Source of the DNA: Mimachlamys varia
Taxonomy: Eukaryota > Mollusca > Bivalvia > Pectinida > Pectinidae
Direction: 5' to 3'
NCBI GenBank assembly: GCA_947623455.1
Contig: OX392527.1
Coordinates: forward strand, 4,584,001 to 4,648,000
Length of the DNA: 64,000 nt
A program made the translations under genes and the position numbers. Below, in pieces: positions 1-64,000 of the stretch (its first letter is position 1; every line of letters starts with the position of its first letter). The notes under the pieces are model-generated. The model ran no database searches. It had not been told where the DNA came from and was given only the letters and a program-made list of their open reading frames with translations.

Positions 1-2658
1 ACCCAGTGTATATATGTATATAGTGGGGCTATCTATAGGTACCCAGTGTATATATGTATATAGTGGGGCTATCTATAGGTACCCAGTGTATATATGTATA
101 TAGTGGGGCTTCCTATAGGTACCCAGTGTATATATGTATATAGTGGGGCTATCTATAGGTACCCAGTGTATATATGTATATAGTGGGGCTTTCTATAGGT
201 ACCCAGTGTATATATGTATATGGTGGGGCTATCTATAGGTACCCAGTGTATATATGTATATAGTGGGGCTTTCTATAGGTACCCAGTGTATATATGTATA
301 TAGTGGGGCTTCCTATAGGTACCCAGTGTATATATGTATATAGTTGGGGCTTCCTATAGGTACCCAGTGTATATATGTATATAGTGGGGCTTTCTATATG
401 TACCCAGTGTATATATGTATATAGTGGGGCTTTCTATAGGTACCCAGTGTATATATGTATATGGTGGGGCTTTCTATAGGTACCCAGTGTATATATGTAT
501 ATGGTGGGGCTTCCTATAGGTACCCAGTGTATATATGTATATAGTGGGGCTATCTATAGGTACCCAGTGTATATATGTATATAGTGGGGCTATCTATAGG
601 TACCCAGTGTATATATGTATATGGTGGGGCTTTCTATAGGTACCCAGTGTATATATGTATATGGTGGGGCTTTCTATAGGTACCCAGTGTATATATGTAT
701 ATAGTGGGGCTTTCTATAGGTACCCAGTGTATATATGTATATAGTGGGGCTATCTATAGGTACCCAGTGTATATATGTATATAGTGGGGCTTTCTATAGG
801 TACCCAGTGTATATATGTATATGGTGGGGCTTTCTATAGGTACCCAGTGTATATATGTATAAAGTGGGGCTTTCTATATGTACCCAGTGTATATATGTAT
901 ATGGTGGGGCTATCTATAGGTACCCAGTGTATATATGTATATAGTGGGGCTATCTATAGGTACCCAGTGTATATATGTATATGGTGGGGCTTTCTATAGG
1001 TACCCAGTGTATATATGTATATGGTGGGGCTTTCTATAGGTACCCAGTGTATATATGTACAATGTATATAGTTGGGCTTTCTATAGGTACCCAGTGTATA
1101 TATGTATATAGTGGGGCTATCTATAGGTACCCAGTGTATATATGTATATAGTGGGGCTTTCTATAGGTACCCAGTGTATATATGTATATGGTGGGGCTTT
1201 CTATAGGTACCCAGTGTATATATGTATAAAGTGGGGCTTTCTATATGTACCCAGTGTATATATGTATATGGTGGGGCTTTCTATATGTACCCAGTGTATA
1301 TATGTATATGGTGGGGCTTTCTATATGTACCCAGTGTATATATGTATATGGTGGGGCTTTCTATATGTACCCAGTGTATATATGTATATGGTGGGGCTAT
1401 CTATAGGTACCCAGTTTATATATGTATATAGTTGGGCTTCCTATAGGTACCCAGTGTATATATGTATATAGTGGGGCTATCTATAGGTACCCAGTGTATA
1501 TATGTATATGGTTGGGCTTTCTATAGGTACCCAGTGTATATATGTATATGGTAGGGCTTTCTATATGTACCCAGTGTATATATGTATATAGTGGGGCTAT
1601 CTATAGGTACCCAGTGTATATATGTATATGGTGGGGCTTTCTATAGGTATCCAGTGTATATATGTATATAGTGGGGCTTTCTATAGGTACCCAGTGTATA
1701 TATGTATATAGTGGGGCTTTCTATAGGTACCCAGTGTATATATGTATATAGTGGGGCTATCTATAGGTACCCAGTGTATATATGTATATAGTGGGCCTTC
1801 CTATAGGTACCCAGTTTATATATGTATATAGTGGGGCTATCTATAGGTACCCAGTGTATATATGTATATGGTGGGGCTTCCTATAGGTACCCAGTGTATA
1901 TATGTATATAGTGGGGCTATCTATAGGTACCCAGTGTATATATGTATATAGTGGGGCTTCCTATAGGTACCCAGTTTATATATGTATATAGTGGGGCTAT
2001 CTATAGGTACCCAGTGTATATATGTATATAGTGGGGCTTCCTATAGGTACCCAGTGTATATATGTATATAGTGGGGCTTTCTGTAGGTACCCAGTGTATA
2101 TATGTATATAGTGGGGCTATCTATAGGTACCCAGTGTATATATGTATATAGTGGGGCTTCCTATAGGTACCCAGTGTATATATGTATATGGTGGGGCTTT
2201 CTATAGGTACCCAGTGTATATATGTATATAGTGGGGCTTCCTATAGGTACCCAGTGTATATATGTATATGGTGGGGCTTTCTATAGGTACCCAGTGTATA
2301 TATGTATATAGTGGGGCTATCTATAGGTACCCAGTGTATATATGTATATGGTGGGGCTATCTATAGGTACCCAGTGTATATATGTATATAGTGGGGCTAT
2401 CTATAGGTACCCAGTGTATATATGTATATAGTTGGGGCTATCTATAGGTACCCAGTGTATATATGTATATAGTGGGGCTATCTATAGGTACCCAGTGTAT
2501 ATATGTATATAGTGGGGCTTTCTATAGGTACCCAGTGTATATATGTATATGGTGGGGCTATCTATAGGTACCCAGTGTATATATGTATATAGTGGGGCTA
2601 TCTATAGGTACCCAGTGTATATATGTATATGGTGGGGCTTTCTATATGTACCCAGTGT
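1..2658. repeat. 40-bp minisatellite, about 66 copies, continues beyond left edge
   Basis: The unit starts tacccagtgtatatatgtat and ends with ggggct(a/t/c)(t/c)ctatagg. Units vary at a few fixed positions (tagtgggg/tggtgggg; tatct/tttct/tcct; ataggt/atatgt), plus occasional 1-bp insertions and one 15-bp disruption near 1060. The last unit breaks off at 2658. Open frames across it are only the repeat read as Tyr/Ile/Val/Gly peptides. Confidence 0.97.
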
Positions 2659-2765
2659 GGTTTTCCAAGGAAAACACGTTTAATTCAAAAGGATTGCTAC
2701 ATGTGATTCGCGCTAATCTTATAGAAAATATTACATCTATTTTCCTCCAATGTTTCGTGTTCCAG

Positions 2766-2867
2766 ATCTGGTCTCGGCGTATGACTGCTGTGTGGGAGGA
2801 CAGTACCACGTACCAGTTACAGCAGCTGTCCGATGACTCAGATGACCTCTTTACGTATCATTTTTAG
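2766..2867 (+). CDS. Possible terminal exon of a plus-strand gene entering from the left
   Basis: A pyrimidine-rich tract ending TTCCAG (2761-2765) is followed by 34 codons to a TAG: IWSRRMTAVWEDSTTYQL, then QQLSDDSDDLFTYHF. The acidic, mixed composition is unlike the surrounding repeat. A second frame from the same acceptor is open for 22 codons, so the phase is not certain. No protein family is recognised. If real, the 40-bp array would lie in its last intron and the gene would converge on the minus-strand adaptor gene. Confidence 0.33.
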   Translation: MWSRRMTAVWEDSTTYQLQQLSDDSDDLFTYHF

Positions 2868-3005
2868 TGGTCGGTCATGTTTGAACTACCAGGATTACTT
2901 CAGTGTCAAGTTTGAAGTTCTAAAACTGGAAATTCAAAATGCCTTCTAGCCAGTGATTGTTTTATTCTCCAATGGCTATTGCAGTCTAGTGTGATCTGTC
3001 CTAAA

Positions 3006-3435
3006 GTACTGGGACGACAAAATCTTTACAGAACTGTGTTGTTTATCGGAACACCTGCTTATACTGGGACGACAAAATCTTTACAGAACTGTGTTGTTCA
3101 TCGGAACACCTGCTTATACTGGGACGACAAAATCTTTACAGAACTGTGTTGTTTATCGGAACACCTGCTTATACTGGGACGACAAAATCTTTACAGAACT
3201 GTGTTGTTTATCGGAACACCTGCTTATACTGGGACGACAAAATCTTTACAGAACTGTGTTGTTCATCGGAACACCTGCTTATACTGGGACGACAAAATCT
3301 TTACAGAACTGTGTTGTTTATCGGAACACCTGCTTATACTGGAACGAATGTGTACAGAACTGTGTTGTTTATCGGAACACCTGGTTATACTGGGGCAAAT
3401 GTGTACAAAAGTGTGTTGTGTTTCGGAACACCTGG
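3006..3435. repeat. 55-bp minisatellite, about 7.7 copies
   Basis: The unit starts actgggacgacaaaatcttt and ends ggaacacctgcttat. The first six copies are nearly identical; the last two (from about 3340) have diverged. Since 55 is not a multiple of three, all three plus-strand frames stay open as shadows of the repeat. Confidence 0.95.
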
Positions 3436-4490
3436 TATAACTGTTATTTCACAATCTCCTTTTTCAAAGGTTTCGACGTAAAAGATACTATATACATTGC
3501 TTTTTTTGTTAACGTTACGGTTTTGACAATGGTTAGCATTATCTTACAGTTGTGGGATCGCACAACGTTACACCATCTGCTGTGTGCGCACGATGTGTGC
3601 AGGATGTGTGCACGATGTGCGAACGATTCGATCCTGAGCGATTATTTCTATCACCCATGTGTGCGCACGATAAACCAATATTGTGCGACGACAACCGTGG
3701 TTGATTTAAATTGATAAATGGCTTAACAATATATACGGTTTCGTGCCAGTTGTTTCAGCATATTTCTAAATTTTAGCTACATATATTAGCTGCTGTTTCT
3801 ATCTATCTCTCTAAGAATTATAAATAGTCATTTTGTAGTTTTTTTTAAACAAACCCAATAGACACATGTAAACGTTCAACACATATTGACACGTTCTCAT
3901 TCAGGTAAACATTGCCAGTTTTTACCAAATTATACCTGTCCATACACCATATTTCTATATGTCTCTATCCATTCAACACTCGCCTAGGTATGAAAACGCA
4001 GGTAAAACGTAAAAGTAACTGATTATAAGCGTCCAGTTTTCATAACGGTAACTCGTTAACGCTTATTAGAGCTGTCGTCGCGGAACGCCAGACCAACCCA
4101 AGACAGGTAATTTACTCCGGTATGATATCTACCTGTTCTGTTACCTGGGAGCTAAACCCGTTCTTGACTGTCTCATGGTCACTGTAATACAGTTCATTGT
4201 ATACACACTTCCGGCCAAGATGGTGGGAATGGACATAATTCTACTGAACACTACAATCTACTTGCTAATAAGATCTTTCTCATCATCTACAGTGGTTACC
4301 GTGCTTCCAACAGAGCGCAATAACAACTGCCGCGATAAATTCACCCTCCTGGTACCAACAGAATACCGAGTATACGTCATAGACAAGCTAAACCCATTTC
4401 TGACCACAGTCCAGCCTATCCAACATGGCGGACAACATGATTTAACAACATTTTATAAATATAAACAATCGCAAACCACACACCCGTTAA
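3436..4490. other. Unassigned sequence, no gene seen
   Basis: AT-rich non-repetitive sequence. A small GTGTGCGCACGATGTGTGC-type cluster at about 3585-3670 is the only local repetition. An open frame at 4175-4570 lacks recognisable features and coding character. Confidence 0.5.
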
Positions 4491-4491
4491 T

Positions 4492-4745
4492 TCACGATTT
4501 CACGATCGGAAAATTGAAATCATCACGTTTATCGTATAGCTTAGTAGTAAGCTGTCCATGTTGGTCGTAGTTTAAGCAGAGATCGAGGTAAGCAGCTGAT
4601 GTAGAAGAGTCTGTTGTGTCCTTTATTTCAAGTTCAGAAGAGTATATACGATCGACGTGGTCAGCAAACTTCTTGTTGTTTATAGACAACACATCGTCGA
4701 TATATCTGAAAGTGAAATTAAAAGATTTGGCAAGTTTTTTGTTAC
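4492..4745 (-). pseudogene. Reverse transcriptase fragment with YIDD motif
   Basis: Read on the minus strand, this gives LAKSFNFTFRYIDDVLSI, i.e. RT motif C (YIDD), followed by ELEIKDTTDSSTSAAYLDL and TKLYDKRDDFNFPIV, then a stop. The same protein, more decayed, is encoded on the plus strand at about 5940-6150 (there the YIDD is degraded). Only this C-terminal palm/thumb portion remains. The family resembles an RT type I associate with bivalve genomes; a Penelope-like or non-LTR origin is inference, and no endonuclease is visible. Confidence 0.75.
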
Positions 4746-4904
4746 CAGTCCTGATTAGCTCTACACAATTATATATCGTAGTTCACCGGAATCTTCATAA
4801 CAAAGAATAGAATCATAAAATGAGCAGCGCACTAGCTAGACACAGTAAAACAGTATTCAGATGACCCTCGAATGACCCCTACTTCAGCATGTTAATGCTC
4901 TTCA

Positions 4905-6370
4905 TCCACATATTGCTATGGTCAAGATGGACACATAGTAACCGACAATCTGAAGATCATCCCCGACATAAAGCTACGGAAGATTTTCATGAAAGGTCCC
5001 AAGTATCGTGAGACTCCATCCATCAAATGGCATGTGAATTTCAAGATTCTTATGGACTCGTGGAAGATGAAACCAGACAATGGGCTAAACGTGAACATGC
5101 TGAATTGAATTCATATTCAGCGTGGGTAAAATCGATCAGGTCATCTATCCAGAAAAATGAAAACTAAACACAAGTCGATATTTCTTGACTCCGATGTTCG
5201 AACAACACTCTACGACCTACATGACAAGTATTTGGTTGTGACTGCAGACAAAGCATTTAGTAACCTGATCCTGAATTAAACACTATTATATGCATTGTTT
5301 GCAAAAAAGAACAGAGTTTTTTTATAACCACCGTAACTCCACTTACACATTGACGGCTTTTTCAAAAGATGAAATACTATCTAACCATACATCAGTATTA
5401 CAATCTTTCAAGAGATACATGTTAATGAGAAAGACACTGACCTATCTCGTCTATATTTGGTACCTAAACTGCACAAGGATCCCCATAAGCAACGTTTTAT
5501 CGCTTGTTTTTCTTATTGCTCAACCAAGCCATTATCCAAACTTCTTACCACTCTCAGTAGCGATTAATATGGGCTTCAGTCTTCTTGTAACTGCATTCTC
5601 TAGAAATGACATTAACAGGATGTGGATTTTGAACAACTCGAAAGATCTTCTGATTAGTCTTGAGCACTCAATTCTTCGTCAATTAAAATACTAAACTGAC
5701 AGAACGTCGTCGGTCTCTCTCGTGAGTTATGAAAGCTTTCTTGTCCAAGAAAGGTGTACGGCGATACAAATATATGGTAGTGAGCTATCTGGGTGCATGC
5801 TTTGTGAAAACACGACAAAAGCTATGATGAAATATAATAAGAAAGACATGCTACGAATGATTGAATTTTTGGTCGACAAAATCTTGACACCTGTTTTCAA
5901 ATAAGGCTTAATTTGTCGAGAGGCTTTTCAGGACGAGTAACAAAACCCTTGCCAAGTCTTTCAATTTCACTTTCAGGCATACAAACAACGAGAAGTTGGC
6001 TGACCTAGTTGATCGTATAAACCCTTCTGAACTTGAAATCAAGGATACAACATACTCTTCTACATCAGCTTCTTACCTCGATCTTTACTTGAACTATGAC
6101 CAATATTGACAGCTTATGATAAACGAGACGATTTCTATTTTCCGATCGTTAACTTTTTTCTTTCTTGATAGTAACATCCCTGCTTCTCCAACCTATGGTG
6201 TTTACATGTCGCAGTTGATTCGATAATCTAGGGCTTGCTCTAACTATCGAGATTTTCGTGATCGATGTTGACTGCTGATTAAAAAACTTACAATACAGGA
6301 ATTCGAGAGATGCAGGTTGATCAGAACTATGAGGAAGTTTTATGGTCGCCATTTTTGTCTAATTGAGAGA
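4905..6370 (+). pseudogene. Decayed reverse transcriptase element (plus strand)
   Basis: Frame-shifting conceptual reading gives ordered RT-element landmarks. IPDIKLRKIFMKGPKYRE is at about 4960-5010, WAKREHAELNSYSAWVKSI at about 5082-5135, LYLVPKLHKDPHKQRFI at about 5450-5505, ELEIKDTTYSSTSASYLDL at about 6030-6090, and SNIPASPTYGVYMSQLIR at about 6175-6220. Several stops and frameshifts make it non-functional. The order of landmarks shows one element inserted in plus orientation and long inactive. Confidence 0.7.
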
Positions 6371-7085
6371 AAAATTGTATCATTTTGTGAAATGAAGATG
6401 GACGTTTTTAAGCATACTTTTTTGTGTGCTTACTTTTTGTAATTGACAATGATGACTTGTTTCTTATTATAAGGACTTGATGTTTACTTGGATGGGACCA
6501 AAATTAACATGGCGAGGGTCGTCGATGAAGTAAGAGACGCTTACACTTCCGAAACACCTGGTCTTATTCTCTTGTACTTTTACAAGGGTCTTCGTGTAAA
6601 TCTTTCTCTTTTGATCATATTTTGCACTTACTTTAATCGATGTTGAGTTGGAATTATGGTTTTGTTAATCCTTGGGTATTCTCTAATAATTTGTTTTGAT
6701 AGAGGTGAGCTGCTGACAAACAAACTTACGGCACAGGGATTCGAGAGATATGGGTTCATGAAGACAATGGTCGCCATCTTGGTCTCATTAAGAATCATTC
6801 CACATCCTTGTATGATATGAAGATGGACGTTTTTTAATATAATTATAATTATGCAATCTTGTGATTTACCCTCAATTCTCATTTTGAGGACGTGACATTT
6901 ACTTGGATGTGACCTACATTTACATGGCGGGTGTCGTAGGCGGAGCAGAGGACGCTGATTCTTCCGGAACACCTGTTCCTATTCTCTTGTTCGTGTACAA
7001 GAGTCTCCATGTAAATCTTTTCTTTGTGCATGCTTTGGCGTTAGTTTAATTAATTTTGAATTCGGATTATGGTTTTGTTGACGAT
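6275..7085 (+). repeat. Diverged direct duplication of the RT element 3' end
   Basis: Two copies (about 6275-6675 and 6700-7085, offset about 425-436 bp) share the end of the RT reading frame (KLTIQEFER / KLTAQGFER). They also share a noncoding tail with blocks such as atgaagatggacgtttttta, acatggcg and gattatggttttgtt. Probably a partial tandem duplication, or nested insertion of two related 3' ends. Confidence 0.6.
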
Positions 7086-9085
7086 TTATCATTCTCTGTT
7101 TTTGTTTGTTGGATTTTTCCTATCAACACTTATTGTGCAAATCAAAATATTGTAACAGGCAGGTTGCCATGTTTCCTTTTAAAGAAATGTTTGTATATAT
7201 ATATGACGACACATATATCGCTCTTTGAATTTGACGGTCGTTTATATATTAAAGACTTGTATATTAGGCTTATTATTACACTAAAACATATAAATATGAA
7301 CTAAGATACATCGATGTATCGTTTTCAACCAGTTTTTAAAATAAACAATAGAGTTGTGATTTTGTATAAATACTCCTTTGATAAGACAATCTACTATGCT
7401 ATTCAGTATGACTACGGCGTATATATACTCTTTTGATAAGACAATCTACTATGCTATACAGTATAACAAAGTATCATCTCAACATGGTAAGACAGTCGGA
7501 TGCATGTGTTATGCTAAATCAAATCACTATAAGTCTGGGCTATAAGGTTGTGTCAGTGACAGCAATAATGTGAAGAAAACATAATAAATACATTTTTGAC
7601 AATTGTTTTATTTACATTATAAGTTATTCTTAAACATTCGCAAGAACAAAGTCTGTTTAGGACTTTTCATTTCAATATCAATTAAAAAAAAATTGAATGT
7701 TTTTCTAAGGAAGCACGAAATATAAAGTAAGCTATTCACATATAATTGGAATGTACAAAAATAAACTGTTTTACGATATGTAATATAATAATATTGCATT
7801 GATTTTGTTTCTATACACCGTACTTCTGTCAGAATGGCATCACCAGGCAAATTCATTTGTATGAAATGTTCAATAAGTTCTGAGAAAAGAAACGTGATAT
7901 TGCTTAACTTAAAATAATGTGTATAAGGTTGAAAAGCACAAAATACGTACAATGGATAACGTTGAAAAGCACAAAATGTTGGTTTCAATGGTGTTAATCC
8001 CGAGTAAGCCAAATGATTCTTATCTTGGCTTACTATTATAACAATAGTAATACATATCATGTACACATTGTTATATCGACCTATCTCACAAACAGTAATA
8101 CAATTATAGACGTTAACAAACGTTATTTAGAAGCTGTAAACATAGCAGGTATAACAACATCAGTAATGCTACTTAAATCTCACAAATTAACAGACAACAG
8201 TCATTAAGTTACGCGGCACTAATGTAAACATAATGTATCTTATTATATTCAAATATATCTAAATTGCAGCAAAGTTTTTACTTCAATATTTTTTTAGATT
8301 GGTTAATGGTTTTTGTCGGTCCTCCTAACTCACTTTAAACCACGCAAGTTGACATTCTACCCTGCTGGGAATTTGTACAGTTACAAACAGAGGAGGCTAA
8401 TCGGTCATCCTAAAAGCTACCGATCACAGGTGTTTGACATTTACACGTGTTTTTACAGAAACTGTTAATACGAAAAATCCGTTTCCATACTGGCCTCTTA
8501 AAGATACTTTGCAGATCTGCTGACAAAACGACCTCTCATGAAGTCACATGCTTGTTCCAATTATAAATGCTGTTCACATGAAGTCCCCCATCAGTTCCTT
8601 CATTGTTTGCACGTGTGTTCACGTACCACACAAATACTGTTCTTCAGTGCAAAATCACGACCATACAAAAACTGTTCTTCAGTACAAAATCACGAAGATA
8701 CAAAAACTGTTCTCCAATACGAAATCATGTATTACACAGATATTGCTCTCATTATGTCATGCACCAATTCATATACCGTCGACATAAAGTCTCAATTCAT
8801 ACCTGCATATCGTGTTGATTTGGCAGTGGAAGTACCACGACGTTATTATCCTTCAGGACTCGGCTCACTCGTAGTGATTTACGCCTCTGAAACACCAACC
8901 ACAGAGTTCAGGGAGAATTAAGGATTTACATATATCTCTCATACATGTACCTCGATGTTGGATAGAGTTTGCCCACGTAAGAAAGCTATGTAAGAAAAAC
9001 CTTTTTTTTCTCATTTCTGAGTGTGTAATACTGGTCTGTCTAGGGCAATACACCTATGGTAGCTTTGGTTGTATTATACATCCAC
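7086..9085. other. Downstream flank, no gene seen
   Basis: AT-rich sequence with two short direct repeats: a roughly 60-bp pair at 7365-7470 (ctttgataagacaatctact) and three 37-bp copies at 8632-8735 (ctgttcttcagtacaaaatc). Open frames here lack coding character. The stretch at 8290-8530 has the look of an old interspersed repeat but I cannot name it. Confidence 0.5.
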
Positions 9086-9690
9086 CAATGCAATACATCT
9101 ACGGCATGACGTCACATGTCACAACAGTGACGTGCAGTCACGCGGTCTGTCAATTCTAATGCCGAAAAGAGAAAAATAGCGACGTGATGAAACTTAAACC
9201 TTCCAAGATATTTTAACCGTGTACATAAGACAGCAGAAAATATTTTTCTCTGCGCAAACTATGTTTGCAAATATAGGGGTATGCTTAATCTTGCTGTATC
9301 ATTTGTTTTCGACCAAAAAAACGCTCAAGGAAAAAGCTGAAATTTTCAAAATTGTAGCCATGAAAGTGTCTTATAATCTTGCATAGCATATCACGCGAAG
9401 TGATGGTTCAACAATGACTTGATGTCACGAATACAGTAAACTGTGATGCCGGAAAGAGGAAACGACGGCGTGATGAAATCAAAACCTTTCAAACATTTTC
9501 CACAAGCACCAGAAAGGTGAGATTAATTTTTTACGTGCAAACTTTGTTTGCAAATATAGGGTATGCTTATCAATCTCGCTGTCTAATTCGCTTTCGTCAA
9601 AACCTCGGGTTTTACCAAATTTGAAAATCCCTCGGGTGGAATTTCCCTATCTTACACCACTAGTCATGAAAGAGTCTTATAACCTGATTC
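9086..9690. repeat. Two diverged copies of a roughly 300-bp unit
   Basis: Copies at about 9086-9385 and 9386-9690 share ordered blocks: atgccg.aaagag, tgatgaaa, the block tttgcaaatatagg plus gtatgctta, and catgaaag.gtcttataa. Probably a transposon-derived tandem duplication just downstream of the adaptor stop codon. Confidence 0.55.
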
Positions 9691-9811
9691 ACCCTTATTT
9701 AAATACCACATATAAAAGATTAATCCTTGAATAGATATTTTCTGATAGCTTGGTGACAATGCTAGTCTACATGGACCAGGTAACGCTGTACAGGAAGTAC
9801 CCCAGATACCG

Positions 9812-9853
9812 CTATAGTAGAGTGTATTTATCATCGTCGATAAAGAGTTCCTG
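9812..9853 (-). CDS. PIK3AP1-like: Exon 13: terminal coding exon and stop (residues 697-709)
   Basis: 42 nt including TAG at 9814-9812. The acceptor is a NAGNAG pair (CTCAGCAG), so the protein may gain or lose Gln697. It encodes ELFIDDDKYTLL and then the stop. No AATAAA is visible on the minus strand in the next few hundred bases, so the length of the 3' UTR is unknown. The phase-0 fit to exon 12 and immediate stop support it; the short length limits certainty. Confidence 0.65.
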   Translation of the reverse strand, partial: QELFIDDDKYTLL

Positions 9854-12800
9854 CTGAGTGTCATAAAGATAAATAGGACCAATCATTATCAATTCAGACG
9901 AAATTGATACGAATAATAAATGATGAAAATAATATCAGAACAAAATATAAAGTCCCATGGACTTTTCCCAAAAATCAACGGAGACCACTTACTTACTTAA
10001 TTCTGAAACTTTACCTTTATATATTTTTTCATTTGGAATTAATTTATTTTTATTTTTTTATGGCACTGACCTGATTCAAATTACTCAAAAAGGTTACTAG
10101 TTCATGCGCCATAACATAAGTTTCTATATTTGACGAATAGTTCTCCCAATTCAAGGAAAGGTCCGTTTTCATATATTTTACAAACCACGTTCAGATGTCC
10201 ATGATTATTTTTATAAACTTACATCAATTTTCTTTCTGAATGGGTTTTTCATTTTTTTGAAGGATCGTTTTGGTACTTCAGGCTCCTCTTCTTTTTGCTA
10301 AAATAATAGAAAATCAAGGGGTTATTTACTTCAGCTAGTGTAAAATACACTGACTCGTATCCTTCAAAGGGTTATTTACTTCAGCTAGTGTACATACACT
10401 GACTCGTATCATTCAATGGGTTATTTACTTCAGGTAGTGTACATACACTGACTCGTATCCTTCAAGGGGTTATTTACTTCAGGTAGTGTACATACACTGA
10501 CTCGTATCCTTCAAGGGGTTATTTACTTCAGCTAGTGTAAAATACACTGACTCGTATCCTTCAAAGGGTTATTTACTTCAGCTAGTGTACATACACTGAC
10601 TCGTATCATTCAATGGGTTATTTACTTCATGTAGTATACATACACTGACTCGTATCATTCAATGGGTTATTTACTTCAGGTAGTGTACATACACTGACTC
10701 GTATCTTTCAAGGGGCTATTTACTTCAGGTAGTGTACATACACTGACTCGTATCCTTCAAGGGGCTATTTACTTCAGGTAGCGTACATACACTGACTCGT
10801 ATCATTCAAGGGGTTATTTACTTCAGCTAGTGTACATACACTGACTCGTATCCTTCAAGGGGTTATTTACTTCAGCTAGCGTACATACACTGACTCGTAT
10901 CCTTCAAGGGGTTATTTACTTCAGCTAGTGTACATACACTGACTCGTATCCTTCAAGGGGTTATTTACTTCAGCTAGTGTACATACACTGACTCGTATCA
11001 TTCAAGGGGTTATTTACTTCAGGTAGTGTACATACACTGACTCGTATCCTTCAGGGGGTTATTTACTTCAGGTAGTGTACATACACTGACTCGTATCATT
11101 CAATGGGTTATTTACTTCAAGTAGCGTACATACACTGACTCGTATCCTTCAAGGGGTTATTTACTTAAGGTAGCGTACATACACTGACTCGTATCATTCA
11201 ATGGGTTATTTACTTCAGGTAGTGTACATACACTGACTCGTATCCTTCAAGGGGTTATTTACTTCAGCTAGTGTACATACACTGACTCGTATCATTCAGG
11301 GGGTTATTTACTTCAGCTAGTGTACATACACTGACTCGTATCATTCAAGGGGTTATTTACTTCAGGTAGTGTACATACACTGACTCGTATCATTCAATGG
11401 GTTATTTACTTCAGGTAGCGTACATACACTGACTCGTATCCTTCAATGGGTTATTTACTTCAGGTAGCGTTCATACACTGACTCGTATCCTTCAGGGGGT
11501 TATTTACTTCAGGTAGTGTACATACACTGACTCGTATCCTTCAAGGGGTTATTTACTTCAGGTATTGTACATACACTGACTCGTATCATTCAATGGGTTA
11601 TTTACTTCGGGTAGTGTAAATACACTGACTCGTATCATTCAAGGGGTTATTTACTTCAGGTAGTGTACATACACTGACTCGTATCATTCAATGGGTTATT
11701 TACTTCAGGTAGTGTACATACACTGACTTGTATCATTCAATGGGTTATTTACTTCAGGTAGTGTACATACACTGACTCGTATCCTTCAAGGGGTTATTTA
11801 CTTCAGGTAGCGTACATACACTGACTCGTATCATTCAATGGGTTATTTACTTCAGGTAGCGTACATACACTGACTCGTATCATTCAATGGGTTATTTACT
11901 TCAGCTAGTGTACATACACTGACTCGTATCCTTCAGGGGGTTATTTACTTCAGCTAGTGTAAATACACTGACTCGTATCCTTCAGGGGGTTATTTACTTC
12001 AGCTAGTGTACATACACTGACTCGTATCCTTCAAGGGGTTATTTACTTAAGGTAGCGTACATACACTGACTCGTATCATTCAATGGGTTATTTACTTAAG
12101 GTAGCGTACATACACTGACTCGTATCCTTCAAGGGGTTATTTACTTAAGGTAGCGTACATATACTGACTCGTATCCTTCAGGGGGTTATTTACTTCAGGT
12201 AGCGTACATACACTGACTCGTATCCTTCAAGGGGTTATTTACTTCAGCTAGCGTACATACACTGACTCGTATCCTTCAATGGGTTATTTACTTCAGGTAG
12301 CGTTCATACACTGACTCGTATCCTTCAGGGGGTTATTTACTTCAGGTAGTTTACATACACTGACTCGTATCCTTCAAGGGGTTATTTACTTCAGGTATTG
12401 TACATACACTGACTCGTATCATTCAATGGGTTATTTACTTCGGGTAGTGTACATACACTGACTCGTATCATTCAAGGGGTTATTTACTTCAGGTAGTGTA
12501 CATACACTGACTCGTATCATTCAATGGGTTATTTACTTCAGGTAGTGTACATACACTGACTCGTATCCTTCAAGGGGTTATTTACTTCAGGTAGCGTACA
12601 TACACTGACTCGTATCATTCAATGGGTTATTTACTTCAGGTAGTGTACATACACTGACTCGTATCATTCAATGGGTTATTTACTTAAGCTAGTGTACATA
12701 CACTGACTCGTATCCTTCAAGGGGTTATTTACTTCAGCTAGTGTACATACACTGACTCGTATCCTTCAGGGGGTTATTTACTTCAGCTAGTGTACATACA

Positions 12801-15800
12801 CTGACTCGTATCCTTCAGGGGGTTATTTACTTCAGCTAGTGTACATACACTGACTCGTATCATTCAAGGGGTTATTTACTTCAGGTAGTGTACATACACT
12901 GACTCGTATCATTCAATGGGTTATTTACTTCAGGTAGCGTACATACACTGACTCGTATCCTTCAATGGGTTATTTACTTAAGGTAGCGTACATACACTGA
13001 CTCGTATCCTTCAAGGGGTTATTTACTTCAGGTATTGTACATACACTGACTCGTATCATTCAATGGGTTATTTACTTCGGGTAGTGTAAATACACTGACT
13101 CGTATCATTCAAGGGGTTATTTACTTCAGGTAGTGTACATACACTGACTCGTATCATTCAATGGGTTATTTACTTCAGGTAGTGTACATACACTGACTCG
13201 TATCATTCAATGGGTTATTTACTTCAGGTAGTGTACATACACTGACTCGTATCCTTCAAGGGGTTATTTACTTCAGGTAGCGTACATACACTGACTCGTA
13301 TCATTCAATGGGTTATTTACTTCAGGTAGCGTACATACACTGACTCGTATCATTCAATGGGTTATTTACTTCAGCTAGTGTACATACACTGACTCGTATC
13401 CTTCAGGGGGTTATTTACTTCAGCTAGTGTACATACACTGACTCGTATCCTTCAGGGGGTTATTTACTTCAGCTAGTGTACATACACTGACTCGTATCCT
13501 TCAAGGGGTTATTTACTTAAGGTAGCGTACATACACTGACTCGTATCATTCAATGGGTTATTTACTTAAGGTAGCGTACATACACTGACTCGTATCCTTC
13601 AAGGGGTTATTTACTTAAGGTAGCGTACATATACTGACTCGTATCCTTCAGGGGGTTATTTACTTCAGGTAGCGTACATACACTGACTCGTATCCTTCAA
13701 GGGGTTATTTACTTCAGCTAGCGTACATACACTGACTCGTATCCTTCAATGGGTTATTTACTTCAGGTAGCGTTCATACACTGACTCGTATCCTTCAGGG
13801 GGTTATTTACTTCAGGTAGTGTACATACACTGACTCGTATCCTTCAAGGGGTTATTTACTTCAGGTATTGTACATACACTGACTCGTATCATTCAATGGG
13901 TTATTTACTTCAGGTAGTGTACATACACTGACTCGTATCCTTCAAGGGGTTATTTACTTCAGGTAGCGTACATACACTGACTCGTATCATTCAATGGGTT
14001 ATTTACTTCAGGTAGTGTACATACACTGACTCGTATCATTCAATGGGTTATTTACTTAAGCTAGTGTACATACACTGACTCGTATCCTTCAAGGGGTTAT
14101 TTACTTCAGCTAGTGTACATACACTGACTCGTATCCTTCAGGGGGTTATTTACTTCAGCTAGTGTACATACACTGACTCGTATCCTTCAGGGGGTTATTT
14201 ACTTCAGCTAGTGTACATACACTGACTCGTATCATTCAAGGGGTTATTTACTTCAGGTAGTGTACATACACTGACTCGTATCATTCAATGGGTTATTTAC
14301 TTCAGGTAGCGTACATACACTGACTCGTATCCTTCAATGGGTTATTTACTTAAGGTAGCGTACATACACTGACTCGTATCCTTCAAGGGGTTATTTACTT
14401 CAGGTATTGTACATACACTGACTCGTATCATTCAATGGGTTATTTACTTCGGGTAGTGTAAATACACTGACTCGTATCATTCAAGGGGTTATTTACTTCA
14501 GGTAGTGTACATACACTGACTCGTATCATTCAATGGGTTATTTACTTCAGGTAGTGTACATACACTGACTCGTATCATTCAATGGGTTATTTACTTCAGG
14601 TAGTGTACATACACTGACTCGTATCCTTCAAGGGGTTATTTACTTCAGGTAGCGTACATACACTGACTCGTATCATTCAATGGGTTATTTACTTCAGGTA
14701 GCGTACATACACTGACTCGTATCATTCAATGGGTTATTTACTTCAGCTAGTGTACATACACTGACTCGTATCCTTCAGGGGGTTATTTACTTCAGCTAGT
14801 GTACATACACTGACTCGTATCCTTCAGGGGGTTATTTACTTCAGCTAGTGTACATACACTGACTCGTATCCTTCAAGGGGTTATTTACTTAAGGTAGCGT
14901 ACATACACTGACTCGTATCATTCAATGGGTTATTTACTTAAGGTAGCGTACATACACTGACTCGTATCCTTCAAGGGGTTATTTACTTAAGGTAGCGTAC
15001 ATATACTGACTCGTATCCTTCAGGGGGTTATTTACTTCAGGTAGCGTACATACACTGACTCGTATCCTTCAAGGGGTTATTTACTTCAGCTAGCGTACAT
15101 ACACTGACTCGTATCCTTCAATGGGTTATTTACTTCAGGTAGCGTTCATACACTGACTCGTATCCTTCAGGGGGTTATTTACTTCAGGTAGTGTACATAC
15201 ACTGACTCGTATCCTTCAAGGGGTTATTTACTTCAGGTATTGTACATACACTGACTCGTATCATTCAATGGGTTATTTACTTCGGGTAGTGTACATACAC
15301 TGACTCGTATCATTCAAGGGGTTATTTACTTCAGGTAGTGTACATACACTGACTCGTATCATTCAATGGGTTATTTACTTCAGGTAGTGTACATACACTG
15401 ACTCGTATCCTTCAAGGGGTTATTTACTTCAGGTAGCGTACATACACTGACTCGTATCATTCAATGGGTTATTTACTTCAGGTAGTGTACATACACTGAC
15501 TCGTATCATTCAATGGGTTATTTACTTAAGCTAGTGTACATACACTGACTCGTATCCTTCAAGGGGTTATTTACTTCAGCTAGTGTACATACACTGACTC
15601 GTATCCTTCAGGGGGTTATTTACTTCAGCTAGTGTACATACACTGACTCGTATCCTTCAGGGGGTTATTTACTTCAGCTAGTGTACATACACTGACTCGT
15701 ATCATTCAAGGGGTTATTTACTTCAGGTAGTGTACATACACTGACTCGTATCATTCAATGGGTTATTTACTTCAGGTAGCGTACATACACTGACTCGTAT

Positions 15801-18800
15801 CCTTCAATGGGTTATTTACTTAAGGTAGCGTACATACACTGACTCGTATCATTCAATGGGTTATTTACTTCAGGTAGTGTACATACACTGACTCGTATCC
15901 TTCAAGGGGTTATTTACTTCAGGTAGCGTACATACACTGACTCGTATCCTTCAAGGGGTTTTTTACTTCAGGTAGCGTACATACACTGACTCGTATCATT
16001 CAATGGGTTATTTACTTCAGCTAGTGTACATACACTGACTCGTATCATTCAATCGGTTATTTACTTCAGGTAGCGTACATACACTGACTCGTATCCTTCA
16101 AGGGGTTATTTACTTAAGGTAGCGTACATACACTGACTCGTATCCTTCAAAGGGTTTTTTACTTCAGGTAGCGTACATACACTGACTCGTATCATTCAAT
16201 GGGTTATTTACTTCAGCTAGCGTACATACACTGACTCGTATCCTTCAAGGGGTTATTTACTTCAGGTAGCGTACATACACTGACTCGTATCATTCAATGG
16301 GTTATTTACTTCAGGTAGCGTACATACACTGACTCGTATCCTTCAAGGGGTTATTTACTTCAGGTAGCGTACATACACTGACTCGTATCATTCAATGGGT
16401 TATTTACTTCAGCTAGCGTACATACACTGACTCGTATCCTTCAAGGGGCTATTTACTTCAGCTAGTGTACATACACTGACTCGTATCCTTCAATGGGTTA
16501 TTTACTTCAGGTAAAGTACATACACTGACTCGTATCATTCAATGGGTTATTTACTTAAGGTAGCGTACATACACTGACTCGTATCCTTCAAGGGGTTATT
16601 TACTTAAGGTAGCGTACATATACTGACTCGTATCCTTCAGGGGGTTATTTACTTCAGATAGCGTACATACACTGACTCGTATCCTTCAGGGGGTTATTTA
16701 CTTAAGGTAGCGTACATACACTGACTCGTATCCTTCAGGGGGTTATTTACTTCAGATAGCGTACATACACTGACTCGTATCCTTCAGGGGGTTATTTACT
16801 TCAGATAGCGTACATACACTGACTCGTATCCTTCAAGGGGCTATTTACTTCAGCTAGTGTACATACACTGACTCGTATCCTTCAATGGGTTATTTACTTC
16901 AGGTAGCGTACATACACTGACTCGTATCCTTCAAGGGGTTATTTACTTAAGGTAGCGTACATACACTGACTCGTATCCTTCAGGGGGTTATTTACTTCAG
17001 ATAGCGTACATACACTGACTCGTATCCTTCAGGGGGTTATTTACTTCAGCTAGTGTACATACACTGACTCGTATCCTTCAAAGGGTTATTTACTTCAGCT
17101 AGTGTACATACACTGACTCGTATCCTTCAGGGGGTTATTTACTTCAGGTAGTGTACATACACTGACTCGTATCCTTCAAGGGGTTATTTACTTCAGGTAG
17201 CGTACATACACTGACTCGTATCCTTCAAGGGGCTAATTACTTCAGGTAGAGTACATACACTGACTCGTATCCTTCAAGGGGTTATTTACTTCAGGTAGCG
17301 TACATACACTGACTCGTATCCTTCAAGGGGTTATTTACTTCAGGTAGCGTACATACCCTGACTCGTATCCTTCAGGGGGTTATTTACTTCAGATAGCGTA
17401 CATACACTGACTCGTATCATTCAAGGGGTTATTTACTTCAGCTAGCGTACATACACTGACTCGTATCCTTCAAGGGGTTATTTACTTAAGGTAGCGTACA
17501 TACACTGACTCGTATCCTTCAATGGGTTATTTACTTCAGGTAGCGTACATACACTGACTCGTATCCTTCAAGGGGTTATTTACTTCAGGTAGCGTACATA
17601 CACTGACTCGTATCCTTCAAGGGGTTATTTACTTCAGCTAGCGTACATACACTGACTCGTATCCTTCAAGGGGTTATTTACTTCAGGTAGCGTACATACA
17701 CTGACTCGGATCATTCAATGGGTTATTTACTTCAGGTAGCGTACATACACTGACTCGTACCCTTCAGGAGGTTATTTACTTCAAGTAGTGTACATACACT
17801 GACTCGTATCCTTCAAGGGGTTATTTACTTCAGCTAGCGTACATACACTGACTCGTATCCTTCAAGGGGTTATTTACTTCAGGTAGCGTACATACACTGA
17901 CTCGTATCATTCAATGGGTTATTTATTTCAGGTAGCGTACATACACTGACTCGTATCCTTCAGGGGGTTATTTACTTCAGCTAGTGTACATACACTGACT
18001 CGTATCCTTCAAGGGGTTATTTACTTCAGGTAGCGTACATACACTGACTCGTATCATTCAATGGGTTATTTACTTCAGCTAGTGTACATACACTGACTCG
18101 TATCCTTCAAGGGGTTATTTACTTCAGGTAGCGTACATACGCTGACTTGTATCATTCAATGGGTTATTTACTTCAGGTAGTGTACATACACTGACTCGTA
18201 TCCTTCAAGGGGTTATTTACTTCAGGTAGCGTACATACGCTGACTCGTATCCTTCAATGGGTTTTTTACTTCAGGTAGCGTACATACACTGACTTGTATC
18301 ATTCAATGGGTTATTTACTTCAGGAAGTGTACATACACTGACTCGTATCATTCAATGGGTTATTTACTTTAGGTAGCGTACATACACTGACTCGTATCCT
18401 TCAGGGGGTTATTTACTTAAGGTAGCGTACATACACTGACTCGTATCCTTCAGGGGGTTATTTACTTCAGGAAGTGTACATACACTGACACGTATCCTTC
18501 AAGGGGTTATTTACTTAAGGTAGTGTACATACACTGACTCGTATCATTCAAGGGGTTATTTACTTCAGGAAGTGTACATACACTGACTCGTATCCTTCAA
18601 GGGGCTATTTACTTCAGGAAGTGTACATACACTGACTCGTATCATTCAAGGGGTTATTTACTTCAGGTAGTGTACATACACTGACTCGTATCATTCAATG
18701 GGTTATTTACTTCAGGTAGTGTACATACACTGACTTGTATCATTCAAGGGGTTATTTACTTCAGGAAGTGTACATACACTGACTCGTATCATTCAAGGGG

Positions 18801-21800
18801 TTATTTACTTCAGGAAGTGTACATACACTGACTCGTATCATTCAAGGGGTTATTTACTTCAGGTAGTGTACATACACTGACTTGTATCCTTCAAGGGGTT
18901 ATTTACTTCAGGTAGTGTACATACACTGACTCGTATCATTCAAGGGGTTATTTACTTCAGCTAGTGTACATACACTGACTCGTATCATTCAAGGGGTTAT
19001 TTACTTCAGGTAGTGTACATACACTGACTCGTATCATTCAAGGGGTTATTTACTTCAGGAAGTGTACATACACTGACTTGTATCATTCAAGGGGTTATTT
19101 ACTTCAGGAAGTGTACATACACTGACTCGTATCATTCAAGGGGTTATTTACTTCAGGAAGTGTACATACACTGACTCGTATCATTCAAGGGGTTATTTAC
19201 TTCAGGAAGTGTACATACACTGACTTGTATCATTCAAGGGGTTATTTACTTCAGGTAGTGTACATACACTGACTCGTTTCATTCAAGGGGTTATTTACTT
19301 CAGGTAGTGTACATACACTGACTCGTATCATTCAAGGGGTTATTTACTTCAGGTAGTGTACAAACACTGACTTGTATCATTCAATGGGTTATTTACTTAA
19401 GGTAGCGTACATACACTGACTCGTATCATTCAAGGGGTTATTTACTTCAGGAAGTGTACATACACTGACTCGTATCCTTCAAGGGGCTATTTACTTCAGG
19501 AAGTGTACATACACTGACTCGTATCATTCAAGGGGTTATTTACTTCAGGAAGTGTACATACACTGACTCGTATCATTCAATGGGTTATTTACTTCAGGAA
19601 GTGTACATACACTGACTTGTATCATTCAAGGGGTTATTTACTTCAGGTAGTGTACATACACTGACTTGTATCATTCAATGGGTTATTTACTTCAGGAAGT
19701 GTACATACACTGACTCGTATCATTCAAGGGGTTATTTACTTCAGGAAGTGTACATACACTGACTCGTATCATTCAATGGGTTATTTACTTCAGGAAGTGT
19801 ACATACACTGACTCGTATCATTCAAGGGGTTATTTACTTCAGGAAGTGTACATACACTGACTCGTATCATTCAAGGGGTTATTTACTTCAGGAAGTGTAC
19901 ATACACTGACTCGTATCATTCAATGGGTTTTTTACTTCAGGAAGTGAACATACACTGACTCGTATCCTTCAAGGGGTTATTTACTTCAGGAAGTGTACAT
20001 ACACTGACTCGTATCATTCAATGGGTTATTTACTTAAGGTTGCGTACATACACTGACTCGTATCCTTCAAGGGGTTATTTACTTCAGGAAGTGTACATAC
20101 ACTGACTCGTATCCTTCAAGGGGCTATTTACTTCAGGAAGTGTACATACACTGACTCGTATCATTCAAGGGGTTATTTACTTCAGGAAGTGTACATACAC
20201 TGACTTGTATCATTCAAGGGGTTATTTACTTCAGGTAGTGTACATACACTGACTTGTATCATTCAAGGGGTTATTTACTTCAGGTAGTGTACATACACTG
20301 ACTTGTATCATTCAAGGGGTTATTTACTTCAGGAAGTGTACATACACTGACTTGTATCATTCAAGGGGTTATTTACTTCAGGTAGTGTACATACACTGAC
20401 TTGTATCATTCAGGGGGTTATTTACTTCAGGTAGTGTACATACACTGACTTGTATCATTCAGGGGGTTATTTACTTCAGGTAGTGTACATACACTGACTT
20501 GTATCATTCAATGGGTTATTTACTTCAGCTAGTGTACATACACTGACTTGTATCATTCAAGGGGTTATTTACTTCAGCTAGTGTACATACACTGACTCGT
20601 ATCTTTCAAGGGGCTATTTACTTCAGGAAGTGTACATACACTGACTTGTATCATTCAAGGGGCTATTTACTTCAGGAAGTGTACATACACTGACTTGTAT
20701 CATTCAAGGGGTTATTTACTTCAGCTAGTGTACATACACTGACTCGTATCATTCAAGGGGCTATTTACTTCAGGAAGTGTACATACACTGACTCGTATCA
20801 TTCAATGGGTTATTTACTTCAGCTAGTGTACATACACTGACTCGTATCATTCAAGGGGTTATTTACTTCAGGTAGTGTACATACACTGACTCGTATCCTT
20901 CAAGGGGTTATTTACTTCAGGTAGTGTACATACACTGACTTGTATCCTTCAAGGGATTATTTACTTCAGGTAGTGTACATACACTGACTTGTATCCTTCA
21001 AGGGATTATTTACTTCAGCTAGCGTACATACACTGACTCGTATCCTTCAAGGGGTTATTTACTTCAGGTAGTGTACATACACTGACTTGTATCCTTCAAG
21101 TGATTATTTACTTCAGGTAGCGTACATACACTGACTTGTATCATTCAAGGGGTTATTTACTTCAGGTAGTGTACATACACTGACTTGTATCATTCAAGGG
21201 GTTATTTACTTCAGGAAGTGTACATACACTGACTTGTATCATTCAAGGGGTTATTTACTTCAGCTAGTGTACATACACTGACTCGTATCATTCAATGGGT
21301 TATTTACTTCAGGTAGCATACATACACTGACTTGTATCCTTCAAGGGGTTATTTACTTCAGGTAGCGTACATACACTGACTCGTATCCTTCAAGGGGTTA
21401 TTTACTTCGGGTAGTGTACATACACTGACTTGTATCATTCAAGGGGTTATTTACTTCGGGTAGTGTACATACACTGACTTGTATCATTCAAAGGGTTATT
21501 TACTTCAGCTAGTGTACATACACTGACTCGTATCATTCAAGGGGTTATTTACTTCGGGTAGTGTACATACACTGACTTGTATCATTCAAGGGGTTATTTA
21601 CTTCAGCTAGTGTACATACACTGACTCGTATCATTCAATGGGTTATTTACTTCAGGTAGCATACATACACTGACTTGTATCCTTCAAGGGGTTATTTACT
21701 TCAGCTAGTGTACATACACTGACTCGTATCATTCAAAGGGTTATTTACTTCAGGTAGTGTACATACACTGACTTGTATCATTCAAGGGGTTATTTACTTC

Positions 21801-24800
21801 AGCTAGTGTACATAAACTGACTCGTATCCTTCAATGGGTTATTTACTTCAGGTAGTGTACATAAACTGACTCGTATCCTTCAAGGGGTTATTTACTTCAG
21901 TTAGCATACATACACTGACTTGTATCCTTCAACGAGTTATTTACTTCAGCTAGTGTACATACACTGACTCGTATCCTTCAAGGGGTTATTTACTTCAGCT
22001 AGTGTACATACACTGACTCGTATCCTTCAAGGGGTTATTTACATCAGGTAGCGTACATACACTGACTCGTATCCTTCAAGGGTTTTTTACTTCAGCTAGT
22101 GTACATAAACTGACTCGTATCCTTCAATGGGTTATTTACTTCAGGTAGCGTACATAAACTGACTCGTATCCTTCAAGGGGTTATTTACTTCAGGTAGTGT
22201 ACATACACTGACTCGTATCCTTCAATGGGTTATTTACTTCAGGTAGTGTACATAAACTGACTCGTATCCTTCAAGGGGTTATTTACTTCAGTTAGCATAC
22301 ATACACTGACTTGTATCCTTCAACGAGTTATTTACTTCAGCTAGTGTACATACACTGACTCGTATCCTTCAAGGGGTTATTTACTTCAGCTAGTGTACAT
22401 ACACTGACTCGTATCCTTCAAGGGGTTATTTACATCAGGTAGCGTACATACACTGACTCGTATCCTTCAAGGGTTTTTTACTTCAGCTAGTGTACATAAA
22501 CTGACTCGTATCCTTCAATGGGTTATTTACTTCAGGTAGTTTACATAAACTGACTCGTATCCTTCAAGGGGTTATTTACTTCAGGTAGTGTACATACACT
22601 GACTCGTATCCTTCAAGGGGTATTTACTTCAGGTAGCGTACATACACTGACTCGTATCCTTCACATTGTCATATGTTTGTTGGTGTATTGTTGGGAAAAC
22701 CTATTGAGCTAACAATAATTCTGCCAAATACAGTCTTGAAAAAAAGTAAATTCTGTTTGGTGGTGTGCATAACTAGCCTTTCTCTGGAATTTTAGCAAGT
22801 TCCACGTTCGACATATCATTACAGCAATTGATCATTATCCAAAACCATTCATACTTCCTGCAAAGGACATGTCAACCTAACATTAATATATCATATAGAG
22901 TTTGCCGGAGGACATGTCAACCTTTGATACATTAATATATTATATAGAGTTTGCTGGAGGACATGTCGGCCCGTGATACATTAATATATTATATAGAGTT
23001 TGCTGGAGGACTTGTCAACCTAACATTAATATATTATATAGAGTTTGCTGGAGGATATGTTGGCCCGTGATACATTAATATATTACATAGAGTTTGTTGG
23101 AAGAGCATTATGCATATACTTAAATCATGTGTATGGGTGAAACGCGCGCAGACAAACAAACATTTACAATAATGTACCTCTATTATCTTTGTACTTCTTG
23201 GTAGTGCTCTTGGTCCTTTCACCGGGGGCTGAGTGGAAAACACAATCTCATCTTCCTGAAAATCTGATACAGAGATGGCATGAGTATATACATTTATTCA
23301 TAAAATGGTCTAATCCTGTAACAGTACACAATCATGAGTAATATAATCATTCAATTCTCATACATTGTACAGTTCGTGATTCCCGTGTTATTTTATAACA
23401 ATCGATACATTTATATAAAGCGATTAAAACAGGGGGTATAAATGTATTGATCAGTATCTTACCATCGCGAGATACAATGGGACTGCAGGGGAAACCTCGC
23501 CCTCGGTCTTCTGCCTGTTAAATAGAATCATAGAAACATGTGAAATAGAGTCATATCCACAGATTCAATAGATCATAGCCACGGGTTTAATAGTCCTAGC
23601 CACAAGTTAATATCAAGTGGAAAAATACTCAAATTGTGATCGTATTGCTATACACAAGAGTTAGACACAGATATCATACCAGTGCACAAGATTTGCGGAT
23701 GTACTTAAATACATGACTATTTACTTACTGTTATTAAAGGCCCAATATACGTAACTTTTGGTAAAACTTGAAGCCAAAATCAAGCCTAATAACTTATTCT
23801 ATTTATAACTTTAGTTAAGATTAACTGATATCAGCAATATCCAAGATGAATTCTTACGCGGTTACCGGTAGAGCAGCAGTTAAAACTCGGTATTTGTAAA
23901 CACGCGTCCATTTCGAACTGTCTTCTAACTTCGGCTTGTTGTTGAAGTGGACCACACCAGAATTATTTTTAATTATTTGGATTTTTTTGTCAAGAGTTTC
24001 TTGTTAGTTACCGCTCAGGTTTACTTCGCTTTAGACTTATTTTTGCATGGTTATCAACTGGATTTTTTTCACAACTTTTCAGAATCCCGAAAAAAATCCT
24101 GAAGTTACGTATATTGAGCCTTTAAAATAGACAATTCTGATAAAACATGATTGTTAATGGGGAAATGTTTGCAAAGGTTACTGATACCAAGGAAATGCAT
24201 CATGAAGTTTTCAATACAGGGTAATCTAAAAAATAAGCATCGTATGTTTTAATCAAAGTAATAGTTGGTTTAATTTCATTTGTTCCCTAGGAGTTTACAT
24301 GTACATGTACACAACCGTTACTTGTCCACAGTTCAACTTCTGTGAAACTGGTGGTGGATCGTTCCGCCTGCCTATACAGCAAACTAACCTGGCTACTGTG
24401 TCCTTCCTCTGGTATGGTTATCTCCGGGCCTGAAGACATCGAATTTTTCCTCTTTATTTTAAAGACATTAGAAATCTTTTTTGAAAATGATGGTTTTTTC
24501 TGTCCGTATGCTCCACTGACCTGAAATGTACATTTCTTCGTTAAATACTGTTCATGGTCACTGTATGGTATTTACCGCCTCATGATCAATTATTCTTGCA
24601 GCAATAACTTTAATTAATGACATTGATTGAACTGTAATAGAATAGAAATATGACAACAGATAAAGCTGTGTATAAATGTTATTTGTTTTTTTTTCTATCC
24701 TTAACTAAGTGTCCAGACATCAACTTTAACATCAAAATGAACAAAGTTGGGTAAGTGACAGATGTTTGTCATCATCGGTTACGATAAATGTAAGACTATT

Positions 24801-27800
24801 AAGCGTTTCGATTGAAGTTATTAGAATGCAGTCATGTTGAACACAACATAATGGATACCCTCAAAACAGTGCCAGCACCTGAGTGCACATGTACTGGTAC
24901 ACTGGTAGCACAAGCACAATACTATTCGGGTCGGATTGTATTCACGCTGAAATATGAGCTAGATGTTTTCATTCAATACCGGAGCAGTGTTTAGACCAGG
25001 AAGAAGTGTAAAAAGATTTAAAATATCGTCCTAGATTGTATATCGAGTTTACTTCCTTAATATATTTCTTCAAATATAACATACAATACACTGACAATCT
25101 TTATCATTTGTGTAACTATTCTACATCGTCATCACACATGATGTCATTGGTAACGGTGTTAAACCGGAGAAAAATGAACACAAAGGTGTCAAACCGGAGA
25201 AAAATAAACACAACTGTGTTAAACCGGAGAAAAATAAACACAACGGTGTCAAACCGGAGAAAAATAAACACAACGATGTTAAACCGGAGAAAAATAAACA
25301 CAACGGTGTCAAACCGGAGAAAAATAAGCACAACGGTGTCAAACTGAAGAAAAATAAACTCAACGGTGTCAAACCGGAGACAAATAAACACAGTGATGTC
25401 AAATTGATGAAAAATAAACACAACTGTAGCAAACTGATGAAAAATAAAAACAACGGTGTCAAACTGATGAAAAATAAAAACAACGATGTCGAACTGAAGA
25501 AAAATAAAAACATCGATGTTAAAGAAAACAAGTGCTAATTGTAATGGGGTACCATTACAGATGTCCCCCAAGCTACCCCTTTGGTCGGAACTGATGAGCC
25601 CAATGAACTAACAATGGAAATATAGCTGACACCCCATATATCAATTGTAGAATTCATTATATATTGACATAGCAATAACTCAGGGTCCCTAATGAAATAT
25701 ATACATACCTTGTTTGATTTAATTGATAGGGGATTTGCTAGCCACAGTTATATATAAAATTTCATTGAAATCGGACAATATATAAATTTCGACCAATCAG
25801 AAGCCAGGAAATAGCGGCCATGTTGACGAATCACGAAACGGAGGTTACGACAATGTCCGTGGTGTCCTACTACAGTTATATATAAAATTTCATTGAAATC
25901 GGACAATATATAAATTTCGACCAATCAGAAGCCAGGAAATAGCGGCCATGTTGACGAATCACGAAACGGAGGTTACGACAATGTTGTTGGTGTAATACTA
26001 CACATATATATTAAATTTCATTGAAATCGGACAATATATAAATTTCGACCAATCAGAAGCCAGGAAATAGCGGCCATGTTGACGAATCACGAAACGGAGG
26101 TTATGACAATGTTGTTGGTGTAATACTACACATATATATTAAATTTCATTGAAATCGGACAATATATAAATTTCGACCAATCAGAAGCCAGGAAATAGCG
26201 GCCATGTTGACGAATCACGAAACGGAGGTTACGACAATGTTGTTGGTGTAATACTACACATATATATTAAATTTCATTGAAATCGGACAATATATAAATT
26301 TCGACCAATCAGAAGCCAGGAAATAGCGGCCATGTTGACGAATCACGAAACGGAGGTTACGACAATGTTGTTGGTGTAATACTACACATAGATATTAAAT
26401 TTCATTGAAATCGGACAATATATAAATTTCGACCAATCAGAAGCCAGGAAATAGCGGCCATGTTGACGAATCACGAAACGGAGGTTACGACAATGTTGTT
26501 GGTGTAATACTACACATATATATTAAATTTCATTGAAATCGGACAATATATAAATTTCGACCAATCAGAAGCCAGGAAATAGCGGCCATGTTGACGAATC
26601 ATGAAACGGTTGTGACGACAATGTTGTTGGTGTAATACTACACATATATATTAAATTTCATTGAAATCGGACAATATATAAATTTCGACCAATCAGATGC
26701 CTCCATTTTCGTTTCGGTGGCAACCAAACTTTACGAAAATGTTACCATGTTATTCAGCATCCCTTAAAACACCCATGTACCAATTTTTACTGAAATCGGA
26801 GACTGAATTTTGAAAACCGGAAATTAGCTCTGGCGGCCATCTTGGACTTCCGGTCGCGAAAAAACAACCCGTTTTCACACACCCCGCCCCTAATGAGTAT
26901 GTGTGTGAAGTTTCGTGAAGATCCGTCCAGTAGTTTTTGAGAAAGCGGTCGGAAACCTCCGCGGCGGAAGAAAGTGGAAGAAACAAGAATAATAATAATA
27001 ATAATAATAATAAGAATAATAATAATAATAAGAATAATAATAATAATAATAATAATAATAAGAAACCGAGCAAAAACAATATGTCCCCCCACTTCGTTTG
27101 GGGGACATAAATATACACAACGGTGTCAAACTGAAGAAAAATAAAAACAACGATGTTAAAGAAAAATATACACAGTGGTGTGAAAACAAGAAGAAAGAAA
27201 TCTATCTGACATCCAATCTGGACTGGAACAATAAACCATGTATACTTCACTGAACAGTTTATAACAGCAACAAAATATATCATAAACCATGTATACTTCA
27301 CTCAACAGTTTATAACAGCAACACCATCATAAACCATGTATACTTCACTCAACAGCTTATAACAGCAACACCATCGTAAACCATGTATACTTCACTCAAC
27401 AGCTTATAACAGCAACACTATCATAAACCATGTATACTTCACTCAACAGTTTATAACAGCAACACCATCATAAACCATGTATACTTCACTCAACAGCTTA
27501 TAACAGCAACACCATCATAAACCATGTATACTTCACTCAACAGTTTATAACAGCAACACCATCATAAACCATGTATACTTCACTCGACAGCTTATAGCAG
27601 CAACACCATCGTAAACCATGTATACTTCACTCGACAGCTTATAGCAGCAACGCCATCGTAAACCATGTATACTTCACTCAACAGCTTATAGCAGCAACGC
27701 CATCGTAAACCATGTATACTTCACTCAACAGTTTATAACAGCAACACCATCATAAACCATGTATACTTCACTCAACAGCTTATAACAGCAACACCATCAT

Positions 27801-30800
27801 AAACCATGTATACTTCACTCAACAGCTTATAACAGCAACACCATCATAAACCATGTATACTTCACTCAACAGCTTATAACAGCAACACCATCATAAACCA
27901 TGTATACTTCACTCAACAGTTTATAACATCAACACCATCATAAACCATGTATACTTCACTCAACAGTTTATAGCAGCAACACCATCATAAACCATGTATA
28001 CTTCACTCAACAGTTTATAACAGCAACACTATATATCATAAACCATATATACTTCACTCAACAGTTTATAACAGCAACACTATCATAAACCATGTATACT
28101 TCACTCAACAGTTTATAACAGCAACACCATCATAAACCATGTATACTTCACTCAACAGTTTATAACAGCAACACTATATATCATAAACCATGTATACTTC
28201 ACTCAACAGTTTATAGCAGCAACACCATCATAAACCATGTATACTTCACTCAACAGTTTATAACAGCAACAGTATCATAAACCATGTATACTTCACTCAA
28301 CAGTTTATAACAACAACAGTATCATAAACCATGTATACTTCACTCAACAGTTTATAACAGCAACACCATCATAAACCATGTATACTTCACTCAACAGTTT
28401 ATAACAGCAACACTATCATAAACCATGTATACTTCACTCAACAGTTTATAACAGCAACACCATCATAAACCATGTATACTTCACTCAACAGTTTATAACA
28501 GCAACAGTATCATAAACCATGTATATTTCACTCAACAGTTGATAGCAGCAACAATATATATCATAAACCATGTATACTTCACTCAACAGTTTATAACAGC
28601 AACAATATCATAAACCATGTATACTTCACTCAACAGTTTATAGCAGCAACACCATCATAAACCATGTATACTTCACTCAACAGTTTATAGCAGCAACAAT
28701 ATATATCATAAACCATGTATACTTCACTCAACAGTTTATAACAGCAACAATATCATAAACCATATATACTTCACTCAACAGCTTATAACAGCAACACCAT
28801 CATAAACCATGTATACTTCACTCAACAGCTTATAACAGCAACAATATCATAAACCATATATACTTCACTCAACAGCTTATAACAGCAACACCATCATAAA
28901 CCATGTATACTTCACTCAACAGTTTATAGCAGCAACAATATATATCATAAACCATGTATACTTCACTCAACAGTTTATAACAGCAACACCATCGTAAACC
29001 ATGTATACTTCACTCAACAGTTTATAGCAGCAACACCATCATAAACCATGTATACTTCACTCAACAGTTTATAACAGCAACACCATCATAAACCATGTAT
29101 ACTTCACTCAACAGTTTATAGCAGCAACAATACCGTAAACAATGTATACTTCACTCAACAGTTTATAACAGCAACACCATCATAAACCATGTATACTTCA
29201 CTCAACAGTTTATAACAGCAACACTATCATAATCCATGTATACTTCACTCAACAGTTTATAACAGCAACACTATCATAAACCATATATACTTCACTCAAC
29301 AGTTTATAACAGCAACAATATCATAAACCTGTGTATAAACGGGTGACAGTATTGTTTACTTAATTCTGTTGATAATATACGAGTATACCTTGCGACTTTC
29401 TCGGCTTGCGATACTGGCTCGTATGCTATCCTTGTCCGATTCACTACTCCTTCGGTGAGACCGGTATTGCGGTGGATGCTCAACAAACCACGTCGACTCC
29501 CCTGAGTAAAATAGAGCATAATTATACATCTAGTGTAAGATAACATAAGATGAACTTTATTTAAAATCGGTGAGCATAAAAACAAATACGTAAGCCCTGA
29601 AGAGCTTTTTACCAGCGTAAATCAAACACAGGCTTTATGTTTTCAAAGCATGTCACATCAAACGATATACATTTTAAAAGCCATATTAAATAAAATGTGC
29701 TTTGTAGTCCTGGGTGTTGTTTCTGATTAGAAAAGCATTACCTTCTTTCTTGCCATCTGAAAATGGATTTGAATGGACTGGTTCCTGGTACGACCAGCCT
29801 CTTTCAAGGTTATCTGAAACATACATAGCTACATTATTTTGTTGCTGGAACATTGCCAGAAGTTGCGAAAATTAGTATATTATGTGCATGTAAAATAGAT
29901 ATTTTTTTATTCACCAACAAAAACAAACATGTACACATATAACGAATACGTAAATACATCACCATACAGCCCGGATACAGGGAAATGTGCACACACAAGC
30001 ACACACATACATGTATGTATAAACACATAATACACACACATACATACATATACAGACATACATGTGCACATGTACGTACACATGGATATGCATTAATAGT
30101 ATGACCCATTATGTAAAATCTACTTGATGTAAAACGAATTATAAATAAATACCTTAGAAGTCAACGGTAAACGATCATCTTTTAATCAGCGGTAAGCTTT
30201 CTTTTTTTTCAATAATTACTTGGGCTCCAGATAAGTTTCTGTCAGATAAATTGATGTCGGCAGTCTCTCATACATATGGTACTTATCTGCTATCGGGAAA
30301 ATTTCAGTTTGAACAAACGATTCTCATGCCACCCCTTTACCTCTACATAATACACCATTAGATAATTAGGACCACCTCTTTACCTCTACATAATACACCA
30401 TTTGATCATTAGGGTATCCCGTACCGTAGTTGCCGGAGGGTCTGAGGTCACAAACGGAACTGCTGAGGGACATGTTGGGCACGCTCCTCACAGAATGGGG
30501 CTTTCCTGAAACACAAACTGGAGTGTCTATCTATGGTCATTTAACAATGTAATTGTGAGTGTCGGTCCTGAGAAAAATAGCCATATGCTGATAGAGTTTT
30601 GCTTAGCGTCGAAATTAATCATAAACATGTTTTTAAGTTTATTATTGAGGAACACGAGAGATGGCTTGTTTCTAGGAAAAATTGTTTATGTAGCGTTTTC
30701 TTTCTCTTTTACATGTATCAAGTATTAAGAAAGTTTTTATTTTTTTTTTATCAAATATGATTAATCATGATACAACAAGACACAAGAAACTTTGTTTAAA

Positions 30801-33800
30801 GATTTTGTATCTTGTTGTACCACTAGTCAGGATGAGTAGACTTACGTGGTGCTGGCATGTAGCTGCTTCCGGTGTCCACATAGGACTGCTGCAGTCCGGA
30901 CACGCCGCTGTCCCGGGTGTCCTGCTCTCCTGCTTTGTCGCGCAGTGACGTACCATGGAGATCTAGGAGGAGATGGGAGTCTTCATTGGAATCCAATATA
31001 CCACTATCTGAGCTCCTAAGTCTTGTCACTGCATTGTTTTGTTTAAAGTACATTTTTAGGAATTTACGGATTATTTGGTGACAAAACATATCATGAAAAA
31101 TGGAGAATGAATAAATATTACCAGTGAAATACCATATTAGAAAATTATCAAACTTGACGTCTTTTTAGGAACGCTTGGATATGGTGTTGGGCTATAGTGA
31201 CAAGCCTACCTTTGGTTTGCTCTGTCACGTGTGGTTTCTCCAGCAGTTTCACCATGTCTGTAAACCCATTCCTTTTTGCGATATCTCTGGGTGTCTCGTG
31301 GTTTCTGTTACACCTGAGGCAGGCCGCCACCAAACATGGAATCTGAAGCAGCTCGTCCGTCGACAGTAGTAAGTTCGTATCGGCACAGAAATGCAGCAGG
31401 GTCGGCCATTCACTGTCGCTGTCTTTCCCTGGAAATTCAACAGGATACCAGAGTGTCAAAAAATACAATTGTAATTCAAAAGTGATAAAACTATTGTAAG
31501 TCGATGTATATACTATAGAAAGTTTGTGTCTACCTAGACAACGATCCTCTGTTTCACAATCTATTACATCGTGGGACATGGTCGAAACGTTATCGTTGGC
31601 AAATACCAAAATGTGGACACCTAAACCTAAACAATGAGCTAAAGCATGGAGTCTGAATCTGAGCACCAAAAGTTAAACGTTTGACAACATGCACAAAATA
31701 AATATCTGTCGAATCCTAGTAATACTCCCTATAGACAATTGATAGTCACAACGAATAAAACAATGTAGCATGTTTGCTTATGAGATCATGATAAAGAACA
31801 ATGTACATGTCTGTTAATGAGATCATGGTATCCAACAATGTACATGTCTGTTAATGAGGTCATGATATCCAACAATGTACATATCTTTTAATGTGATCAT
31901 GGTATCCAACAATGTAGCATGTCTGTTAATATGATCATGGTATCCAACAATGTACATGTCTGTTAATGTGGTCATGGTATCCAACAATGTAGCATGTCTG
32001 TTAACGAGATCATGGTATCAAACAATGTAACATGTCTGTTAATGAAATCATGGTATCCAACAATGTAGCATGTCTGTTAACGAGATCATGGTATCCAACA
32101 ATGTACATATCTGTTAATGAGGTCATGGTATCCAACAATGTAACATGTCTTCTAACGAGATCATGGTATCAAACAATGTAGCATGTCTGTTAATGAGATC
32201 ATGGTATCCAACAATGTAGCATGTCTGTTAACGAGATCATGGTATCAAACAATGTAACATGTCTGTTAATGAGATCATGGTATCCAACAATGTAGCATGT
32301 CTGTTAACGAGATCATGGTATCAAACAATGTAACATGTCTTCTAACGAGATCATGGTATCAAACAATGTAGCATGTCTGTTAATGAGATCATGGTATCAA
32401 AAAATGTAGCATGTCTGTTAATGAGGTCATGGTATCCAACAATGTACATGTCTGTTAATGAGATCATGGTATCCAACAATGTACATATCTGTTAATGAGG
32501 TCATGGTATCCAACAATGTAACATGTCTTCTAACGAGATCATGGTATCAAACAATGTAGCATGTCTGTTAATGAGATCATGGTATCCAACAATGTAGCAT
32601 GTCTGTTAACGAGATCATGGTATCAAACAATGTAACATGTCTGTTAATGAGATCATGGTATCCAACAATGTAGCATGTCTGTTAACGAGATCATGGTATC
32701 AAACAATGTAACATGTCTTCTAACGAGATCATGGTATCAAACAATGTAGCATGTCTGTTAATGAGATCATGGTATCAAAAAATGTAGCATGTCTGTTAAT
32801 GAGGTCATGGTATCAAACAATGTAGCATGTCTTCTAACGAGATCATGGTATCAAACAATGTAGCATGTCTGTTAATGAGATCATGGTATCAAACAATGTA
32901 GCATGTCTGTTAATGAGATCATGGTATCAAACAATGTAGCATGTCTGTTAATGAGGTCATGGTATCAAACAATGTAGCATGTCTGTTAATGAGATCATGT
33001 TATCAAACAATGTAGCATGTCTGTTAATGAGATCATGGTATCAAACAATGTAGCATGTCTGTTAATGAGGTCATGGTATCAAACAATGTAGCATGTCATC
33101 TAACGAGATCATGGTATCAAACAATGTAGCATGTCTGTTAATGAGATCATGGTATCAAACAATGTAGCATGTCTGTTAATGAGATCATGGTATCAAACAA
33201 TGTAGCATGTCTGTTAACGAGATCATGGTATCAAACAATGTAGCATGTCTGTTAATGAGATCATGGTATCAAACAATGTACATGTCTGTTAATGAGATCA
33301 TGGTATCCAACAATGTAGCATGTCTGTTAATGAGAACATGGTATCAAACAATGTAGCATGTCTGTTAATGAGATCATGGTATCCAACAATGTAGCATGTC
33401 TGTTAATGAGATCATGGTATCCAACAATGTAGCATGTCTGTTAATGAGATCATGGTATCAAACAATGTAGCATGTCTGTTAATGAGATCATGGTATCCAA
33501 CAATGTACATGTCTGTTAATGAGATCATGGTATCCAACAATGTAGCATGTCTGTTAATGAGATCATGGTATCAAACAATGTACATGTCTGTTAATGAGGT
33601 CATGGTATCCAACAATGTACATGTCTGTTAATGAGATCATGGTATCAAACAATGTAGCATGTCTGTTAATGTGATCATGGTATCAAACAATGTAGCATGT
33701 CTGTTAATGAGATCATGGTATCCAACAATGTAGCATGTCTGTTAATGAGGTCATGGTATCAAACAATGTAGCATGTCTGTTAATGAGATCATGGTATCAA

Positions 33801-36800
33801 ACAATGTAGCATGTCTGTTAACGAGATTGTTACGTGATAATAATAAAAAAGGGAAACAAATAGCTTAATTCAAAACACAATTTAATGATATCGCTTCCCT
33901 CGGGTGTAATAATTCCCGTGTTACTCGAAAACCATGCAATAATCTAAACATGATAACGACTATTAAATGTACGGTTTGACAGTAGTTTTCCTAAGCTTTA
34001 TTCGTGGCAAGCCATGTTATTATGACTATCACTATATTTGGAGCAGCCTTTTGAATATTAAATCAACTGCGACAGAAGAAAATCATGGATATTACTGTCT
34101 AGAAAAGAGAAGATCATGATTGAAAAAGCGAAATCTGTCTGCTCATCAGGTAGTAGCCGTCGATGTTAAAAATTAAAAATATACTGTATATACCACATAA
34201 GAGATTCATTTCTTCTCTCAAGGATTTGTCATACTTACACGTAAGAATCATTTTAAAAGAGAAAAAATTACAAGTAGGTATATATACACAGTTACATTAT
34301 CTAATAATCAACGCAATGTGGTTCCGTTACAGAACTGTAACACACACAATTAGCTGTATTAATTAATCCTCATCAATTTTGTGTACTTTACCTGTGTCGT
34401 CTTGCACCAACAACTCCGTGAAATGTTCCGTTAATCTTAATCGGCGACACTTCCTGGACAAATATTTATCTAGTTGTTCATGATCTGCGTTAGGTATCCG
34501 CAGGGCCCTGCAGAGAACGTATACCGGGTCCGTCTCCTTCTCCAGGATGTCATGTATAATATCCAGACCGGACGGCGGATCCGGACTGGAGGAGTCTGAA
34601 CACTGGCTGGTTCCTTGTTTCACGTTTTCGTTGGAGATTTCAGTCTGATGAACGTCGTTTTGGTATATACTGTCAAATTCACACGCCATTGACCCGAAAC
34701 TTTGATCTTTACAGACAGCGATAAATTTAATGCCGTTCTCCTGAATAAGATTATCTGGAAAAGAAAGAAATTTGATAAAGAGATATTTTTCTCGTTTAAA
34801 ATCCCATTGGAAAGTCAAAGGAATAGTACTTACATAATCATGTATTTGTATTATCTTAGAGGACGTAGTTATATATCCCTAAACAGGTTTAGGAATAATA
34901 TACACATTTTCGTAGTAAACAATTTGACATTATACAGAACTAGTTTAATTTTACTTCTAAATTCATAAATTAAAGGGGTTTTACGCACCTGACCCTTCTA
35001 ATTCTACATTAGTTTAGAAATTTGGATTCCAACCCTTTAGTCTTTAGTATCACTGAAGAGTCCTAGGAGGACGAAACAGCTGTATGTTAATTCACTGTGT
35101 ATTCTAGCCTATACACGTCAATGAGTACTCACTGTGTATTCTAGCCTATAAACGTTAATGGGTACTCACTGTGTATTCTAGCCTTAGAAATATAAACGTT
35201 AATGGGTACTCACTGTGTATTCTAGCCTTAAAAACGTTAATGGGTACTCACTGTGTATTCTAGCCTTATAAACGTTAATGGGTACTCACTGTGTATTCTA
35301 GCCTTATAAACGTTAACCGGTACTCACTGTGTATTCTAGTCTTATAAACGTTAATGGGTACTCACTTTGTATTCTAGCCTTATAAACGTTAATGGGTACT
35401 CACTGTGTATTCTAGCCTATAAACGTTAATGGGTACTCACTGTGTATTCTAGCCTATAAACGTTAATGGGTACTCACTGTGTATTCTAGCCTTATAAACG
35501 TTAATGGATACTCACTGTGTATTCTAGCCTTATAAACGTTAATGGGTACTCACTGTGTATTCTAGCCTTATAAACGTTAATGGGTACTCACTGTGTATTC
35601 TAGCCTTATAAACGTTAATGGGTACTCACTGTGTATTCTAGCCTACATTTTGTATAAACGTTAATGGGTACTCACTGTGTATTTTAGCCTATAAACGTTA
35701 ATGGGTACTCACTGTGTATTTTAGCCTATAAACGTTAATGGGTACTCACTGTGTATTCTAGCCTTATAAACGTTAATGGGTACTCACTGTGTATTCTAGC
35801 CTATAAACGTTAATGGGTACTCACTGTGTATTCTAGCCTTATAAACGTTAACCGGTACTCACTGTGTATTCTAGCCTTATAAACGTTAACCGGTACTCAC
35901 TGTGTATTCTAGCCTTATAAACGTTAATGGGTACTCACTGTGTATTCTAGCCTTATAAACGTTAATGGGTACTCACTGTGTATTCTAGCCTTATAAACGT
36001 TAACCGGTACTCACTGTGTATTCTAGCCTTATAAACGTTAACGGGTACTCACTGTGTATTCTAGCCTTATAAACGTTAATGGGTACTCACTGTGTATTCT
36101 AGCCTTATAAACGTTAATGGGTACTCACTGTGTATTCTAGCCTTATAAACGTTAATGGGTACTCACTGTGTATTCTAGCCTTATAAACGTTAATGGGTAC
36201 TCACTGTGTATTCTAGCCTTATAAACGTTAATGGGTACTCACTGTGTATTCTAGCCTTATAAACGTTAACCGGTACTCACTGTGTATTCTAGCCTATAAA
36301 CGTTAATGGGTACTCACTGTGTATTCTAGCCTTATAAACGTTAATGGGTACTCACTGTGTATTCTAGCCTTATAAACGTTAATGGGTACTCAATGTGTAT
36401 TCTAGCCTATAAACGTTAATGGGTACTCACTGTGTATTCTAGCCTTATTAACGTTAATGGGTACTCACTATGTATTCTAGCCTTATTAACGTTAATGGGT
36501 ACTCACTGTGTATTCTAGCCTATAAACGTTAATGGGTACTCACTGTGTATTTTAGCCTATAAACGTTAATGGGTACTCACTGTGTATTCTAGCCTATAAA
36601 CGTTAATGGGTACTCACTGTGTATTTTAGCCTATAAACGTTAATGGGTACCACTGTGTATTTTAGCCTATAAACGTTAATGGGTACTCACTGTGTATTTT
36701 AGCCTATAAACATTAATGGGTACTCACTGTGTATTTTAGCCTATAAACGTTAATGGGTACTCACTGTGTATTCTAGCCTATAAACGTTAATGGGTACTCA

Positions 36801-39340
36801 CTGTGTATTCTAGCCTTATAAACGGCCTTGTCGATCTCCTTCGTCGGGATGTTTTCTCCTGACTCTAGTGTCAGTACGAGGTCCGAGTCAGCTCGCCGGT
36901 CTAACATAACCAGTATGTCTTTGTAGTCGTCGTCCTTAAAGGATGCATGACAAACATTTATTAATAATTCAAACACATATACACAATGTAGGGTATCTAG
37001 AAGTGTATTCAGTTACCAAATGTAATTCACGAGGGTTTCTTATATAATATTTTGATTAATATTTTGTGTAGCACGAGTGAAAGATACCAAAATATTAGAC
37101 GTGAATATATTGGGAGAACTGAATACGATGTTAGATATTCTGTTAATTACTCTTTATAAACAACACATATCCCGGCACACAAAACGACGCGTGAAGTTAA
37201 TGATACACTATATACAGTACTTGATCTGGTTACTAACAAGTTAACGATACACTATATACAGTACTTGATCGGGTTATTAACAAGTTAACGATACACTATA
37301 TACAGTACTTGATCGGGTTATTAACAAGTTAACGATACACTATATACAGTACTTGATCGGGTTACTAACAAGTTAACGATACACTATATACAGTACTTGA
37401 TCGGGTTATTAACAAGTTAACGATACACTATATACAGTACTTGATCGGGTTACTAACAAGTTAACGATACACTATATACAGTACTTGATCGGGTTATTAA
37501 CAAGTTAACGATACACTATATACAGTACTTGATCGGGTTACTAACAAGTTAACGATACACTATATACAGTACTTGATCTGACTAATAACAAATTAACGAT
37601 ACACTATATACAGTACTTGATCGGGTTATTAACAAGTTAACGATACACTATATACAGTATTTGATCGGGTTATTAACAAGTTAACGATACACTATATACA
37701 GTACTTGATCGGGTTACTAACAAGTTAACGATACACTATATACAGTACTTGATCGGGATACTAACAAGTTAACGATACACTATATACAGTACTTGATCGG
37801 GTTACTAACAAGCATGTCTGGACCACCCCACCCGACAAAATAAAGTCGACTCTGCACAAACTAAAATACGATATGAAAACTCATAATTTAATTCCTTAAG
37901 TTTTTTGCCTTTTTTTAAATTTTAGATATAATATGACAATTTACCATACTTATCTAATCACGTAGAAAAAAGTCCCATCATACCATGTAACAACCAAGAT
38001 TTCTACGCGTTGTTACTATGCGCCGAATCTACAACGGTGGTGAGTGTGTTTGTGTGTTTTTCTTGGAGGGGGGGGGGGTGTTAAACGTTGTTTCGTCATC
38101 ACTTACATGTATCCGAACGATACTTTCTGATAATCGCTATGCCTAACTTTGGACTACTGTTTTCTCTGATCAGACCTGATAATCGCTTTGCCTAACTTTG
38201 GACTACTGTTTTCTCTGATCAGACCTGATAATCGCTTTGTCTAACTTTGGACTACTGTTTTCTCTGATCAGACCTGATAATCGCTATGCCTAACTTTGGA
38301 CTACTGTGTTTTCTCTGATCAGACCTGATAATCGCTTTGTCTAACTTTGGACTACTGTTTTCTCTGATCAGACCTGATAATCGCTATGCCTAACTTTGGA
38401 CTACTGTGTTTTCTCTGATCATTTAAGATTTTTGTCATGTTTGCCAATTAAGTTTTCTGTCCTTGTATGTTAATATACTGGAAGAGCTTTTCGAAAATCA
38501 CAATCACTTTAATGATTAACGTAAAGCTATAACAAGTGTTATCTTAGGCGATGTGCAAAGCGTTGACGTAACGTGGGTCAACATGGCGCCAAAATGACGT
38601 CATGTTATTGTCCGGTGGTCTGGACTGCCTCAGTCTATACTATTGTCCAGATTAACACCGTGTTAATGGGAAGCCGTCAAACAAAATGTTAACATTGTAG
38701 AATGAATACATTTCAATATATGATGAAAAATTCTTTCGATATGACGTACCTCATTGCCAGGAAGTTTCATGACATCATGAAGTGCGTTTATCTGGCGGGC
38801 TGGTGGCAAAGTGTCATAGTCGACGTTGTCTCCCCCACTGACGGAAGACCTGTCCTCAAAGCTTGTCTCGGGCACCAGTTCAAACAGGGGATCCTCCACA
38901 CAATCTTCTTCATCTTCAACTTCATCCCCGCCATGCAAGCTTTCATATAGGTTTATGATAGTCAGGAGGAGACCTTTCACGGAGTCCCGAGTTTGTTGTG
39001 GACAATAACAAATCCACTTTAAAAGTCGACTTTGGGGACTTTGTCTTGCGACAGATTCGTGGAATTCAGCTTTACTTGTGCCCAGTAGTATGGCTAATGA
39101 ATGTACGACACTGCATCTTTGAAATGTTTCATTCGAATCCAACGCAAGAAATTCCGGACTGACCAGAGCAATGTTGACGTCAGATTTGGAAGTTTGGATC
39201 CAGGGAGTCTGCATCTCGTGTAACTCTGTAGGTATACCATACTGTGCCTCGCTCAGCTTTTTCTGTAGAAATGATCCCCAAGAGCCTCCATCCGATTTAA
39301 CGTAATGTATCACAGCTTTGCCGGTAACAGTGGTTGCCAT
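9812..39340 (-). CDS. PIK3AP1-like: PIK3AP1/BANK1/Dof-family signalling adaptor, 13 coding exons, 709 aa
   Basis: Coding exons in transcript order: 39340-38750, 36934-36802, 34754-34392, 31428-31210, 31028-30846, 30505-30425, 29813-29742, 29501-29389, 24520-24389, 23510-23463, 23255-23178, 10297-10223, 9853-9812. Every junction is GT-AG and phases match throughout (0,1,1,1,1,1,1,0,0,0,0,0), giving 2130 nt including the stop. Residues 1-135 resemble the cryptic TIR domain of BCAP (beta-strand-like IHYVKSDGG and VNIALVSPEFLAL). Residues 198-362 fit the DBB region. Residues 366-425 (WPTLLHFCAD ... DIAKRNGF) match the ankyrin-like segment after DBB. The tail has YxxM at Tyr642 (YLAM, the PI3K p85 SH2 consensus), YxN at Tyr272 and Tyr523 (Grb2-type), Tyr485/492/532, and two basic stretches. 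Known family role: cytoplasmic adaptors linking receptors to PI3K; Dof acts in FGF signalling. Size is close to the vertebrate proteins (about 800 aa). The ATG at 39340 sits in a strong context (ACCATGG) and is the first ATG of its frame; the upstream in-frame stretch has no ATG. Family assignment is firm; orthology to one vertebrate member is not established. Confidence 0.85.
10223..10297 (-). CDS. PIK3AP1-like: Exon 12: second polybasic segment (residues 672-696)
   Basis: 75 nt, acceptor CTATTATTTTAG|CAA, donor ATTGAT|GTAAGT, phase 0. It encodes QKEEEPEVPKRSFKKMK and NPFRKKID. It lies about 15 bp from the edge of the 12.3-kb 49-bp array, so the satellite abuts the acceptor region. NPF occurs here again (689-691). 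Confidence 0.75.
10314..22663. repeat. 49-bp satellite array, 12.35 kb, about 250 copies (intron 11)
   Basis: The unit starts ggttatttacttcaggtagt and includes gtacatacactgactcgtat. Common variants are ccttcaa/cattcaa, aagggg/aatggg/aggggg, and aggtag/agctag/aggaag. Variant markers recur with higher-order periods of about 833, 1372 and 1470 bp between 11.5 and 15.8 kb. Each unit carries a small inverted repeat (AGTGTA-CA-TACACT). The whole array lies inside one intron of the adaptor gene, ending about 15 bp from the exon 12 acceptor. Confidence 0.97.
22868..23103. repeat. Roughly 53-bp minisatellite, about 4.5 copies (intron 11)
   Basis: The unit contains attaatatattatatagagt, ttgctggaggacatgt and alternating caaccta/cggcccgtgata versions of 47-55 bp. 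It ends about 75 bp from exon 11. Confidence 0.85.
23178..23255 (-). CDS. PIK3AP1-like: Exon 11: proline/basic tail segment (residues 646-671)
   Basis: 78 nt, acceptor GATTTTCAG|GAA, donor ATAGAG|GTACAT, phase 0. It encodes EDEIVFSTQPPVKGPRALPR and STKIIE. The proline/arginine spacing resembles an SH3 ligand but is not a clean consensus. A 12.9-kb intron made almost wholly of satellite follows. Confidence 0.72.
23463..23510 (-). CDS. PIK3AP1-like: Exon 10: short exon carrying the YxxM motif (residues 630-645)
   Basis: 48 nt, strong donor ATG|GTAAGA. There are two tandem acceptors, AACAG and 4 nt later GGCAG. Only the second keeps phase 0 with canonical acceptors on both sides, and reads KTEGEVSPAVPLYLAM. 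Tyr642 is then in YLAM, a match to the p85 SH2-binding YxxM that defines BCAP function. Using the first acceptor would force a non-standard acceptor in exon 11. Because the exon is 48 nt in phase 0, skipping it would also keep frame. Confidence 0.6.
23738..24121. mobile_element. 384-bp MITE with TTAA target duplication (intron 9)
   Basis: The inverted ends AGGCCCAATATACGTAACTT (left) and AGGCTCAATATACGTAACTT (right, reverse complement) match over 20 bp with one mismatch. They are flanked by TTAA on both sides (23734-23737 and 24122-24125). TTAA duplication is typical of the piggyBac superfamily. The element encodes nothing, so it is non-autonomous. Confidence 0.75.
24389..24520 (-). CDS. PIK3AP1-like: Exon 9: polybasic tail segment (residues 586-629)
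   Basis: 132 nt, acceptor CATTTCAG|GTC, donor AGCCAG|GTTAGT, phase 0 both ends. It contains KKPSFSKKISNVFKIKRK, a basic amphipathic-looking stretch, then SGPEITIPEEG. A similar pattern recurs in exon 12 (SF-KK-N-F-K), suggesting an internally repeated membrane- or partner-binding motif. Confidence 0.77.
24530..25145. other. Intron 8, unassigned 3' portion
   Basis: AT-rich intronic sequence between exon 9 and the 30-bp array. No repeat, RNA gene or further exon is supported. Confidence 0.5.
25146..25525. repeat. 30-bp minisatellite, about 12-13 copies (intron 8)
   Basis: The unit contains aaaccggagaaaaataaaca and caacggtgtc. Because 30 is a multiple of three, all frames stay open on both strands, producing apparent proteins that are only the repeat. 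The 5' copies have accgga and the 3' copies have actgaa/actgatg. Two or three further units appear at 27112-27180, after an insertion. Confidence 0.93.
25735..26700. repeat. 128-bp tandem repeat, about 7.5 copies
   Basis: The exact 128-bp period is shown by gaagccaggaaatagcgg at 25800, 25928, 26056, 26184, 26312, 26440 and 26568. Units are almost identical and include atttcattgaaatcggacaa and atgttgacgaatcacgaaac. The last unit breaks down at about 26696. Confidence 0.96.
26988..27062. repeat. (AAT)n microsatellite with AAG interruptions
   Basis: About 25 trinucleotides, aataataat with sporadic aag, near the right end of the inserted element. Poly-Ile/Tyr/Leu frames on the minus strand are artefacts of it. 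Confidence 0.95.
27230..29330. repeat. 47-bp minisatellite, about 44 copies (intron 8)
   Basis: The unit starts accatgtatacttcactcaa and continues cagtttataacagcaacacc atcataa. Length variants of about 43 and 51 bp come from the caccatcat / caatatatatcat segment. It ends about 60 bp before exon 8. The unit does not match any exon. Confidence 0.96.
29389..29501 (-). CDS. PIK3AP1-like: Exon 8: basic/serine-rich tail (residues 548-585)
   Basis: 113 nt, acceptor TTTTACTCAG|GG, donor GCAAG|GTATAC. Phase 1 in, phase 0 out; this is where the phase of the gene changes. The phased frame gives ESTWFVEHPPQYRSHRRSSE and then IRASIASRESRK. The longest simple open frame here is a different one and is not the coding frame. 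Confidence 0.75.
29742..29813 (-). CDS. PIK3AP1-like: Exon 7: tail (residues 524-547)
   Basis: 72 nt, acceptor ATGTTTCAG|AT, donor GAAG|GTAATG, phase 1 both ends. It encodes NLERGWSYQEPVHSNPFSD. Tyr532 sits in YQEP, and NPF (539-541) matches the EH-domain ligand tripeptide, though that may be chance. Confidence 0.77.
29985..30075. repeat. CA/TACA-rich microsatellite (intron 6)
   Basis: Imperfect cacacacatacatgtatg-type simple sequence; no gene. Confidence 0.8.
30425..30505 (-). CDS. PIK3AP1-like: Exon 6: Ser-rich tail (residues 497-523)
   Basis: 81 nt, acceptor TGTTTCAG|GA, donor CTACG|GTACGG, phase 1 both ends. It encodes KPHSVRSVPNMSLSSS and ends SGNY. The codon split with exon 7 makes Asp, giving NYDNL, a YxN motif at Tyr523. 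The exon is short, but its phase and splice sites agree with both neighbours. Confidence 0.78.
30846..31028 (-). CDS. PIK3AP1-like: Exon 5: Ser/Tyr-rich tail (residues 436-496)
   Basis: 183 nt, acceptor AATGCAG|TG, donor CCAC|GTAAGT, phase 1 both ends. It is acidic and serine rich (RLRSSDSGILDS, DTRDSGVSG), followed by QQSYVDTGSSYMPAP with Tyr485 and Tyr492. It looks like a disordered signalling tail with candidate phosphotyrosines; no folded domain is visible. Confidence 0.8.
31210..31428 (-). CDS. PIK3AP1-like: Exon 4: ankyrin-like segment (residues 363-435)
   Basis: 219 nt. Acceptor ATTTCCAG|GG, donor AAAG|GTAGGC, phase 1 both ends. WPTLLHFCADTNLLL and NHETPRDIAKRNGFTDMVK align by eye with the ankyrin-like block after DBB in BCAP and BANK1 (TLLHFAA ... 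IAEKHGF pattern). This is the most diagnostic stretch for the family. The reading frame stays open past the donor to a TGA at 31148, so an intron-retained form would add a short alternative tail. Confidence 0.88.
31745..33826. repeat. 38-bp minisatellite, about 55 copies (intron 3)
   Basis: The unit starts gttaatgagatcatggtatc and continues aaacaatgtagcatgtct; 36-bp versions have tacatgtct. Variants are aacgag, ttctaacg, atccaac and gaggtc. Blocks of variants recur at a period of about 380 bp (for example aaaaaatgtagc at 32398 and 32777), showing block duplications. Short frames across it are repeat shadows. Confidence 0.96.
33830..34390. other. Intron 3, unassigned portion
   Basis: Unique AT-rich intronic DNA between the 38-bp array and exon 3; nothing recognised. 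Confidence 0.5.
34392..34754 (-). CDS. PIK3AP1-like: Exon 3: DBB region (residues 242-362)
   Basis: 363 nt between a pyrimidine-rich acceptor (TTTCTTTTCCAG) and donor ACAG|GTAAAG; phase 1 at both ends. It contains IKFIAVCKDQ, the Ser/Pro-rich insert SQCSDSSSPDPPSG, and the helical-looking LDIIHDILEKETDPVYVLCR and HFTELLVQDDT. Tyr272 lies in IYQND, a YxN match to the Grb2 SH2 consensus; phosphorylation there is inference. Confidence 0.87.
35079..36832 (-). repeat. 38-bp minisatellite made of the exon 2 splice-donor junction, about 45 copies (intron 2)
   Basis: On the plus strand the unit contains tactcactgtgtattctagc and cttataaacgttaatggg (36 bp where ctta is cta). On the minus strand it reads ATAAGGCTAGAATACACA|GTGAGTACCC, exactly the end of exon 2 with its donor. 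The copy next to exon 2 (36795-36832) runs into unique coding sequence. Nearly all copies keep GTGAGT; exceptions include those near 36391 and 36651. Confidence 0.97.
36802..36934 (-). CDS. PIK3AP1-like: Exon 2: DBB region (residues 198-241)
   Basis: 133 nt. Acceptor TTTAAG|GAC, then DDDYKDILVMLDRR and IPTKEIDKAVYKARIH. The donor is CACA|GTGAGT, phase 1. The last 23 or so exon bases and the first 13 or so intron bases are identical to the unit of the minisatellite that fills intron 2, so this exon end is the first member of that array. Reading through the donor meets an in-frame TAG after nine further codons. Confidence 0.85.
37191..37812. repeat. 44-bp minisatellite, about 14 copies (intron 1)
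   Basis: The unit starts gttaacgatacactatatac and continues agtacttgatcgggttacta acaa; it is highly homogeneous (cgggttatt/cgggttact variants). Confidence 0.96.
37813..38125. other. Intron 1, unassigned portion
   Basis: Unique sequence with a poly-G run near 38068; nothing else recognised. Confidence 0.5.
38126..38420. repeat. 49/51-bp minisatellite, 6 copies (intron 1)
   Basis: The unit starts ctgataatcgctatgcctaa and continues ctttggactactgttttctc tgatcagac, with tgcc/tgtc and gttttc/gtgttttc variants. Confidence 0.94.
38421..38749. other. Intron 1, region next to exon 1
   Basis: Contains one TGACGTCA (38596-38603), a CRE consensus, near atggcgcc. Its position inside intron 1 could be regulatory, but similar GACGTCA strings at 9104 and 42590 sit in repeat-like DNA, so a transposon origin is equally likely. 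Confidence 0.3.
38750..39340 (-). CDS. PIK3AP1-like: Exon 1: start codon and TIR-like domain (residues 1-197)
   Basis: 591 nt, 197 complete codons. It opens MATTVTGKAV and carries the whole TIR-like region, then an acidic linker (DEVEDEEDCVED, about 139-150) and the start of the DBB region (LPPARQINALHDVMK). The donor is GAG|GTACGT, phase 0. A possible acceptor (GGTTACAG) lies only 10 nt upstream of the ATG, at 39351-39352, so a separate 5' UTR exon further upstream is plausible. The usual TIR box-1 and catalytic glutamate of NADase TIRs are not evident, as in BCAP, so this is expected to be a protein-interaction domain. Confidence 0.85.
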
Positions 39341-39350
39341 GGTGCTGCCT

Positions 39351-40135
39351 CTGTAACCGGAAGTCACGCCGTTTAACAAAAGATATCACATATAAGTATG
39401 TATGCTAATCAATTCTAAGATATTGAATTTTACTTATAAACACCAAGAACGAGTCTTTAGTTAATGAAATTGTCAAACAATGCAACCGAATACTTCGTAC
39501 TTCAAAGGGTAGATCAGAATTTGTTGTCATATGACGTTACCATAGAAACTCTAATGAAGCTTTATTACTCAATGTAATCAAAACAACAAAAGCCTTGACA
39601 AGTAGTCAAGTTTGCCATGACAGTCGGACGAATATCTATAAGAATTGTGTGATAGCTGACCATTAAAATAATCCTCTCTTAAACACAGCGTTAATGCTTC
39701 CTCGTCAGTCCAGCTTTCGTCATCACCTATTCTGTGAGTTAATGTATTCAGTAAAACTCCAAACGTACATCAGACACAGTCAGGGTAATCCCTACCTACG
39801 CGGAAGTATGGCACATAAGATCACTCGTTTATGAAATAATCAACACTTTAAAATGCCACTTTTAAACGAAAATATCACATATTGAATTTATTATATAAAC
39901 GAGATGTTTAAAACACGAGTAGGTGATACAATAATGTGTCATCTTCTATCAGGATCATAAAATTAAATGGTTGATTATAATTAGGGGTTTTACAAATACA
40001 GGTATTTGGACTTCGCGTGAGTTTTGAAATATCTATGACGTAACACTTTTAGATGATAATTTATCTACACCCCTTTCTATCGCTCACCTTTCTGTGTTGT
40101 AAGCAGGTAAACTGAACTTTACGTCCTACTCCGCC
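39351..40135. other. Upstream flank of the adaptor gene, no element recognised
   Basis: AT-rich sequence immediately 5' of exon 1 on the minus strand. It may be promoter or first intron; I see no convincing TATA/initiator arrangement or coding exon. Confidence 0.4.
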
Positions 40136-40456
40136 ATTAAGAAGAGAAGTTTACATAGTCCTACTCCGTCTGGACACCTGTAGTAATAAGAAGTGAAGTT
40201 GAAATATACATTGTACATGTACGTGGTACACCGTCTGAATACCTGTAGTTGTCTGAATACCTGTAGTTGTCTGAATACCTGTAGTTGTCTGAATACCTGT
40301 AGCAATAAGAAGTGAAGTTGAACTTTATGTCCTACTCCATCTGAATACCTGTAGTAATAAGAAGTGAAGTTGAACTTTATGTCCTACTCCATCTGAATAC
40401 CTGTAGTAATAAGAAGTGAAGTTGAACTTTATGTCCTACTCCATCTAAATACCTGT
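40136..40456. repeat. 52-bp and 18-bp short tandem repeats
   Basis: Three to four copies of a unit with gtcctactccatctgaatac, ctgtagtaataagaagtgaa and gttgaactttat, plus a local run of about four 18-bp copies of ctgaatacctgtagttgt at about 40233-40300. Confidence 0.88.
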
Positions 40457-42144
40457 GAAATAAACATAATGTGTAGACGACACACCTGGCTGATGCCTGT
40501 GACTTCCTCTTTACATGGCAATACACATTTTGTCCTATTTCTATACTCAGTGATATCGGCGTGTTACGCTGATACGACAGCCCTATGATAAACAGGAAGA
40601 CTTTTGCCATTCGTTTATCAATTAATAAAAACTCATTGTGGCTTTCCTAAGTAAAATGTATTTTTTTATTTCCAGGTAAACTGGTAACTGGTGCCACCGG
40701 AAAAAGAACAGTGGGAAAGTGGATATGAAATTAACTTAAACGGCTAAAAGCCACCGAAAGCTTGTCAACGCTAAGATAAATAGAAATTATTGAGATGATA
40801 AACATAAAAACCGAGAAACCATAGTGGGCATTTCAAACTTCCAATCGGAGGCAAACACCAATTAGTCTACAGCAACATATCATAATGCCTCATACCAATC
40901 ATGAACGTTGATAAAAAGAATATCGTTAGGATCAAATATATACACTTGCATTAACATTATGACATTTCATGTTGCTGTTTTTCCATTACGTGAACAGACT
41001 TTATCAGCTTACATCTTCTTATACCAGACGGCTGATCATATTTCACTGACAAAAACAATGTTTATGTCACATGTTGCGTGTTCTAACTAATAAATAAGTT
41101 AAGATGCATTATTGCAAAAGGAATGCACTTGTTTTCAGCGAAATCAGACGCGTAGCAATTTAAAAGTCTTTTCATTCGTCGTACATTCGATAAAAATAAT
41201 CCAGTGTTACGTACATGTAGCGTGCGCGTTAGAAAGTCTAAAACCTAAGTGAAACAAAACGCGGCGAGAGTGCTATCATAACGTACAGGTGGCATTTTCT
41301 CTAGATAAAGGTTCAAATCTATTACAAACACATGGTTATACATACATGTAACCTATCATGTTATATGATAAATGTATTGTTCTTGTTCATATTTAGGCAC
41401 ACAACAATGTATATCTTTTACATGATAAGCAAATTAATAAACTGGGTCACTGTGGCCTAATTTTCGACGATGGTCCTTTTTTACAATCAGTTTGATGTCC
41501 TACTGTCTGAGATTACACATTGCATCGAAATTACGGAGGAAGATTCCAAAAATATCATATAGTCTTGTCAATATGGGGTATTTCTTGTATTTGAACCACC
41601 ACTTTAACTTTATATGTACTATATCATTTTTTTTTTATCAACCAAAAAACCGCTGTGTCTAATCTTATTGGCGTCTGTGTTCGTCAGTATACTAGTCCGT
41701 GCAGGATCTATCTTCAACTTAATATCATCTTCAAATTGCCCTCCGTTTCAGCAGTCTAAAATGGTACGTGTAACCTTCTTTTGCTGGAAGTGGGCCAGAA
41801 AACTGCAAAGCTTTTGATTGGTCGACGGAATCGCTTTGTAAGATTTGTAGGAACTCGCGATTAAAAAAATACGCGTTTTCATAGAAGTTTTTCTTTTTGA
41901 ATAACGACGATAACAATAGTCAAGGATAAGGGTAACCCGTCATAGGTAATGACAGGAATGCAGGCGAATTAAATTGCTGTAAATTTAAAAAGCCATTCAT
42001 TTGGATGATTCTATTTTCAATATACCTTAAGGAAATATTTTCAACTAAATTTGAATGGTCTTTTTATAGGAAAAGTCTTTTATCTCAATTCCTTGAAAAA
42101 GGGGCCCAGTAGTTTCAAAGGAATCGAGCCCCAACATTAAATAA
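40457..42144. other. Unassigned upstream sequence
   Basis: No array and no supported gene. A minus-strand ATG at 40610 opens a 40-codon frame (MAKVFLFIIGLSYQ start) ending at an AG|GTGTGT donor, which could be a first exon but has no other support. The stretch from about 41720 to 42140 looks like an old interspersed repeat. Confidence 0.4.
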
Positions 42145-42304
42145 ATAAGGATTGTACCTCATTTTGACTGCGTATACGGTAGTATGCCCGCAGTTGGCAA
42201 CGAACATATTCTATGGTGCGCGTTAGCGCTCCATAGTGAATATGTTCGTTGCCAACTGCGGGCATACTACCGTATACGCAGTCAAAATGAGGTACAATCC
42301 TTAT
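42145..42304. repeat. Perfect palindrome: 67-bp arms, 26-bp spacer
   Basis: 42145-42211 is the exact reverse complement of 42238-42304. The 26-bp spacer is itself nearly palindromic (TATGG ... GCGC gtta GCGC ... CCATA), so the whole 160 bp can fold into one hairpin. The motif tgcgtatacggta recurs, diverged, at about 42849. It could be a foldback/MITE-type element; no coding content. Confidence 0.95.
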
Positions 42305-42937
42305 ATTTACACCATTATTAATTTCCAAGTGCTATACGAAGAAAAAAACATTCGAAGCGGGTTGCTAAGATGGTAACTACGATGGCCGTGGTTGCTAAGA
42401 TAATATAGTCCCATTGGATTTCATCAATATATTGATAGATTTAGAAAATACACGGTGAACAACACTATTTTTCTTCATAAAATCATATGTAAATTTGGTA
42501 TTAAATAATGTTTCTAGCAAGTCGAATTTATATCTTTATTTATAACGGTCGTTATGTACACGCATTGACACAGTGATCTGGTTGTGACGCGGTCCGACGT
42601 CAGACGTCACAACTGCAGGGCGCCGCCATGTTTACGTTACCGTCAAATAATTTCGAATGCGCATCATTTGGAATCAAAAGTTTGCTAGTAACCTTTTATT
42701 GCTTAATCAAGAGAAATTGATTCCATATATGTTCCATGATTCAAAATCTTGTAAGAACCAAACAATGGCCGACAGCGAATACTTATTTTTCTGAAGCGTG
42801 AACGACGCCATATTTGAACAAATATCAATCCGCCGAGCCTTTTTTCTCTGCGTATACGGTAATATATTCGCAGTCAGAGTTTACTAAGCACAAGAAGGGA
42901 GAGGTGTAAATATAATCAATGTAGGCGTTTGGAATTT
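42305..42937. other. Repeat-like unassigned sequence
   Basis: Contains a short direct repeat (ggttgctaagat, twice at about 42359-42401) and the second tgcgtatacggta copy at about 42849. It may be the body of the element to which the palindrome belongs. Confidence 0.4.
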
Positions 42938-43990
42938 GGCAACTCATACAGCATACATCGGTACGACTGAGGGGGTATTTGGTACGACACAACTCATACA
43001 GCATACATCGGTACGACTGAGGGGGTATTTGGTACGACACAACTCATACAGCATACATCGGTACGACTGAGGGGGTATTTGGTACGACACAACTCATACA
43101 GCATACATTGGTACGACTGAGGGGTTATTTGGTACGACACAACTCATACCGCCATACATAAGTATGACTGAGGGGGTATTTGGTACGACACAACTCATAC
43201 AGCATACATTGGTACGACTGGGGGGTATTTGGTACGACACAACTCATACAGCATACATTGGTACGACTGAGGGGTAATTTGGTACGACACAACTCATACA
43301 GCCATACATAAGTATGACTGAGGGGGTATTTGGTACGACACAACTCATACAGCATACATCGGTACGACTGGGGGGGTATTTGGTACGACACAACTCATAC
43401 AGCATACATCGGTACGACTGAGGGGGTAATTTGGTACGACACAACTCATACAGCATACATCGGTACGATTGGGGGGGATATTTGGTACGACACAACTCAT
43501 ACAGCATACATCGGTACGACTGAGGGGGTATTTGGTACGACACAACTCATACAGCATACATTGGTACGACTGGGGGGTATTTGGTACGACACAACTCATA
43601 CAGCATACATCGGTACGACTGGGGGGGGGGGGGTATTTGGTACGACACAACTCATACAGCATACATTGGTACGACTGGGGGGGTATTTGGTACGACACAA
43701 CTCATACAGCATACATTGGTACGACTGGGGGGGTATTTGGTACGACACAACTCATACAGCATACATTGGTACGACTGAGGGGTTATTTGGTACGACACAA
43801 CTCATACAGCATACATTGGTACGACTGGGGGGGGGGGGGTATTTGGTACGACACAACTCATACAGCATACATTGGTACGACTGGGGGGGGGGGTATTCGG
43901 TATGACACAACTCATACCGCCATACATGGGTACGACAGAGGGGGGATTCGTTATGACATTCACTCGGGGCTAACAGAGGGAGTATTTGGT
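42938..43990. repeat. 50-bp minisatellite with variable G-runs, about 20 copies
   Basis: The unit starts ggtacgacacaactcataca and continues gcatacatcggtacgactga gggggtattt. The G-run varies from 4 to about 13. Two variant units (about 43150 and 43310) have gccatacataagtatgact. Open frames on both strands are repeat shadows with frame changes at the G-runs. Confidence 0.96.
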
Positions 43991-44639
43991 ACGATACAAA
44001 TTATAGTAAATGTGAAGCCGTTCAGAGGTGTAACCGGTGGATCATGTAAATAACAACATGTTTAGTGTAGACATCATACATCTACCCATGGGGCCGTCTA
44101 TATCATCTGATAGCAGTTCGTGTGGATTAGAAAGTAAACACACTTACCTTATATATCTTACAAGTTGGTGTCGGCGTAAATTTCCACACGTCTTCATATG
44201 AACATATCGTAAGTGATGTTACTGATCAGGGGACTTACCTGATGTATAGGCACATCAGGTAGGCTGTGATCCACTTCCTTTTCTGCTTTTTATAAAAAAA
44301 CCCATTGTGTAAATTCTATAAATAAGTTACATAAACAAGGTAAGTTAGGGGGTTTCCCTTTTCCTTCCCGCTTCCGCAATTCGCATTACAGGTAAACTGT
44401 CAAAGGGTACATTTCGTGAAATGCCAGGTATTTGCCGTATTAGATGGTATAGCCGATGAGAAACTATGATTATGGATGTATATCACGTATACGGTATACC
44501 AGCCTTATTATGTGACAGAAAGTCATCGGGCTACACTGTACAAACCTATAACGTAAGCCACTGGGTCAGGGAATGGTCATATTACATGTCGTAAAAGGTA
44601 CAAGCTGATGTGTCACCGAAGTCGGGGATTTTCCCTGTA
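43991..44639. other. Unique sequence with two strong minus-strand splice donors
   Basis: Minus-strand donors AAG|GTAAGTGTG at 44148 and CAG|GTAAGTCCCC at 44239. The second follows a possible 44-nt exon (44282-44239) with an AAAGCAG acceptor. Either could be a 5' exon of the adaptor transcript; neither has a supported reading frame. A 9-bp-arm hairpin (ACCTGATGT / ACATCAGGT) spans 44237-44260. Confidence 0.3.
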
Positions 44640-47600
44640 ACGTCTACATTGGAAAATGTTTTCCCTGTGTCATCTACATTAGGGCAATGTTTCCCCCGTG
44701 TCATCTACATAAAGACAATGTTTTCCTTGTGTAGTCTACATTAATACAATGTTTTCCCCGTTTATTCTACATTAAGACAATGTTTTTTTCTGTGTAGTCT
44801 ACATTAGGACAATGTTTTTCCTGTATAGTCTACTGTAGGACAATGTTTTATCCATGTATTCTACATAAAGACAATGTTTTCCTTGTGTAGTCTACATTAG
44901 GACAATGTTTTCCCCGTGTAGTCAACATTAATACAATGTTTTCCCGATGTATTCTACATTTAGACAATGTTTTCCCCGTGTACAATGTTTTCCCCGTGTA
45001 GTCTACATTAGTACAATGTTTACCTGTGTAGTCTACATTAGGACAATGTTTTCCCTGTGTAGTCTACATAAGGACAATGTTTTCCCCATGTTGTCTACAT
45101 TAGGACAATGTTTTCCCCGTGTAGTCTACATTATGACAATGTCTTACCCGTGTAGTCTACATTAGGACAATGTTTTCCCTGTGTAGTCTACATTAGGACA
45201 ATGTTTTACCCATGTATTCTACATGAGGACAATATTTTTCCATGTGTAGTCTTCATTTGGACAATGTTTTCCCGATGTATTCTACATTAAGACAATGCCT
45301 TCCCCGTGTAGTCTACATTAGGACAATGTTCTCCCTGTGTAGTCTACATTAGGACAATGTTTTCCCTGTTTCATCTACACTAGGACAATGTTTTCCTGTG
45401 AAGTTACATTAGGAAAATGTCTCCCTGTTTTATCTACACTAGGACAATGTTTTCCTGTGTAGTCTACATTAGGACAATGTTTCCTGTGTAGTATACATTA
45501 GGACAATGTTTTCCTGTGAAGTTAAATTAGGACAATGTTTTCCCCGTGTAGTCTACATTAGGACAATGTTTTCCTGTGAAGTTAAATTAGGACAATGCTT
45601 TCCCGGTGTAGTTTACATAAGGACAATGTTTTCCTGGTGTAGTCTTCATTAGGACAATGTTTTCCCTGTGTAGTCTACATTAGGACAATGTTTTCCTCGT
45701 GTCATCTACATTAGGACAATGTTTTCCCGGTGTAGTCTACAATAGGACAATGTTTTCCCTGTGTAGTCTTCATTAGGACAATGTTTTCCAGTGTAGTCTA
45801 CAATAGGACAATGTTTTCCCTGTGTAGTCTTCATTAGGACAATGTTTTCCAGTGTAGTCTACAATAGGACAATGTTTTCCTGGTGTAGTCTACATTAGGA
45901 CAATGTTTTCCCCATGTATTCTACAATAGGACAAAGTTTTCCCGGTGTAGTCTACAATAGGACAATGTTTTCCCTGTTTAGTCTTCATTAGGACAATGTT
46001 TTCCCGTGTAGTCTACAATAGGACAATGTTTTTCCTGTGTAGTTTTCATTAGGACAATGTTTTCCAGTGTAGTCTACAATAGGACAATGTTTTCCTGGTG
46101 TAGTCTACATTAGGACAATGTTTTCCCCATGTATTCTACAATAGGACAAAGTTTTCCCGGTGTAGTCTACAATAGGACAATGTTTTCCCTGTTTAGTCTT
46201 CATTAGGACAATGTTTTCCCGTGTAGTCTACAATAGGACAATGTTTTTCCTGTGTAGTCTTCATTAGGACAATGTTTTCCCTGTGTAGTCTTCATTAGGA
46301 CAATGTTTTCCCTGTGTAGTCTTCATTATGACAATGTTTTCCCGTGTAGTCTACAATAGGACAATGTTTTCCCTGTGTAGTCTACAATAGGACAATGATT
46401 TCCCGTGTAGTCTACAATAGGACAATGTTTTCCCTGTGTAGTCTTCATTAGGACAATATTTTCCCCCTGTAGTCTACAATAGGACAATGTTTTCCCGTTG
46501 TAGTCTACATTGGGACAATGTTTTCCCCGTGTTGTCTACATTAGGACAATGTTTTCCCTGTGTAGTCTACATTAGGACAATGTTTTCCCCATGTATTCTA
46601 CAATAGGACAATGTTTTCCCTGTGTAGTCTACATTAGGACAATGTTTTCCCGGTGTAGTCTACATAAGGACAATGTTTTCCCCATGTTGTCTACATTAGG
46701 ACAATGTTTTCCCTGTTTCATCTACACTAGGACAATGTTTTCCTGTGAAGTTACATTAGGACAATGTTTTCCCTGTGTAGTCTACATTAGGACAATGTTT
46801 TTCCTGTTTCATCTACACTAGGACAATGTTTTCCCTGTTTCATCTACATTAGGACAATGTTTTCCCTGTGTAGTCTACATTAGGACAATGTTTTCCCTGT
46901 GTAGTCTTCATTAGGACAATGTTTTCCCTGTGTAGTCTACATTAGGACAATGTTTTCCCTGTTTCATCTACACTAGGACAATGTTTTCCTGTGAAGTTAT
47001 ATTAGGACAATGTTTTCCCTGTGTAGTCTACATTAGGACAATGTTTTCCCTGTGTAGTCTACATTAGGACAATGTTTTCCCTGTGTAGTCTACATGAGGA
47101 CAATGTTTTCCCTGTGTAGTCTACATTAGGACAATGTTTTCCCTGTGTAGTCTACATTAGGTCAATGTTTTCCCTGTTTCATCTACACTAGGACAATGTT
47201 TTCCTGTGAAGTTACATTAGGACAATGTTTTCCCTGTGTAGTCTACATTAGGACAATGTTTTTCCTGTTTCATCTACACTAGGACAATGTTTTTCCTGTT
47301 TCATCTACATTAGGACAATGTTTTCACTGTGTAGTCTACATTAGGACAATGTTTTCCCTGTTTCATCTACACTAGGACAATGTTTTCCTGTGAAGTTACA
47401 TTAGGGCAATGTTTTCTCTGTGTAGTCTACATTAGGACAATGTTTTCCCTGTTTCATCTACACTAGGACAATGTTTTCCTGTGAAGTTACATTAGGACAA
47501 TGTTTTCCCTGTGTAGTCTACATTAGGACAATGTTTTTCCTGTTTCATCTACACTAGGACAATGTTTTCCTGTGAAGTTACATTAGGACAATGTTTTCCC

Positions 47601-50600
47601 TGTGTAGTCTTCATTCGGACAATGTTTTCTCGTGTAGTCTACAATAGGACAATGTTTTCCCGGTGTAGTCTACATTAGGACAATGTTTTCCCCATGTATT
47701 CTACAATAGGACAAAGTTTTCCCTGTGTAGTCTACAATAGGACAATGTTTTCCCTGTGTAGTCTACATTAGGACAATGTTTTCCCGTGTACTCTACAATA
47801 GGACAATGTTTTTCCTGTGTAGTCTTCATATAGGACAATGTTTTCCCTGTGTAGTCTTCATTAGGACAATGTTTTCCCTATGTAGTCTACAATACGACAA
47901 TGTTTTCCCGGTGTAGTCTACATTAGGACAATGTTTTCCCTGTGTAGTCTACATTAGGACAATGTTTTCCCCATGTATTCTACAATAGGACAATGTTTTC
48001 CCGTGTAGTCTACAATAGGACAATGTTTTCCCTGTGTAGTCTTCATTAGGACAATATTTTCCCCCTGTAGACTACAATAGGACAATGTTTTCCCGGTGTA
48101 GTCTACATTGGGACAATGTTTTCCCCGTGTTGTCTACATTAGGACAATGTTTTCCCTGTGTAGTCTACATTAGGACAATGTTTTCCCCATGTATTCTACA
48201 ATAGGACAATGTTTTCCCTGTGTAGTCTACATTATGACAATGTTTTCCCGGTGTAGTCTACATAAGGACAATGTTTTCCCCATGTTGTCTACATTTGGAC
48301 AATGTTTTCCTGTGAAGTTACATTAGGACAATGTTTTCCCTGTGTAGTCTACATTAGGACAATGTTTTTCCTGTTTCATCTACACTAGGACAATGTTTTT
48401 CCTGTTTCATCTACATTAGGACAATGTTTTCACTGTGTAGTCTACATTAGGACAATGTTTTCCCTGTTTCATCTACACTAGGACAATGTTTTCCTGTGAA
48501 GTTACATTAGGACAATGTTTTCCCTGTGTAGTCTACATTAGGACAATGTTTTTCCTGTTTCATCTACACTAGGACAATGTTTTCCCTGTTTCATCTACAT
48601 TAGGACAATGTTTTCCCTGTGTAGTCTACATTAGGACAATGTTTTCCCTGTGTAGTCTTCATTAGGACAATGTTTTCCCTGTGTAGTCTACATTAGGACA
48701 ATGTTTTCCCTGTTTCATCTACACTAGGACAATGTTTTCCTGTGAAGTTATATTAGGACAATGTTTTCCCTGTGTAGTCTACATTAGGACAATGTTTTCC
48801 CTGTGTAGTCTACATTAGGACAATGTTTTCCCTGTGTAGTCTACATGAGGACAATGTTTTCCCTGTGTAGTCTACATTAGGACAATGTTTTCCCTGTGTA
48901 GTCTACATTAGGTCAATGTTTTCCCTGTTTCATCTACACTAGGACAATGTTTTCCTGTGAAGTTACATTAGGACAATGTTTTCCCTGTGTAGTCTACATT
49001 AGGACAATGTTTTTCCTGTTTCATCTACACTAGGACAATGTTTTTCCTGTTTCATCTACATTAGGACAATGTTTTCACTGTGTAGTCTACATTAGGACAA
49101 TGTTTTCCCTGTTTCATCTACACTAGGACAATGTTTTCCTGTGAAGTTACATTAGGACAATGTTTTCCCTGTGTAGTCTACATTAGGACAATGTTTTTCC
49201 TGTTTCATCTACACTAGGACAATGTTTTCCTGTGAAGTTACATTAGGGCAATGTTTTCTCTGTGTAGTCTACATTAGGACAATGTTTTCCCTGTTTCATC
49301 TACACTAGGACAATGTTTTCCTGTGAAGTTACATTAGGACAATGTTTTCCCTGTGTAGTCTACATTAGGACAATGTTTTTCCTGTTTCATCTACACTAGG
49401 ACAATGTTTTCCTGTGAAGTTACATTAGGACAATGTTTTCCCTGTGTAGTCTTCATTCGGACAATGTTTTCTCGTGTAGTCTACAATAGGACAATGTTTT
49501 CCCGGTGTAGTCTACATTAGGACAATGTTTTCCCCATGTATTCTACAATAGGACAAAGTTTTCCCTGTGTAGTCTACAATAGGACAATGTTTTCCCTGTG
49601 TAGTCTACATTAGGACAATGTTTTCCCGTGTACTCTACAATAGGACAATGTTTTTCCTGTGTAGTCTTCATATAGGACAATGTTTTCCCTGTGTTGTCTT
49701 CATTAGGACAATGTTTTCCCTATGTAGTCTACAATACGACAATGTTTTCCCGGTGTAGTCTACATTAGGACAATGTTTTCCCTGTGTAGTCTACATTAGG
49801 ACAATGTTTTCCCCATGTATTCTACAATAGGACAATGTTTTCCCGTGTAGTCTACAATAGGACAATGTTTTCCCTGTGTAGTCTTCATTAGGACAATATT
49901 TTCCCCCTGTAGACTACAATAGGACAATGTTTTCCCGGTGTAGTCTACATTGGGACAATGTTTTCCCCGTGTTGTCTACATTAGGACAATGTTTTCCCTG
50001 TGTAGTCTACATTAGGACAATGTTTTCCCCATGTATTCTACAATAGGACAATGTTTTCCCTGTGTAGTCTACATTATGACAATGTTTTCCCGGTGTAGTC
50101 TACATAAGGACAATGTTTTCCCCATGTTGTCTACATTTGGACAATGTTTTCCTGTGAAGTTACATTAGGGCAATGTTTTCTCTGTGTAGTCTACATTAGG
50201 ACAATGTTTTCCCTGTTTCATCTACACTAGGACAATGTTTTCCTGTGAAGTTACATTAGGACAATGTTTTCCCTGTGTAGTCTACATTAGGACAATGTTT
50301 TTCCTGTTTCATCTACACTAGGATAATGTTTTCCCTGTTTCATCTACATTAGGACAATGTTTTCCCTGTGTAGTCTACATTAGGACAATGTTTTCCCTGT
50401 GTAGTCTACATTAGGACAATGTTCCTTTGTAGTCTACATTAGGACAATGTTTTCCCGGTGTAGTCTACATTAGGACAATGTTTTCCCTATGTAATCTACA
50501 TTAGGACAATGTTTTTCCGGTGTAGTCTACATTAGGACAATGTTTTCCCCTTGTTGTCTACATAAGGACAATGTTTTCCCCGTGTAGTCTACATTAGGAC

Positions 50601-53436
50601 AATGTTTTCCCTGCGTAGTCTACATTAGGACAATGTTTTCCCTGTGTATTCTACAATAGGACAATGTTTTCCCCATGTAGTCTACATTAAGACAATGTTT
50701 TCCCTGTGTATTCTACATTAGGACAATGTTTTCCCTGTGTAGTCTACATTAGGACAATGTTTCCCTATGTTGTCTACATAAGGGCAATGTTATCCCGGTG
50801 TAGTCTAAATTAGGACAATGTTTTCCCTGTGTAGTCTACATTAGGACAATGTTTTCCCCGTGTTGTCTACATTAGGACAATGTTTTCCCGATGTATTCTA
50901 CAATAGGACAATGTTTTCCCGATGTATTCTACAGTAGGACAATGTTTTCCCCGTGTAGTCTACATTAGGACAATGTTTTCCCTGTGTAGTCTACATTAGG
51001 ACAATGTTTCCCTATGTTGTCTACATAAGGGCAATGTTATCCCGGTGTAGTCTAAATTAGGACAATGTTTTCCCTGTGTAGTCTACATTAGGACAATGTT
51101 TTCCCCGTGTTGTCTACATTAGGACAATGTTTTCCCGATGTATTCTACAATAGGACAATGTTTTCCCGATGTATTCTACAGTAGGACAATGTTTTCCCCG
51201 TGTAGTCTACATTAGGACAATGTTTTCCCCGTGTAGTCTACATTAGGACAATGTTTTCCCCGTGTAGTCTACATTAGGACAATTTTTTCTCCGTGTAGTC
51301 TACATTAGTACAATGTTTTCTCTGTGTAGTCTACATTAGGACAATGTTTTCCCCGTGTAGTCTACATTAGTACAATGTTTTCCCCGTGTAGTCTACATTT
51401 TGACAATATTTTCCCCGTGTAGTCTACATTCGGACAATATTTTCCCGATGTAGTCTACATTAGGACAATGTTTTCCCCTTGTAGTCTACATAAGGACAAT
51501 GTTTTCCCTGTGTAGTCTACATTATGACAATGTTTTCCCGGTGTAGTCTACATAAGGACAATGTTTTCCCCATGTTGTCTACATTTGGACAATGTTTTCC
51601 TGTGAAGTTACATTAGGGCAATGTTTTCTCTGTGTAGTCTACATTAGGACAATGTTTTCCCTGTTTCATCTACACTAGGACAATGTTTTCCTGTGAAGTT
51701 ACATTAGGACAATGTTTTCCCTGTGTAGTCTACATTAGGACAATGTTTTTCCTGTTTCATCTACACTAGGATAATGTTTTCCCTGTTTCATCTACATTAG
51801 CACAATGTTTTCCCTGTGTAGTCTACATTAGGACAATGTTTTCCCTGTGTAGTCTACATTAGGTCAATGTTTTCCCTGTTTCATCTACACTAGGACAATG
51901 TTTTCCTGTGAAGTTACATTAGGACAATGTTTTCCCTGTGTAGTCTACATTAGGACAATGTTTTTCCTGTTTCATCTACACTAGGACAATGTTTTCCCTG
52001 TTTCATCTACATGAGGACAATGTTTTCCCTGTGTAGTCTTCATTAGGACAATGTTTTCCCTGTTTCATCTACACAAGGACAATGTTTCCCTGTGAAGTTA
52101 CATTAGGACAATGTTTTCCCTGTGTAGTCTACATTAGGACAATGTTTTCCCTGTTTTATCTACACTAGGACAATGTTTTCCCGTGTAGTCTACAATAGGA
52201 CAATGTTTTCCCTGTGTAGTCTACATTAGGACAATGTTCCTTTGTAGTCTACATTAGGACAATGTTTTACCCATGTATTCTACAATAGGACAATGTTTTC
52301 CCTGTTTTATCTACACTAGGACAATGTTTTTCCGGTGTAGTCTACATTAGGACAATGTTTTCCCTGTGTAGTCTACATTAGGACAATGTTTTCCCTGTTT
52401 TATCTACACTAGGACAATGTTTTCCCTGTGTAGTCTACATTAGGACAATGTTCCTTTGTAGTCTACATTAGGACAATGTTTTCCCGGTGTAGTCTACATT
52501 AGGACAATGTTTTCCCTATGTAATCTACATTAGGACAATGTTTTTCCGGTGTAGTCTACATTAGGACAATGTTTTCCCCTTGTTGTCTACATAAGGACAA
52601 TGTTTTCCCCGTGTAGTCTACATTAGGACAATGTTTTCCCTGCGTAGTCTACATTAGGACAATGTTTTCCCTGTGTATTCTACAATAGGACAATGTTTTC
52701 CCCATGTAGTCTACATTAAGACAATGTTTTCCCTGTGTATTCTACATTAGGACAATGTTTTCCCTGTGTAGTCTACATTAGGACAATGTTTCCCTATGTT
52801 GTCTACATAAGGGCAATGTTATCCCGGTGTAGTCTAAATTAGGACAATGTTTTCCCTGTGTAGTCTACATTAGGACAATGTTTTCCCCGTGTTGTCTACA
52901 TTAGGACAATGTTTTCCCGATGTATTCTACAATAGGACAATGTTTTCCCGATGTATTCTACAGTAGGACAATGTTTTCCCCGTGTAGTCTACATTAGGAC
53001 AATGTTTTCCCCGTGTAGTCTACATTAGGACAATGTTTTCCCCGTGTAGTCTACATTAGGACAATGTTTTCCCCGTGTAGTCTACATTAGTACAATGTTT
53101 TCTCTGTGTAGTCTACATTAGGACAATGTTTTCCCCGTGTAGTCTACATTAGTACAATGTTTTCCCCGTGTAGTCTACATTTTGACAATATTTTCCCCGT
53201 GTAGTCTACATTCGGACAATATTTTCCCGATGTAGTCTACATTAGGACAATGTTTTCCCCTTGTAGTCTACATAAGGACAATGTTTTCGCCGTGTAGTCT
53301 ACATTCGGACAATATTTTCCCGATGTATTCTACATTAGGACAATGTTTTCCCTGTGTAGTCTACATAAGGACAATATTTTCCCCGTGTAGTCTACATTCG
53401 GACAATATTTTCCCGATGTAGTCTACATTTGGACAT
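44640..53436. repeat. 31-bp satellite array, 8.8 kb, about 285 copies
   Basis: The unit starts gtgtagtctacattaggaca and continues atgttttccct (30-32 bp). Variant types are tttcatctacac, gaagttacatt, tgtattctacaa and gtagtcttcatt. Marker variants recur at a distance of about 1842 bp (for example atataggac at 47827 and 49669), so a block of about 1.8 kb is duplicated. A further block recurs at about 2029 bp (ccctgcgtag at 50609 and 52638). The left portion (44.6-46 kb) is the most degenerate. Confidence 0.97.
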
Positions 53437-53724
53437 TAAAATAATTTTCTGACGGACACTATTTTTTTCACTTTACATTAGTCTGAAATCACACCTTGGG
53501 ATATAAGCAAACACTTTGACCGAGTTTGACACAGGGGCCTTATCTATAAATTAAAAGCTGCAGGTATTTCAGTTTAGTGTGAAAACTATTGATCAGAGTG
53601 TCAGATTATACCTGTATCTGACTCGCGGTTATCTGAAACTCAACACTAGGAGAAATATATGTTGTTTATATACAGCTTAGCATCAATAGTTTAAAATAAA
53701 TGCGAGATTTTAAATCCTGTATCA
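53437..53724. other. Short unique spacer between two arrays
   Basis: About 290 bp of AT-rich unique sequence; nothing recognised. Confidence 0.5.
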
Positions 53725-55576
53725 TTTGATTGTGATAGTCAGTATAGTATGTACATTTTTGTACGGTATTAATCAGTCAGTATCTATATATAGTATGTAC
53801 ATTTTTGTACGGTATTAATCAGTCAGTATATATAGTATGTACATTTTTGTACGGTATTAATCAGTCAGTATCTATATATAGTATGTACATTTTTGTACGG
53901 TATTAATCAGTCAGTATATATAGTATGTACATTTTTGTACGGTATTAATCAGTCAGTATATATAGTATGTACATTTTTGTACGGTATTAATCAGTCAGTA
54001 TCTATATATAGTATGTACATTTTTGTACGGTATTAATCAGTCAGTATCTTTATATAGTATGTACATTTTTGTACGGTATTAATCAGTCAGTATATATAGT
54101 ATGTACATTTTTGTACGGTATTAATCAGTCAGTATCTATAGTATGTACATTTTTGTACGGTATTAATCAGTCAGTATCTATATATAGTATGTACGTTTTT
54201 GTACGGTATTAATCAGTCAGTATCTATAGTATGTACATTTTTGTACGGTATTAATCAGTCAGTATCTATATATAGTATGTACATTTTTGTACGGTATTAA
54301 TCAGTCAGTATCTATATATAGTATGTACATTTTTGTACGGTATTAATTAGTCAGTATCTATATATAGTATGTACGTTTTTGTACGGTATTAATCAGTCAG
54401 TATCTATATATAGTATTTACATTTTTGTACGGTATTAATCAGTCAGTATCTATATATAGTATGTACATTTTTGTACGGTATTAATCAGTCAGTATCTATA
54501 TATAGTATGTGCATTTTTGTACGGTATTAATCAGTCAGTATATATAGTATGTACATTTTTGTACGGTATTAATCAGTCAGTATCTATAGTATGTACATTT
54601 TTGTACGGTATTAATCAGTCAGTATCTATATATAGTATGTACATTTTTGTACGGTATTAATCAGTCAGTATCTATAGTATGTACATTTTTGTACGGTATT
54701 AATCAGTCAGTATCCATATATAGTATGTACGTTTGTGTACGGTATTAATCAGTCAGTATCTATATATAGTATGTACGTTTTTGTACGGTATTAATCAGTC
54801 AGTATCTATAGTATGTACATTTTTGTACGGTATTAATCAGTCAGTATCTATATATAGTATGTACATTTTTGTACGGTATTAATCAGTCAGTATCTATATA
54901 TAGTATGTACATTTTTGTACGGTATTAATCAGTCAGTATCTATATATAGTATGTACGTTTTTGTACGGTATTAATCAGTCAGTATCTATATATAGTATTT
55001 ACATTTTTGTACGGTATTAATCAGTCAGTATCTATATATAGTATGTACATTTTTGTACGGTATTAATCAGTCAGTATCTATATATAGTATGTGCATTTTT
55101 GTACGGTATTAATCAGTCAGTATATATAGTATGTACATTTTTGTACGGTATTAATCAGTCAGTATCTATAGTATGTACATTTTTGTACGGTATTAATCAG
55201 TCAGTATCTATATATAGTATGTACATTTTTGTACGGTATTAATCAGTCAGTATCTATAGTATGTACATTTTTGTACGGTATTAATCAGTCAGTATCCATA
55301 TATAGTATGTACGTTTGTGTACGGTATTAATCAGTCAGTATCTATATATAGTATGTACATTTTTGTACGGTATTAATCAGTCAGTATCTATATATAGTAT
55401 GTACATTTGTGTACGGTATTAATCAGTCAGTATCTATATATAGTATGTACATTTTTGTACGGTATTAATCAGTCAGTATCTATATATAGTATGTACATTT
55501 TTGTACGGTATTAATCAGTCAGTATCTATATATAGTATGTACATTTTTGTACGGTATTAATCAGTCAGTATCTATA
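53725..55576. repeat. 46-bp satellite array, left part
   Basis: The unit starts tctatatatagtatgtacat and continues ttttgtacggtattaatcag tcagta; shorter units lose TA pairs (42-44 bp). Each unit carries a GTACA-TTTT-TGTAC inverted repeat. Marker variants (tatttac, gtgcat, tccatata with gtttgtg) recur about 580 bp apart between 54.4 and 55.3 kb. The array is interrupted by the Tc1-like element and resumes at 57115. Confidence 0.97.
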
Positions 55577-55599
55577 CTGAAACGAAAAAGAAACGCAAC
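55577..55599 (+). repeat. Left terminal inverted repeat of the Tc1-like element
   Basis: 23 bp, identical in reverse complement to 57092-57114, and immediately preceded by TA (55575-55576). Confidence 0.95.
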
Positions 55600-55870
55600 A
55601 TGGAAAATTGTGATTAATTTTGTATTAAATATACATATCTGTATAAAAATCGCCGATATAAACATGCAACCTGCCTAACACCCATACCAATCTTCAAAAT
55701 CACCCAAGTGTGACTAGAGACCTATGCACTTCCGGCGCGGTAAAAACATCAAAAACCGTGCCTGTACAAACATATGCGTTCTTTTTTCATTCAAACCAGT
55801 ATCAATTCATCACTAACATTGAGCCACATCATCGCCAATACTTTTGCAAACAATAATTCCTTTTACAATT

Positions 55871-56890
55871 ATGCCACGGTTATCAAAGGTTGATAGAGGA
55901 CGTGCTATAGCGATGCTTCTGGCAGGGAACACGCAACTTCACGTCGCTCGACAATTCAGAGTTCACAAATCGACTATTAGTCGATTAGTTTCACGTCTTA
56001 ACGCAACAGGAAGAGTCGATGACCAGCCGAGATCAGGACGTCCACGCGTAACGTCGCGACGTCAAGACCGGGTTCTTAGGTTGGCACACCTGCGTAACAG
56101 GAGATTAACGGCCGCTGAAACGGCAAGGAATACGATTGGTAATCATAACCGTCGAATTCATCCCCAAACAGTGATCAACAGACTGCGTGAGGCTAATTTG
56201 CGTGCAAGGCGACAGTACGTTGGTTTACCACTAACACCGCAACGTCGAGCACGTCGTATGCAATGGGCAACGGCACATATGCCCAGACGTTTTCCTATGA
56301 GACGTTGGAGGTCTATGCTCTTCACCGATGAATCTCGATTCACGTTATTTCGAGCAGATGGCCGTCAACGTGTGTACCGGCGTCGAGGCGAACGTTTTGC
56401 TGACGCCTGTGTTTTGGAACACGACCGATTTGGGGGTGGATCAGTTATGGTTTGGGCGGGAATCTCCCATGGTTTGAAGACGCCTTTGGTGATAGTCAAT
56501 GGGAATTTAACGGCCGTACGCTATCGGGATGAGATCCTTAGGCCCCATGTTGTGCCGTTTGTTAGGCAGCATCATCTAACCTTTCAGCAAGATAACGCGA
56601 GACCACACGTTGCAAGAGTCTGTAGAGACTTTCTTGCGACACAGAACATTGCTCCTATAGATTGGCCTCCATATAGCCCCGACCTGTCCCCAATCGAGCA
56701 TTTGTGGGATGAATTAGACAGAAGAATTCGAAATCGCCGTAACCCCCCAAATACCCTCCCTCAGTTAGCAAATGCACTCGTCCAAGAATGGAATAACATT
56801 CCAATACGGAAAGTCAATGCCCTGATGAACTCAATGCAACAAAGAATTAGAGATGTGATAACTGTTCGAGGAGGACACACACGATATTAG
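55871..56890 (+). CDS. Tc1-like DD34E transposase, intact, 339 aa
   Basis: Cut-and-paste transposase of the Tc1/mariner superfamily. ATG at 55871 (MPRLSKVDRG), TAG at 56888-56890. Residues 1-45 form an HTH-type N-terminus (HVARQFRVHKSTISRLV). GRPR at 57-60 is the AT-hook-like linker to the second DNA-binding subdomain (about 62-115). The catalytic triad is Asp153 (FTDES), Asp241 (QQDNARPH) and Glu276 (SPIEHLWDEL). There are 34 residues between the last two, so DD34E, the Tc1 signature. The glycine-rich box GGGSVMVWAG is at 188-197. Length equals that of functional Tc1 enzymes. There is no frameshift or internal stop. It should act in the nucleus on its own 23-bp ends. An open frame of the same phase extends 9 codons upstream but has no ATG. 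Confidence 0.95.
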   Translation: MPRLSKVDRGRAIAMLLAGNTQLHVARQFRVHKSTISRLVSRLNATGRVDDQPRSGRPRVTSRRQDRVLRLAHLRNRRLTAAETARNTIGNHNRRIHPQTVINRLREANLRARRQYVGLPLTPQRRARRMQWATAHMPRRFPMRRWRSMLFTDESRFTLFRADGRQRVYRRRGERFADACVLEHDRFGGGSVMVWAGISHGLKTPLVIVNGNLTAVRYRDEILRPHVVPFVRQHHLTFQQDNARPHVARVCRDFLATQNIAPIDWPPYSPDLSPIEHLWDELDRRIRNRRNPPNTLPQLANALVQEWNNIPIRKVNALMNSMQQRIRDVITVRGGHTRY

Positions 56891-57091
56891 GGCACGGTTT
56901 CAAAACTGCTGCCATTTCAACTTGGATTCACGTAGGGTACTACCAATCATGACCTTCTAGCAAAGTGACCTGTTCTTAAAAATCTCTAAATATTGAATAA
57001 GGATGTTACATCAATATTCAATATTAACTATTACATATGAAATTTAAACATAATGCTCACAATTATTATTTTATTAAACCTACAATTTGAA

Positions 57092-57114
57092 GTTGCGTTT
57101 CTTTTTCGTTTCAG
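57092..57114 (-). repeat. Right terminal inverted repeat of the Tc1-like element
   Basis: 23 bp, perfect reverse complement of the left end, and followed by TA (57115-57116) and the resumed 46-bp array. Confidence 0.95.
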
Positions 57115-59540
57115 TATATATATAGTATGTACATTTTTGTACGGTATTAATCAGTCAGTATCTATATATAGTATGTACATTTTTGTACGGTATTAATCAG
57201 TCAGTATCTATATATAGTATGTACATTTGTGTACGGTATTAATCAGTCAGTATCTATATATAGTATGTACATTTTTGTACGGTATTAATCAGTCAGTATC
57301 TATATATAGTATGTACATTTTTGTACGGTATTAATCAGTCAGTATCTATAGTATGTACATTTTTGTACGGTATTAATCAGTCAGTATCTATATATAGTAT
57401 GTACATTTGTGTACGGTATTAATCAGTCAGTATCTATATATAGTATGTACATTTGTGTACGGTATTAATCAGTCAGTATCTATATATAGTATTTACATTT
57501 GTGTACGGTATTAATCATTTAGTATCTATATATAGTATGTACATTTGTGTACGGTATTAATCAGTCAGTATCTATATATAGTATGTACGTTTTTGTACGG
57601 TATTAATCAGTCAGTATCTATATATAGTATGTACATTTTTGTACGGTATTAATCAGTCAGTATCTATATATAGTATGTACATTTTTGTACGGTATTAATC
57701 AGTCAGTATCTATATATAGTATGTACGTTTTTGTACGGTATTAATCAGTCAGTATCTATAGTATGTACATTTTTGTACGGTATTAATCAGTCAGTATCTA
57801 TAGTATGTACATTTTTGTACGGTATTAATCAGTCAGTATCTATATATAGTATGTACGTTTTTGTACGGTATTAATCAGTCAGTATCTATATATAGTATGT
57901 ACGTTTTTGTACGGTATTAATCAGTCAGTATCTATATATAGTATGTACATTTGTGTACGGTATTAATCAGTCAGTATCTATATATAGTATGTACATTTTT
58001 GTACGGTATTAATCAGTCAGTATCTATATATAGTATGTACATTTTTGTACGGTATTAATCAGTCAGTTTCTATAGTATGTACATTTTTGTACGGAATCAA
58101 TCAGTCAGTATCTATAGTATGTACATTTTTGTACGGTATTAATCAGTCAGTATCTATATATAGTATGTACGTTTTTGTACGGTATTAATCAGTCAGTATC
58201 TATAGTATGTACATTTTTGTACGGTATTAATCAGTCAGTATCTATATATAGTATGTACGTTTTTGTACGGTATTAATCAGTCAGTATATATAGTATGTAC
58301 ATTTTTGTACGGTATTAATCAGTCAGTATCTATATATAGTATGTACATTTTTGTACGATATTAATCAGTCAGTATCTATATATAGTATGTACATTTTTGT
58401 ACGGTATTAATCAGTCAGTATCTATATATAGTATGTACCTTTTTGTACGGTATTAATCAGTCAGTATCTATATATATTATGTACATTTTTGTACGGTATT
58501 AATCAGTCAGTATCTATATATAGTATGTACATTTTTGTACGGTATTAATCAGTCAGTATCTATATATAGTATGTACATTTTTGTACGGTATTAATCAGTC
58601 AGAATATATTGTATGTACATTTTTGTACGGTATTAATCAGTCAGTATCTATAGTATGTACATTTTTGTACGGTATTAATCAGTCAGTATCTATATATAGT
58701 ATGTACGTTTTTGTACGGTATTAATCAGTCAGTATCTATAGTATGTACATTTTTGTACGGTATTAATCAATCAGTATCTATAGTATGTACATTTTTGTAC
58801 GGTATTAATCAGTCAGTATCTATATATAGTATGTACGTTTTTGTACGGTATTAATCAGTCAGTATATATAGTATGTACATTTTTGTACGATATTAATCAG
58901 TCAGTATCTATATATAGTATGTACATTTTTGTACGGTATTAATCAGTCAGTATCTATATATAGTATGTACATTTTTGTACGGTATTAATCAGTCAGTATC
59001 TATATATAGTATGTACGTTTTTGTACGGTATTAATCAGTCAGTATCTATATATAGTATGTACATTTTTGTACGGTATTAATCAGTCAGTATCTATATATA
59101 GTATGTACATTTTTGTACGGTATTAATCAGTCAGTATCTATATATAGTATGTACATTTTTGTACGGTATTAATCAGTCAGTATATATAGTATGTACATTT
59201 TTGTACGGTATTAATCAGTCAGTATCTATAGTATGTACATTTTTGTACGGTATTAATCAGTCAGTATCTATATATTGTATGTACATTTTTGTACGGTATT
59301 AATCAGTCAGTATCTATAGTATGTACATTTTTGTACGGTATTAATCAATCAGTATCTATATATAGCATGTACGTTTTTGTACGGTATTAATCAGTCAGTA
59401 TCTATAGTATGTACATTTTTGTACGGTATTAATCAATCAGTATCTATATATAGTATGTACATTTTTGTACGGTATTAATCAGTCAGTATCTATAGTATGT
59501 ACATTTTTTGTACGGTGTATTAATCAGTTAGTATCTATAT
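57115..59540. repeat. 46-bp satellite array, right part
   Basis: Same unit as 53725-55576, continuing directly after the transposon's right end. It degenerates at about 59500-59540. Together the two parts hold roughly 95 copies. Confidence 0.97.
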
Positions 59541-60074
59541 GTGTGTGCAATATATTTCCCCGCTACCCTCTATGACGCCGGTTTATACTGACACCTCAAT
59601 GGATTGTTTAGAAAAATCTGACCTACAAGTTTTATTTTGTGTCGTGTGGTTATAAACAAATAACATTGGCTCTGTAGAGCTGTTATAACGACGAATACAT
59701 TTACGTCCTTGTAGGTCAAACACATTAGTATTTTAAAATAATCCTCTTCATTTCGCTTGTTTCCTTGTTTTTTTAAGAATATGAAATAAATAGGGAAAGC
59801 CGGAGCCGGGGTGTGATGATTCCCCTTTAACTACCTTGATTATCAGATCTCCTTTCATCTCCATTCTACGTTATCCTGCTAATATTTGAAACTTTATTGA
59901 GCTTAATCGTGGGGTACGAAGTTATTACATTGTATAAAACTATTACACTCTACAATACGTTCACTGGGAGTAATCATCTCATCAAATATAATTATTTAAA
60001 ATTAACATTCAACATCGTGCATGGCACACAAAAACAACTTGCAGGTTAGTACATTACTAAAAGTATGTACAATG
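59541..60074. other. Unique spacer, no gene seen
   Basis: AT-rich sequence between arrays; no exon, RNA gene or repeat is supported. Confidence 0.5.
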
Positions 60075-60209
60075 TCCAGCATAGAGACAAGGCTGAGGGT
60101 GTTATACACACGACACATAGAGACTAGGCATACCGCTAGGTCAGTGCGTTATACACAAGACACATGGAGACAAGGCTGAGGGTGTTATACACACGACACA
60201 TAGAGACAG
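60075..60209. repeat. First copies of the 47-bp satellite
   Basis: Three or so units related to cacgacacatagagactagg, cut at 60209 by an inserted segment; the array resumes at 61548. Confidence 0.85.
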
Positions 60210-61547
60210 TGTAACGTAGGACGAACAGCGGGATCAATCGCACAAGGAACCAACAAAAAATCAAACACCAATATAAACAATTAATATAATATAATAAACA
60301 AATGCCACAATAACGACATATACCCCAGTAACGATATATACAAAACTCACTCACAACCACACGCCTAGCACACTTTATACTATAAATTATCACTACAGTC
60401 TCTGTCACCACGAAGAAAGGCTCTGTAGCACATCAATCTGTCCACACAGGTTCTACATATAAGTATGCCGAATGTCCACACAGGTATAACAAGGTTTCCA
60501 CGAAGGACTCTATAGGATGTCAAAAAGTTGGAATGGCTCCACACAGGTTAGCGATGCCTCGGCCTCCATTCCGCCACCCGCTAAGTTCGATGATGTCCAC
60601 GAAGGATTCTGTACTCTCGTCCACAAAGGACTCATTTCCACCAAGGAAATATCAAAGGCTGGTGTCCACACAGGACGTTCATATCGTTCTGATGCTCAAG
60701 CGTCTCTTTCCATCGTACTTCAGCAATCACCTCACGGAAGCAACTGGTCCTGTTGCTGACCAAGTCTGGCGCTTCTTCTGAGTTCTCCCGTTATCCCGAC
60801 ATGGTTTGCTGCCAAATAAAGGTGACAGTTGTAAGTCCTAACATCCATAACGATTACACAACAAATATATATCACTTTCACACCAAATAGTTGATAATTA
60901 TCATTAAATTCTCCTAACGCAATGCAACGCAGTTCTGAACACAATGATTACTATCTATGACTAGCTTCACCTCGATAATTGACACAAAATAGCAAAATCC
61001 AACGGTTAAACAACATTAGCTAAATCTTAAGTTATGGTCCGTACGAGCTTCCATACTTTTTCCACACATTCATACGCACACATCATATTTAACTATTTCG
61101 ATAATACGATATATACAACATAATTACATAATTGGTAGTTACAAATATGGTTATAACCAATGTATATAGATGAATATTTCATCATAAACACGTTCAACAC
61201 CTGTAAACACATCCAACAACAATTGCACGCCTCAGTGACCCGCACGTACACACAAACAAATGATCAAAATATTTATCGTACAATGGGCGAATAAATATAC
61301 AGTTAGGAATGAAATATCACTATGAATTACTTACCACAGTCTTTTTCTGTGCCTCCTCCAAAATATGGGCTATTTGGTGGTATAAACACCGAATATAATG
61401 AACTCAATAACTTGCCCCGGTGTCGGACCGTGCTGACCCGTACTCACCGTCATGTCGGTCTCGCCTACGGTGGCCTAGTCGTGTCAAACTTACCTCGACA
61501 TATAACAGGTACCCAAAACACTGACAACTTACCTAGCGAAGGTGACA
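60210..61547. mobile_element. Probable solo LTR (1338 bp) inserted in the 47-bp array
   Basis: The segment starts TGTAACG and ends GGTGACA (TG...CA ends). It is flanked by ACAG on the left and ACAAG on the right, an imperfect 4-5-bp target duplication of the array sequence gacaagg. It contains no convincing reading frame; internal short repeats include tgtccacacagg and gtccacgaagga. No internal retroelement genes or second LTR are present, hence 'solo'. It could be another type of insertion. Confidence 0.45.
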
Positions 61548-64000
61548 ACAAGGCGTAACGCTAGGTCAGGACATCATACACACCACACATAGAGACTAGG
61601 CGTACCACTAGGTCAGGGCGTGATACACACGACATATAGAGACTAGGCATACCACTAGGTCAGGGCGTTATACACACGACACATAGAGACAAGGCGTACC
61701 GCTAGGTCAGGGCGTTATACACACGACACATAGAGACTAGGCGTACGCTAGGTCAGGGCGTTATACACACGACACATAGAGACAAGACGTTATACACACG
61801 ACACATAGAGACTAGACGTACCGCTAGGTCAGGGCGTTATATATACGACACATAGAGACTAGGCGTTATACACACGACACATAGAGACTAGGCGTACGCT
61901 AGGTCAGGGCGTTATACACACGACACATAGAGACAAGACGTTATACACACGACCCATAGAGACTAGACGTACCGCTAGGTCAGGGCGTTATACACACGAC
62001 ACATAGAGACTAGGCGTTATACACACGACACATAGAGACTAGACGTACGCTAGGTCAGGGCGTTATACACACGACACATAGAGACTAGACGTACGCTAGG
62101 TCAGGGCGTTATACAAACGACACATAGAGACTAGGCGTACCACTAGGTCAGGGCGTTATACACACGACACATGGAGACTAGACGTACCGGTAGGTCAGGG
62201 CGTTATACACAAGACACATAGAGACAAGGCTGAGGGTGTTATACAAACGACAGATAGAGACAAGGCGTACCACTAGGTCAGGGCGTTATACACACGACAC
62301 ATAGAGACTAGGCATACCACTAGGTCAGGGCGTTATACACACGACACATAGAGACTAGGCGTACCACTAGGTCAGGGCGTTATACACACGACACATAGAG
62401 ACTAGGCATACCACTAGGTCAGGGCGTTATACACACGACACATAGAGACTAGTCATACCGCTAAGTCAGGGCGTTATACACACGACACATAGAGACAAGG
62501 CTGAGGGTGTTATACACACGACACAAAGAGACTAGGCGTACCACTAGGTCAGGGCGTTATACACACGACACATTGAGACTAGGCGTACCACTAGGTCAGG
62601 GCGTGATGCGCACGACATATAGCGACTATGCGTACCGCTAGGTCAGGGCGTTATACACACGACACATAGAGACTAGGCGTACCACTAGGTCAGGGCGTTA
62701 TACACACGACACATAGAGACTAGGCTAAAGGTGTTATACACACGACACATAGAGACTAGGCATACCACTAGGTCAGGGCGTTATACACACGACACATAGA
62801 GACTAGTCATACCACTAGGTCAGGGCGTTATACACACGACACATAGAGACTTGGCGTACCACTAGGTCAGGGCGTTATACACACGACACAAAGAGACAAT
62901 GCGTACCGCTAGGTCAGGGCGTTATACACACGACACATAGAGACTAGGCGTACCGCTATGTCAGGGCGCTATACACACGACACATAGAGACTAGGCATAC
63001 CAGTCGCCCAGGGTGTTATACACACGACACAAAGAGACTAGGCATACCACTAGGTCAGGACATTATACACACGACACATAGAGACTAGGCATACCAGTAG
63101 CCCAGGGTGTTATACACACGACACATGGAGACTAGGCGTACCAGTAGCCCAGGGCGTTATACACACGACACAAAGAGACTACGCATACCAGTAGCTCAGG
63201 GTGTTATACACACGACACGTAGAGACTAGTCATACCACTAGGTCAGGGCGTTATACACACGACACAAAAAGACTAGGCGTACCACTAGGACAGGGCGTTA
63301 TACATACGACACATAGAGACTAGTCATACCACTAGGTCAGGACATTATACACACGACACATAGAGACTAGGCATACCAGTAGCCCAGGGTGTTATACACA
63401 CGACACATGGAGACTAGGCGTACCAGTAGCCCAGGGCGTTATACACACGACACAAAGAGACTACGCATACCAGTAGCTCAGGGTGTTATACACACGACAC
63501 GTAGAGACTAGTCATACCACTAGGTCAGGGCGTTATACACACGACACAAAAAGACTAGGCGTACCGCTAGGTCAGGGCGTAATACACACGACACATAGAG
63601 ACTAGGCGTACGCTAGGTCAGGACGTTATACACACGACACAAAGAGACTAGGCGTACGCTAGGTCAGGGCGTTATACACACGACACAAAGAGACTAGGCG
63701 TACGCTAGGTCAGGGCGTTATACACACGACACAAAGAGACTAGGCATACCGCTAGGTCAGGACGTTATACACACGACACAAAGAGACTAGGCGTACCGCT
63801 AGGTCAGGGCGTTATACACACGACACAAAGAGACTAGGCGTACCGCTAGGTCAGGGCGTAATACACACGACACATAGAGACTAGGCGTACGCTAGGTCAG
63901 GACGTTATACACACGACACAAAGAGACTAGGCGTACGCTAGGTCAGGGCGTTATACACACGACACAAAGAGACTAGGCGTACGCTAGGTCAGGGCGTTAT
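61548..64000. repeat. 47-bp satellite array, about 52 copies, continues beyond right edge
   Basis: The unit starts gcgttatacacacgacacat and continues agagactaggcgtaccacta ggtcagg. Shortened units (tacgctagg; gttatacacacgac directly after gactaggc) and cagtagccc variants occur. A block at about 63057-63290 is repeated 282 bp later, and another at about 63574 repeats about 280 bp later. Confidence 0.96.

Follow-up and report, generated by a model that had tools for sequence, protein, structure and literature searches.

A minisatellite that repeats the exon 2–intron 2 junction of a predicted adaptor gene in the scallop Mimachlamys varia

Most of intron 2 in a predicted adaptor gene of the scallop Mimachlamys varia is filled by a minisatellite whose unit spans the boundary between exon 2 and intron 2, and which carries the 5′ splice donor of that exon along in every unit, intact in nearly all of them. 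We consider it quite probable that this is a boundary-spanning minisatellite of the kind termed a mirage, i.e., one that grew from the junction itself and that is tolerated through choice of the first donor. The array is most likely a by-product of minisatellite growth. The analysis covers a window of 64,000 nucleotides, which is the whole stretch of DNA referred to below.

Results

One gene runs along the minus strand within the window, from an ATG at 39340 to the end of the last matched exon at about 8798. Judged from sequence, its predicted product is a member of the Dof/BCAP/BANK (DBB) adaptor family, of a pectinid type. The DBB domain (PF14545) scores above the Pfam cut-off on the exon 3 reading frame (28.9 bits against 22.2) and, when the exons are provisionally joined into one protein, reaches 26.8 bits there, the match covering only positions 86–127 of the 139 in the profile. 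The reading frames of exons 1, 2 and 4 gave no Pfam family at E values up to 1. When the predicted protein of 435 residues was used in a protein search, two of 3970 candidates matched at E values up to 10, and both come from scallops: Mizuhopecten yessoensis LOC110459003 isoform X2, with 78% identity, and Pecten maximus LOC117322827 isoform X2, with 65%. By tblastn, the M. yessoensis protein matches the window at 13 places in gene order and, weakly and out of order, at two more (E values of 0.42 and 0.61). For the P. maximus protein there are 11 matching places, in order. A profile search, with scoring limited to the 7985 candidates that had the most words in common, adds seven insect DBB proteins and one from a fish, some of which are named Stumps or phosphoinositide 3-kinase adapter protein 1. 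A third protein search found the two scallop proteins alone. None of the three, including the one that scored those 7985 candidates, returned a bivalve orthologue outside the scallops, and no solved structure matched at E values up to 10. Going by the loose alignment with these relatives, the N-terminal part of the product may be TIR-like, with an immunoglobulin-like and an ankyrin-like part after it, and we use these names provisionally.

The gene model and tblastn place the following exons on the minus strand: exon 1, the first coding exon as modelled, which runs from the ATG to the donor GAG/GTACGT (38750–39340); exon 2, of 133 nt, with a phase 0 start and a phase 1 end (36802–36934; 66.7% identity with M. 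yessoensis over 45 amino acids by tblastn); exon 3, which follows the acceptor TTTCTTTTCCAG and carries the DBB match found with Pfam (34392–34754); and exon 4, which follows the DBB part (31210–31428) and which we take to be the ankyrin-like part. Exons 5 to 13 (8798–31028, minus strand) were obtained by tblastn with the orthologues; their ends were set by eye and are partly uncertain.

Exon 2 is in phase 0 after exon 1, and its phase 1 end fits the start of exon 3 at 34754. Upon joining 36802 to 34754, the protein aligns without gaps through the junction with both scallop orthologues, the junction peptide being KAVYKARIHNNLIQENGIKF in M. varia, KAVYKARIHKNLIHDNGIKF in M. yessoensis and QAVYKARIPKNLIHDNSIGF in P. 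maximus. The segment of exon 2 shared with the array codes for AVYKARI(H). AVYKARI is common to all three scallops, and the stretch KAVYKARIH is identical at nine of nine residues with M. yessoensis and at seven of nine with P. maximus. This evidence on exon 2 is comparative, both orthologue proteins being database gene models. The extent of the exon proposed in the first-pass annotation (36934–36802, 133 nt, ending in phase 1) agrees with the gene model, and its end at 36802 with the reading frame and the two orthologue proteins. A spurious exon 2 was ruled out, as the two proteins align across it. Frame and gap-free alignment also point to the GTGAGT of copy 1 (36796–36801, minus strand) as the predicted functional 5′ splice site; among the 46 copies, copy 1 alone closes exon 2 before any in-frame stop is reached.

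The minisatellite is reported by TRF as a single array at 35092–36824 (minus strand), with a period of 38, 45.7 copies and 95% matches. About 45 tandem copies of the junction had been announced, and the copy table and a recount give 46, including the exon's own. The composition of the unit was also as first described: on the sense strand, its 38 nt begin with the 23 nt that close exon 2 and continue with 15 intronic nt, of which GTGAGT comes first. A 37-nt type differs from it by lacking one A of the exonic part. The unit hence combines exonic with intronic sequence from a boundary that the orthologue proteins support. Copy 1 is the authentic exon end, the array reaching 36824 and the exon ending at 36802, and the exonic part of this first copy is formed by the final 23 nt of the exon (36824–36802). 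The 23 nt of the exonic part common to the copies, CGTTTATAAGGCTAGAATACACA, are unchanged in 22 of the 46, exon included. GTGAGT is intact in 43 of the 46 (its place is taken by GTGGTA, TTGAGT and GTGAAT in the remaining three), and 41 of these 43 have the 9-mer ACAGTGAGT in common. The donors of the 45 intronic copies, of which 42 are intact, lie within 35090–36764 on the minus strand, their first G running from 36764 to 35095. Successive donors are separated by 38 nt in 26 of the 45 gaps, by 37 nt in 16, and by 36, 44 and 46 nt in one each; the earlier figure of 36–38 nt per unit is thus correct for 43 gaps and fails for the two longest. The array is too regular to have arisen by chance, as judged from that regularity itself.

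Tandem repeats are abundant throughout the window, the union of the TRF rows covering 42,577 of its 64,000 bases, about two thirds. When 12 arrays were scanned on the sense strand for GTGAGT or GTAAGT, 43 such sites were found in the exon 2 array and none in the other 11. Of 13 arrays entered from the introns of the gene, four overlap an exon or sit within 20 nt of one: the exon 2 array; a 49-bp array (about 252 copies) that stops 16 nt short of exon 12; a pair of 43-bp units, which begins 11 nt past the donor of exon 6; and a worn 22–23-bp repeat, whose end lies 2 nt ahead of exon 10. When arrays were placed at random in the same introns, the mean number near exons was 0.85, and it was at least four in 0.66% of 20,000 trials; this permutation test is exploratory, as the threshold of 20 nt was chosen post hoc, the exon ends were set by eye and weak arrays were included among the 13. 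Taking into account that four of 13 arrays lie near exons, scallop introns may widely grow arrays seeded by splice sites, which we offer as a lead and not as a result.

Several of the other repeats have features of their own. The 49-bp array (10314–22663 and 10223–10297) extends over 12.35 kb, about 96% of the intron that precedes exon 12. As it stops 16 nt before the acceptor, its unit may include the branch-point region, and its sense strand contains 230 donor-like GTATGT sites. The worn repeat at 23515–23612 (4.4 copies by TRF) extends as far as the acceptor of exon 10, and the AACAG that serves as this acceptor closes its last copy; the repeat may be a decayed acceptor-side counterpart. 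The two-copy 43-bp repeat at 30329–30424, downstream of the donor predicted for exon 6, includes the donor-like sequence GAGGTAAAG. Outside the mapped exons of the gene lie a 31-bp array at 44642–53435, with about 275 copies in its main block, and a 46-bp array at 53743–59540, with about 128 copies. Finally, similar peptides are encoded on opposite strands within 4495–6106, AAYLDLCLNYDQHG at 4495–4782 (minus) and ASYLDLYLNYDQY at 5912–6106 (plus), which resemble retroelement fragments in inverted orientation.

Choice of donor and origin of the array

Reading on from exon 2 to any distal copy always leads to a stop at a single position, codon 54 of exon 2, within the first added unit. This is the case for all 45 distal copies, just as the first-pass annotation had anticipated. 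Exon length alone does not exclude donors 2, 3 and 4, since the exons that they would give are of ordinary size (170, 207 and 244 nt). A stronger donor was ruled out as the selector of copy 1, the 9-mer being identical in 41 of the 43 intact copies, and so was a more open one, copy 1 ranking 21 of 46 in predicted accessibility, where all values are low (0.00 to 0.11). The predicted pairing with U1 (−7.1 kcal/mol, register not enforced) is third of six donors compared in the gene. As neither the 9-mer nor accessibility gives copy 1 an advantage, the choice of the first donor would rest on position and exon context alone. Copy 1 does differ by position, being joined to the coding exon and nearest its acceptor, and exon definition would accordingly be what picks it, by an argument that is not airtight. 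From the sequence we infer that the first donor alone is used in RNA; nonsense products may arise through a modest leak. The locus is a natural experiment on how splicing selects a single donor from dozens that have one 9-nt sequence and similar predicted accessibility, and the readout is clean, any distal copy giving a stop.

The same properties could be read in another way, namely that splicing is leaky, that several of the first donors are used to a measurable extent and that array length tunes the amount of productive mRNA via nonsense-mediated decay. We regard this as rather improbable. One 9-mer in 41 of 43 intact donors, a predicted accessibility that is similar and uniformly low among them, exons of 170 to 244 nt from donors 2 to 4 and a stop from each of the 45 distal copies all favour it, as does, going by the title of a paper, a minisatellite that provides multiple splice donor sites in an interferon-induced transcript. 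Nothing, however, points to selection on array length, and the mirages of amphioxus are reported to occur without interference in regular splicing (PMC3087553, PMC3902484). The stronger proposal, that array length sets the fraction of productive mRNA and that splice-site-seeded arrays are widespread in scallop introns, we hold to be a long shot. If it were true, 42 intact distal donors would compete with the real one, the leak would be lost to nonsense-mediated decay, and scallops with different allele lengths would differ in the output of the adaptor gene.

As to origin, the junction had been proposed as the seed of the array, and a coding-first origin is what we favour on comparing the sequences. 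The orthologous exon 2 end was compared at the protein level, and AVYKARI is present in both M. yessoensis and P. maximus, free of gaps, in an exon with an overall identity to M. yessoensis of 66.7%, which argues for an old coding sequence from which the array was copied. A second sign is the one-A-shorter type, which makes up copies 2 to 9, adjoining the exon, and nine other copies, and is absent from the exon, where it would cause a frameshift. It is unlikely that, instead, an older intronic minisatellite extended into the exon and gave rise to its last codons. The exon end does equal, over 23 nt, the commonest donor-to-donor segment (GTGAGTACCCATTAACGTTTATAAGGCTAGAATACACA, 13 of 45, of exon-type sequence), but this is expected in either direction. 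The gap-free AVYKARI at the exon 2 end of two other scallops speaks against such a spread and so, weakly, does the loose alignment with the seven insect and one fish DBB proteins, where the region starts the next block and does not form a gap of its own. Assemblies often get the copy number of such arrays wrong; a distortion of that number, or of the array as such, is nevertheless most improbable here, as the 45 segments are of 17 distinct kinds in a non-random order, unlike simple stutter, and non-repeat sequence flanks the array on both sides. Neighbouring segments are more alike than shuffled ones (mean 0.943 against 0.927, with one of 1000 shuffles reaching the observed value), which fits local duplication. 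The array may be older than the split of the three scallops and have been kept uniform.

Growth from the junction, tolerated through first-donor choice, would have proceeded as follows. Replication slippage or unequal exchange would have duplicated a 38-nt segment, in which the last 23 coding nt of exon 2 adjoin the first 15 nt of intron 2. Expansion of the duplicate into the intron would have brought the total to 46 copies. The exon copy would have been held fixed because it codes for the conserved AVYKARI stretch. The spliceosome would pair the acceptor of exon 2 with the donor that comes first, joined as this is to the coding exon and its putative enhancers (exon definition), and it would be because of this pairing that the array is tolerated. 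Distal donors may bind U1 and would mostly go unused. Any leak would extend exon 2 to an early stop, its products presumably being removed by nonsense-mediated decay.

Comparison with known systems

The array is a large and clean bivalve case of a structure that has already been described. A paper of 1995 by Turri, Cuin and Porter reportedly bears in its title a minisatellite that provides multiple splice donor sites in a human interferon-induced transcript. In that transcript, 6-16/IFI6, the unit is reportedly short and its first few donors are used in frame, giving protein variants; this would differ from the scallop array, where a stop follows from every distal copy. The title already tells against the statement in the first-pass annotation that no case quite like this had been described. 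Nor does that statement stand beside the mirages of amphioxus, which are a like structure (PMC3087553, PMC3902484).

Internal tandem repeats at exon–intron boundaries within human segmental duplications are reported to alter splicing; their units average 30 bp, in four copies, and they have been linked to the formation of new introns (PMC2812944). The human repeats and the scallop array are both of minisatellite size and located at boundaries, but the former are linked to new introns, whereas the latter fills most of an existing intron with its junction kept. In a mollusc, a minisatellite with a 27-bp unit has been reported in intron 3 of an abalone TSSK1-like gene, its repeat number varying between individuals (PMC6905558); it is intronic like the scallop array, and the passages drawn on here say nothing of a unit that crosses a splice junction. 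Passages on sea bream and earthworm deal with intronic repeats or exon duplications and mention no array that spans a splice junction. Among titles and abstract openings on intron repeats of scallops and bivalves, no report of a boundary-spanning minisatellite in a bivalve was found, which is weak evidence of absence.

Amphioxus mirages have been described for Adh3, troponin C and the globins BflGb6 and BflGb9 (PMC3087553), and a paper on PGBD5 says the same of Adh and troponin C, comparing the PGBD5 repeats with these mirages (PMC3902484). In the mirages as in the scallop array, according to the accounts cited, the tandem unit spans an exon–intron boundary, which in mirages may be the 5′ or the 3′ one. 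Many mirage units, not all, keep the AG/GT splice signals, to be compared with GTGAGT in 43 of the 46 scallop copies. The unit of the Adh3 mirage has a length of 10–72 bp (PMC3087553), and splicing of the mirage-bearing genes is reported to be regular (PMC3087553, PMC3902484). Length polymorphism and somatic instability are among the criteria for the mirage class, whereas the scallop array is known from one sequence. Its 46 copies contrast with the six and three reported for two BflGb6 haplotypes. The host of the mirages is a lancelet and that of the present array a bivalve, to which boundary-spanning minisatellites are hereby extended.
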